Shown: piece by piece, positions 1 through 64,000 of the stretch | How positions within the stretch are numbered: the first letter of the stretch is position 1 | Layout of the letters: the number at the start of each line of letters is the position of its first letter | Source of the DNA: Polytrichum commune | Lineage: Eukaryota; Streptophyta; Polytrichopsida; Polytrichales; Polytrichaceae | Direction: 5' to 3' | Assembly (NCBI GenBank): GCA_950295325.1 | Contig: OX485804.1 | Span: 45,942,001-46,006,000, forward strand | DNA: 64,000 nt | Translations under genes and position numbers: made by a program | Notes under the pieces: generated by a model | The model's input: only the letters and a program-made list of their open reading frames with translations | Databases searched by the model: none | What the model was told of the DNA's origin: nothing

Positions 1-2639
1 TTGGCCATCCCTCTCACAGGGAGACAATAATTGCACCTAATTATGGACTTAACCTAGGATTCGGCTCTCACAGCATGTCCCTCAATGTGCCCCAATCATC
101 CAAACTCTCTATTCATTCAGTGACTCATGTCTATAGTTTATCTAGCTTCACTCCGAGATAATTGTTCTCTCACTTTCTCTCATTTCTACTGCCTTCTTCG
201 GGCAAAGATTTTGCATATGTTCTTAACTCCAATGGATTTTCTACTCTAACAGTTGTATCTTTCTCTTTCGAGGTTGACCCTCTCCTCTCTATTGTCCTTG
301 GCTATTGAACTTTGAAAAAGATTTTGGTCTTAGGACAATTGTTGCACAATCTTCAATTTCTTCCGACGATAGTCTTAACTCCCGAGATCACTCTCTAATG
401 CCTTATGCCTTTCCATTCTTCCCTTTCTCATTTGCTCCTTCATTGCTCGTTCTATTTTTCACAATCTACTTCTCTTTTTTTCTTCAGATTGTCTCGTCTT
501 CTCACAATTTGTTCAATTCTCTATTCACATTGGTTTCATTCTTATCAACTCTCAAACGTTCCCTCTCACAATTACAAACTTAATCACTTGCAATCACAAC
601 AATGGACAATGGTTTTCTAATCTTGCACTCCTACAATTCAGACAAAAAATAGTCCGACCACACTCGGCCATTCAATCGACTCAAAATTCAAAATAACATT
701 ATACTTCAAAAGAATATGGTACCCCGCAATCACTGCAATGATTACTTAATTTACTTAGAGAATAGTTTAACTATTGTCCTCACACAATCTATGTGTTGTG
801 GGAGACAAATCCACAAGTTCAACAATGCGCTCAAAACTATTCAGAGAAATGCCCGCCTATCTCCCTCTTGCCAGCCCCTTTGGCGCGGTAGGGACGACAA
901 TAGTCTTTGTAACCAATTATGGGCACCTAAGCCCACACTAATTGTTGTAACTACCTTCCTAGCCTATAGTTAATTATTTTCATCTATGTGGATGTCACTT
1001 CATCCACCTACTACCTATCTATCCATAGTTTAACTATTTGGCCAAAAATTTGGCACACACTTCTAGAGGAGTTCGATAGGATTCGTGTCGGGGGAATGTG
1101 GACTCCATGGTAGTACTCTAATTGCGTGATCATTGACCCATTTGATTGTTGACATGTTGGTATGTTTTGGATCATTATCATGTTGGAACACCCATTCCCC
1201 CGTTTCTTTTCCAAATTTCACAACTAACAAAGGCTATCATGTAAGATGTTATGATATTGCTTGTTTTTCATTTTTCCTTCAATTTTGATTAGCTCCAACG
1301 CCCTCCCAACTCATGCAACCCCAAACCATGATGCTCCCTCTTGCGTGCTTCACAATCTTACTATCCGCACAATTGCTTAGGGGTTCCCTATGCCTCTTCA
1401 ACAATTCAATCATCAACCCCCCCCCCCCCCCCAATGTTGAATTTACTTTCATCTAGGAATACAACTTTCTTCTAGTGCTCTTCCATACAATCCTTATGTT
1501 TCTTTGCCCATTCATGCCTTAATTGTTTGTGACAATCCAAAAGGAGAGGTTTTTTCTTCTTAATTGTAGATTGTTGTCCTTGGCATTTTAGTGTTATTCT
1601 TATTTTAGTGTTAAGGGAAGTTGTGATCTTTGAAACCTCTCGAAGAATCCTTTGACAATTTATTGTAGACTTTTGTTCTTCTATTTGCACCAATCATCCC
1701 AAGTAATGATCATCCCTTTCACTAAAATTGCATAGATGCCATGATCTTCACTTATCCTTCAGCGTTTTTGTAGCTACTTAACGTTTAATGATGCGACTAA
1801 TTGTTGATGGCGTTGTTCCTAAAAACTTGGCTATTGTATGACAACTTTGTTATTCAATATGGAAGTTATTCAATATGGAAGGCTATAACATATGCACACA
1901 TTTCTAAGGAAATTTTGGGGCATGGTGGAAGGGGGAATTGAACCAAAGACCTTGTGAATGTAAAGCATAAGTGTTAACTAGTGAGTTATTACTTACTATG
2001 ACATGGGTTGCTCCCCTAATTTAGCAAATTTGAAAAGTTCCAAAAACAATGCAACACCCCAAACACACATTTTTACCATTTACTATTCGCTTGTAAGTCC
2101 AATCGCCATGGAAACCGACATGATGCTAGCCACATGCTTCATTAAGAGTGTGTTGGGCACCACGTGATGTAGGCTTTTCCCATTTATGAGAAAATGTAAA
2201 TTTCATTTATTTGTAAAGGGTATTGCATTATTTTTGGAAGTCATTGTATTATGTAATGCCCCATAACTTCAAATAAATTTTGTTTGACATTGAATGCAAA
2301 AATGCCACTTCACCCAAATCCAACACTCACTAGGAGCCCATGTTCCAGTTGCAACAAAAGGAGGCACTATCTCCTAGGCACATGGTTCTAACAATTCCAA
2401 GCCTCCCAATCCTTCGGTCAAATTTTCATGTGCCTCCAAACCCAAACTCGCACTCAAGTACTAGATATTCGAAGTTAGTGCATTAAAATCTATGTGCACT
2501 CACAATGGATCACATAAATAAACAGGAGAGTGCAAGACTCATTAGATGGTCATTATGTTGTTGGAGGTCACATTCATTCCCTACCTAGGTTATCTCAAAA
2601 GATGAAAACCTACTCTCATGTTTATTTATGTGATATGCC

Positions 2640-3960
2640 GTCTGTAAACGCAATTTTTGGGCTATCGCCTAGCTGGAGAGCTACCATTTTCAAATTAGTG
2701 ACAATTAGCGGCAATAGTCGTTTAAAGGCAAATCACCAGTGTGAAACGAGGGCGATAGTCACTCCTAGACGGTTGCAACCGCCTTCACCTCCCCCGCCGA
2801 TAAGGAGGAGGCTGACCATCGCCAAGACAGGCTATTATCATTTTGTAGAATCTTGCAATAGTCTCAGAATCAGAGCAATAGGCTAGGAAGTCGAGCACTC
2901 AGTGATTGAGGCCGGCAGCAATAGGCAATGCCAAGCAAAAGACTGGCAGAAGTAGGAGTAGATGCAAGAGCCGAGTGATTCGGACTTTGATGTGACTTGG
3001 GAATTTGACAATATGAGTAAATTGTTTGTGAGATGCAATTGTCTTCAATGTGGAAGTTGTTTGTCGTGTGATTGATAATCGTGAAATGTCTTGTGTGATT
3101 TCTGGCAATAGCCGTGTGCGTTGAAATAGACGTATCATCCACCGAGAAGGTGAGGAACTTTGTAATCGAGTCGGGAAATAGCAATGGTCGAAGTCGGACT
3201 ATGGCCATTGTCTTGTGAGTGAGTCGTGTCAATAAAGCAAAGGCTGATTGCCGAGAAAGAAGGGCAATAGTCTAGTGGAAGAAGGAAGAATTGAAGTCTG
3301 AGAATGGCAATGGGCAAGAGAGAGAGACTTCTCTCAGTCTGTTGTAGAAGTTAAGGGCTATCTGTCGAGAGTGAAGGAAGGGGCCATAGCCGAAAGCAAG
3401 ATCAAGTCCTTTGGCAATTAGGCAGTGAGTGGTGGAGTCTTGGAAGTCTGTAACTTCCGTGAGACAAGGCCTGGGCGATAGGCTATGTTAAGGGAAGTCA
3501 TGAGAGAAGTCCGTGAGGGTAAATAGTCGAGGTTAGGGCCATCGCCTGTTCGGACAGAGAGCCGAAGCGTCGAGGAAGGGCTATCGCCTGAGTCCCTTGG
3601 CTATCGCCTGTCTGTTACAGAGAGACTATGAGTGAGAGTTGAGAGAGTAACGTCCTGTAGGGCTATAGGCTTAGCAGGTGTCGTCCCTAAGAGAGAAGAG
3701 AGCAAGAGAACAGAGAGGCCGCTCGTGGGAGCATAGCCAAAGGCCTACTCTAAGACATTACCTGGCGTGTAGCCGTTGCAGTGACTGCAGAGACGATACG
3801 AGTTATTCGCAGGCGTGAGCTGCAAAAGACATTACCATCTCAGGAAAGAGAGATTGACTACTTAGTGTAAGACATTACCAAAGGCTAATACTTTCGAGCT
3901 TAAAATGTAATTAGGCCTTAATCAAGGAATATCGCCTACATTGTTGATGCATTGATCATA
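2640..3960. repeat. Cluster of GGCTATCGCC/GGCAATAGCC-like motifs
   Basis: About fifteen variants of a near-palindromic decamer (GGCTATCGCC, GGCAATAGTC, GGCCATAGCC, GGCGATAGGC) occur in both orientations over 1.3 kb, sometimes only about 20 bp apart, as at 3579 and 3600. No coding frame explains the density. It could be the remnant of a repeat-rich transposon end. I do not recognise the family. Confidence 0.4.
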
Positions 3961-4787
3961 TATAATGCTGTGGGGATTTGTGTGGACAAGTTGCCAAATC
4001 AGTTGAAGATGAAGATGATGATTACAGTCTTGTGAAGATGGGCTGGATGACTGTAAGTCAAATTAAGATGAATTAATTTGAAGTTATTGCAAAGCTCAAT
4101 TCTTGTTATGCAAAGACGATGTGGTTACAAAAAGACATTACCCCGGACTTCGGTCCTGACGAATTGCCAAGGACTACTTGCCAAGCTTTTGAGCTTCACG
4201 ACTAAAATAGGTCAAAGACATAGAGTGATAGAAACTTTCCCTAAGGATAGGACATAATCACTTTTGACGGAGGAAGCACAAGGAACCATAAGAGTGGGGA
4301 ATAAGTGGAATTAAGAAGGAATGAAGGAAGAAAGATCCTAAGTTGTTATTATAGTCCTTAAATCCAATGTGACATTAACCCTTATAGACACTATCTCAGT
4401 CTTCCTGGAGACTTTGTTCCTTGGGTTTTGTTATTTTGAGCCATAGCAAAAACTTACTACACCGTCTCTATCAAAAACCCAAGTTATAAATAAATAAATA
4501 AAATTTATTTATTCAAATTTGGTGGCACCTATTGATTTAAAAGAAATAGACCAAAGGGGTGTGCTTCCAATGTGAATCGATGGTTATTTAAATCCAAATT
4601 GTTTTCAAATATTAACCTTCACTACATAATCCTTCTAATCCTGAAGTGAAACTATACTATCAAAAATTCCATTAATATCTCTACCAACTCTTCTCCAACA
4701 TTTTCCACCACTTCAAGATGATATGGCTCAAACCTTTCAAACAAAGAATGTGTGAATGTGTGAACATGTCCAAGTTTATGCATATAT

Positions 4788-4788
4788 C

Positions 4789-4823
<35 letters not shown>
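4788..4823. repeat. (CAA)n microsatellite
   Basis: Twelve consecutive CAA units lie about 25 bp before the copia target duplication. Confidence 0.95.
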
Positions 4824-4847
4824 ATTACTTCAGTGCACTTTGATTTA

Positions 4848-4852
4848 ACTTG
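4848..4852. repeat. Copia target-site duplication, left copy (ACTTG)
   Basis: ACTTG immediately precedes the TGTTG edge of the left LTR and matches the 5 bp after the right LTR at 50205-50209. This pairing shows that the two LTRs belong to a single insertion event. Confidence 0.88.
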
Positions 4853-5121
4853 TGTTGAGAGACAAGCAAAAATACAAAGTATAACAAGCATTAACACAAA
4901 GTATGAGCCGGAGCTCTATTCCATTAAGATTATATAGGGGTGAAGACAATTGGTTAACTCGAGTTAAGGTTTAGAGTGTGACTGGATTTATCATCCATCT
5001 ACCTTATTGCTATCTACCTACTGTGACTTAACTGGTTATTAAGGACCAGTCGGGTAGGTATGCTTGCTAAGCTATGGATGGAACCGGAGAATGAATGGAT
5101 GACATTCATCATGTCTTAACA
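4853..5121 (-). repeat. Copia 3-prime LTR
   Basis: 269 bp, TG...CA, closely matching 49944-50204 with small indels near positions 20-45. The inner side is followed by a polypurine tract (minus strand) and then the end of the copia RNase H frame, so this is the 3-prime LTR of a minus-oriented element. Confidence 0.88.
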
Positions 5122-5212
5122 CTCCTCCTGGAACGATGATCTTCCTCGTTAAAAAAAACTTCATGATGTTGTGAAGGAAAAAAAGTAAAGTCATCGTTCG
5201 CCATCTAATTCA

Positions 5213-5539
5213 CTATAGTTCAGTGAAGGTCCTCATACCAGCCGCAATGATGAGCTTGCGGTGCTGAGGAGTTGGTAGTGCCTTGGTGAGGACGTCGGCG
5301 ATGTTGTCTAGTAATGCAATCTTCTTGACCTCGACCTGCTTGGTCTCCGTGAGATCTTGAGTACAGCCGAAGAGGTGAGGACTGATGTGTTTGACACGGT
5401 CGGCTTTGATGAATCTGGAGGAAACTTGCTCGATGCAGGCCACGTTGTCTTCAAAAATGGTCGTGGGTTTGTTCATCGATGGAAGGCCACTCATTTGAAG
5501 GATGGCCTGTTGCATAGTGCGTAGCCAAATGGCTTCACG
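5213..5539 (-). pseudogene. Copia RNase H C-terminus, cut by the CACTA insertion
   Basis: The frame reads EAIWLRTMQQAI near its start and ends with a typical copia RNase H tail (DNIADVLTKALP, then HRKLI). It degrades the RNA strand during reverse transcription. The frame resumes on the far side of the CACTA element at 27177, where the preceding RNase H sequence continues after removing one ACG target duplication. It ends about 90 bp from the 3-prime LTR, as normal for copia. Confidence 0.85.
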
Positions 5540-5610
5540 CACTAGTAGAAAACATGGTAAAAAAGAACCGTAGTCGTTTTCCCATTACAGTTCTTTTGAC
5601 CACTGTTTTG
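5540..5610. repeat. CACTA left terminal inverted repeat
   Basis: 71 bp beginning CACTAGTAGAAAAC. Its reverse complement at 27103-27173 differs only at one position (ATTACAG against ATTACGG). Preceded by target duplication ACG. Confidence 0.95.
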
Positions 5611-5791
5611 CCACATGTTGCACCAAACGTAAAATCATGTTACAGTTGAAGTTTCCACTGACTGCCGATTGAAAATACACATGAATATGTTCCACGCGCG
5701 TTTGGAGTGCTGGCCATTCCTTATGTTCCACATGTATATTCCTCTCATTATTCCTTACGTGATATTGAATGAAACCGTTGTGAGAAAATTG

Positions 5792-6105
5792 CGAAAAAGA
5801 TCCGCAGTCGTTTTCCCATTGCGGTTTGTTTGACCACCCTGATGTGCAGTCACTAAACGACTGCAGAGTTTTCTTTTTTCTTTTGCGAATGCAATTTTGA
5901 AATTTGGGGGGCATGTAATACACCGTTGGAAAGGTATTTTCAAGACCTTTCCAGCAGTATGTTAAATGCCCCAAAATTTCCAAAATTTAATTTGGTAAAC
6001 CAAAAAAACAAATATGCATATCTTTAACAATTGCAGATTAGGGTGGTCAAAAGAACCGCAATGGAAAACCGACTGCGGATCTTTTTCGCACTGTTTTCTA
6101 CTAGT
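5792..6105. repeat. Extra subterminal copies of the CACTA end motif
   Basis: The inner part of the terminal repeat (CCGYAGTCGTTTTCCCATT then CGGTTCTTTTGACCACC) recurs directly at 5792-5838 and inverted at 6043-6105. The inverted copy ends CTGTTTTCTACTAG, so 5540-6105 looks like a small internally palindromic unit resembling a MITE. These may be transposase binding sites or a relic of a nested short element. Confidence 0.75.
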
Positions 6106-8470
6106 CGAATAAGTGGAATCCAACATTGGTTATATATATGTGATTATGTATGAAATTCCTTCATATATATGAAGTGAGTTGTGGCCTTGCTTGCACTAGT
6201 TCTCTTTCATCGTTCATCATGCTGCGACAGCATTTGATTGTGTGAAGTACACTGGTACATCACTACCTGGAATGCGAAAAATTAATGGCCATGCACACAG
6301 TGACTTCACCTCCTTGTTTGTAAATAGTTTAACTTATACAGTCTCCGAGATGTGAAAGGTGATCGTAGAAGGCCACTTAATACAATTTAATACGCTACCT
6401 TGTGGTGTGGGTGGTTTCTGCTGTACCGAGCACCCGGAGGTGAGCACAATATTGAGTCTGCTACCAAGAAGACAATGACTGGTATACCTTCCAATGCAAA
6501 GTGGGCATAAGTCTCCCTACATTGTGCAAGTTTCCACCGATAATTGTGTCTACGACCGTCAACTGTGCATACAAACAAATTCAGGGGATGCGCTCCCAAC
6601 TTCATCCTTTGCCATCCTCCAGCCGAGGAGAACATGCACCGGGAACATGCTTTCACATAGTCACCATGTTGTATTTTCTAGAAAATATAATGCATCTACA
6701 TTCTGAATACCCACAGTAATGCTACCATGTCATTTCATGTGTACTGGGAGCATATGTGCACTGGTGACAACCCACTTGAACAAAGTTGTAATTCCAGCCT
6801 CGTATTTACCACAGATGCCTTACTTTAATTTCCTAAAACATCGCAGGGTCATCTACACATTCCGTTTTCTTGCAACACAATGTCACCCTTCTCAAAGTTC
6901 AATGCCAACTCATGGGCTTCATGGAGTGCTTCAAACTATGGATGTACAAGACGCCTGCAAAATTGAAAAGACAACATAATGTACCACGTACGATATTAGG
7001 AAATGTTGATAGCAGAAATGAGTATATTGATATTGTGCTTCAGAAACATCACCACATATAGTGCCGTGTATGGGAAGGAACTCTTGCCAAAGAGAGTATG
7101 TAACACACAAAAAGGCACTGCCATACTATTTTCAAACCGAAGAGGGGGTCATTGCCATCAGTTCAATACAACGTACGAAGTCACTATTGAGTTCCAAAGC
7201 GGCTAAGAATACTCCACTTAGGGTAAGCTTCCTGTTGCATTTCACAAAAAACATTTCCAGATTGTTTGGATGTAAGTCATTTCATCTTTTTCATCAGTTA
7301 GCACTACTTCAAGGTTGTGTGGGCCAATCGAAAGTGGGCAGCATTCTCCTCTTCATCGGGGGCCCATGCGCAACAACTCCTCTTTTGTTTTCCAGCACAC
7401 CTTCGCAACCTCATTCAATTTAGTGAAGTCTTTCGTCTGTGAACATCATTGGCCCCATATCTTCATCCTGTGGATACACACAACTTTAATAAGATTTCTC
7501 GCCCTAAACATATATGTTGGACACACCCATTACATGCAACACCTCCTACAAGCATGAAAAATAATGCCTGCAGCTCTGAAAAACAATATTGAATATGCTT
7601 TTGAATGGTTGCAACCACATTATCGAGTGGATGGTTTGGGAATCTTGGTAATCCACATCTATGCTTCTCAACAGAATGGTGCCTTTTGGTTTCAAAACCC
7701 GACATAAACTCGGAGTGCATCTACTGATGCTTGGAGTCTACAACTATTGTGCAAAACTACCACACGGTCGGAGGTCACCTTGCATTGGGTTTCTCACCTT
7801 GAAACTGCACAACGCACATTCAAGTTAAAATGGCGGATCATGCTTTCCTTCTAGGGCTCTGCTTTACAAATTCAGATCCATCGCTCCCAACAGCTCCCAT
7901 TCCCATCCTACAGTCAGGGAGAACATGCAGCCTGCACGTGCACACGTGGGTTGTTCTTCTCCATATAGAAGGGTATTTTTTGCAACAATCAGCAACAAAC
8001 GTCGGGTTTAGGATGAGCAACATAGAATTTGAGGCTGCTGTAGGGTTTTTTTAACAAATACCTTTCACGACTTTGATGGGGGCTAGGCTCAAAATTGCAA
8101 ATTCAATATTCAGACAGGAGTCCGAACAAAACATTACTGATAGCATCCATCTTAGAAACCCAAAAATAATAAAAACAAAAATGATACAGAACCAATGCAA
8201 TGAATGGGGAGAACCAACTGTTGGAAGCAAATTGTATGCAATTGACTTTAAGATGTTGACTCTGGTTTCCACTGGCTATTGTAGAATAATTGCTGCAGAC
8301 ATTATAGAAAACACAAGACATTGCTTGCAGGGAGAATCCGCCTCCAAGTACACAGTTATGTGAATTAGTCACAAGTGGAGGGCTGACACCAACTGGAGGG
8401 CCAAAATCAGACTCTTACAGGCATCCGGGCCGGAGAAAGACCTACCAATGCATCGTCTAGGGAGTGAAGG
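6106..8470. other. Left arm of the CACTA element, no recognised gene
   Basis: Overlapping short open frames exist on both strands, but none shows conserved domains, splice-consistent extension or a start context I can support. CACTA elements commonly carry noncoding or captured sequence between the end repeats and the genes. Confidence 0.5.
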
Positions 8471-8562
8471 TCACCTAATACAATTAAGTACAGATATCAT
8501 AACCTGAATACCATAATTGAAATTGGATTGTTGTGCAACATGAACAGTCACCTGGGATGGCG

Positions 8563-11500
8563 TTACGAAACTTTCTTGCCCAAAACCTTTGTGTTCTCGC
8601 CTTTGTTCCTCAGCAACACGGTGTCCCGCACCTTGCCAGCTTCCTGCGATTCGCCTTTCTTGCATAATGAGCTGGTTGTCTTACCTTTCGGCCCGTGATT
8701 GGTGCCAATCGACGATGCCCTGCCACAAACAGTTGAGGTAACATTACCCATCATGCGCGTTATTTCTTCCATGCTCGGAATCTGCATGATGTAACACACA
8801 CCCCACAATATGGGGCAATTGGGCAGTCCCTCCGCTTGATCCAGGAAAGCAATGTGCTTTGGATAACGCTCGTCCTTCTTGAACATCACCGGAGTGTCCT
8901 TGTAGAAAACCCTGATGACGGAAATCATTTGTTCCCCTTTCTTACACAAATCTTGCTCGTCATTTATGCACCTGGACTTGTGGTTGATTCCAGCATAGGC
9001 CTCCGCCACCACCTTACCTTCGAACTTTGGGTGCAAAACCCAGACCTTCACTCTTACTCTGATGGGATTCTACATCACAAATTGCGAATCACACAATTTA
9101 ATTTAATAACATCACAGTCAGAGACTTCATATGTCAACGTCAACCCGCTTCACATACATCAGATCCTTTGTGCATGAAAATCAAAATCACATTGTTGCGA
9201 TACTCACGGAATTAAGGGGTCGTCTGCCGAATTCAAGCTGTGTGATGACAGATGCGTCAATTTGCGGTGTTTTGTGCTTCTTGATTTGAGGACTTGTACT
9301 TTTTGTTCTGCCTCTTGGAGTCCTCCTCTCACAGGCTCTTGACTCATTCACCAACTTTCGTTTCACGGGGACCTTGGGTAACACAAGCAATTCTTCGCTG
9401 TCTGATTCTATTCCAATTGGATTGCGTCCAGGATCATCCTCGTCAGATTCATCACCTTCTTCCATGCTGATCTCGTCATTGCAATTGGACCTGTCATTCT
9501 TCTTCTGTGACTCTTTTTTGCACTGTCCAACATCATTGTCATTCTTCTTCCCTTTCCCTCCATCTTCATGTAAATCCTCTATGTCCTCGGGCCATCTCAA
9601 CTTCGGAAAGGTGGTTTCAACATCAAGACTTTTCCCGCCAACACTTTTTGTATCCCCCTCATAGCTATAGTTCATTACATGTGAGCTCTCAGGAGACCTC
9701 AAAGGGCTCTCTATATATTTCCTTGGTGAACTACCTCGTGAGCTTGAGTTCCTCACCTTTGGTGCACGCTGATTTCCAAACAGTTTCTTCGAAAATTTTA
9801 TGGTTGGACGACGGCAATTGTCGGATGAATTGTCGGAAGACAAAAGCTCTACGGGTTGCGAAGATCTCCCACCATCCCTGCTTCTGCTATTCTTTTCCTT
9901 CAAGTTCACCTTGGCACGTTCCATATGTGACTTCCCTTCTCTATGATTAGAGTCCATTAAACGGATTCCAGACGGCCTTTTTAACCCATTCAGCACCTCT
10001 GTTGCAGTGCGATTACTCTGCCTCGGAGCCTTGGCAGCCTCTGGTGCACTGTCATGTGCAAGATACATATGGGCTTGAGCAGAGACGTTGTTTGCCAGAG
10101 AGTCACATTCTGACGATAAGTTAGAAACAAATTCATCCACCAAAGCATGCAATTTGTTGCTTATGTCTAACATGGGTGGTCGCTCTGAAGGATCATTCGA
10201 TGGGGAAATCTTTGATGACTGTGACGGTTGCGTGCGATGCGGCAGTGCCGTAACCTTGGTAACATTTTCTTTGTGCTGTTCCACACATGTCCAACACACC
10301 ATTCAGTTAGGATTTTGAATATGCATACGGCATATTATCAAGGTAATGTACACAATAAAACCTTACAAAGTAGGGGGGAGTAATTACTGGGAGGCATGGG
10401 GCGAGAAGATGATTAAAACACTACAAACTTGGGTGGTGTTTACATACTTTTGAAATAGGTAGTTTTTTGTGCACATAAGTAGAACTCAACACACCATCTT
10501 CACTCCCGCCAGCCTTCTGTTGCTCCCGACAATCAACTTGGAGTTTCCCCTGCATATACACGTACACAGAAAACGTGTTAACAATGAAGTTCAATAAATG
10601 CAGTAAACCATGATTAGAATAAATTATGGTAATCAGTATAGTCAAGAGGGGTACGTGGACCAATCTGCCCCTCTATTTACAATAGCTACACCGTCATGTT
10701 AAAATTTGCACAAAGAATATGTGAGTGCAGGATAACGTACTGCCACGCCTTTTTTGGATGCTGCATTTGCCTTGTTTCTTTCGCATTCTTTGCTCCCTTC
10801 CCTTGACTTCCAATATTCTACCAATTGCAACCATGCCGCTGATGGACAATCAGCAGGCTTACTTTGGTCACCGTGTATTGTCCAATGACGATGGTACACT
10901 GCTCTATTTCTCTTGTATAGACGTTGCAGAAATCCCGCTACCATGCCTTCTGGAAGAGGCTTCTCTATTATGAACTGTCTCTTCACTTCTTTCATGATTT
11001 CTTGCATGGTGGATGGATTTTTAATGTCTATGTCGGCATTTGGAACAAGTGCAAGTGCAGCTAATTTTAGGGCGTTCAAGAACTGCGCTTTGTATTGAAC
11101 TATGTCTCCATTGTTGTTTTGTTGGAGCCGGACTTGTGGCACTCTACCTTCCGCAATGGATCTTTTCACTTCTTTTAGATAGGACTTCTCTTCTACTCTA
11201 AGTTGTTTTCTCTGTGACAACGTGTAAGGTGGGGATGACTTACTGGAGTTCGTACTTAACAATATGGGGCTATTGCTTGTATGGATCACCGGCGTTTGCT
11301 CCTTCAAAGAGTCATGCTGCTCACGCATGAAACCTCCTCCTGAAGAAGTGTGGGCACTAGAAGTTGTATGGCTGGCTCGACGTCCCAATGTGGATGGAGT
11401 CACCCTTGCAGTTTCTGCTCCCTTCTCTATGGATGAGTCCCCACGACCCCCACTTGTATCTCTCTCGGTAGGGAATTCTCTTGGCCCCTCACATCTGGCT

Positions 11501-12499
11501 TGTCCCGTTGGAGGACCAACTCCCGGTCCGGCCTGACCCTCTGCAGGCTCCGCAGGCATACATTGGGTCCCTAGGCGAGGCTGCGTGCTCTCGTGCCCCG
11601 AACCATGCAATTGTTGGGAATTGTAGTACTCCTTCCCTAGCATATATCCAGGTTGTGAGCTAAATGTTGCACCTTGTGGTAGATTGGCAAAAGGCAACAA
11701 CATGCGGGTGGAGGATGTTCCTTCAAATTGACTATCTTGGGGTTGTGCTGGATATGACAACTGGTTGGTGTATGCATTCGGGGATGCAATGGGTGTCCCA
11801 ATACATGGAGGGTACATGGATTGGCCTCGACCACCTGGAGTTCCAAACACCGGCTGTGCAGTTTGCCAAGGGACTGTGCTTTGCGGTTGTTGGTAGGTCG
11901 TTGAATACGGCATACCAAACATCTGCACAGGCTGTTCAACGACATTAGTGGTTGACATAGTTTTTCCCGGACGAAGCATGTGTTGCTACATGCGTCATTA
12001 TATTAAGGGACGCCGACAAATCCGCCCAAGGGGGCAACGCTAGGGTTGCATGCCATGTTTGAGCCATTTCAATGTGGAACTATTATTACGTACAATTGAA
12101 GGTGAAGAGCAAGCAGACAACGTTGTGATTTCAGACAACACATTGAGTATATCAAACAATGACCTGGGAATGCGGTTTACCTGTGCTTGGTTGAACCTTT
12201 GTGGTTGCGCATTTCCGACTCTGAATACCTGCACATATAGGAACAAAAAAACTACACTAAGGTTGCAGAAAATATGCTTTGTTGCGGAGTCCTTCAACTC
12301 CCGGTGCGCATGTTCTGCCTTTCATACTCACAGAAGGGCGTGCATCAAAGTGGTCCAACTTCAAGACCAGACTGCACATAACACGTACCCCACGTGTAAA
12401 ATCATCCACAAATTGTGTACTTCTAACAACATCAAAGTCCGCGACATTGACACTCTCGTATTGGGAGTCCATGGTGTTGCTCTGCATTTTGCGGATCAC
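8563..12499 (-). CDS. Second CACTA transposition protein (Transposase_24-like)
   Basis: Six exons on the minus strand join in frame with GT-AG borders: 12499-12332, 12228-12181, 11985-10741, 10549-10448, 10275-9208, 9069-8563, giving about 1045 residues. The middle exon has a Gln/Pro-rich front half. At about residues 425-482 it carries a segment with a conserved Tyr-rich YKRNRAVYHRHW, then an AWLQLVEYW block and ERNKANAASKK, typical of the plant Ptta/En/Spm transposase family (PF03004). The fifth exon is Ser- and charge-rich and probably disordered. The last exon encodes a compact domain I do not recognise. In En/Spm this accessory role (TNPA-like) is to bind subterminal repeats and help the catalytic transposase. 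It is transcribed divergently from the TNP2 gene. The start codon is the least certain part; an upstream exon could exist. Confidence 0.72.
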
Positions 12500-12559
12500 A
12501 ACGTTAGTTTAAGGGTGTACTTGTACACAAAAGTGTTATGCAAACAACTATGCTATTGA

Positions 12560-15500
12560 ACGCTCTATGATGGGTTAGCTTGCAACATTACAATCCACAC
12601 CTCACATCCCAACAAATCATGACTATGCTCACAACAAAGGCTTCTATGTGGACACCTACTATTTATTATTCGGAATTTTTTGTCCTTGACTTGTAAAATT
12701 GTTTCTTTCCTCCTCACCTTCTGTTTGCAACGACAATATCTGCGGCATTAGAAGCAACATGCTATTGTACGTGGCATTATGGCAGAGGGCATAACTAAAA
12801 AGCACAATTTCAGAAAGTGCTATTCTGACATCGTATTTTGACTACAAACACCACACAATTTTACTTGGAACACAATTGTGATTCCCAGAGGATGTGAACA
12901 CTTGCATCCTCTGCATGTGCACATCTTGCAATTGTTGGCTCCACTTCAAGCCATTGCAACGTCAGCTTGGCACCAGTGCGTCTCTTCGTCGGTGCTGCAT
13001 GCTTTGAATTGCCCACTTAGTAATATCCACTTCGTGGTCTTTCATTGTGCCCATTTCTTCCATATTATGTCCACTGCACTTCACCAATTGTTGAGACATG
13101 GACAAACTAACGGGAACCTAAAAACCTGTCCAACTCAGTTGGATATTGTCTCTTTTTATATTAGCAAACCAATGGACATAGACTCATCCTATTCAAGATG
13201 TGAGTGTAGGAGTACATGCACTAAATATTGTGATATTCGACACCCTATGCGCGAAAACCTTCAGACTATGGAGTTCGCGTTGCACATACTGTCACTTGCC
13301 ATGTGCATTCCTAAACAAATGTCGATCATTCGACACACTATGTGTACAGTCAAGGAATGGTAGATGCAAGATCTAGCGAATGGAACTGACTTGGAGTGCA
13401 TTGGAGTGCATATCACACCTATCGACACCCCCTATTCTATTCAAGAACCCAAGAAGACGACGCCAGTTCCAATACCTGATATGCTACTAATAATCTGAAC
13501 CTGTGATGAAAAACAACTCCTGTTCAGCTTTTAGTTTATGTAGTCAATGAAATATCATGGAATGTGTTTCGTTATTACCTTACACAGGAGCAATTGTCAG
13601 ATTGGGGAGAAGCTTCGGCCAGTCATGTGTGGGCTATCAGACAGCCACCATATATGTCAACGGCCTACAACCATATACAACCTATAAGCTGCGAGGTCAC
13701 ACACACGCACAACCGCATCCTGCCAATCTTACACAACAAAGCGTTACTTGCTAAATGTACACCAAAAGTCCAACAATTCTGCGATCGACGGAGGGAGCTT
13801 CCCGAATTTGGAGTCCAAAAAACAACAGTGATATTCATATAGATAAGTCGATCGTGACATAGGACAAACACAACAACAATGTGCATGTCAGCTAATACAA
13901 GAATGAGAGCGCCAAAGAGCATCATTGCCGACGCTCCTCTTCCACACAGCCTGCACATTCACAGCCTATATCTCAACAGAACACACATGGAGAAGGACCT
14001 GGAACTTCCACATTTCCAAAGGAAACCATTTTCAGGTAATATGTCACGGTACTTCCAGACTTGGCCCGCCCAACTCGGCAATCAACAAATAGAGTTGTAA
14101 AGGAGTGTCATGGCGAAATTGGGTGCTATAAGCTAAAACAATGCTCCAAAGTCCTTTCAAGTCAAATGGTGACATTCTCAACAATGTTTCTGAATGAAGG
14201 AGAGGGAGCCTCTTCAGAGAGAGTTGAAACTAGTTTACCTGATGTGAAGAAGTTATGTCGGGAATCAAACAATAAACTTGTCGCAAAAGGTTTCTGCCGC
14301 ATTCCTATGTAAGCGCAGTGAGATGGGATACCACAAAAAGAACATGGAGGGTGAGAGGGATACCACACAAAGAATTGTGTTCGAACAAAGAGGGTGAGAG
14401 GGATACCACACAAAGAAGTTGAATGTAAGAGACTGGTTCTAGTGGTTGTGATCCTTGCCGGATGGAAGGCCATGCCCGCCATAAGAGAACCCCCTTATAC
14501 CTTTCCAACCACTCTGATCCAGAGGCGATGACAACGGGGAGGCGAAGGAGACAACCTCAGGAGAAGGTCGTTTGAATGACAAAGAGGTGGGAGAAGGCGT
14601 TCTGAGCGTAACAATTGCAAAATAATCCGGAACGCAAGACACAGATGCAAGAGGGGGCTGCGAGTTCAGTGTGGGATAGCTTGGTTCGCCAACTGCCATC
14701 CTATGAACTCCCGCCTCTACAAACATTCTGTGAACTTGGCTCACAGTCTTCATGGCTTGTGCTAGAGAAAGGCCCCCCTGTAGATGCACTGACGAGTGCA
14801 ATGTGTAGGGGGAGTGGGAATGACATTGATGTGGCCCCATCATTGCCGGGGGCTGGATCAAATCTGGCGGGGAGGCGATGGCAATCAAGAAGTGAATACT
14901 AGCCCCCAGCAATGATGGGGCCACATCTACGTCATTCCCACTACTTTTGCACATCCTTTCATGATTGCCCCTAATTGGGCCAGCTACCTAGGGTGGTACG
15001 TGGGCCCAAAGCCACCTGCGATCGACGGTGGGAACTGGCCCGGGCAGCAAAAAACTCCACGTGGACGGTGGTGATCATCCCGGGCACTTTGCGGTTGGAT
15101 TTTGGGCGGCGGGCTCATCCACTAGTACGCATCTCCATCCATTCGCCTTTGTCATCCCTGTCAACCCGATCCTTCTCTCCCTCGCCATCCTTCACGATGC
15201 GGTGATGTCTCTCTGTCGAGCACAATGTGAAGTGTGCGTTGTGTGACACCTTGGTTTTGTTTCCGGAGGTGTGGCGAAGAATGGAGGGAAGGGCCCAAAG
15301 AGACCATGCCATGGTGACACAGTGAGCTTGAAGCACGCTTCCTGATGCATCAGGCCGGTCTGTTGGATCGCTGTTGATCTTCGCCTTGAGAGTGAGGGGA
15401 GGTATTTTTGTTGCAAGGAATGCAATGTGTGAGGTCGGTGAGATCACAACTTACTTTGGTGTTCCTTTCGTTGCCTTCTTTAACTTTGCTCTCCTGCACC

Positions 15501-17990
15501 TTTGGAGCCCATCTTCTCTGCAGTCTTGCAAGTGAGGAACAGGAATTACACTCCATGCCCAAGTTGTGGTGTGTTGTCACAAAACATGTTTTAGGATGCC
15601 AAGCACTCCTTCAACACTGTGGCCACGGTAGTGATGCCCTCAAACGTCCAAAGTATGCAGACTAATCTACAGTCTAGTGAGTCCATTCTCTCATGGCTTC
15701 CCTGTCTGCATGCTTTCCTGGTAGTTTGCAGCATATTGTATCAAGTGACCCATAATGTTTTCCAAGGCAAAGGTTGTCTTTGCACCCACCTGTTGGTTGG
15801 TATGTAGAATTGGTAGTGACCTACTAGCTGACTTGTGATGCAGGATTGAGGCAAGTGGCGATGTAGTGTTCATACCAACCAAGAATCCAATCCGGCGACA
15901 ACGTCGCTGCACAGTACAATGACAGATCTCTGTGAAGGATGTTCGAACTCGCATGTTCTAGCGTTATTGATTTGCAATGTTCAGGACAAACCTTTTCTGC
16001 AGGCTTGGTGTTGATAACTTCTGGTGTTGTCGTCGGTCTTGTTTGAAAGTGCATTGTTGTTGTGTATATCTCGGGTTACAAATGGTGTTACTTTATGTTG
16101 GTGATTGTTGTGTTATTTCTGTGAAGAGATTGAGTCATAGATCCCCAATCATATTTGGACTTGTTGAAATCGGACTGATCTCATGGCTTATTGGATGTGG
16201 AGGTCTCCATGCCGTTGAAGATAACTTTTGCCGCGTTTAGACACGGTGGACAAGTGGGAACTGGCTGCCAAGGACCACCGTGATGACTACCTGAACCATG
16301 AAGGCAAGTCCGCTTCCCAACAATCTATGTCTACTTTGGCATAGATCCTTGGTGACCACTCCAAAGGTACGCAATAAATAAACTCATTCCATGGTATTCA
16401 AATGCTCCGAGCCACTTTGAGCTAGATCGGACTGGTTTGGTTGTGGGAGTAAAGCATTCCTGCAATTACGAGTTTCAAAGCTTGCTATGTAAAGGTGTAG
16501 AGTCTATGTAGATGACCCTACCATGGCATGAGCATTACTTCTGCACATCTGGGGCGTCGTCATCTCTTCCTCATCAATGTATTCGGGCGAACTAGACCCA
16601 AGACTATGAAGTCGGAAAGTGTGCGGTATTTTTTGACTTGCACTGTATTGGATGATTCGTAGCTCTGGATTATATATCTTGAATCATGAAACTAGTTTTG
16701 TGGGTTCCTTGTTATCTTTATATGTAAGTAGTGTCTGAAACAATATTGAACTGGTATCAAACACCAATATTTGAGTCTTACGAAATAGAAAGCACACGAG
16801 TAAAGTCCTTGATACTGTTATTGATGTTGGTAATTGATACCATGCACTCACCTACATACCATTCCAACATTGGTCTGAACCTCGATGTTTACTACAGAGT
16901 TGGATCATTCATATGTTATTGACATCTCTCTACAATGTGACCACTTGACTCCCAATTGCTTCCAGAACGGTTTTTTCTCTAGAAGACAAATTGGACAGGC
17001 GCTTCTAGAACATCTGGCGGATGACAGTGCACTGGTATTACTCCATTTTCTTTGTAATGCAATGGTATACCTCAGTAAAACCCAAGTGTGTATTATGGAT
17101 GGGACTTTCCCCATAATTGTGTTTTACATTATGAAATAGGGTGGCTAGCCCAAGAATAGTATTACTTACTCTCTTATGTGTCTTGTTTTTTTCTCATAGT
17201 GGAGGAATGTGGGTGACCTGGATATTTTGTACCAACCATTTGGGATCCTATGGGTTTGTCCCTTGGGGAGGTAAGTGCTAACTGGCTTGTCTGAGCCTAT
17301 TCGAGGTGTACACCTTTGGAAGGAGGTAGTAGTCTTCGGGGGGATGTTATTTCGTGTGATGCATGTTTCCAGATTACCACAGTTTGAGACACTTTTTATT
17401 GTTAAATAACTTGCAACCAATTGCAATCGTCACATGTGATTTGATGGATTCTATTTCTGAATCGTTTGTAAATTTCAAAACTAACCTAGATTGGTGATTG
17501 TTGTTGGTTTGTAGTTGGAGTGCACATCCATCGCCATCAAGGCAGATGGTGTTTAAAGAGGCTGGGGTTGCCGCTATCCATTGCAATTTTGCAGTCAGGT
17601 CTTTCCTTTGTGCTTCACGTGTTGTATTGACCTTCCCTAAGCGTGGGAATGATAAGGGGATTTGGTCCATTCCAGAAAGTGAAGAGACTCTCATGGCGTG
17701 CGAACTAAATGTGTTCATCCCATTAACAATGAAGTTCCACGCAATGTTGTGATCCTGGGTCCACACTACAGAGGTAACATCGATTTCCTTGCGATTGTTG
17801 TTTTTGCAGACACGTTCGTACTGATGTTGTACCAACAGTATTTGTGCATTCGATAGGAAACGCAATGGTGGAAATTATATGTTAATGGAGGACAAAATGA
17901 CTTGATCATGCAGGTCCACAACCCAAGTGCTGGCCGCCGAGGTGCTTGATTGAACTGACGTTGAGTTGGGAACCTCGGAGTTTGCCAAGG
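12560..17990. other. Divergent intergenic region of the CACTA element
   Basis: About 5.4 kb between the two divergent CACTA genes. I find no conserved coding sequence. It should contain promoters and possibly 5-prime noncoding exons for both genes. It holds short direct repeats near 14325-14420 (GAGGGATACCACACAAAGAA repeated) and a long inverted repeat at 14812-14942. Confidence 0.5.
14812..14942. repeat. 43-bp inverted repeat with short loop
   Basis: The left arm 14812-14854 (GAGTGGGAATGACATTGATG and onward to GGGGGCT) is the near-complete reverse complement of 14900-14942 (AGCCCCCAGCAATG onward to CATTCCCACT). The spacer is about 45 bp. It could be a hairpin-type MITE or a fold-back remnant inside the CACTA element. 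Confidence 0.8.
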
Positions 17991-17993
17991 TAT

Positions 17994-20900
17994 ATGAGCA
18001 TGGAGGATGAACCAAGAACCCGACTACCACTACATCATCCAGGCCGCATCAGGGCAAGGGACCTGAAGTTGCAGCACAGAGATGAAGAACGTGCAAACAT
18101 GAATAATTTGTCAAGATATAGGTGCCCGTGCAATCTTTGTGGGGGTCGGAGGCGGCCCTACAAGACTAGCACAGTTGCACGGCACCTACGGCATCGAGGT
18201 AGGCATGGTGCCTTGAGAGGATGGACAGAGGTAATGTTTTTCCTATACCATGCCTTAGAGGTTGGTTTGCCAAAGTGCTTATATGGATTTTTTGACTTGT
18301 AAGTAATCTTGTGCACAAACATGTGTCAATTTATTATGTTGGCATTCAGGGTGATGACCACGACTCCTCAGACGAGGAATGGGACAACCACATTGGGAGA
18401 CACGCTAGAGCATTTCTTGGCCTTAATGAGCCAATTGTTGAGATAGCACTAGATGACGGGGTAGGAATCGGAATGATGGTACGGAACGCTTTTGCGCGTG
18501 CGGACGACATTCACATGCGTGCGTCTGCAGACGGTTGCTCTTCGACTAGTGTTCCGGATGGCTCACCAATGCACCATCAGCTATTTGGAGTTGAAGAGCC
18601 GGTTGGTGTTAACAACATAAATGTGCGTGGAGAAGTTGGAGAGGTTGCTGCTTCTGAACAAAGACCCATGTGTACATCCACAAGTGACACGGATATGCAG
18701 TCCAATTCCGCTTCAAGCCTAGGTGGGAATCTGTCCGAGTCGGGTGACTCTCAAAACCAGGAGGCGTGTGGGCATGGAGAAGGACCTGGAAATGGAGGAA
18801 CCAGCGCAGAGGAAGGATTCTTTGGCACGCCTGTCAATGGGGTTCCGGAGGACGATGCAAGCGACTCGTCCAGTGAGAATGATTGGGATGCATCCAATGA
18901 CATAACTAGTGATGGCGAGGATTTGGAAGACTTGTTGGGACAAATCCCAAACGATCGCATGGGATCGAATCCTGAGATTGACATTGCTGCCACGCTCCCA
19001 TTGTATGAGGGTAGCACACTGTCAATGCTATGCGCGACTTTATTGATTGTGAATTGTTGCAAAACACATGGTGTTTCCAACATGTTCGTGAATGAGCTAC
19101 TTATGCTCTTAAGCATGAGCATTCTACCTGTGGGAAATTCCCTTCCCAAAACAGAGTACGAGGCGACCAAAATTCTGCGTAGACTTGGTTTGGCATACAA
19201 CATGATACATGCATGTCCTAGTGGTTGTTGTTTATTTAAGGGTGATTTAGAGGACAACGAAAAATGTCCAGTTTGTGAGGCTGATAGGTATAGAATGTGC
19301 GGTCGGTCAAGGGTACCGACCTTGATATTGCGTCATTTCCCACTAATTCCACAATTGCAAAGAATGTTCAGTTCGAAGAAGTTGTCGAAGTTAAATGTAT
19401 GGCATCATTTCAACAAGTCAGTAGACGGAAAGATGAGACACACAGCTGATTCTCCACAGTGGAATTTTGTGCACACAAAATTGGAACCCGAAGCGGGGAA
19501 CGATATGTTTGGTCGGGATCCACGGGATATCCATCTCGGACTTGCTGTAGATGGCATGAACCCATATTCGGAAAAACGCAGCACCCAGAGCTTAACCCCA
19601 GTTATTGTATTCAACTACAATTTGCCTCCATGGATGGTAACAAAAAAATATTTTGTAATGTTATGTCTTTTGATTCCAACAAAATTAAGTCTAACCGGTT
19701 TGAATTTTGATGTGTTCATACAGCCGTTGGTAGATGAGTTGCAACAACTTTGGAGTCGGAGAGGCGTGCTCACACGGGACGCTAGGGCGTCCATGGGAAT
19801 GGCTCACTTCAATATGAGAGCTGTTTTGATGTGGACATTACACGACTTTCCGGCATATGGGCTACTTTATGGACTAACGACAAAAGGTTTCAAAGCTTGT
19901 CCTGTATGCGGACCACATACAATATCACGTAGGTCCAAAATACTCCGAAAAAACGTGTACTGCAATTGCCATCGGAGGTATCTTCCACAAGACCACTACT
20001 TTCGTGGTGCGGACGCTGCGTTTGATGGAGAAGCATGTCACGAAATGTCGGAGGAACCACTGACTGGAAACCAAACAATTCGGCGTGGCTATCAGTCGGA
20101 GGCATACATTGATGGTGGGGGCACGGAGAAGGATGCTGAATTTCCAGGCAAGGAGCACGGTGTGAAGAGGGTATCAGCACTTTACCAATTACCATATTGG
20201 AGGGTTAGTCTTCAGAACTACAGACTGTGTATTTTCCTCATCCCTCTTACTACAAACAACATGGACCATCTATGGTTGTTGCTAATTTTTGTCTCACATA
20301 AACCAAAAGAAGACGATATCCTCTTATTCGTGTAATAGATATGTATCTTATAGCCTATCCATAATGTTAATTACTTGGCACATTGGACTGGAAAGTGATT
20401 AAGCTGTGAAATAGATAATATTGGTGGACAGCTTATTCTTGGTGGCCGCTGTTGCACATCCCCAACAATTGGGGACGTGTGCAGGTTCATGACTGCTATA
20501 TTATCCGTTCTATATATACTTGACGAGACAGACAGGTAGTTGGAATAACTTCCCCCCTAATATTTCGGTTTTGTAATCAATCATTTATTCTTGTGATTCT
20601 TTTCTTTGCTGTGGTAAATGGTATAATGTTGTCATTCTGGTCCATCATAGTTGCGCTTAAGATTTGGTTTAGCTGCTGAATACCGAGTTAGTTACATGAA
20701 TGCAAGTTCTTTTCTGTTCTATTTCATTTGTTCATGTGGATTTGTGGGTGGGTGAGATTTCCTGATAATTTGGATGGAGCTAAAACCGTTACTTCCAAGT
20801 GCCTGAGTATGCAATGTACTTGTCAGATGAATAAAACTCTTAACTGATCTGTTAGCAATCGACATGGGGATCGTATGCATGTCTTTTCTGAACACCAGAT

Positions 20901-23252
20901 GTGAAATTTCTAAGGTTCAAAGTGGGTTTGGTAGATGACCCAAAACCAACACTGGAGCCTGATATTTTAAATCAATATGTACATTCTTCAAAATCAATAT
21001 GTACTTGTAATGCAAGAGTTTAGGGTATCGATTGTGAGTGGGGTTATGGTTTTAGCAAGCTCTACCTCTCTTGAGAAGGTGCTTTCTCATGCTGTGTTTG
21101 ACATGGACACAAATGATGCATAATTGTTGTAATCCAAATGGTGGAATATCTTTAACGTGCTACATGGATTGGCCGCAGAGACTTCCAATTCGGCACCTGC
21201 TGGACGTTATGCACATTGAGCGCAACATATGTGACAGCTTGTTGAAACTGCTATTTGGAGGGAAAGACACTGCAGCATCACGTCGAGACATGGAAGAGGA
21301 GAGAATACGAGAACATTTGTGGGTTCGACGAGGGCCGTTAGCAGGTGGAAATTATTTCAAACCTGCGGCACCATATGTACTCAGCAAAGAGGAGCAGAAG
21401 ATATTTTTGGAGCAATTGAATGGTATCTCTGTACCGACGGGATACTGTGGGCCAATAAAGCGGCACATACTCCGGAATCGGATTGGTAACATGAAGTCAC
21501 ATGACTTCCACATATTTTTTCAGTTTGTACTCCCTGTTTGTTTGAGGCATCTTATGGATTCTGGGCCTCGACAGGCCATAATCCGATTGGCAAGGTTGTT
21601 CACTATGATATGCAAGAAAGTCATAAATGTAGCTGAGTTAGAGCTTCTTCAACATTATGCAGCTGAAACCATGTGCTTAATGGAGATTTGGTTTCCTCCT
21701 TCCTTTTTTGACATTATGGTCCATTTGCCAATCCACCTTGTTAGACAAGTGAAGTTGTGTGGTCCAATTGCAAATGCTTGGTGCTATCCGGTAGAGAGGC
21801 ACTTGAATGTTTTGAAAAAATATGTCCGGAATAGGGCACACCCCGAAGGTGCCATTGCTAACGCCTATATGTATGATGAAGCTTTGGGTTTTTGCACCGA
21901 GTACTTGAAGTTGTATCCTTTCACACGGCGAAGGATTTGGGACGATGAAGAGGAGCTAGGCGATTGTGGAGAACTATTGGAAGGAAGAGCCCTACACCGA
22001 GAACTAACGAGTGACGAACGACGAGGAATCCATTCTTGGATTATAAGGAATTCGGAAGCAACCAGGGAGCCATGGAGGTAAGCTACATGTATACTTTGCC
22101 ATGAACAATCTCTCTTTGGCAAGCACCTCTAATGTTTCTTCCGTGAAGTTGAACATTGACTTTATTTTATTTATGCATGATGTAGGCAGTACCAGGCCCT
22201 TGTGGAGCAACTAGAGGCGGACAGGGAAACCTTCAGAAGAAATGCTGCATTGAGAGGGCTTACACGAAGAGAACAATATAGGTATCCAAATGACCTCTTA
22301 CATGGACTGCCTGACTTTGTGGATTGGTTGCCACAGTACACGACCCAATTGGTGAATGCCCATGGTTCTAGCAATGTCGACATTGATTTACTCCGCCTCT
22401 CGGCTCTTCCCTCAAAGGAAGCCGAGACTTACCAGCAAATGTGGGCCTATGGGAATCACTATAGGGTGGAGAACGAGGGACAGGATCTTGGATTTGTGAC
22501 CCAAGACTATGGCATCGCCAGTATATTTGGAGCGGAGGAGGGACGGAGTGCAGGCGTGACCATGGTAGGAGTACTGAAAGAGATCATCGTCGTACGGTAC
22601 TCGGCACAGAGGAGAGTTGTATTTCGTGGATCCTGGATCCGCAATGACCCTGGGCCACGATCATCAACGAAGGTAGACCAATATGGCTTCACCGTGGTAC
22701 ATTTCAATGATCGAATAGCAAGAGACAGGGAACCATATGTGCTACCGGCCACAGTCCGCCAGGTAAGGCATGTGTTGATCATCAACACAGGCATGTTGGA
22801 ATGTGGCGTACCTCGCTGCATTATGTTTTATTATATCTTGCAGCTAAGGATGTGCTAATATTTTCTCAAGGAACACAATGACTTGTTATCCATTTCCTCA
22901 CATGGAACAGGTGTTCTTCATCCAAGACTGGTTGCATCCTGGGTGGCGTGTGGTGCTGCAGAAGGAGCCGCGATCAAGGAGAGTATTAGATAACAACGAC
23001 GAACAAATATTGGGGATATCAGGGGATTTGAGTGGCCTGCAACTACCGGTGGACATGAACGCAGCAGAATTCCGCCCAAATCTGATGAATGCCGGGGAGA
23101 CAGTTCCAGCAGCAGAGATGGCCAGGTTGAATGCCTTGGTCAGGGGGGAGGGACCACATGATGGCCAACATGCGAGAGCTCCTGGGCAAAGGGGAAGGGG
23201 AAGGGGAAGGGGAGGCAGGAGGAGAAGATTGCCTAGGAGGAATATGAACTAG
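17994..23252 (+). CDS. TNP2: CACTA transposase, TNP2 type
   Basis: Five exons join in frame with GT-AG borders: 17994-18230, 18350-20203, 21179-22077, 22186-22762, 22911-23252, about 1302 residues. Near residues 35-60 is a Cys/His transposase-associated zinc motif (CPCNLCGGRRR then RHLRHRGRH). A second zinc-like pair (CPSGCC, CPVCEADRY) lies near 368-388. The TNP2 core (Transposase_21) follows: NYNLPPW near 500, DFPAYG near 577, CPVCG near 596, and LDVMHIERNICDSLL across the exon 2/3 join near 705. The C-terminus near 1140-1200 has the DUF4216 pattern (FRGSWI..., VDQYGF, then VFFIQDW), and an Arg/Gly tail ends the protein. TNP2 proteins cut and join CACTA ends. Intron 2 (975 bp) contains a dispersed MITE-like repeat. 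No internal stop is seen. The start is the first ATG pair in exon 1 and may be incomplete. Confidence 0.88.
20930..21080. repeat. MITE-like repeat in TNP2 intron 2
   Basis: About 150 bp starting GGTAGATGACCCAAAACC and ending GGTTTTAGCAAGCTCTACC, i.e. imperfect inverted ends. A related copy lies at about 52418-52555 in intron 3 of the PTST2-like gene, so this is a dispersed short element present both inside the CACTA element and in a host gene. Confidence 0.6.
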
Positions 23253-23497
23253 TGCAGAATAGCAGAAGTGGCAAAAACTTTGGAAGCAGAATCCTCCTTT
23301 TGGCAAAGCCAATCACAGATTAGGGTACTTAACATTGATGAGCAGAGCTAGTGTGCTGGAAATATCAAATTTCAGAAATCTTATGCATTTGGACTCACAT
23401 AATGAAACCCCGGTAAATGGTTTGGATGCCACACATTCTAGGAGAAGAGTAGAGAATTCACCTTTTCTATGTCTTACTTGGAAGAGTTCATGTGTAC

Positions 23498-24265
23498 AGG
23501 TTACACAAATGTTTATTCACGTTTTGACAATTATATGGAGCATGCCTTTCCTCTTGATGAGTTGAATGCATTGATCTGCACAGGAGAGGATTCACTTGGT
23601 GGCTACACCCTCACTCTGTTTTGATGTCTTCATTTTGTGTTTTGATTGGGTTTAGTCCAGTAGAATTGACGAATTGCTTCCTAAAGTATTCTTTGTTTAC
23701 CATTTCGCTGGATCCAATTTGGAAGCACCAGGAAGTTCAATAAATTGTGTGACATGAAGCTATTTGCGTATTGCAGGGACACAATTCAAACTGATTCCTA
23801 TTCGGTTTTTGGTGGCAGGTTGATTCCTTGGACATGATAGCCTTGTTGGGTGATCGAGACCTCTTCAGTGAGGGAGTGAACTGGATTGGCAAGAACCTCC
23901 GATTTGACAAGGTACATTTTGTGAGAGGCAATACTACTTTCAGAATACCTCGGGAAGGAAAGGGACAAATTCAAGAGCTAAGCAGGATCTTGGATTGCTT
24001 CTACAGGGTATGCAAGTGCATCCTTATCACAATGAGCTGTTACATTTGGCGGAGGATTTTGGACGGCGCCTGTTACCTGCATTTGAAACTCCCACAGGTA
24101 CATCAGTGTAATCACAAGATAGACAGGACTGATTTTTTTTTTATTCTGTGGATTGCCTTTCCTCAACAATGATGAATTCCACCCGCATTGATAAATTGAA
24201 TCACTTTTTTTAGGTATACCATTTGGATCCGTGAATCTAGTGCATGGAGTCAGCGACGACGAGAG
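23498..24265 (+). pseudogene. Captured EDEM-type alpha-mannosidase exons in the CACTA element
   Basis: Four exon-like blocks match plant ER degradation-enhancing alpha-mannosidase-like proteins (glycoside hydrolase family 47; MNS4/MNS5 group), in the correct order. About 23510-23616 encodes FDNYMEHAFPLDEL and GEDSLGGYTLTL. 23819-23911 encodes VDSLDMIALLGDRDLF then WIGKNLRFD. 24007-24097 encodes NELLHLAEDFGRRLLPAFET. From 24214, GIPFGSVNLVHGV is encoded before similarity is lost near 24265. GT-AG introns separate the last three blocks. The first donor appears shifted by one base. The exon that should lie between blocks two and three (the FETTIRVLGGLLSAH region, from family knowledge) is missing. 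The fragment lies 245 bp after the transposase stop, inside the element's terminal repeats, so it is a transduplicated gene piece and not a working mannosidase. Whether it is transcribed is unknown. Confidence 0.85.
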
Positions 24266-24269
24266 TCAG

Positions 24270-26400
24270 GCAAGGCGAGCCTCTCCCAACAGCCACGTTC
24301 CTTAGTCTAGGGTGTGCCTCGTAGCCCTTGGTTTTGCTAGTGGAAGTAGAGAATGACATAATCATAGAACCTCACTTTGGATTTCATTACTTGAACCCTA
24401 TCTTTTTCCAGTACTAGCAACTCTTGGTTTCATTTGTATACAGTTTCCTTTATGGTCTTTGTAGTCCTGAGGTTTTCTTTCGTTCTCATGTCATACTCTT
24501 CAAAGGTAGTGTAAAATGAAGGGAGTGTAAGATTCTGTCTCAAAATTTATGACAAAACATAAATAAGTGAATGAATAATATTGAATATAGAACCTTGTTG
24601 CTTATATATAACTTAGAATTTAGAATATAGAACGTGCACAATTTCTGGTGCAGTGCAGTAGTTTTGTGAATTGTCATGTAGCATCAAGTGTCATGTGACG
24701 CCCTCTCTAGTTGCCACACATTGATTGCAAGATATTTCATGTGGGTTGATGATGGATGGTGTGGGCCTCCTTTTGGCAAAGGAGGAAGAATGCAAGTTCT
24801 GGCGGTCGTGAGCTTACAATTCAGGCTTGGGTTGTTGGAGACAGGTTGGAGAAAGGCCACAAACAGATGGGTTAGCTGTGGCAGTTTTGCAATACACCAA
24901 TGAGGCTAGGGTTGTGAACTTTGATGGAGGCCCGGGTCTTCATGATGGATAGATTCTTCTTCCCTCGAGAAGGGCATTGTGTTCATATAGGCAGAAACCA
25001 CTCATAGTTTGGCAGGGGACGGACATACCTCAAAAAAGTTGGATTTCGTGAGTCTTGTACAGTCTCACATGTGCATAGTTCGGGTAAGTGTGAAGGGTGT
25101 TTTGCAATAGGCTACTTTGCAGAAGGCCTCGGATCCGAGGTCTGTTGTCCTTGGGGGTTGCTAAACTTGATTTGAGGTCAAGTTTATGGTGTCAGGTTGA
25201 ATGTAGGCATGCCATGTTTGGGTTTCATGTTTAGCTACATTCAAACTGACTCCATAAATTTGAAATCGAATCATTGTATTCTTCATATACAGAGACACGC
25301 ATGTGTTCATCTAACCGGCCTTTCCAGATTGGGGTGCTATGAACTGCTCAGCTCCAGGTAAAACTTTGACTCGTTATTCGTGCCAGTTGTTTTTACATGA
25401 TCCGTGTATGCATTGTGGGCTTTTTTAGTTCGTTCAAACGGTCTTCAAATAGTACTTAATATGTAAGGTAATTTTTAACTTGTTAAGGAGAGGACATGGC
25501 AATTATCCTATTCATGCAATATTTGCATCAATTTATAGTGAGTTTAGTGTAAGGTTAATTTTGTTACTCTGTCATGGAATGCATGCAGGTGGTGTCAGAG
25601 AGCAACCAGTGCCTCTATTTTAATTTCTTGCATATCAGCATTTGTTTATGGACCCAATTATTTATGACATATTGTACATTTTGGCACTATGACAGCTATA
25701 TGGATGCCTCATGTGGGGGCAAAGATCGCCAATTTTGTCATCCCAGCAAAGGTCAGGGAGTTTGTGTTTGGTATAATTTCCACCCTAACATTTATGCTGT
25801 CAACAAATATTGTGATCAATGGTCCTCAATCTGGCATGTAGTGGGATGCATGTAGTGTTTGTGACAAATAGGGCCAGATTACAATCATTGTTGAGGAGGA
25901 CCAAAACTGTTGCGTCCAGTGAACGCACTAATCACTGTACCCAAATTGTTGCTTGGAAATATTACAATTCTGGCACCATATTTGGAGCTTTTACACCTTT
26001 GCAATGTATGTTACAAAGTTCTTCTGCATTTTGTCACGGGTGTGGAACACATGTATATGTATGTAGTCATTATCCTAAGACCATATAGGAGTCGATGAGT
26101 CATTTTCATCTATGCATGCACGCACTCCGATTTCCAATATGGAATTTGCATTCTCCTGCAGCAGTCCACTAGTGCATGTGTTAAGGGTATGTAAGGCATG
26201 TGGAGCCCAAGCTTTTACGCATTCTGTAAGCCGCACTGTGTACACCGAGTGCAATGAATTTGACAGAAACTGGGTTTCTAGGTCATATGTCAATGCGGCC
26301 AACAACTGGTATAGCGTGATACTTGAGATTGAGCGTTTTTTGACTCATCCTTGTAGTTGAATGTTTCTGACGCAAATCTTTGCATTAGAGTGGAAGTTGG
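24270..26400. other. Right arm of the CACTA element, no recognised gene
   Basis: No conserved domain or convincing exon series seen. The short frames here lack recognisable motifs. It could hold more captured host DNA that I cannot identify by eye. Confidence 0.45.
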
Positions 26401-26420
26401 GAGGCACCCACATTTCGGGT

Positions 26421-26548
26421 GGTAGTTGAAATCGAGTGACAGTCGATTTTGAGTGACAATTGAATTTGAGTGACAGTGAAATTTGATTGACAATGGATTT
26501 TGAGTGCCAATGGATTTTGAGTGCCAATGGATGTTGAGTGACAGTTAG
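26421..26548. repeat. CACTA right subterminal repeats, about 17-bp units
   Basis: Seven tandemly spaced copies of a TTTGAGTGACAATGGA-like unit (variants GAGTGACAGT, GAGTGCCAAT, GATTGACAAT) at 16-19 bp steps, with looser copies to about 26660. In En/Spm-type elements such subterminal arrays bind the accessory transposition protein. That role here is inference. Confidence 0.7.
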
Positions 26549-27102
26549 ACGTCACAAACACTGAATTCCGCAAGTCACATGAATTTGGGCATTAGTGTAG
26601 TTGGGTTATGGCTGAACATGTCTGACAGTCGACTGTGAATTGCAATGTGGATGACAGTTCAGGCGCATCTTGCAATTAATTCCAGATGCGCCAATTATGA
26701 GTAGGTGCATTCATGATCAGGGCTAGGCATGAACACATGGCATGGCATTGGCCAGCCAACTATAAAGAATTACAGAAGACACAATTGTGCAAGATGCATA
26801 CAAGTTATGTGACGATAATGTTATGTAATTGCAGCAGATAGTACATGCATACTACAAGGTAGGTGTTCCCAATCAACAAGTGAATGATTTGGCAATGCAA
26901 ATTACAGATACAAATTGGAATTCCCGGGCAATGTATACCATGAATAGTGCCGTAGGTATACAGTCATAATTTTGGAGGACAATTAATTGCACGCAAGTGC
27001 TTACACTACTGGTGGGAAAATCATCAATGAATGCAAAAGCAGTTGGAACCTTGAATGACAATGACTCAAAATTAGAATTTAGTAAAAAAAAAAAAACCCC
27101 TT

Positions 27103-27173
27103 CAAAACAGTGGTCAAAAGAACCGTAATGGGAAAACGACTACGGTTCTTTTTTACCATGTTTTCTACTAGTG
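27103..27173. repeat. CACTA right terminal inverted repeat
   Basis: 71 bp ending TTTTCTACTAGTG, followed by target duplication ACG at 27174-27176 and then by copia RNase H sequence that continues the frame ending at 5539. Confidence 0.95.
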
Positions 27174-27176
27174 ACG

Positions 27177-27880
27177 GGAGGCCTCGTGGAAGGAGAGTAC
27201 GTAGTTCAACATGATTTGTGGACGTAGCGGTCACGGTCTACTTGGTGGAGCGCCATGAGATCGGTGCGCTGTATTTTATGAAGATATAGCCGGTTTGAGA
27301 CTTGCCTGAAACGGGGTTTGTCTTGAAGCCAGAGTTTGCGTATCCAATAATGTCACTGGAAGTATCCTTGCAGAAGTGTAGGCCGAGATCCTCCGTGCCG
27401 CGGAGGTAGCGCAGGAGATGCTTGAGGCCCTGCCAATGCCGGGAGGTTGGTTTCTGACTGTGACGCGCGAGGACGTTGACGGCGAATGAGATGTCGGGAC
27501 GGGTATTCGTGGCGAGGTACAGTAGAGCTCCAACTGCGGCTAAATACTACGGTTTGTTGATCTCCTCCTCGTTGTCATCTGCTGGTCGGTAGGGATCATC
27601 TTCAGTGCGACTCTTGCCAATTATGGGAGCTAAAAGCGCATTGGCATTGCCCATGTTGAATGAGCGGATTAGTTTCTTCACATATGTTTGTTGATGAAGT
27701 AGTAAGCTCCCATCTGCATAATGTTTAATCTGTAGTCCAAGACAATAGGATGTGCGCCCCAACACTTTCATTTCAAACTATTTGGTTAGTAGGTTTTCCA
27801 TAGGCTTACTCAAGGTTGGGGTGCCAATAGAGTTTAAGTCATTGACATAGACTGCGAGGATGACAAAACCGGTGGTGTCT
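27177..27880 (-). pseudogene. Copia reverse transcriptase/RNase H, 3-prime half
   Basis: Minus-strand frame containing FVILAVYVNDLN (the RT catalytic region, with VND in place of the usual VDD), CLGLQIKHYADGSLLLHQ, then TRPDISFAVNVLA and LLRYLRGT, typical of copia RT into RNase H. At least two in-frame stops occur (a TAG near 27550, another TAG near 27240), so it is decayed. It belongs to the 45-kb copia element. The frame crosses the CACTA insertion point. At about 27880 the sequence switches abruptly to a plus-strand RT fragment. Confidence 0.85.
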
Positions 27881-28250
27881 TAGTAGCTCAAGGTTACACA
27901 CAAAAACCTGGGATTGATTTTGAACAAACATATTCCCCTCTTATGGATAGCATATCCTTCCGGTACCTCCTAAGTCTAGCCATCCAAATGGCATTAGAAA
28001 CCCGTCTCCTCGACGTAGTCACAACCTATCTCTACGGTGACTTAGATGCCCAAATTCACATCAAACCTCCTCCAGATCTCCTACCAAACACTACACGTGC
28101 ACAACCCATGCGCTTCTCTGGATTGAGGATATGCAAAGCCCTTTATGGCCTAAAGCAAGTAGGCCAGGCATAGTACCATCACCTGAAGTCCTTCTTGATT
28201 TCTCATGGGTTTCAAACTCACCCCGCCCCACCTTGTGTCTTCGTCCTACT
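27881..28250 (+). pseudogene. Copia reverse transcriptase, N-terminal part, opposite orientation
   Basis: Plus-strand frame with LVAQGYTQKPGIDFEQTYSP, LETRLLDVVTTYLYGDLDAQ and ICKALYGLKQVGQA, then a TAG, then YHHLKSFLISHGF. This is the RT part that should directly precede the minus-strand RT half ending at 27880. The head-to-head arrangement shows an inversion or a joining of two copia copies. Confidence 0.82.
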
Positions 28251-28362
28251 AATCTCACTTTGAATCTAAGAATGTTACCATGTTTGTCTCGCTTACAAGT
28301 GAAAATCAGTTTGTGTCCTATCGGTTTGGTAATGAGATCGGTGACAAGGAGTCCAAAGACGC

Positions 28363-28732
28363 CTCGTTATCAACACCGTTAGCTCTTCCACTATAGCTCT
28401 TCCATCATAGTTTTTTCTAGCTCTTGCTCTTGCTTTTTTTCACCCTTTTTATGTTCTTTTCTCCTCCTTCTACAACATCTCTCCGTTAACCATAGCAGTC
28501 CACGAGCGTAGAGAACAACCTTAGGATTTCGAATTAGCAACAAAATTGCAAAACTTAGAGATAGATGTGAACAACAACCTTAAAGACGGTAGTGTAACAC
28601 AATTGGAAAGGACAATTACTATAGCCGCATGTATTGTAACCTCATGCACTGTAGCCGCATGCAATTGAGCCCAAATTAACACAGTTGATTACTATAGACC
28701 CCACAGTCATGGCCACGCAACGCCAACCCCGC
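28363..28732 (+). pseudogene. Copia 5-prime leader and gag start, plus-oriented copy
   Basis: This 370-bp stretch (GTTATCAACACCGTTAGCTC... to an ATGGCCACGCAACGCCAACC gag start at about 28710) is the reverse complement of 49572-49943 with roughly 5% differences by eye. It lacks the LTR that should precede it. The gag frame is split by the LTR-like insertion at 28733 and resumes at 30838. Confidence 0.8.
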
Positions 28733-30833
28733 TGTCGGGTAGAGAGGGTTCCGCCTTGGGAAAGCACTGGGCTTTTGGCTGCAACTAGATTTGTTTATCG
28801 GACCGTCGTATCTTCTGGTCTTCAAGAGTCTCGGTCTTCAGTTTCTTCAAATCTTCAAACTCTTTCCCATCGGTGTCGCGCACCTCTCCATGAGGAGTGC
28901 CCGAAACACCATGGGCACAAGGGGGACCCCGGAGTGACACCCGGGACTTGTGGCGCCGTTGGTGAGAGGGCCCAAGTGATCCTAGTGTGGATGAGGTCCC
29001 CAGGCGTTGGGAACGCCTCCCATCCACGAAGACTAGGAGGCACAAGGGTAAGGCCATGAGCTATGCGTAGCTCATGGCGTAGTGATTCTAGAATGCTCAA
29101 GAACACCTCAATCGGAGGTGTGAGCTAGGAGTTATGGCCATTTGAGTGGGGCGCTGTCCCGGGACAGCGCCCTGCTACAGCAGTGCCTGGGAGTGATTCC
29201 CGGGACTGCCAAGGTTCAAACAGGCATAACTTCCTCAAGACTTGCCCGAATGGGGCAAGTGAGGAGTCCATCGGCATCTACGTGAAGCGTAGATGAAGAT
29301 GGAGTGGTTGGTTGCTGGAATCAGACATCATACAAGGAAGTTATGATGGTCTGAAGCTGCTGGGGGCTTCTAGGCCCAGCGGCTAAGGGAAAATGTCCAC
29401 TTGGCCCCAACTCTTGGTAGAGAGACAAGAGGTTGGTTGACGGTGGGGTAGGGGCCCCGCGTAGAGTCCTAGAGGCTTATATGGGTGAGGTGGTGTGGCC
29501 TCACCCACCCGAGGCCGAACGGCACGGCCTCCATGGGCTTTGGCCCATTGTGAGGCCATAGTTGCCTAGTATGCTTCGGGTTGTTGTAGTGTTGCTCCGG
29601 CAACGCGATGATCAACATAAGATTGGACTTCCATGAATGGAAGTCCACATCTAAGGAGTGGTTACCGATTAAAGGGGTGAGTCCCGAAATCAAAGTAGGA
29701 GGGTTGGTTCCCCTCCTATGAACTAATGGTCCGGGGTTAGAGGAGCTAACCATTAGCATGGCGGTATGTGAAGGGTTAGCGACTCGTAACCTTTGCTAGA
29801 ATTGAAAATTGGCAAGATGGTCAAGGGGGGGCTAGCAAGGGTTGCGACAGTCGGCCTATCCTGTTGCAGCTCTAAATGGGTTAAGGATAAGGGTAGGGTG
29901 ATAAGAAACCACATGCCTCAAACGGGTGAAACGGGACGTCAAAACACGAGTTGACGTCCGAAAGATTGGCTCCTAAACTTTCAAACCCACAATGACCAGC
30001 AATCGTGCCTCACCAATGGGAACAACAGAATACAATCTTGTGGGTCATCAATCCCACTTTGTTGTTACAAACACAAAATGGGGTTTTTATGGATTCCCAC
30101 AAAATCCGCAACAAATTTACGATGCAAAAAATCAAATGCGACTAGCCTCCAAATCCGGTTGGGATTCACAGAAATGACAACGAACCACAAGCCACAACAC
30201 ACTTGAATCTTGAGAAGTCTTCAAATCTTCATATGAATACCAAATTGAGCAAATGAGATCTTTACAAAAAGCTAACAATAAGTACTACACTTCCTCAAAG
30301 TTTTGTTGCAAACAAAAGACATGTCCGTCTTCTATGGTCGGTCGAAGTCTCAACCCTTCTTTTTAAGAGCCAACATACCTCCCTCCACTCAAACTAGCAC
30401 AACTTTTTGCTAACTTCAAATCAAGCAAGTGAGATCACTCTAGATAAACAACACCATGAAACACAATTCCTCCATTATTTTTTTCAATTTTTTTTTCATA
30501 AACTCACACACCATCCGCTTCAACCCAAAACCTCTTCTATTCAACAACCTCTTCTCTTACAACCACACCAAAAATAATCCTTTTTCTGAGAGAGACAAAA
30601 TCCCCTTTTTACCTCATCACATGGGCTTATAATCTCTCATTGGTCCAAAAATAAACTAAGAATAAAACAAAAGATAAGACTAAAAGGGTAAACTAAAAAT
30701 AACTAAAAAATAACTAAGAGTAAAAAAAAAGTAATCTATTTCTATTTCCTTTTACTTTCCTCCAAATCAAATAATCACAATGCAATACTAAATAAGTACA
30801 CATTTATATAGTGTACGCATTTACATTACGACA
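28733..30833 (+). mobile_element. LTR-like insertion, TGTCG...CGACA, 2.1 kb
   Basis: It begins TGTCGGGTAGAGAGGG and ends TTACATTACGACA; the outermost 5 bp are inverted repeats. Flanks are CCGC on both sides (28729-28732 and 30834-30837), so the target duplication is 4 bp. Removing it restores the copia gag reading. It holds no long conserved frame. A shorter relative lies at 45742-46897. Both look like solo LTRs or non-autonomous LTR units; the parent family is not identified. Compared with the shorter copy it has about 0.95 kb extra (roughly 28890-29850). Confidence 0.75.
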
Positions 30834-30837
30834 CCGC

Positions 30838-31720
30838 GAGACTCGAACACATTCTTTCTTTTTCGATCCGCTCGAGCTATATGGATCCAATTACTTAGGG
30901 TGGAACATTGACACGCGTGCATACTTGCGTGCAGAGGAACTCGACACCACGATCGCTCCTGCACACGAGGAGGAGATCCTAACCTCACACAAATGACATA
31001 CGCTACTCATCTTGCGTCGACACCTCGATTCTTCACTTCGACAGCAATACATCCAAGTCGAGGATCCTGCCGAATTATGGGCGGCGCTGGCGGCACGATT
31101 CAAGCATGAAGAGACCATTTTTCTGCCACAAGCCCGGAGCGACTGGATCGGCCTCCGCGTAATGGATTTTCCAAATTTCCTCGCATTCAACTCCGAGCTT
31201 CACCGCATTGTAGCCCAACTCCGGCTCTGTGGCGACACCATCAACGACGCCGAGATGATCGATAAGACCCTCTCTACTTTTCCTCCTGCTTGTGCAATTT
31301 TGGTTCAACAATATCGCAACATGAAGTTTACTACACATTCCGAACTCATGTCCTACCTTCTGTTAGCCGAAAAACAACAACAACTGCTCCTCAAGAATGC
31401 AGAGTCAAGGCCAGCTAAGGAGATTCACAACAACGAAGTCCAGATCCCGCTCATGACAACTAGCTCGGCACCCACACCACACCCGAAGCCGGGCAATCCA
31501 AGCAGGGAGTCCCACATCTCCGACGCATCACGCCAAAAACCAAAGGGAAATTAAAAGCCCGAGCACACGTGGAACCGATCTTCCAAACCCCAAAGGTACG
31601 CGAATCATACCAAAACCAACCGATCCTCTCAATCGTTGAGAAAAACAGAGAAGGGAACTTGTCATAAATGCGCCAGAAAATGCCACTATGCTAAAGTCTT
31701 CGAATGACGACACCATCGAA
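30838..31720 (+). pseudogene. Copia gag, plus-oriented copy
   Basis: After the insertion the frame resumes RETRTHSFFFDPLELYGSNYL, the start of a copia gag. It continues with LRRHLDSSLRQQYIQVEDP and RSDWIGLRVMDFPNFL, a UBN2-type gag core. It ends with a degraded zinc knuckle near 31662 (CHKCARKCHYAKVF, final Cys lost). A stop near 30994 and a frame change break it. The gag packages element RNA. Its orientation is opposite to the enclosing copia element. Confidence 0.8.
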
Positions 31721-31887
31721 CACAGCAGGAAAGTACTCTACTCTCTCGTGTCTAATCACTGAGTAATCTAATTTTTTTAGAATATTTGTTTTCCCGGCCT
31801 TCCTACAAGTTGTTTTAGCAATGGAAATATGCTAACAGTCTCTTGCGACAAAGGATATACTTTAGGAGCGTTCCCACTAACTATGAC

Positions 31888-32352
31888 CTAAGGCGGGGGC
31901 TTGGTGGGACTGCCCTCTTCATCTGAAGAAAGTGTAATTACAGACTGAACTCTAACGTTTTCTACAATTGGCGTGTCGAGACCGGGCTCGAGCTTGACCT
32001 TCACATCACGTGGCAGAAGAGTTTGAATGGTGTAGGTAGAGGAACAACGAGGAGTGAGGATCTCAGTAGATGCAGCCATCCGAGAATCAGTGAGGCCATA
32101 CACTCGGTAACTACATGGATAAAGACTCCAAAACAAATTATTGCTCTCATCTCGCTGCGATAACCGACCAAACGTGTGTGTAAGTTCTGACGTCAAATCG
32201 TCAAAAATATCCTCCTCAACACTAATAGTGACCTCTCTGAAGCCGAACCGAATACTCAGACGTTGTAACGTCACGTAAGCTAGTCCGTCCTCTTCTATCC
32301 GAAAGGTAAGTGGGACTCTCACTCCATGTGCATAGAGGACAGCCATCCCCAA
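31888..32352 (-). CDS. Hypothetical 154-aa protein with SUMO-related motifs
   Basis: I do not recognise the family. The ATG-initiated frame is intact. The N-terminal part is predicted beta-rich and hydrophobic (VPLTFRIEEDGLAYVTL, FREVTISVEEDIFDDL). The C-terminus has VKLEPG, matching the SUMO acceptor consensus, and VITLSSDEEG, matching a SUMO-interacting motif followed by acidic residues. It sits between the copia gag fragment and the methyltransferase-like gene, on the opposite strand. It could be a real small gene, part of an unrecognised mobile element, or chance. Confidence 0.35.
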   Translation of the reverse strand: MGMAVLYAHGVRVPLTFRIEEDGLAYVTLQRLSIRFGFREVTISVEEDIFDDLTSELTHTFGRLSQRDESNNLFWSLYPCSYRVYGLTDSRMAASTEILTPRCSSTYTIQTLLPRDVKVKLEPGLDTPIVENVRVQSVITLSSDEEGSPTKPPP

Positions 32353-33649
32353 CTCTGCTTAAGCATGAATATGAGCCATGATGAGGGGAGTGAGGACTTG
32401 CACTAAGAGGAAAATATGAAACATGATTCTAAACATTGTGGGCCATCTATATATTACAAATGGACTGCCAACGACAACGACATGATCCACATGATGGATG
32501 AACTCTGAACGAAAGCTTCACTAATATTTTCAATATGAAAACAACCGCCCTTGAGTCTAAAAATGATGGGTAACGTTGTCACGATATATATAAGTATAGC
32601 GTACAAGTCATGGTAGATATTCTACTCGACAAGCAATTAAATATGATTATTTGGCACCGACTTAAAGTATGATTCATAACTAGGTCTAGAGATAGACTTG
32701 ATGTTTCAAGATAGGAATAGAACGAATGACAAAGACCCAATTGGGCATTAAATATAGGACTGTCCCTCGTGCGAACACTTGTATAAGATCTTGTGATACT
32801 CATTTCCTTGTTTTAGAATCATAAGTTATGGACTCTCGAGTGCCGTAAGATGTGTTCGGTTCAAAGGAGGGTTTTGGGAGTGTTGGAGTAGACATGCTCT
32901 GAAGTAGACATGTTGTTGTTGGTCTTGTTGTATTATATGATAACATTAAATACATATGAATGTGGAGAACGGACAATTTATTCTTGATGCAAAACAACAA
33001 TAAGACATGAGACGTTCATTTTCTATTTGTTTTGCTAATTAATTACCGATTTGATTTGTGCAAATGCTTGACGAAGATGTGTCCGCACATTCACAATTCT
33101 CAACTCCCTTGAAGAAACGCAGACGAAAGGGATCCTCCAAGTACTCGACACGGAAAACATTAGAGCGGTCGAGGATGGGGAAGAATTTGACTAGATTTAC
33201 AAAATGCGGCATAGGTGCCACCACACGATTTCTAACATTTGAAAAAATAGTGGAAGACACGGAACTCCTCAATGAAGGGATTGATATGGAACAACCTGAC
33301 ATCTATGGGAAAGAGGATGTAGAAATTGTTAGTGAAACAAGGCTTGATATCCAAGATAATGAAGAAGAAGTGGAGTCCCAAAACACACTAGAAGTAAGAA
33401 TTTGACCTATTATCTATTGAATGTTAATTTCCTAGTCATTGCCTAGAGTGGAAGTAGAAACTTATTGGTTATTGAATTTAGGGTTTGGAATGGGGTGTTG
33501 GGAAGGAGAGGATGAGTTCTCATTCCGTACGGCCTCACTTGATGGCAAAGAAGGCTCATGGGAGGGGGAACGCCACTATGCCTCTCACCATCACTTCTCC
33601 CCGACCACCAATGTTGCCATGCCGCAGATCAATGCGGAGATCCGTTGGC

Positions 33650-33982
33650 ATGGCCAACGAGCAACAAGTTGGGAACATCAATGAGGTGGTATTGGAGGTA
33701 GTGGAGGAAGGCCAAATGGGAGAAGATGAGGAGAAAGAAGATGAAGACAAAGATGAAGATGAGGCTAGCCAACTAAGGGGGGAGGAAGAAGAAGAAGAAG
33801 AAAGTGGAGGAGAGGGCGAGGAACATGACCCAAATGAAAAGGAGGAAGAGGATCACAGGGAGGAGGAAGAGGAGGAGGCAAATGACAAGGTAGAACATGC
33901 CAAGGAGGACGGCATGAGCGAGGGGGATGATGGAGAAGTGCACAAAACCTCTCCAATCCAGGTTTTCTCCCCCAAACCCTAA
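33650..33982 (+). other. Acidic low-complexity coding-like stretch
   Basis: A purine-rich run encodes long Glu/Asp blocks (for example GEEEEEEESGGEGEEHDPNE). It lies in the first long intron of the methyltransferase-like gene or could be an alternative exon. The frame is open but composition alone explains this, so I do not call a gene. Confidence 0.35.
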
Positions 33983-33984
33983 CT

Positions 33985-35400
33985 TTTTCATTATGGCATG
34001 AGATTTTAGTGTTTCCAAGTCCAATAGGTTACATGTTGATAGTTTAGGTTTTAGGGCATAGTCTGCCCCGATGCTAGTGTTTCCAAGTCCAACAGGCCAC
34101 ATGTTGATAGTTTAGGTTTCGCTTCATTCATTTCAGGTATGCATTTAAGATTGATCAAAATCTGATTTTTAAGTGTACGACAGTCTCCAACTTTAGTTGC
34201 AATCTATGAAAATCATCCGGGAGTTTTAAGGCATAGTCTGCCCCGATGCTAGTGTTTCCAAGTCCAACAGGTTACATGTGGATATGTTTTGCTTAATTGA
34301 TTTCAGGTGGGGTATTTAGATTGATCAAAATCTGATTTTTAAGTGCTTTTAAATGTTCGAACTTCAGCTACTATCTGTTACAATCAACAGGGAGTTTCTA
34401 CGACATAGTTTGTCCCGATCCTAGTGATTCCAAGTTCCATTGATTTCATGTGGAAGTTTTCGAGTTTTGTTTTATTTGAGATTGATCAAAATCTAATTTT
34501 TAAGTGTACGACAGTCTCCAACTTTAGTTGCAATATGTGAAAACCATCCGGGAGTTTTAAGGCATAGTCTGCCCCGATGCTAGTGTTTCCAAGTCCAACA
34601 GGTTACATGGTGATATGTTTTGCTTAATTGATTTCAGGTGTGGTATTTAGATTTATCAAAATCTGATTTTAAGTGCTTTCAAGTGTTCGAACTTCAGCTA
34701 CAATCTGTTACAATCAACAGGGAGTTTCTACGACATAGTTTGTCCCGATCCTGGTGCTTCCAAGTCCCACTGATTACATGTAGATGTTTTCGAGTTTTGT
34801 TTTATTTAAGATTTATGGAAATCTGATTTTTAAGTGTTCGATAGTCTCAAACTTTAGCTGCAATCTGTTAAAATCAACTGGGAACATTGTTTGTCCCGAT
34901 GCTAGTGTTTCCAAGTCCAAATGATTACATGTTGATTACTTAGGTTTTGCTTCATTCATTTCATGTATATTTTTGAGATCTATCAAAAGTTGATATGTAA
35001 GTGTTCTCTAAAGTCTTGACCTTTAATTTGTTATTGTTTCAAACTCAACAGGGGAGGTTTTGGGGCATAGTTGAATTTGATTATAGTTTTCTCAAGTCCA
35101 ACTGGTTACATGTTGATATTTTCATAATATGCTTTATAACCTTCATGTATATTGTATGCATTCCTAAAAAGTTATGGGTAATTTATGAAGAACCTCGACC
35201 TTCAACCTGTCATGTTTTTCAAACTCAAGTAGGGAGGTTTTTGAAGATAGTCACACTTGATCCTAATGTTTCTAAGGTCAAGTGGTTACATGTTGATATG
35301 TCCATGATATGCTTTATTCATCAAAAATATATTGTTTGAATTCATAGCATATTATGAATATCTTGTCTAAATTTGTTTTGGTGAGTTCAAAAAAATTAAT
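33985..35400. repeat. Tandem array of about 150-180 bp units in an intron
   Basis: The phrase CATAGTCTGCCCCGATGCTAG or a diverged form recurs at about 34061, 34236, 34408, 34567, 34738, 34889, 35069 and 35248, followed each time by TTTCCAAGTCCAACAGGTTACATG-like sequence and GATCAAAATCTGATTTTTAAGTG. Spacing is 151-180 bp. At least eight units, increasingly diverged to the right, fill the intron between the first block and the main exons of the methyltransferase-like gene. Confidence 0.85.
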
Positions 35401-38400
35401 TCGATAGGTTTCTAATTATTTATTCTTTATTATGTGGATGTTAATTTTCGAGTTTTTGGAAGACAAAGATCTTGATGCCCGTAGGTTGAAAATAACATAT
35501 TTTAATTCTATCATCAACCAACTGCGGGTGACCCCACATGCAAAATCACGATTTTGTGTTCCATTGTATCGTCTTGTGGTTTTACCGTTGGTTAGACCAA
35601 TCCTTGAAGGTGATGTTCAATTATTAGAAACTGAATTTTCCACTGGCTATAGGGAAGGAGATCGTGTGTTATATGTGTCGATTATCAAAAATGATGGTAC
35701 TTCTCTTGATGTTACGGATGAGACAGTTAGCTCTTGGGACCAACATTGGCAACGTGCAAATCAATGTTTTGAGAAGGAATTGGATAAGGACAAAGATTTG
35801 CATAAATTTAAGGGCAAAATGTTTTATGTTTGGAAGGGTAACCATCGAGTGACATCATGGTTACGCCACATTGAACGCCACATTGAACGCCATCATTCTG
35901 ATGAAGAACACTGGCATTATTCAGTGGATTGTATTTTTTTGGATCCAAAAGGCTCAGTCGGAGTATTCCTCGATGCTATGAATGATGTCAACCGGTTAGT
36001 AACAATTACCAAACTCAACCATTTTATTTGATATTTTTGTTTTTAATGATTTGTATGTTGTGTGCATTGCAGATCCACTGAGAACGATCATGTCAAAACC
36101 AATTTACCCCACAAGATTCATCGCATACGGAATATAGGCATTTTAAAGCTTGATGAATTTAAAGAGCTTATTTCATCTGAGGACTACGCAAATTGCGTGA
36201 AAAAAAAATCAAGAACTACGTGGTACCGGGTATCATTTGATGATTGATGTGTTTGCAACTTTGGTTTATAAGGTATAAATTTAAATTTTTGTTTATTTTT
36301 ATGTTTGATTCAAAAAAAATTAAGTGTGTAATTGCTATTGATGTATGACTCTTATTTACAGAGAGAGGTGGTGACTGCTGCTGATGAGGCATCCAGGTTG
36401 TACAAAGAAAAAACTCCAATAAAAAAACAATCTGCAAAAGGAGAATGGGAGGAAGTGAACAAAGCTACAATTGCAATTGTCAGATCGTTTAGAAAAAAAG
36501 AATTTGACAAGATGCTCGCGGTAACGGATCCTACAAATGGAGATGATTTCATGGTGGAGGTATGTTCTTATACAAACACTTTTAAAATCATTATAATTTG
36601 TTTAAGTTTTTTCGGTTTTAATTTTTGAATGTTGTTGTATGCAGATTAATAAACACTGGACTTCAAACTCTAAACCAGTGTTTGTAAATGAAACTTCCAT
36701 TATTATTTGAAACTTTCGTGAGCTAGGTAGATTTTATAAATGGTGGAATTCTAGTTCTATGTCTCGGATTTCTCTACATTTGACTTCAAATGATACCAAA
36801 AACTCTGAATTAGATGCATGGTTATCAAAAGCATCATTTTGGGCTCAGGTACTTCTATTTTCATTAATGATAAATAAATATTTTACTAAATGCATGATTT
36901 CATATTGGGATGGATTAATGTATTAACGTGTTGATGTGTATTTTGATATAGATGGAAGTATCCGTTGTCAATGAATTTGAATCAATGAAAGATGAAATGG
37001 GAAATATCGAATTCAACACATGCGCGCTATTACTTCCGGATTACATCGAAAAGTGGAGAATTTTGTTATGGGGAAAAACATTTATGACAATAATGGAAGG
37101 AAATCCATCATTTATAAAATCTACCCAGCTCACGAAAGTTTTTGGAGCAGATTCAATCATTAAGCGTATTCTTTATAGGTTGGATATTGTGATGCAATTT
37201 GGTTTTTACTTTACTTATCACTATGATTTATTTTTTATGTTATTTAATTATGAAAGTTCTTTCACTTTGTTTGTGGTATTTATTTTCAGATGATTTTTAA
37301 ATTCCTTGGATTTAAATTCATTGTTGGTATTTACGACGAGAATTGGTGGCGAAGGGTGCTATTCTTGAACAAAATTTGCCTCAATATTGGGCAGCGTGGG
37401 TTGATAAATCCAGTGATCTCTGTATTTTCGAACCATCTCATATGGAAACATGGCCTCTGAGAATTTTGCAATCGTGTCCTTGGTTTTTAGAATATGCACT
37501 TACATTTTGTATTGCAGAAGAAGAAGAAGAAAGAAACTCTGTTGGTGATGATGTTTCTCTTCCAACCTTAACTCCTTCAGAAGTTGTTCATATTGTTGTT
37601 TCAGAGGTTCGTAGAAACCGCAAACGCGGTTTGAAAGTAACTAACACTTCTTCTCAAGAAAATATGGTTCTAAGATCATCATGAACAAAAACACCTATGG
37701 TGTCAGGAGCATGTGCAAGTGAGGATCATGTGGACCTTTCGCAGTATGATAATTGTGTGCAGATGACTGGGATATCAACATTGGAAGTATTGCCTCGGAC
37801 CTCTGCTCAATTTATGTTGGAAAATACTTCCGTTCTTAAGGTTGTCACTGGAGAATCTCCCGGTGTGTTGTTAAAGACAAATAAATTTGTCAAACAAGTA
37901 AGCATTTTGCCAATATTTATATTTTTTCGCATTATCAATTTTGAAAAAAAAAAGTTTGATTATAAGCGATATTGATAAATTTTTGTTGTTTGCAACAGTT
38001 TGATGGTTTGAGAACTACAAATGTGTCCAATGACACATGCCCGCATCGAGGTTTTGATTTGTTAATTGCAGACTTACCTGAAGATCTCTATGTGCCGCAT
38101 ATTTCTTTTCCTCCTTCAGTTGTTCTAGAATGGAATAAGCATAACACCACCGAAATTGAAGCAATATTTGAATTTGCATTTTCGTTCCTTCACGACAATG
38201 CATTCATTTTGTTGTTTATTTCGGAATGTAAACATGTACGTCAAGATGTTCGTACATATTCGGCTACTTACGGTTTCACTTTATTGAAAGATTGGTGGGA
38301 TGTAAATGGCATGAAATTGTGCTCTTGTATCGATGTTTCTGCCACAGTAAGTACAATTTTTCTTCTTAACATTTTCAATGCATTTTGAATTTATGTAAAA

Positions 38401-39335
38401 TAAATTTTTTAAAAAAACTAATATGTGTATGTTGTTTATTTGTGGCAGTCACGCAAGTTCCAAATCTTGTTATATTGCCGTGAGAAGAATGCACATGTGA
38501 AAGTATCATTCAACAAAAATCTTGAGTTCGAAAAGCAAGGTGTATGTGTTGGCGAAGATGATGTTTATTTTAATTACACAACTGAAAAAACTCAACTAAT
38601 GAATGGTTCTGTGCCTTGGCGAGGAGCTCGGGAAAAACATCCTATCTTAATGCAGATGTTTGTTGAGGCTTTATGTAAGCCTGGAGCGGTAGTCATTGAT
38701 GTCACAGCTTCTACCGGTGGGTTTACAATCTTAATATCTACCATCAACATTCAATTTTTCTACCTTAATGATTCAAAAAACTTTCTTTCATCCAATGCAT
38801 TGTAATGCTTATAAAACATATACTGATTTTTTTAAAATTTTTCATTTCAGGTGCCTCTGTCCACGCATGTCGTAAAAGTGGACGCCATCTTGTTGCTTAT
38901 GAGGCAGATGATCTAATCTTCAATAAGATACTTCAACCGCTTCGCGAGCTTTCATCTCAAAACCCCGTAGTTGGTCAATCATCACAACCACCTTCATTGG
39001 AGGAGGATGATGAACCTCCTCGCAAAGTAGCAAGGAAATCACGTTTGAGTACGTGAGTTTTGCCCAACCTATTGGAATTTATGATTATTTGTGAACTTGT
39101 ATATCGTCAAAGTTACTAACCCTCATTGTGTATATCTAAATGCAGTGTTGGCAAGATGATGGAGCAATTGTCATCTCCTCCGAGGTCGTTGTTGCTTCCT
39201 GTATATGCGGAGAGCATTGCTCTTGCACAAGCGGCCACATCAACACCTACACGTCGGCCAAAGTCTCGCAAGTTTAATTCCAATGTGGAGATGTTCTTTC
39301 ATTTAGAGGCATCAGAGGACAATGGAGGCATTTAG

Positions 39336-39892
39336 ATAGTTGAAAATACCATCCACCATATGTTGGATTGGATTGGATTGGATATGGTTGGTTTGAAATG
39401 TGATATGACATTGAATTTGGTATTCCAATAAAAAAAATAAAAAATTGAAGCCACTCTTTGCATTATTTTTGAATTACCACAACTAGTGGAGACTGATTTT
39501 ATGTGAGCAAATTCCTCTTATTCATAAACGATATGCCCAAATAATTTAGTCCGCCCCCCCCCCCAAACGCCTACATCAATTCATTTCTCAATACTTGAAA
39601 TGTGTTTGCATTTGTTGTGTTGAATCTAGTAACAATGTTGAAATTCATCATGAAACTCTCATGCCAATCTTGTGGTTATTGATTTTGAAAGTAGAATCGT
39701 AATAAATTCATTAGGTTCGTTGCATTTTGTTTGTACTACCTACTTCTAATATTATAGAGAAATACGCAATCAATTATGCCAAAATACCACGGTTATAGGA
39801 TAATATTGGGTGTAATTCCAAATATTTTTTCCACCCTCCCTTCTCAAAACTTACCGCTCATTGCTCACCGCTCACATGATAGCACCCCCCGC
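39336..39892. other. Spacer between methyltransferase-like gene and gypsy element
   Basis: No gene seen. It includes a short TTGGATTGGATTGGA run near 39363, a C-rich run near 39553, and the abrupt end of gypsy integrase similarity near 39893 at another C/G run. The gypsy 3-prime LTR expected here is not visible. Confidence 0.5.
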
Positions 39893-40960
39893 CCATAGGC
39901 ATGGCTCTCTGGAAGAATTGAGCCCGCTCCTGCAAATACTCTGCCCAAATGTTTGGATCATCCAAGTCCACAACATGAGCTAGTTTTTTCTGAATAGAAC
40001 TCGGGAGTATAGGCTCACGTCCATACAACAACTGATACGGGCTGTAGGACGCCAAAGAGGCATGCCTATTAAATCGATAGCCCATAGCAATCCAAGGCAA
40101 CATAAGGTCCCAATCCCGGTGGCTCCCCCGAAGTAATCCATAATTCCTCAAGCCACGCTTGGTTGTCTGAACAACCCGTTCAGCCAAGCCATCCGCCTCC
40201 AGATGATCCTGAGAGGTGGTGCGGTGATCTATGAGCGTCTTAGTACACAACTCCTCAAAAGTACCGAGAAACTCCCTCCCTTGGTCCGTCAATACCTCAG
40301 CCGGTGCTCCAAAACGTGCCAACACACGATCCAAAAAGGCGGCCGCGGCCAACTCTGCAGAGTTTTGGGGTAAAGCAACAAGCTCAATCTACTTGCTAAA
40401 ATGCCCCACCATCACCAACACGTACTTTGCTCCACATGGCGTAACAACCAACGGTTCCGCAAAGTCTAGCGACCAATGGTAGCCCAATCCCATGATAGGT
40501 AAGGGCTGTAACTGAGGTGACAAGGTGTTAAAGCTAGATCTGACCCGGTCACAAACTTCACACCTCCCGACATAAGCAGCCACATGCTGATACATGCCAG
40601 TCCACCAATATTGGCCACGCAACATCGAATATGTCTTGCGTATGCCAAAATTGGCCAAGTTCCTCGTGCATTTGTCGCACCAAGGAGACCCTCTGATCCG
40701 GCCTAGGGATAATACGCCTTGTCCCATCTGACCACAATCGAAATAACAAATTGTTTTCCCAACTGAACCTTGTTATTCGATGTCCAATCCTATCCCTTTC
40801 CATTGCCGAAATAGACGAAGGAAAGGTCCCCTGCTGGAGCTTATGCAATATAGGAAGATCTTCCCATATATTCGCAACAGTTTGAGGTCGATCAGTCTCA
40901 TCATCCGAGCCTTGTATCGGAACCTCAACAGCCGCATACCAACCTGGAACCGCCTCTCGA
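39893..40960 (-). pseudogene. Gypsy integrase, truncated
   Basis: The frame shows a zinc-binding CEVC pair, then SLDFAEPL (first catalytic Asp), VLTDQGREF (second Asp) and HLEADGLAERVVQ (catalytic Glu), the DDE integrase core that joins cDNA to host DNA. At least one frame shift near 40650 and an in-frame TAG near 40390 break it. Similarity stops at FFQRAMPM, so the C-terminal GPY/F or chromodomain region is missing. Confidence 0.85.
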
Positions 40961-41018
40961 TCACAATCTCCATGCCACCCGGCCCCGGTCAAGTCCTCAT
41001 CCAAAGGACTTGGATTGC

Positions 41019-41339
41019 GTGATAGTCCATCTGCATCCAGGTTGGTAATTCCAGCACGGTGCACCACCTCAAAGTCATACTCTTGAAGCAACAAAGCCCA
41101 TATGGCGAGCTTGCCAGTAAGCTTATCCGACTCCATCAACCACTGTAACGGCTGATGCTCAGTCACCAAAGTAAAGCGCTGACCATAGAAATATGGCCGG
41201 AAATGGGCAATAACCCACACCGCCGCCAATGCTTCTCCCTCATAGGACGAATAATTGGCCTCCGCCGTGTTGTTGCTTCGCGACGCGTAAGCAACAACAT
41301 ACTCCCGGCCAAAGTCATCTTTCTAAGTGAGAACTGTTC
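41019..41339 (-). pseudogene. Gypsy RNase H
   Basis: The frame encodes REYVVAYASRSNNTAEANYS, FTLVTEHQPLQWLM and VVHRAGITNLDADGLSR, a gypsy RNase H. Catalytic-type residues can be seen but the first part is lost to an interruption whose right-hand side is at about 42690. It continues toward integrase. Confidence 0.82.
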
Positions 41340-42690
41340 CTAAATTGTCACCAAAAATTCTCCACCCTTCGATTTCGTCCTAGCCCGAGTGGAAAAATTA
41401 TAATGACACGTAGAAAATCCTCCCTCGGTAATTCAATAAACATCATAAGTCAAAAACATCATAAGTCAAAAACTATAAGAATGTGTCACTATTTTTTTGG
41501 AAGTTTGGACATAGTCTCGGTTTTTTTGGCTTTCAAAAATTCATATGAAGTCCAAAAAATGAGTTCTTGGTATCCATGGATAGGTAATGAAGTCCTCTAC
41601 ATGAATATGTAATAATATTTCTACTGCCACAAAGTATATGGTCGCAATTCTACGCTGTTCCCTTTGAATCTGCATTTTTTCACTAGTTTTTGGAAGTTTG
41701 GACATAGTCTCGGTTTTTTTGGCTCTAAAAAATTCATATGAAGTCCAAAAAATGAGTTCTTGGTATCCATGGATAGGTAATGAAGTCCTCTACACGAATA
41801 TGCAATAATATTTCTACTGCCACAAAGTATATGGTCGCAATTCTACACTGTTTCCTTTGAATCTGCATTTTTTTACTAGTTTTTGGAAGTTTGGACATAG
41901 TGTCGGTTTTTTGGCTCTCAAAAATTCATATGAAGTCCAAGAAAACTAAATGCTCCAATAAGAAACTTTGCACATCCGCATAAGTATAAGGCTAATCAAT
42001 TTAAATCAAAGTATTCAAACAAAGCCATAAATTGAACTTTAAGTTATTCACGCCCAACTATTACTAACAATAGGTCAAGCCCTCTTCAAGGCCAACTAGC
42101 CTTGGCTCTTAACCTTACACCCATGCATACACACGTGCTCCTATCTTGCTTCCCACGCACCCACACTTATAACACGTGGGGTGCCAAGGAGCACGAAGGA
42201 AAAAGAGGAGGAGTGAGGAAAGAACGAGGTCTTAAATAATGAATTTAAGGAGGTGAGCACCTTCAAGGCTCACGATAAGCCTTCGAAATCTCCTCCTACT
42301 TTGTAGGCTCTCATCTTATCTCTTAAGCCCTTTTCCTAAAACAAACACCAAAGGTCCTAATTCAATCATTTAACTACCATTGGGTCTCTACCTACTACGC
42401 TCACCAACTACGGAGCTTCCTTTTACTACTACATTTTTAATCAATCCACTCCAAATGAGCCTAATGCTTAAACCTAGCTTCTTTGAAGCTTCACTCTTTT
42501 TATATTTTTGTAAATAATCATAAAACACTAAAACATCACTTGTAATGGTTTACAAGAGTTAAAACAAACATGTGGGCCCATTTTGGGCTGACATAAACCC
42601 AATGAGCTCCAGTCCGTATGCAACTAGAAAGATTTGGAAACATTTGGACGTCGAAGCACTGGAGCCGTACCCAATTTTTGCTGATCAAGC
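41340..42690. mobile_element. Interruption of the gypsy RT/RNase H region
   Basis: RT similarity stops after the NYYRRFVKNFSLI block at about 42690 and RNase H starts near 41339. The 1.35 kb between has no RT similarity. It contains a 193-bp tandem repeat and a terminal segment resembling a plant LTR edge near 42570-42690. I could not find a clean target duplication, so the boundaries are approximate. It may be a solo LTR with deletions. Confidence 0.5.
41494..41945. repeat. 193-bp tandem repeat, 2.3 copies
   Basis: TTTTTGGAAGTTTGGACATAG recurs at about 41494, 41687 and 41880, giving a 193-bp period. The first two copies are nearly identical; the third stops after GAAGTCCAAG. It lies inside the interruption of the gypsy element. 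Confidence 0.92.
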
Positions 42691-43642
42691 TAAAGTTCTT
42701 GACGAATCGTCGGTAGTAATTCGCCAAGCCCAAGAAAACACGAAGTCTCGGCACATCAACTGGTGCCGGGATCTTCTGCAAGGCATCCACCTTAGCTTGT
42801 TGCACCCCAAGACCTCCTGGAATAATCATATGACCTAGGTATGCCAGTCGGTCATGGAAAAACTTGCACTTGCCATGGTGTAAGCGCAATCCCCACCGCT
42901 GCAAGCGTTCAAAAACGGCTTGCAGGTGCCTAACATGATTTTGTGGTGTCTTGCTGAAGATGATCATGTCATCAATATAACACCGAGCAAATGGCAAGCC
43001 AGAGAGGACCTGATCTATCACTCTTTGAAACTCAGCATGTGCATTCTTGAGGCCAAATGGAAGAAACTTCCAATGGTACAGTTGATCCTTCCCATCCTGA
43101 TCAACTCCCCAGAATGCAGTCTTCACCCGATCTCCCATAAGTAATGGGAGCTGGTAATAGCCGGATCTCAAGTCCAACGGCATCGAACAATTCCTCCGGG
43201 ATTGGCATGGGATACCGATCCGACTTGGTCTTCCGGTTAACTGGACGGTAATCCCCGCACATCCGCTTATCCGTCCAATTGCCAAAGATGTTCTTCTTCG
43301 ATGGCATAACCGTAGCACAAGCATACTCCCCGTTGGACAGTTCGATTAGCCTTGCTGCCAAGAGCTCTCGGCAACGAGCCTTAACGCCAATCCGCTCGGA
43401 AACACTGAGCCTATAAGGTCTTCGAAAAATGGGATGGTCGTCCTCCAACTGAATGTGGATGGGTTTCCTTTATAGCCTTCAAGATCTTGAAGGCTAAAGG
43501 CAAAACACCTATGGTACGAGTGAATAAATGCTCGTACTTTTCGTGCCTCAGCACCAGTGAGATGAAGGCCCAATTCCAATGGCCAATCATCAAACTCTGT
43601 GGTCTTCCTCTCCACTAGAAGAGAGCCACATGGTGTTGGCAC
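42690..43642 (-). pseudogene. Gypsy reverse transcriptase
   Basis: RT motifs in order: ATVMPSKKN, MCGDYRPVNRKTKSDRYPMP, LDLRSGYYQLPL, FLPFGLKNAHAEFQRV, the catalytic CYIDDMIIFS, and YLGHMI. It copies element RNA into DNA. Two frame breaks occur, one near 43450 and one near 43190 where a short deletion removes the residues between FDAVG and LDLRSG. The upstream border with the methyltransferase reading frame (43975-43650) has stops in all frames I checked. Confidence 0.87.
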
Positions 43643-43975
43643 GCACTCTAACTGCTAATGAGAGGAGGGGGCCTTAACCATGCCCCCAACCTCTGTGCTA
43701 GCAATAAAGTCCATCCCCTCTTCATCACCACCAATATGTGATGATGAAGCCACCACCGGAGGTGAAGAAGCCAAAGCAGTTGAAACCCGTTAAGCTCGGA
43801 GCTCCTCCATGACCTGCTGCTCAAATCGAAAGATTCGTTCAGCTTCTCCAACCATGACCTCAATTCCCTCCTCCATGGATGTAGACCGCTGTGCCCCCTG
43901 ACCAAAATCCGCTGCCCCCATAGATAACAATTGGTCACCATGGTGTCATTGCAAGGCAAGGTATAAACCAACAGT

Positions 43976-45643
43976 TTACACCATGGTATGAAGATCCATG
44001 GCTTGGCCCAACACAAAGCGTTGTTGGCCCTTAGAAAGGCCAGGAGTTGCGGTGGTACCCGTGCGGAATCCTATGGCACGCTCCCGTTCATCAGCCAAGG
44101 GTTCGGTGTGGGTTTTGGTGTTAGCATCCCACACCATACCCGGCCCCCGATCGCGGAAGACGAATGACTGTGAAAATGTCATAAAGGTGGGAAAGGCCCT
44201 CCGTGGTGCTCCCACTTTGTTGACCAATGCCAACGGGGGTAAATCATCTCAAACAACCGGCAAAGAGGTCCGGTTTGGATCCAAGATGTCATCCACCTTC
44301 TGATCCAAAGGTGGAGGCATTGCAGAAAATGCTGCAGCTAAAGTAGATGACGGTGCGAGGTTGGTCCAAATCCACCGTGGCCGGGGGGCATAAGAACCAA
44401 TGCTCGCGGCATCCACAAAAATGGGATCTCCAAGGTGTTGACGAACATAATAATCACCTTCCAACACCTTGTCCCAAGAGTCTCTAAAAAAATGTACATT
44501 ATCGAAAATATACCCTGGAGGAAAAGGTTGGTAGAAAAACCACCACTGCATGAGGCGGATGAGGTCCCAAAATAGACTAGACCTGGGATCCTCTAGTCCT
44601 CCGCCTGCTCCAGCACGTGAATGGCCCTGGCATGGCCATCCCGCAATCACCATATCCACCGAACCCAAGTGTCGTAAGTCGGCCTCACTGATGAATGTGA
44701 CATCACGAGGGAGACGTGAAAAACACCCAGGAATGGCAGTTGGGTGTAACTGTTGGGGGTACAATACCATCAACTGGTGAAGATGGTGACGAGCCACACG
44801 GGTGGACACTGGAGAGTTGTCCACATAGACATACCGTTTGACTGTGAGGCCAGCCTCCAATACGGCTGTTAATCCCGTCCCAATGCCCCCAAACAGTTCC
44901 ACCAAAGTAATCCCCGCGTCTGGCGGCCGCCACAAAATGGGATGTGCCAATGCCGACGGGGCATCCGGTATGACCGGTGTCCTAGGAGTGAGAGAGAGGA
45001 CAATGTCCTCACACCTCCGGAATAGGTCGGCGGAATCGCGCCAGGGAGGAATGGGAGCCTTGGGATGGCGCACCACTGCACTCTTAGGTGCCATATCCCG
45101 TTGATCGTATGTACTCCCCATGAATGCCAGTGACTCCTCCAACAATGCGGAACCATAAGGCAAAGTATCTACAATAGCATCACATCCAAAGACCATGGAT
45201 AATGGTGCTATGGTCGCGGCCGCCGCGAATGCCACAGAAATAAGCTCCCTATGGCCGTCCCCAACAGACCAACTTGGTCGGATCCACGCCTCCTCAGTCC
45301 AGTTGTCCAAACCAAAGCCAAGAGGATAAAGTGCTTGCTGACCAACTAAAATATCATAGTTGGTTGCATCCGTCACCATACACCTAAGAAGAAGAGGTGC
45401 TGGTGGATCTCCAGGTTTCACTCGGAAGCTAAGCTGTAATGGCTCCCAAGTATAACATGTGGCCCTCTCCACGTGACCAACGGATGTGACAATGGTGAAT
45501 GGACATGGAGCCAAGTCCTCAGCCGCCAATCCCAACTCCTGGGCAAGCCTCTTGCCGATCATAACCGGTTGTGCCCCTGAATCCATCATCACACAACGGG
45601 GAGCAACCCGAGTGGCATTGCCCCCAGTCCGACTGACCACCAA
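43976..45643 (-). CDS. Retrotransposon aspartic protease fused to C5 DNA methyltransferase
   Basis: A single frame encodes first an aspartic protease (MMDSGAQPVMIG at residues 19-30, DILVG near 97), then a cytosine-C5 methyltransferase from about residue 245. Motif I is LVELFGGIGTGL (247-258), motif II YVYVDNSP (271-278), motif IV GWPCQGHSRAG with catalytic Cys338 (codon 44632-44630), motif VI FDNV (380-383; Asp replaces the usual Glu of ENV), and motif VIII RPRWIWTNL (421-429). One in-frame TGA follows at 44249-44251. The frame then continues with motif IX/X-like ADERERAIGF and LGQAMDLHTM up to a TAA at 43976. Motif order is not permuted and motif VIII resembles DNMT3-type enzymes, unlike angiosperm DRM. 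Such enzymes put methyl groups on cytosine. Its place between protease and RT suggests release by the element's protease (inference). The TGA probably arose from CGA. Confidence 0.88.
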
Positions 45644-48554
45644 ATGTCGATATCATTCACCATATGTACGACACCGGGTCGAATGCCACGGCGTTCGCGA
45701 GCAGGTCTAGCAGCTACATCAGACAGATAAGCTGCTTCCGCTGTCGGATAGAGAGGGTTCCGCCTTGGGAAAGCGCTGGGCTTCTGGCTGCAACTAGATT
45801 TTATCGGACCCATCGAATCTTCTGATCTTCAATCGAATCTTCCGGTCTTCTAGTCTTCAATTTCTTCAATTTCTTCTAATCTTCAACCTCTTTCCCGTCG
45901 ACCTATCCTGTTGCGGCTCTATATGGATAAAGGGTAAGGGTAGTGTGATAAGAAACCACGGCTTCGGACGGGTAAAACGGGACGTCAGAACACGAGCTGA
46001 CGTCCGAAAGATTGGCTCCTAAACTTTCAAACCCACGGTGACCAGCAATCGCGCCTCACCAGTGGGAACGACAGAAAACAACCTTGTGGGTGATTAATCC
46101 CACTTCGTTGTCACAAACAACCTTGTGGGTGATTAATCCCACTTCGTTGTCACACAGGAAACAAATTACGATGCAGAAATGAAATGCAACTAGCCTCCAA
46201 AACCGGCTTGGAATCACACACACAAGAAAAAGACAACGTGCCACAAGCAACCACACATTCGAGTCTTGAAGCCTTCAATTCTTTAATCTGTCCGTCTTCT
46301 ATGGTCGGTCGAAGTCTCAGCTCTTCTTTTAAGAACCAACATACTTCCCTCCACTCAAACAAGCACAAATCTTGATTGCTAACTTCCAAAACAACAAGTG
46401 AGATCTCTCATGAATCACAAATCCCTCGTATTTTATTCCATATTCTTCTCAAAACAACTCACACCGTGAGCTTCGAATCCACTTCTCTCTCTCAACAACT
46501 TCTCTCCCACAATAATCACCTAACATCTTTCCTTCACCACCTCTCCCTATCCATGCGAGAGACAAAGTTCTCTCTTATCCTCATCACATGGCTTCTAATC
46601 ACCCATTGGTCCAAAGTAACTCAAGATAACTAAAAGACAAAAATAAACTATGAGTAAATAAAAAGGTAATCTATTTCTATCATTTGGTAAAGGTAACTAA
46701 GAGTAACTATGAGTAAACATAAAGGTAAGCAACTTCTATCCACTTCTATCCTTAGGTAATGATAGCTAAAATAAACTATGAGTAAATAAAAAAAGTAATC
46801 TACTTCTATTCTTTATTATTTTTATCCAAGACCAAGAATCACAATGCAATATTAAATACGTACACATCTATATAGTGTACGTATTTACATCACGACACCG
46901 CGGATTGTGGTGAGTCATAAGACGTAGTCGGCCCCCTGTCATCTGAGGTGTGTGCATCAAAAGACGCAATGGTCTCTGCGGCAAGCCTCGCTCGCCGGTT
47001 GGCCACTTCATCGGGGTCTTCAGAAGCGGGGATGTCTGTAGTGGCTTGGGCCACGGTCAGGGAAGGTGAGGATGTTTTCCCTTCCAAAATCCTACCCGCT
47101 AAGTGGAAGACCTTAGCAGGTTGGAATTCTGGCGACGACCACTCCATAGCCGTGAACAAAAGGGTGTGCAACACTTTGGATGCCAAAGTGTGCACCATGC
47201 CAGTCGCTGGATTCGAAGTCTCCAAGCTCGAATGATGACCACTTACAGATTGGACCGCATCCGCCAATCCAAAAGATAATGGCAAACGGGCCTGGCCAAT
47301 ATGATCCGTGGGACCATTGCTCCGAGCTCGTAAGCTCTCCATATAGTCCCCTGTGGTCGAGGGCGTGGCTCGTGACACGGATTGAGCATGTGTCACCGCT
47401 GCGGAACTCACCATTTTTCCTGAGGCTCCGAACATATAATAATCCGGAGTAGAAGAACTAGCCTTAGCAGCGGAGGAGGACAATGAGTTCAAGATTTGGC
47501 CAGATGACGCCAAACTTTTGAACCTCTCCTCCAATGCTTCAATCTTCCCCTCCAACGCCTTTTCCCGATTGGAAGAAGGACGTTTCTCTGGATGGAGAGC
47601 AAAGCAGTTCTCCACCATGTGATTGTTCCACCCACAATGGGAGCACGTCAACTGCTTGGGTAAATGCTTACCTGCCCCCTTCGTCGAATCCTTTGCGGGA
47701 TCAAATGGTTTCCGCTTTGGATTGCCTACGGTCTGGGCTTGCCTTTGCTTCGAAGGACAATCCTTCTTAGCGTGGCCCGCCTGCCCACAAGACCAACAAT
47801 GCAAGGTCTTTTCCACCTCCGCCTCCGCCAATCCTGCAGTCGCGACTGGCGCCTTCCGGGATTTGCTAGAATCCACTAGCAAGGACACCAAATTAGTGGC
47901 ATCGTGCTGACACAATGCACGATCACACTGCTCCACAATGGCGAATGCCTCTGTGAGTGTCGCTCGACCACCATAGTCCATGATGATCCTGGACAGCGCC
48001 AAGTCAAGGAAGCGTTTGTCAATCTTGGACAAAAACACCTTCACCAATTGATTTTCCGCAAACACACCTCCAAATTCTCTGGTAAACCTCGCCAACCTCG
48101 TATACATGGTACGAGGTGTATCGTCATTCTCTCGTCTAAAATCTTGTATCCGCTGCATCTGGTCCCGACGGAAACCTCCATACTCCTCATGTAGATGCAG
48201 CTCAAATGCCCGCAACGGCTCAAAAACCGGCAGAGCTCCCAAAGAGGCTAAAGCCGCCTGGGTAGCCTGGGCATAACGGGAGAGTGGAAGAATAAAGCTT
48301 GACGTATTCGCCACAGCGGGAGCAGAACCCTTATCCTTGGGTACACCAGGAGAAGCTCCCTCCACATCCACCACATATACTCCCTCTGGCACGTTTGACT
48401 TAACCTCAGGGACGGCCATGAAACTGGAAGCTGCGCCTTCCTTCAATGCGGATACCAACTCAACCCGAGTCTCCCAGTACCGCTCCACTTGGCGCAACTC
48501 CATCCAATGAGCCTCCGTCCACTGCTCATAAGTTTGGAGAGTTTCGTGCTCCAA
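45589..48554 (-). pseudogene. Gypsy gag with two CCHC zinc knuckles, split by an insertion
   Basis: The frame 48554-46902 has a retrotransposon gag core at about residues 115-230 (FRRDQMQRIQDFRRE, TMYTRLARFTREF), zinc knuckle CWSCGQAGHAKKDC at 253-266 and a second, CSHCGWNNHMVENC, at 304-317, then a Ser-rich tail. The LTR-like insertion splits it. After 45737 the same frame runs on to 45589. Gag binds and packages element RNA. The protease-methyltransferase frame begins upstream of the gag stop and lies in the -1 frame, with an overlap of at least 55 nt. That could be frameshift expression or a mutation. Upstream of 48554 the frame is open back to a TGA near 48620 without a clear start. Confidence 0.85.
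45742..46897 (+). mobile_element. LTR-like insertion, second copy, 1.16 kb
   Basis: Begins TGTCGGATAGAGAGGG and ends TTACATCACGACA, with CCGC duplicated on both sides (45738-45741, 46898-46901). Removing it and one CCGC rejoins the gypsy gag frame exactly. It matches both ends of 28733-30833 in the same orientation but lacks about 0.95 kb of the middle. It contains a 34-bp tandem duplication near 46080-46155 (ACAACCTTGTGGGTGATTAA). Confidence 0.8.
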
Positions 48555-48872
48555 ATGCTGAGGCAGAAGCTCGAACGTATACCAATCGTTAAAATTGGTA
48601 TTGCGTTGGCTATTCTCTCACATTCATGTACGAAACCGGATTTTCCAGTCTTGCAGAGAAATGATCCCTGATCGACCGGAAAACCGGTCCCGTATCCCTC
48701 CCCTAGTCTCCTCCTCCATATTGTCAAAGGTTCCCACCCACAGGATGTGAGACCGAGTGATAGTCCTCACGCCGAAGTAGGCTGAAAAACCTCGTTGGGT
48801 GCTACCATTGGTTCAATGTCTGAGAGGTCCGAGGGATGACCTTCTGATGTTCATGGTAACGGATAACGATAG

Positions 48873-49510
48873 TGTTGAGTACGAGTTGTAACCATAAACC
48901 CACAATGGAATGGTCATCAAATCAACAACCCAAATGAATTAGTATTCAGGTACAAAGAGAAAAGTGGTCAAAGACAACATGTATCACCCTTCAACTTGAT
49001 GTGACATCTACAAGAAAACATTTTTCTTCTTGTTGCTCCAACAATCCGCGGTTTTCTCTGTTCCAAAACTCTGGAACTTTGTCTCTCCTTGCCCCCATGC
49101 GCCCCCTTGCATGTTACATCTCAAGAATCAAGAAAAAAAGAGAAAAAAATATAAAAATGAAGCATTCTTGCCAAGTGAGAAGGAAGAGAGTCAAACACTC
49201 ATAAGAGCTCTAAATCTCTCTTCAAATGCACACAATGAGTCAAACTATCTCTCACTCCACCGTAGGAGAATCCAAGAGTGTAAATAGGGGAAGAAGAACT
49301 TAGGATTTATTGCAAAAACATGCAATCTTCACCTCACACAAGCTTTCTCCACACACTCACTAACAAGACTTGACTTGGCAAGAATACCAAGCCAAAGAGG
49401 AGGCTCTTTACTTAGGAGCCTTCCTCTCCACATCTAGATTTATCCATCCAAATCTAGATGGATGAAATCCAACAGATAAGGTGTGGTCATCGACGCCGTA
49501 TACCGTGACA
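48873..49510 (-). repeat. Putative gypsy 5-prime LTR
   Basis: 638 bp with TG...CA edges (TGTTGAGTACG... and ...CCGTGACA). The right edge abuts copia gag sequence, whose next 5 bp, GTTCC, would be the target duplication. The partner LTR is missing, so this rests on edge structure and position only. No clear tRNA-Met primer site was recognised next to the left edge. Confidence 0.6.
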
Positions 49511-49943
49511 GTTCCATCCTAAGTAATTGGATCCATCTAGCTCGAGCGGATCGAAAAAGAGAGAATGTGTTCGAGTCTCGCGGGGTTGGCGTTGCGTGGC
49601 CATGACTGTGGGGTCTATAGTAATCAACTGTGCTAATTTGGGCTCAATTGCATGTGGCTACAGTGCATGAGGTTACAATACATGCGGATATAGCAATTGT
49701 CCTTTCCAATCGTGTTTCACTACCGTCTTTAAGGTTGTTGTTCATATCTATCTCTAAGTTTTGCAAATTTGTTGCTAATTCGAAATCCTAAGGTTGTTCT
49801 CTATGCTCGTGGACTGCTATGGTTAGCGGAAAGATGCTGTAGAAGGAAGAGAAAAGAACAGAAAAAGGGTGAAGAAGAGCAAGAGCAAGAGCAAGAGCTA
49901 TGGTGGAAGAGGTATGGCGGAAGAGCTAACGGTGTTGATAACG
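49511..49943 (-). pseudogene. Copia 5-prime leader and gag N-terminus
   Basis: Minus strand: leader after the 5-prime LTR, then an ATG at about 49596 opening MATQRQPRETRTHS then FFDPLEL, the same gag start as the plus copy at 28710. The frame is cut at SNYLGWN by the gypsy LTR edge. This is the true 5-prime end of the 45-kb copia element. Confidence 0.83.
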
Positions 49944-50204
49944 TGTTGAGAGACAAGCAAAAACACAAAGTATGAGCATCAAAGAATGAGCCGGAGCTCT
50001 ATTCCATTAAGATTATATAGGAGTGAAGACAATTGATTAACTTGGGTTAAGGTTTAGAGTGTGACTGGATTTATCATCCATCTACCTTATCGCTATCTAC
50101 CTACTGTGACTTAACTGGTTATTAAGGACCAGTCGGGTACGTATGCTTACTAAGCTATAGATGGAACCGGAGAGTAAATGGATGACATTCATCCTGTCTT
50201 GACA
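49944..50204 (-). repeat. Copia 5-prime LTR
   Basis: 261 bp, TGTTGAG...TTGACA, paired with 4853-5121. Followed at 50205-50209 by target duplication ACTTG. Confidence 0.88.
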
Positions 50205-50592
50205 ACTTGGATACGCACACTCTGGTAAGTCCCGGAGACTCACAAAGTTGCAACATAAAACACTGATTTTTTTTTTTAATTCTGGCATCAAGGCATCCGA
50301 GTTCACAAAGGTAGATAGGCACATGCACCTTGAGACATGCTTAGGTATATAGATATTGTCCACACAAAAATGTTCCCATCGGAAAGATAATAGGTTTCTC
50401 ACAGATCGAATCATGTGTCTGATCTGTAGATGTAACCTTTTCAAGCATGAAGCACGCGCGACGCAACTAGAGCAGCTATCTCACCCCTGCCTGCCTTCGT
50501 TTCTCCTCTGTCTCTCATCCCTGTCAATTGCTTCGACCGAGTTGAGGGTTGTTGTGGGTTCTGCTTACAATGGCGAGGTAGCATAACAGCTG
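50205..50592. promoter_or_regulatory. Remaining upstream region of the PTST2-like gene
   Basis: Only about 390 bp of original sequence separates the copia LTR from the start codon. It holds the 5-prime untranslated region and whatever is left of the proximal promoter. I cannot point to a convincing TATA box. Before insertion it continued into 4852 and leftward. Confidence 0.5.
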
Positions 50593-53500
50593 ATGCGAAC
50601 GACAATGGCTTCTTGTGCGACTAGGTGTGTGCAATCTCTCCATCTGTCGCTGTATTTGCTTTTGTATGTTTTGGGTTAAGCTTTCAATGAATGAATGAAT
50701 GCTGCTGGGATTTCGAATTTTGGATCTGGTTGAAATTTCCCATGTGAATTTGCTCAATCCTGGATGCAATTTGTGGGACTTTGTTCAAGTGCACGTGATT
50801 GGGATCATTGTCAATGCCTAGTCCATGTGGAGCTTCATCGTCCTACATGATTGACATGATGCTTAAATTTTATTTTTTTGTTGAGGATCCTCGATTGCAA
50901 GATTTTTCCTGTTTTTTAATGGCCGGAGGCTGGACAATCCCAACCCTAGACTCCAGTGCTTTTGTTTTGTTTTTTTTTTTTTGTTCTTTTTGTTTTTCCA
51001 ATTGACTGTCACAAATTTCACCCATCAAGGGCAGATTTGTTTCTACAAAGAAAACCTATGTGAAGGCAATTGGTGACTCCTTGATGGTCGCTGAGGAATA
51101 CAATTAGGCTTTGAATTACCTGCGGAGATTTTCATATGTATTTTCTGCTCTAAGTTGTTTAGATTGTTTCTTACACGATGCATTTTGTATAGTGATGTGT
51201 ATTTACATGACATGACAATGACTGGAGAATGAATGATTCCAACCCTAGGTTTTCGTGTGTGTGTGTGTGTGAGAGTGTGGTTTTTTTTTTTTTTTTATAG
51301 TTTCCAACTCTCCTAAATCACTCACCTATCGAAATGCTTCAAGACAAATTTGTTTATGTAGAGAACACAATAATTATTTGAAAGCAACTGGTAACCATTT
51401 GATGGCTGCCGAGGAGTACAAGTAGGATTGAAATTTCTTGCATAGTTTTTGTACATGTTTTTCACTCTTGTTTGGTGTACCGATGTGTTTTACATGACAT
51501 GGCAGTTATTGGGCTATTAACAAGCTTTCTTTGTTGAAAACCTCATGGAAACCCTTGATGTGTGTTGTGCAGCGTGGGTTTAGGTGTCAATCTACAATTG
51601 CAATCGAGTCGAATTTTGGATCATCAAACAAGGGGATTATCGTTGACACAAAGACAATGCAGGGGCCGATCATGCGAACAACCACATTGTACAGGGTTCA
51701 GTTTGCAGCAGAGGGTTCAACTACTTGGTAGACCTAGAAATTATTCGATTTTACGCCTTGTAACAAGAAATGTGGCCACACCAAATGACGATTCTTTGGC
51801 TGTTGGGCTGCGCTCTAGGGAGGGTGGTGTTAGGGGGCAACCATCAAAATATAGTTCCTTCAACAGCAAGCAAGCGGATATTACCGAGGTACTACCAGAA
51901 TGAAAACTAATAGTATATTATTAGGTCATGTAAATTCTGAATGATTCTAATCAGCATTTGACAGGGGATTCTGCTGCACCAAAGTATGTCTCATTTGAAT
52001 CCTGTGTGCAAAAGTGACAAGGGTTTGAAGTTTTAAGGTAGACAATCTCACTTGTTTACTTTTCTTATTAGGTCACCTATATTTGAGTGGTTTGTGGTTT
52101 GGTGTGGCTCCAAATAATGGATGCCAAAAATAATGAAACTTGTCTGAAAGAGATTGGACTGTATGCTCAAAATATGACAATCATTTTAGGTTGAATAGTC
52201 AGCATAATTGGGGGGACCTTAATGACCATTTAATGAGCTTGAGAATCTTCACTTTTAAATAAATAAGATCTTCATGTGAGCTCCGAAAACTACGTGGACA
52301 GTGGCTACAGCCTTTATTTGGATCTGCTAATCATCTTGCACAAATTGCATGTTTCATATCCAAGGAGAATATGGCTAGTTGGAAAAAGTAACCATTTAAG
52401 ACCCATCTATCTTGTTGGTAGATGACCCAAAACCATCATGGGAGCCTGATGCTAAGGTGGTGGATATTCTCAAAATCAATATGTACTTAATGTGCAAGAT
52501 TTAAGGGTGTTGGTTTTGGGTGCGGTAAATGATTTTAGCATGGTCTACCTTATTGTACAAATGGAAAATAATGTTAGATTTATACCATGAAACTCAATTC
52601 TCTCTTCGTTTTGAATTGTCAATAGGGGCTTCTGTAATTGACGTAAGACCAACAAGAATAGTCGAGTTGCTTAATGTGCTCAGCATCTCAGAATGGATGT
52701 CCCATGTTGAACTTTCTTAAAAGTTTAAATGTACCAAACTGTTGGCTCTTCAAATTGGCAATTTGTATGTCATCTAACATCTTAGGATAGAGATGTATCA
52801 TCTTGTGAGGCAGTTGGGATTTGTGCGTGAAAGCGAAGTAAGGTCGAAGCTGGTGAGGAAACTAAGCGAGTCGAATCAGTACATTCGACACTTGCAAAAA
52901 GAGGTTTGTTGTTTGCTATTTCTTTGTAATACAAGCCATTCCACGTGTCGCTGATAGCACCTTTGTACATAGTCTGTTCTTGGCTGTTACTGACTTTGGT
53001 GTTTGTTTTAACTTCAAGAAGGAGATATAATACAAGGCTCAATACTTAGTTACTCAGATCGAATCATCTTGGAGCTTGCTATCAAAACTCAAATAGCTGG
53101 TCGGAATTGGAGGGAGATATTATGAACTTATTATTATTGTTCATTTCTAGCATAAAATGCAAAGGCTCTTAACTTTCAGTTTGATATCTTACCAGTTTTG
53201 ATGTATCGCATTGTTTGCTGCATTCCCCCAGTTGCAAGAAAAAGAGGACTCATTATTAAATGCACGGAGTGAGCTTGCTGCATTTGAATTGGAACTTCAG
53301 GTTAGCCTTACACTATTTGCTTTTCCCCAGGGCCTATGCCTCTCCTAGTCTCAATCAAGAATGTGCTTCCTACATGTCATTTTAGGATCTAATTTTCTTA
53401 TCTGTGCTTTCAGTTGGTGCAATTTTTGAACTGGTAGCGTAAGCTATAAAACTTGACTTACTGCATATTACAGCCAATTGGGCCAGTCGACTTGATTGAG

Positions 53501-56500
53501 GAAATAGAGTTATCTTCTAATTGAATGGTACTTTTCGTTGGGAGTTGGTCCTTTATGATATTCTATTGGTTGTGTTGTATACAAAATCATTAATTTCTTT
53601 CCACTTGTGGTGCATGCTCAGAGGTAGTGTTTGAATCTGAATTAAGAGCAACCTATTTCGGTTCATTGAGGGCCAAACTTATTTTAGCACCTCTTGGCAT
53701 ATCAAAATGAGTTAAATCTCAATGAACCAATATAGAAGGTTCTTGTTCAAAGCTCCACACTACCTCCAAGCATGCACTGAAAACTTACTGAAACATGGAA
53801 GGTGTTGTATGCAAAACAACCAACTCCCAATGAAAAGTTTCTTTGATTGAAAGGATAACTCTAATACTTATGTCATTTCCATCACCCTCACATAATTTTG
53901 GTCCACATCAGGTGCTTGTAAAGCTTGCACAAGAGGTTGGCAGGCAGGGAATCCAACCAGGAACTCGAAAAATCAATGGTCGATACATACACTCACATCT
54001 TGCATCTAGACTTGAAGGTGAGAAACTCTATTCGCATCCATGGTCCTTCATCATTCTAGAACTTGACTTGAGTAGTCTAGGAGAACTATTAAATCACTTC
54101 ACCCATTCCTCTCAAAACGTATCTTGTCACCTTTTATTTTTGCAAATCCTTTGAGTTTTACTACTACGCTAAGAGACATTTTGTTCTAGCTCAAGGAAAA
54201 CTGAGATAGTGGATTCATATGAGTTGAGCTGACATCTTTATCTGCGTCTTGTAGCTGTTGCTAGAGCAGACACAGTTTTGATTTTGAACTAGGTAGTATT
54301 TTGTCTTATATAGCTTTGCAGCAGAAACCCTTCTCAACATAGAAAGAACTTAGTGATAGTAAAGCACCTGACTGGAAAGTCTTTCAAATTATTGAATGTG
54401 ATTGCCCTATCAGTTCATTAAAGTTACTATTGACTGTTGTAGCTCAGATAGGACTTCGAATTGTAGGTGACTGTATTGCAATTTAGTGGAAAGAATATTG
54501 TCACAACCTCCACTTATTTGTGGCCTTGAAAGTTCCTGTCAATTTGCTACTTTCAGCCTCACTCTCCGAACCCCTAAAAATGTATTGAGGGTGGAAAGTG
54601 TCTATCATGAAATGAAAATCTTATGTCTTAGTCTAACACAGGATCATTTAGAACTGTATATATTTGCTAAATGTTATGGTCACCTAAGCTTATACTTGAA
54701 TCTCTTCCGATATATATATAAAATTTCCTTCATGTTTTCTGCAACATGTTGTAATATTGGTATCTTAAGTTGTTGCAGAGATGCAGAAGGTCTTATATGC
54801 GCGTATCAAGGACGTAGATGCTGTACGAACACAGGATGTTGAACTTGTTTTCTTTGGAATGGCTGAGGTAAGAATCTTATGAAATCTTCATCAAAAACTT
54901 TCAGAGGCTGAATTATTACATTATAATAACAAAGTGTTCAGATAACATCATCAATTTCAATTAATGTTGTGATAATTACATTACTTTGGTACATTATACT
55001 ATTGCAAAAAAAATTGTTACATAAGATTCATACATATGTTACATGATAATTATATTATACGCTACTAGGCGTAATAACTACATTATATTGGAAGTTTGTG
55101 TTATTTGAATATAGAGATTGAACAGTAGAAGAGATAAAGCAGCAATTCACTTTTCTATAGATAGACCTGCTCCATGATGGCATCAATAACAATTGGAAAA
55201 CTTTCACAATTTACTCATCAATCTTATTGTCAATCTTGAAGTAGAGTTTTAAGTTTTGTAAGGTTTTGATTGCCAATGATAATAAGATCAGGTTCCAAAT
55301 GTGTCTCAGATAGATCACAATTTCATAACCAAAGTTGATACCGTTGATTATTCAATTTGGCCAGGATGTACAAGTGATGGGATCATTTGATGGGTGGACC
55401 CGTGGAGAACAATTGTCACCAGAGAGCACAGGCACCTTCACCAAATTTTCTGCTACCATAAAGCTTCGACCAGGCCGGTAAGACATGTCATAATTTTTTG
55501 AGTAAAAGTAGTGACCCTTCTTTGTGGCATTTTGAAAACAAGGAACGCTGTCTGATTATGGGCTCTGAAGCACATATATGAGTGCATAGGTGACTTCTTC
55601 AAGTTGGGTATTTTGGAATGGAGATTGCATAGTGTCATCCTCGCATTCAACATGTTCTGGTTGGGAGTTGGTTGTTTTGCTTACAATGCCTTCCATGTTC
55701 AGTAATTTTTGGTGTATGCTCGGAGGTAGTGTGGAGATTTGAACAAAGAACATTCTATATGGGTTTTATTGAGGGTCAAACTCATATTGAGGTGCTAACA
55801 TGAATTTGGCCCTCAATAAAACGGAAATATGTTCCTCTTCGTTCAAATTCAAACACTACCTCCAGGCATGCACCACAAGTGGAAAGAAATAATCATTGTT
55901 GTATGCAAAACACGAAAAGTCCCATTCCATTGAAGGATAACTGCAATATATTGCCCTAATTTTGTCAATCAGAGAGTCAGGGTTGTCAGATGTGACACGA
56001 GGGGGAGGGGAAAATTGTCTTGTAATAAACTGGTCGACCAATAAGTTTGACCAGATCGTCAATAAGGTCTACTGGACATTTTTAGCAGTTGAGTGGAAAA
56101 ATTCCAGTCGACTTGATTAGTTGACTGGATAATTCAAAGTCTGGATGGTGAGAGGTGTAGACGTCCATGCAGCCACTAACATTTAAGGTAGATGGGTCTT
56201 AAATGGAAACTTTTCCGATTCACCCACTCCTAGGATATGAAACACGTGATTAGCACGAGATGGTTAGCAATTCCAAATCAAGGCCGTAGTCACTCATAAT
56301 TTCAGAGCTCAAATGATATCTTATTCATTATCAAAGTGAAGATTCTCATGTTCAATAAGTGGTCATATAGGTCCCCCAATTGTGTTGACTATTGAGCCTA
56401 GTTATCACAATTTGAGCACATAGTCCAATCTCTTTTGAACACATGTCTTTTTGATATCCATTCTTGGAGCCTCCCTAACCACATACCGCTCAAATTTAGG

Positions 56501-56798
56501 TATGCGATAAAGACAAGTAACCGAATTGCGCATGTCTACCTTACTGGCAAAATCCTTGAAGGAGGATTATAGGATACATGACTTTCTTAAAAATATGTGC
56601 AATAGGGTACTAGAGAGTCAGGGTGTTTGTGCACGTAAGAATAAACTTTGACTTTGAGCTGAAATCCGGTCTTTTTGTGCAATTTGAAGGTACGAGGTCA
56701 AATTTTTGGTGGATGGAGAATGGCAAATATCACCCGACCTCCCAACAGTTGGTGAAGGCCTGACCATGAACAACCTACTAGTCGTTGAACGGTCTTAG
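50593..56798 (+). CDS. PTST2: PTST2/FLO6-like starch granule initiation protein with CBM48
   Basis: Nine exons with GT-AG borders join in frame: 50593 (or 50605)-50624, 51573-51888, 51955-52013, 52786-52903, 53232-53300, 53912-54017, 54779-54867, 55365-55477, 56690-56798. From the second ATG this gives 332 residues; a TAA lies in frame just upstream. The N-terminus (MASCATSVGLGVNLQLQSS) is Ser-rich and poor in acidic residues, like a chloroplast transit peptide. Residues about 132-194 are predicted coiled coil (SEVRSKLVRKLSESNQYIRH, LQEKEDSLLNARSELAAFEL). Then VLVKLAQEVGRQGI, a PTST2-type linker. A starch-binding CBM48 follows from about 248 to the end (VQVMGSFDGWTRGE, YEVKFLVDGEWQISP, NNLLVVE). 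In Arabidopsis PTST2 works with starch synthase 4 to start starch granules in plastids. The model is shorter than the roughly 530-residue Arabidopsis protein as I recall it, mostly in the N-terminal half. Confidence 0.85.
52035..52425 (+). repeat. MITE-like element, copy 1 (PTST2 intron 3)
   Basis: It starts AAGGTAGACAATC and ends AGACCCATCTATCTT. The reverse complement is recognisable at 56180-56545 in intron 8 (for example GGGGGACCTTAATGACC against GGTCATATAGGTCCCCC). The ends AAGGTAGA/TCTATCTT are inverted. No coding capacity. Confidence 0.7.
52418..52555. repeat. Short MITE-like repeat shared with the TNP2 intron
   Basis: GGTAGATGACCCAAAACCA... ends near GATTTTAGCATGGTCTACC, matching 20930-21080 over most of its length. 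Present both in host intron 3 and in the CACTA transposase intron. Confidence 0.65.
53531..53837. repeat. MITE-like palindromic element, PTST2 intron 5
   Basis: About 307 bp with inverted ends: CTTTTCGTTGGGAGTTGG at the left and CCAACTCCCAATGAAAAG at the right. Internally GAGGTAGTGTTTGAA and CACACTACCTCCAAGC also mirror each other. A related element is in intron 8. Confidence 0.82.
55656..55945. repeat. MITE-like palindromic element, PTST2 intron 8
   Basis: Related to 53531-53837: GGTTGGGAGTTGGTTGTTTTGC at the left, GGAGGTAGTGTGGAGATTTG and CAAACACTACCTCCAGG as inner mirror arms, and GTATGCAAAACACGAAAAG at the right. More diverged than the intron 5 copy. Confidence 0.72.
56180..56545 (-). 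repeat. MITE-like element, copy 2 (PTST2 intron 8)
   Basis: Inverted relative of 52035-52425, starting AAGGTAGATGGGTCTTAAATGG. It lies about 145 bp before the last coding exon. Confidence 0.68.
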
Positions 56799-59640
56799 GC
56801 TCCAACTGATTGCTTTGGTAAGGAAGTGTTGCAAGTTGAAATAAATAATTTCAACCAAGTTACTGAGGATTTTGTCCCACTCTACTTATATTGTGAAACA
56901 AGTGTGTTTTGCACTGACAATCAGTTCACCAGATGTCAAGATGATTATTATATCTTTGGTGCTTCTATGTCTTTTGTTAATATTGAAATGTTGACTTGAT
57001 TGTTGAAAGCCAAGGGTACTATACTGTTGATAGTATTTAGTGGCATGTATGCTATTTGCTGAGGGTTACACTAAATTGCCTAAAGACATAGAACTGGCAT
57101 GTCTGCTAATTGTCAACTTGACACTATGTGTCATATATGTAGCTTCATGATGTGATTAAGTATTTGCAATATGACATTTAGTGTAGCACATTGGAGTGCT
57201 CGAGATGATAGTTTCATGTTTTAGTGTGCAAAGGAAGATATTATTGAGAATATTAATGCTGAGTGTCATGTGATTTAACTAATGGTCAAACTGTGTAACC
57301 TTGGTGTAGGCCTCATGATAAGGTTAGTGACACTATTAGGCCGGTGACATTACATACCAAGTTGACAAGAAAATTACTTGATGTGATGTCCTTCAGTTGA
57401 CACTACAAGTTGCAAGAAATTTATAGATGTGATTCTTTTTTCTTATGGCATTCATTTGTGGTGTACTTAACAGACCATGGGAGGATGATACATGAACCCC
57501 TCTCACTTTTAAGTGATGCATTAGGGCTTTGGCATTTTAGTTTTAAGCTTTATCCACAGGGTATCGCATAGTCATTTTCACCAGGTTATGAATTTGAAAG
57601 AATATACCCCCAACATCTACCATGAAATGAAATTGATTTTAAAGTCCAGGAAGCCAAAAAGCTTATGGGACTAGAAGTACATCAAGGTTGTGTTGAAATG
57701 GTTGATTCCTTGGACTAAGAGTGCAATGGCCTCAAGAAGGCGAATATTGATTGGATGGTCCAACTAGAAGAAATATTTTGGGGACTACACTAAATATGCC
57801 AATTAGTGAGGGTGGTACTAATTCAAGTCTCACACACAATCTACCCAAATCTCAAGTTACTGAGGGCTGAAGTTGCTATTGAGTGACACTAAATTCATGA
57901 CTACTCTAAATTCTATGCTCAAATACCATATATCTCAAGAAAACTAGTGTGTGTTTGTGACTAGTGTGTGCCACATGCTTGTCAGTGAATATTACCAAGT
58001 GCCGGTGCTTTCATGCCAAGTGATGGTACTTTATGTAAATAATGCCAAGTGTTGAGATGAACAATGCTTCCTAGATCTTTAGGTGACACTAATTCATAGC
58101 GTAAGGAACTTAATATCATCTTCACTAATTTCCCACCCTCATTAAGTTCCTACTCACTAATTGGTATATATAGTGTGCCCAATACTACATTTTGAAGTAG
58201 GGAAGAAAATCTACCTCTAATGGACTTGTAGAGGGGGCACTTTGGCACAAAGCGTGCTTCATTTTCAACTATATTGTCAAAGCACAAATGGCACAATTCT
58301 TCGTTCAGTAGAGCTTGGGATAGTTGACCACCACTCGTATTCAATGATGTGAGATGTAGTAAGCCGCACTTTTATTTTACATTGGGTTGATGTCAATGGT
58401 TGCTTTAAGCCCATCAGAGCAATGCCCTTGAAATCAAGCATTGTTTAAGTACCTTAAGCAATGTCGATGCATATTCATAGTCGAGAAAACCCTTGAGGTG
58501 ATGGTAATTTCATTTCTTTCCATTGACGTTCCTGCAAAAATTTTACAGGTTGGAGACCTGAGGCCAGGATCTGTGGATTAAAAAAGGGTAGGTATACATC
58601 TGTCGGATTCTCTCCCAGTTATTCTTCTCCTGCCTTCCATGATATATCTGTGATTACTTCGAGAGTTGCAAAAACCCGGCGCTCTTCAGGGACACAACTG
58701 CTGACTTCCATCTGTGAGATTCACATCCAAACGTTTTTCTTTCATCGATTTCTACCAGAGGCACCTAATAAGTTATGGGCTATACAATTTCGGGCTGAAC
58801 GTGTTGTATATTTGAGGCCTCCAATTCCTGCTTGATTTTCAGTCCGGACCTTCCTGGAAGTGCGCGGGCCCAAGTTTTTCCCATTCAGATTCATGGCCTG
58901 GTCAAGTTATGCCCTCAAAGAAATGATAAATTTTCATATATACAGCACTTCGAAAGAGATGAGGCATCCATAACGATTACAATGAAAGGTGGAATCCCAT
59001 AGTACAGTTTTAAAATATCAAGCTAGCATATAACTTTACCTGATGTCATTGGCCACCACAAGAAGCGATGGGGCTTACAGTTGGATAGATGAGCTTGATT
59101 TGTGTAGCGTTCTTTGTGTTTCAAACTTCAAAAACTCAGTTATAAAATTGGATGCAGCATAATCACAGGAAGAATAATATACAGCACACATGTCCTGTCT
59201 TTCTTTTTCTAGGGTTCCACACAGAAGTAACTTCAACGTATTACAATGTCTCTCAAGTTGCCAGGCTAAATAACCCACGAAAATCTAAATTGCAGAAACA
59301 CGCATCGTCATTCTGCTCCCAAAAGATCCTCAACTACAAAGGGCAATCAGATGTTATGCGAAGTCTTCGGCAGGGATGTGCCATCTCTGTGAAAACCTGA
59401 AACTACATTCACGTGTCTTGTTTCCCAAAGATTCTCAAGCACATAATCTGAAGATCACTCTCAAACCTCGCAAAGTTGTAGGAACATGCCTGGGTTTTAT
59501 TTCACGTTTAAGGGTCGATTATCAAGATTGTTAGGCTCTAGAAACTCAAGAAGGTAGAAAAATCCCCAAAATAACTTCAAGTATCGTTAGTCTAAAAACT
59601 TAGAAAGCTGGAGAATTTGTAAACTTTGGCTAGAGCTGTT
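56799..59640. other. Downstream region, no recognised gene
   Basis: No conserved coding sequence seen. A short spliced-looking segment near 58548-58590 (after ATTTTACAG) could be part of a 3-prime untranslated exon of the PTST2-like gene, but nothing confirms it. Short open frames look random. Confidence 0.45.
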
Positions 59641-59644
59641 TGGA

Positions 59645-59912
59645 AGAGAGGGAATTATCACATACAAGGGTACCTCTCATCCATCCATCATTAAACTTGA
59701 CCTCCTATAGGATTGTGGCTGATTCATCTCAAATTACTTGGACTAGACTACTTTAGGGTCTTTGAAGCTAATTTCGGTGTCAAATCTTTGAATAGTAATA
59801 ACGTCCAAATTGCATATTGTTTTAGGGCTCCTATGATGGATGGATGGATGGATGGATGGATGGGTAAATGGATGAGAGGTACCCTCATGCGCAATAATCC
59901 CCTCTCTCCAAC
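59645..59912. repeat. Inverted-repeat element containing a GGAT microsatellite
   Basis: The left arm GAGAGGGAATTATCACATAC then AAGGGTACCTCTCATCCATCC mirrors the right arm GGATGAGAGGTACCCTCATG then CAATAATCCCCTCTC. Length about 268 bp. The right arm is expanded by a GGAT run at 59836-59862. Probably a MITE. Confidence 0.75.
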
Positions 59913-61938
59913 TTTGTGGGTCTATGTAAATTCACTTATTGATAAACGTGAAAATACAGCAAACAATTCTGTAACCTATCAGTTTTCATCAAAAATCAAT
60001 GTGACTTCAAAACTACATCAAAACCCCCATGCTAAATTAGAAGATCTTCGGTTGGATTGCCTTGGCCCTCAACCTTTAGAGGACTTATTTTTACTAGAGC
60101 CATTTCACCCATAACATATAAGTTCACCTAGACGTCATGAAGCTTCAGCCGAGTTAAGTTGGCTCTTCATGGATCCTCAACCACATGTCAAGCACCTATT
60201 AATCACGAGACACTGAAAAAACACGTGGGCTACATTCCATGTGAGGAAGCTAGTAGGTCATATCCTCAAGGATTAAGGTAGACAAACGGAAAACGGTGAA
60301 TGACACACTACCGGTGCACTAGACTAGGAGTAGAATGATTATTGTGTGGACCCAAAACAGCTAATCGTAAAAGTGCTGGCCTAAAAAGGATGTAGTGATT
60401 GACTAGATAGGCCCCGCTTCACACCACTTGGGATCACTTTTGAGTACTATTGAGTTAACTGTTTTGTGTGCATTCGTATGCAAAGTAAGATATTTTGGAT
60501 GGTCAAATTCAGAAGACTCGACTATACAAATAAAGGGTTTGACTCAAATTACGAAACAACTTGCATTCCTCATCATTTCCTCTACTCCTCCTATGAAAAA
60601 TATTGCACACATTTCAAGTCACTCTTTCTAAACGAATCACCTTATGTTCACCAATTTCCGATTTTTCTACTTTATTGATTCACCGGGGACATTCATGTGG
60701 ACGTGAGGATTAGGATCACAAGAGGCTGGTGGACGTCAACTGTAAGCATGTGGTATATTTTAGACTTGGTTACTCCATCCACCTACTCCACATGGAAGTT
60801 AACCCTAAGTATCAAACGCATATAAAAACAATTTTAGGTAGAGATACTCTGAACCTCAAATTGACGCAATTGACGACAATCGTACGTTTTGAAGCTCCAA
60901 ACTGTGTGATTGCGGTACAAAGCGTTGGTTAAGATTAGAGTGTTGGTTTTGGGTACAAGCATTTTCAACCCTAAATGATCATAACGTCACACTTGATGTT
61001 TGTATATTTTTAAAATAGGTCGGTATGATTAGAGATTTGTTGAATTTGGGAGAACGTCATGCCGTGGTTTTATTTGTTGGAAGCATTTGATGACACCATG
61101 GTGTTTGTATACCCATTGAGAGCATGGTGACAACTTGAATTTTTAAGTTTTTTTGTTTTTGGGCACTGTGGATGTCAATTGACATTGAGGGAAGTACATG
61201 TGGATAGGTCCAAATAGAATCAAAATGGAAACAAAAAGTTATATGTACATATTTGTACATATATATAGCGTATATAGTGTATATAGTGTACATATATAGT
61301 TTGTCTATAAATATGTGCATCGTCTTATCCATCATTCAAGTTTGAATACTTGTAAAATGTGTTTTCTTTGGAATAAATCTCTTAAGGCGGTCCAAATTCA
61401 ACATGTGCCCGGAGCAAGTGTTGGGAACCATAGTTAATGAACTTCAAAGTGAGTTTTTTTCTCCAATATAGGAAGGGGGCAGCAAGGCTAGACACCTTGC
61501 TCTTTCAGCTAGGGCCCCACCAATATTATCAAGGATACAATTGTAATCAATTATTAAAGCATTCTTACTTTATTTAAGGATTGATTTGACCTCATAATTA
61601 GCATGAGAGGCCTCAAACTAGTCTAAGGAGACCCCACCTAGGATGAACTAGCCACAAACTTATGGGGGTCAAGTTCCTACTAGACCTTCTTTTACTTCGA
61701 TTATGGGGGGTGGGGTTATTATACGACCTATGTACATCATTTCTACAAGCCCTTATCAAATATTAATCTCATATAATTATGTGTCTATAAATGTAAGTTT
61801 GTATTCAATATGGTACTCACAAAAAGGAAGTTAACATACATAGTTAATAAATGTAACAACAATGACCAAATGTATGAGAATATTTTTGATAAGTACTTGA
61901 ACCAAGTTCACATATTCGATCTTTGATTTCCAACACTG

Positions 61939-62274
61939 CACTAAATAGTCTTATTAGTGTGGGTGGAGAATAAGCGTTTGAGTGATTAGCGCAGGCCACT
62001 CTAATTTTTTAGTCAAGGTGGATCCATTGTGGGTCCAAGATCCTAGATCTTCCCCTAGTAAGTCTTTGCGAAGACTTCCGACCAACAACTTATATAAAAT
62101 AAAATAGTCATCTTATTCCATAAGCAACACAAGATCAAATAATTACCCACAATAATTTTCTAGGAAAACAACTACTATGGCCCACAATAATTCTCTACTA
62201 GAAAATTAGTGTGGGTTGAAAATTAATCTGAGCTCTAGAAAAATTGTGGCCCACAATAATAGGATTTCTTAGTG
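61939..62274. repeat. Possible CACTA-type MITE
   Basis: Starts CACTAAATAGTCTTATTAGTGTGGG; the right end, read inversely, is CACTAAGAAATCCTATTATTGTGGG, an imperfect match. About 336 bp, no coding sequence. The 3-bp flanks (CTG and TAC) do not match, so the element call is tentative. Confidence 0.45.
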
Positions 62275-63071
62275 TACTTCTATTTCTATTTAGAATTGTG
62301 CATCGATTCAATTGAGAGTGAATTGTGAAAAAATCATTTTGTTTTATAGGTTATTTGAAACTTGGCGAGGTTAATATGGCAACATCTAACTCAACAATGC
62401 AATTGGTTCTTTGGGTTAACTATACATGTTTAGAATCTCGTAGATTTCATTGATCATTGTTGCCTACTGTACCTTGAATAAAAGACTTGTCATTGAAACT
62501 CGATGATGCTTGATTATCCCTATCTCTAAAGATAGTAGACTATTCCACTTTTGTTCCTATAATACAATTAAATATGAGGCACATTTCATGTTGGAATGTC
62601 CCCTATATAATCCCATTAGAGATAAGTTTCCATCACTATTTGAGAGTGTAGTTCTAGGGAACCTCCAATCTTTCTTTTGATCAGACCATCAAGTGGACAT
62701 TAGCCTCTATCTCATGGAGGTTGCTGCACTGCACCACTCTAAAAAATTAGTTGGTTTGAAACCATCCTGGTGTATTCTCAGTCCCATTAGCCTTTTTGAC
62801 TTCCTTGACTTCTAAATTAATGTCATTTCAATTCATTGAAGACAAGCAGGTAATACTAACAAAATGACCCCCCTTACCCCCTTGAAGTCTATTTAACTTC
62901 TTTGTTGGAAATGAGAATAAAAAAAAAAAAACATTTGACACAATCATGGATGTTTTCAAAGTTTGACAATGTTGAGTGGCCACCCTGGATTTCCCGAACC
63001 TCAAAATCAACTTCAAACTTACCTCTTCCAAGTCGGCTCTTAACTTACCCTAAACCCACACAAGCAAATTT

Positions 63072-63830
63072 TATGTCATACTTCATCATTGATACTGTAG
63101 TATGTTATCAGTTTCCACACCCAAAAAAGGGTTTCTTCAGTGATGGTGCCACATGTCATGCAGTGGTTGGTTGGACCACACCAGATGTCGACATGGCATG
63201 AAAATTAATCCGATTTCCCACAAGCAAAGTGCCTAAATTGAAAAGGTGCTACGGTACATATACCCAAGTTGGGCATTAACATTCATAAGAACTACAAGTC
63301 GACTCTTACCCTAAATTGAAGGGCTGATCACTCCGACCACTTCTGGCACCATTTGTCAGCATCTCCATCTGTAATAGTGTGAAAAGCGATGGGCCATAAT
63401 TCCCAACAATTTCACGGTTAGAACCGGACATAAAGTTTGGTGTGATTGGGGCATGAGGGGTTGATCACACCAGCCAGTTTAGAGACCATTCGTCGGCATC
63501 TCCGACTGCAATAATGTGAAAAGTGATTGGCCAACATCTATTTCTGAACATAATCCCCAACAATTTCACAGTTGGAACCGGATGGAAACTTTGTTGTGAC
63601 TGGGGCGTGACCCCAACAATGCATATGTCATAATTCATCGATATTGTAGTATATTATCAGTTTCCACACAAAGACAATTATTTCCTTAGTGATGTGCCAC
63701 GTGTCATGCAGTGGTTGGTTGGAACACACCAAAAGTTGATGTGGCATAGACTAGATTCAATTTTGGGCATGCAACGAGCCCGAACCGGAAAGGTGCTACG
63801 GAACATATACCCCTTGTACATCAACATCCA
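63072..63830. repeat. Direct repeats, 557-bp and about 138-bp periods
   Basis: The block at 63072-63290 (GTAGTATGTTATCAGTTTCC, GTCATGCAGTGGTTGGTTGG, AAGGTGCTACGGTACATATA) recurs at 63629-63830. Between them, 63318-63455 (GGCTGATCAC, TCAGCATCTCC, CCCAACAATTTCAC) recurs at 63457-63610. No genes seen. The unit may be a diverged satellite or transposon fragment. Confidence 0.8.
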
Positions 63831-63905
63831 TACGAGCTTTTTCCATTGGAAGTGGCTTCATAAGGAGTTATAAAGTTGAAACCCACCATTTTAATCCTAG
63901 GGTTT

Positions 63906-63909
<4 letters not shown>

Positions 63910-63941
<32 letters not shown>
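63910..63941. repeat. (TA)n microsatellite
   Basis: Sixteen TA units near the right edge of the window. Confidence 0.97.
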
Positions 63942-63943
<2 letters not shown>

Positions 63944-64000
63944 CTTCACTTTACCCGACCGCTTATATCTGAAATTGAAGTAGTCAAGACTCAACTTTGT

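What the first reader, a model, noticed from the sequence alone, without database searches (positions are those of the whole stretch)
43976..45643. A plant Ty3/gypsy element carries a full-motif cytosine-C5 DNA methyltransferase
Seen directly: one reading frame holds a retroviral-type protease (DSGA) followed by methyltransferase motifs I (ELFGGIGTGL), IV (WPCQGHS, catalytic Cys), VI (FDNV), VIII (RPRWIWTNL) and IX/X-like blocks in normal order, and RT follows downstream. Established: cytosine methyltransferases inside retrotransposons have been reported from dinoflagellates and a charophyte alga (de Mendoza and colleagues, 2018); non-permuted DNMT3 occurs in non-angiosperm land plants, while angiosperms use permuted DRM. 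Inference: the element may methylate its own cDNA or copies, to hide or to self-limit. A land-plant family of this kind would be a notable system. The PCQ motif differs from the PCN of DNMT3 and DRM, so its origin is open.
Basis: partly seen in the sequence, partly recalled or inferred. Interest (0 to 1): 0.92.

Follow-up and report, generated by a model that had tools for sequence, protein, structure and literature searches.

The report
Plant retrotransposon with DNA methyltransferase
A jumping gene found in many copies, some very young, in what is probably a seedless land plant carries its own DNA-methylating enzyme and seems built to make more of that enzyme than of its copying machinery by means of a leaky stop codon, extending to land plants something reported before from one green alga.

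Summary
The family is numerous elsewhere in this genome. At least 170 places carry the methyltransferase, and all 10 copies that I picked by RT and opened have it. The best-preserved copies have repeat pairs up to 100% identical and the order Gag-protease-C5 methyltransferase, UAG, RT-RNase H-integrase-PHD finger. The enzyme is non-permuted, closest to DNMT3 by profile and by predicted structure, and constrained over the long term. ORF1 ends in UAG-CARYYA, the type I plant-virus readthrough signal, in 24 of 25 distinct copies, and ORF2 follows in frame. If readthrough works, the enzyme is made at Gag level. The ends are split direct repeats (A-B-A-B), yet insertion leaves 4-bp target duplications. 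A Klebsormidium nitens protein shares order and homology, so I place this with KnitGypsy-Dnmt3 (de Mendoza 2018). New here: abundance in a probable land plant, Gag-side placement with a readthrough signal, a PHD reader, and a sister group with the enzyme between RNase H and integrase. Methylation of its own DNA is inferred.

The parts
49177..49510 (-). 5' terminal repeat A1 of this copy (334 nt)
   Evidence: 91.3% to A1 and A2 of copy C5b
48914..49176 (-). leader between A1 and ORF1, mostly deleted
   Evidence: two matches here to the 1549-nt leader of C5b
46908..48913 (-). gag part of ORF1 with CCHC zinc knuckle (open frame 46890-48617)
   Evidence: 84.5% to C5b ORF1; zf-CCHC E 7e-4, just under its cut-off
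45736..46907 (.). insertion of other repeat DNA that splits ORF1 between gag and protease
   Evidence: absent from C5b ORF1; resembles window 28729-30838
45265..45600 (-). aspartyl protease domain (DSGA), approximate ends
43939..44955 (-). C5 cytosine methyltransferase domain, approximate ends, degenerate here (DNV in motif VI; stops at 44249-44251 and 43976-43978)
   Evidence: ends mapped from C5b residues 934-1272
43649..43657 (-). UAG stop of ORF1 plus CAGTTA (CARYYA readthrough context)
   Evidence: (L030)
42595..43654 (-). 5' part of ORF2: reverse transcriptase, frame broken in this copy
   Evidence: RVT_1 E 4e-24; 88-91% to C5b
41345..42594 (.). insertion that splits ORF2; holds a 193-nt tandem duplication (41494-41879)
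39893..41344 (-). RNase H and integrase part of ORF2; the copy is 3'-truncated here (no match to the PHD end, B1, A2 or B2)

Best explanation
It is a decayed copy of a numerous, recently mobile Ty3/gypsy-type retrotransposon family whose ORF1 is one Gag-protease-DNMT3-like C5 methyltransferase polyprotein. ORF1 ends at a UAG in the type I readthrough context CARYYA; a minority of ribosomes should read through to make Gag-PR-MTase-RT-RH-IN-PHD. The methyltransferase would thus be made at Gag level and packed into the particle with the RT. There it most likely methylates cytosines of the new double-stranded DNA, or of the just-integrated copy; the DDE integrase, whose C-terminal PHD finger probably reads a histone tail, inserts the DNA with a 4-bp target duplication. 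Shown by sequence: gene order, conservation, intact catalytic motifs in relatives, long-term purifying selection, stop context, split repeats, target duplications, young copies. Inferred: that readthrough happens, particle packing, catalytic activity, substrate, what the PHD finger binds, and the benefit (passing as host DNA or limiting damage).
Against: No activity, expression or methylation data could be examined. De Mendoza 2018 saw no activity of the K. nitens retrotransposon enzyme in yeast and called that inconclusive. No special CpG depletion: C5b ORF1 CpG o/e 0.74 against 0.60 for the window, only a modest excess of C-to-T at CG in old copies. Some close pairs show weak constraint on the MTase: C1a-C6a omega 1.08 (5 synonymous, 17 nonsynonymous), L061-L062 0.93 (3 and 9), C5a-C6a 0.56, L060-L062 0.56. 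Subfamily 2 has a Met at ORF2 residue 14, 2 of 2 copies. One of 25 copies has lost CARYYA (L054). Of the 10 full copies fetched only 3 have both ORFs open.
Confidence: 0.6

Rival explanations
1. The domain acts on RNA or serves as a nucleic-acid-binding part of the Gag particle; DNA methylation is incidental.
For: It sits on the Gag side of the stop, in one polyprotein with a (weakly matched) CCHC knuckle. De Mendoza 2018 raises RNA methylation for the LINE enzymes.
Against: Closest to the DNA enzymes DNMT3A/3B by profile and structure. C5 catalytic motifs kept in the 31-row alignment; MTase more constrained than gag in the two between-lineage pairs with an estimable rate.
Confidence: 0.17
2. 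The UAG is an ordinary stop and ORF2 is expressed another way (splicing, reinitiation, internal entry).
For: Subfamily 2 has a Met at ORF2 residue 14. P0057, P0113 and P0123 of distant relatives carry PR-MTase-RT in one frame, so a stop there is not general in the group.
Against: ORF2 is in frame with ORF1 and starts right after the stop; no Met before residue 117 in the four S1 copies and L001 examined. CARYYA kept while the amino acid changes between Leu and Ser. RNA downstream of the stop in C5b folds better than shuffles, z -2.96.
Confidence: 0.12
3. The MTase is a passenger: a chance host-gene capture kept by hitchhiking, with no function for the element.
For: Many individual copies are decayed, the window copy among them; some close pairs have omega near 1.
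Against: Present in S1, S2, a further group (L068, 70% to S2) and L001. Domain about 336-339 aa long in the ORF1-type members that cover it fully. Omega 0.10 at near-saturated dS. Homologous placement in K. nitens.
Confidence: 0.04
4. The enzyme methylates the host genome at large or rival elements rather than mainly the element's own DNA.
For: Gag-level expression from many copies could act in trans; de Mendoza 2018 discusses interaction with the host epigenome.
Against: No methylome here to test it. In K. nitens the methylome resembles that of land plants.
Confidence: 0.07

Closest known systems
KnitGypsy-Dnmt3 of Klebsormidium nitens (de Mendoza et al. 2018, PMC5890265; seen: abstract, part 1 of 7 of section 3, and found passages)
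   Same: Gypsy-type RT and integrase, DNMT3-like non-permuted MTase in the polyprotein, repeats arranged as in DIRS elements (legend of Fig. 4c). K. nitens protein P0123 has PR-MTase-RT-RH-IN and is homologous to both ORFs.
   Different: In P0123 PR, MTase and RT share one frame; here a UAG-CARYYA separates the MTase from the RT. Host is probably a land plant. Integrase ends in a PHD finger (P0123 is a partial record, so its end is unknown).
SymbioDIRS-Dnmt3 and SymbioLINE-Dnmt of dinoflagellates (same paper)
   Same: Retrotransposons with a cytosine DNMT; purifying selection on it reported.
   Different: Tyrosine-recombinase DIRS or LINE elements, an independent acquisition according to the paper. 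Not compared by sequence here.
DNMT3 de novo methyltransferases
   Same: Best profile and fold match; motif order I-IV-VI-VIII-X not permuted.
   Different: About 24% identical over 270 aligned residues; PCQ instead of PCN (PCN seen in the DNMT3A row); Pfam finds no ADD or PWWP in ORF1; fused to Gag-PR.
DIRS/PAT-type split direct repeats
   Same: A1-internal-B1-A2-B2.
   Different: DDE integrase and 4-bp target duplications instead of a tyrosine recombinase.
Tobamovirus-type (type I) stop-codon readthrough
   Same: UAG followed by CARYYA (definition seen in passages of PMC5382211).
   Different: Here between Gag-PR-MTase and RT of a retrotransposon; readthrough itself not measured. Readthrough candidates among rice gypsy elements are cited in PMC2754532 (passages).
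Chlamydomonas REM1 gypsy element (recalled, not looked up)
   Same: Green-lineage gypsy element with a PHD finger, as recalled.
   Different: As recalled, its PHD lies in a separate reverse-oriented ORF and no MTase was reported.

Membership tests
KnitGypsy-Dnmt3 group | Ty3/gypsy RT-RNase H and DDE integrase | tested here: met
   RVT_1, RT_RNaseH, Integrase_H2C2, rve in ORF2 of C5b and L001; 46% over 923 aa to K. nitens P0123
KnitGypsy-Dnmt3 group | DNMT3-like MTase in the polyprotein (between PR and RT in P0123) | tested here: met
   order PR-MT then RT here and in P0123; 34% over 556 aa between P0123 and P0009. That P0123 represents the published element is inferred from species and order
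KnitGypsy-Dnmt3 group | repeats arranged as in DIRS elements | tested here: met
   A1-B1-A2-B2 in S1 copies and in 2 of 2 S2 copies; B2 not found in L001
KnitGypsy-Dnmt3 group | purifying selection on the MTase | tested here: met
   omega 0.10 between subfamilies and against L001; close pairs mixed, 0.15-1.08
DNMT3 family | closest sequence and fold to DNMT3, non-permuted | tested here: met
DNMT3 family | groups with plant or animal DNMT3 in a tree | not tested
   no DNMT3 rows in the trees; host DNMT search unanswered
DNMT3 family | de novo C5 methylation activity | not testable with these tools
   needs an assay
DIRS retrotransposons | tyrosine recombinase, no target duplication | tested here: not met
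   rve integrase; 4-bp duplications in 9 of 10
Chromovirus | chromodomain at the integrase C terminus | tested here: not met
   Pfam lists PHD and no chromodomain at E <= 0.05 in ORF2 of C5b and L001
Type I readthrough signal | UAG followed by CARYYA | tested here: met
   26 of 27 alignable loci of 30 examined
Type I readthrough signal | readthrough product made | not testable with these tools
   needs a reporter or proteomics

The most novel reading that the evidence does not exclude
A green-lineage retroelement clade has carried its own DNMT3-like 'writer' since before chlorophytes and streptophytes parted, with the domain at either of two polyprotein sites (PR-RT or RNase H-IN) and, in many members, a PHD 'reader' on the integrase. 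In land plants it came to put the writer on the Gag side of a programmed leaky stop, so that each particle holds an excess of methyltransferase and the element marks its own DNA before integrating into PHD-chosen chromatin.
Probability: 0.35. Interest if true: 0.86.

Novelty: new variant of a known kind. Interest (0 to 1): 0.72.

Why it matters
Why a transposon should carry the kind of enzyme that usually silences it is an open question, studied so far (in what I could read) in dinoflagellates and one alga. A probable land-plant family with many copies, some with identical end repeats, makes it testable: one can ask whether new cDNA and new insertions are born methylated. The Gag-side placement with a leaky-stop signal predicts an excess of enzyme over RT, which points to a role in the particle, and the PHD finger suggests that one element pairs a chromatin writer with a chromatin reader.

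Tried and rejected
LTR search in part of the window and window self-BLAST: no LTR pair for this element, because the copy is 3'-truncated. Viral-contig scan with P0017: 3 pattern matches, none related; with A2: 28 of 44 matched, which I took for phage C5 MTases because of the collection and used 8 as an outgroup. Genome-contig scan: 13 pattern matches, 1 relative, L001, in a MAG labelled cyanobacterium. CpG depletion as a sign of self-methylation: none clear. B2 repeat in L001: not found within the contig, although the B1-GC-A2 junction is there. Host name: not obtained; searches (3 papers; 20 listed of 4,714) showed no matching genome note. The contig with rbcL has 146,561 bases against 126,323 for the Polytrichum commune plastome (abstract), so my guess of that family is not supported; n = 7 there is recalled. 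Single chance insertion: rejected. DRM origin: weaker match. Phage origin: 8 phage rows fall outside at 100/100. An old vertical history across green algae is not shown: the RT tree mixes frames with the MTase before RT and frames without an MTase, 12 changes; the latter may have it in an unseen ORF1. Group labels of metagenome proteins rest on the one frame seen or on the id range. Domain orders are tallied for P0052-P0187 only, of 187 proteins.

Full report
WHAT IS IN THE WINDOW. The described motifs are present on the minus strand. The 467-aa frame 45652->44249 holds a protease DSGA and C5 methyltransferase motifs I, IV, VI (DNV) and VIII; the same frame continues past a TGA to a motif-X-like GQAMDLHTMV and a second stop. 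Pfam gives DNA_methylase E 6.7e-10 and, nearby, RVT_1, RNase H, integrase and a CCHC knuckle. Comparison with a well-preserved copy (C5b, loci L048/L049) shows that the window copy has its 5' repeat and most of ORF1 and ORF2, two insertions of about 1.2 kb each, and no 3' end. It is a relic of a family that looks recently active.

THE FAMILY IN THIS GENOME. The window lies in a 408-Mb assembly of 64 contigs, seven of them 42-78 Mb long. The window's PR-MTase frame finds 92 matches (91 of 688 candidates scored), many in open frames of up to 1372 aa, many others with stops inside. A second query, P0012, finds 79 others (79 of 646 candidates scored). The two lists do not overlap; two rows of the first look like halves of one copy. 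The RT finds 143 scored places of 2134 candidates. Of these 143, 59 have a place of the first list and 40 of the second within 4.5 kb upstream; 44 have none in these capped lists. I opened 6 of the 44 and all 6 carry the MTase, two of them as two aligned pieces. The 4 loci opened earlier from the second RT group carry it too, one with an internal TAA. So 10 of 10 copies picked by RT have it; 38 of the 44 were not opened.

ANATOMY. Ten copies picked by the MTase were fetched, and all ten show a ~334-bp direct repeat pair, 90.7-100% identical, two pairs at 100%. In three (C3b, C5b, C1a) both frames are open: ORF1 of 1364-1366 aa with MTase and weak CCHC and protease matches, then one stop codon and in the same frame an ORF2 of 1048 aa. 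C6a has an open ORF1 of 1368 aa but an interrupted ORF2; the other six are broken in ORF1 or ORF2. ORF2 has RT, RNase H, integrase and at its end a PHD finger (E 9e-11; 4e-10 in L001). The ends are split direct repeats, A1-internal-B1-A2-B2, with A 334 bp and B about 107 bp; two copies of the second subfamily have A ~440 bp and B 105-107 bp in the same order. The element starts TGTCACG and usually ends ACACGACA; the inner junction TTTACACGACA-GC-TGTCACG is the same in C5b, two S2 copies and L001. Flanks show a 4-bp target duplication in 9 of 10 copies and, read from printed flanks, in 2 of 2 of the second subfamily. So DIRS-like repeats go together with a DDE integrase. How B2 is regenerated in replication is unexplained.

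THE STOP CODON. Thirty loci were examined; 27 aligned across the ORF1 stop. All 27 have TAG, and 26 of 27 have TAG-CARYYA, which are 24 of 25 distinct copies; the exception, L054, has CGATTA. S1 copies have CAATTA or CAGTTA (Gln-Leu), S2 and L001 CAATCA (Gln-Ser), so the nucleotide pattern is kept while the amino acid changes. This is the type I readthrough signal of plant viruses (PMC5382211, passages; CAR YYA described as essential in PMC2754532, passages). In four S1 copies and L001 the first Met of ORF2 is at residue 117; between C5b and L001 residues 1-60 are identical at 45 of 60 and 61-330 at 242 of 270, so the part before that Met is conserved protein. In the two S2 copies a Met is at residue 14. 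RNA downstream of the stop in C5b folds better than shuffles, z -2.96. Readthrough was not measured. If it works, the MTase is made with Gag, in excess over RT; that ratio is inference.

RELATIVES. The first protein search gave 36 hits at E <= 0.001, mostly unnamed ena and jgi records, one Closterium protein and one labelled Obscuribacterales. A longer query gave 34, among them 15 ORF1-like proteins of 1228-1451 aa. P0047 and P0072, an ORF1 and an ORF2, both list a longest contig of 8955 bases, which suggests one contig. The ORF2 search gave 997 hits, best 120 listed. Named ones: Klebsormidium nitens (P0123 with MTase; P0146, P0167, P0169, P0175 without one in the frame), Closterium (P0149 and P0173 with MTase, others without), the liverworts Calypogeia fissa and Riccia sorocarpa (no MTase in the frame seen), Tetrabaena socialis, Haematococcus lacustris. 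Domain orders of P0052-P0187 (136 proteins): 46 RT-RH-IN-PHD, 35 RT-RH-MT-IN-PHD, 23 RT-RH-IN, 14 with the MTase before RT in one frame, 18 partial or other. The MTases at the RNase H-integrase site form one group (100/99, 97/92), and so do their RTs, with one frame lacking an MTase inside (100/99). P0123 against C5b: 33% over 575 aa of ORF1 and 46% over 923 aa of ORF2.

HOST. Pfam finds rbcL on a 146,561-base contig with an open frame; beside it lie a tRNA-Arg(CCG) and frames that I recognise by eye as atpB and accD, in the order atpB, rbcL, trnR-CCG, accD, at 30% GC. As recalled, that tRNA position marks non-seed land plants and some streptophyte algae, not flowering plants. The nearest named relatives of C5b ORF2 are liverworts (Calypogeia 62% over 758 aa, Riccia 62% over 514) against K. 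nitens 46% over 923 (an unnamed eukprot record, P0073, has 64%). A bryophyte is most likely, a moss my guess. L001, from a MAG labelled Synechococcales, is 88% identical in ORF2 and is probably a mis-binned plant contig.

HOW IT MOST LIKELY WORKS. Gag-PR-MTase and a minor Gag-PR-MTase-RT-RH-IN-PHD product assemble; the protease frees the parts; RT makes cDNA; the MTase methylates it or the fresh insertion. The gain may be to look like host DNA, to be quietly silenced after insertion and so spare the host, or to protect cDNA. None of these was tested, and the CpG record does not show a strong methylation footprint.

WHAT IS KNOWN AND NEW. De Mendoza et al. 2018 described KnitGypsy-Dnmt3 with the MTase in the Pol polyprotein, DIRS-like repeats and Ka/Ks < 0.2. 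This family meets those features and I file it there. Paper searches (listings seen) listed no report of a land-plant member, a Gag-side MTase with readthrough, or the RNase H-integrase variant; the library is partial and the listings are capped, so absence from print is not shown. SIRE1 readthrough and Chlamydomonas REM1 and TOC1 are recalled, not looked up.

Noticed in passing
P0059, P0060, P0061, P0063, P0065, P0067-P0069 and others; P0070 and P0170 (Tetrabaena): A sister group of elements has a related MTase between RNase H and integrase, often with ECQ instead of PCQ in motif IV, mostly followed by a PHD finger.
   Followed up: partly
copies C5b, C1a, C2a (L048, L050, L042): Divergence differs sharply along the element (C5b-C1a gag dS 0.31, protease 0.07; C5b-C2a gag dS 0.04, MTase 0.27), as if copies recombine.
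   Followed up: no
L001:7045-7063 and G000 copies: Palindrome-like junction TTTACACGACA-GC-TGTCACG between B1 and A2 kept across subfamilies; its role in replication is unknown.
   Followed up: partly
L001; P0007: Retroelement sequences of this family sit in records labelled as bacteria (Synechococcales MAG, Obscuribacterales MAG), one of them named DNA cytosine methyltransferase.
   Followed up: partly
window 18296-22078: CACTA-type DNA transposon with Transposase_21 and DUF4218 (the name CACTA is recalled).
   Followed up: no
window 34007-35346: Array of diverged direct repeats, spacing about 330 with 175-180 sub-spacing.
   Followed up: no
window 5216-5584, 27838-28379, 30997-31551: Pieces of copia-type elements (gag match E 2e-5 for the last, just under its cut-off; the others judged by eye).
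   Followed up: no
window 53571-55912: Inverted repeat arms about 93-265 nt long, roughly 2 kb apart.
   Followed up: no
G000:C3:14137891-14138196 and G000:C2:70106055-70106189: Partial rbcL matches on two large contigs, perhaps plastid DNA moved to the nucleus.
   Followed up: no
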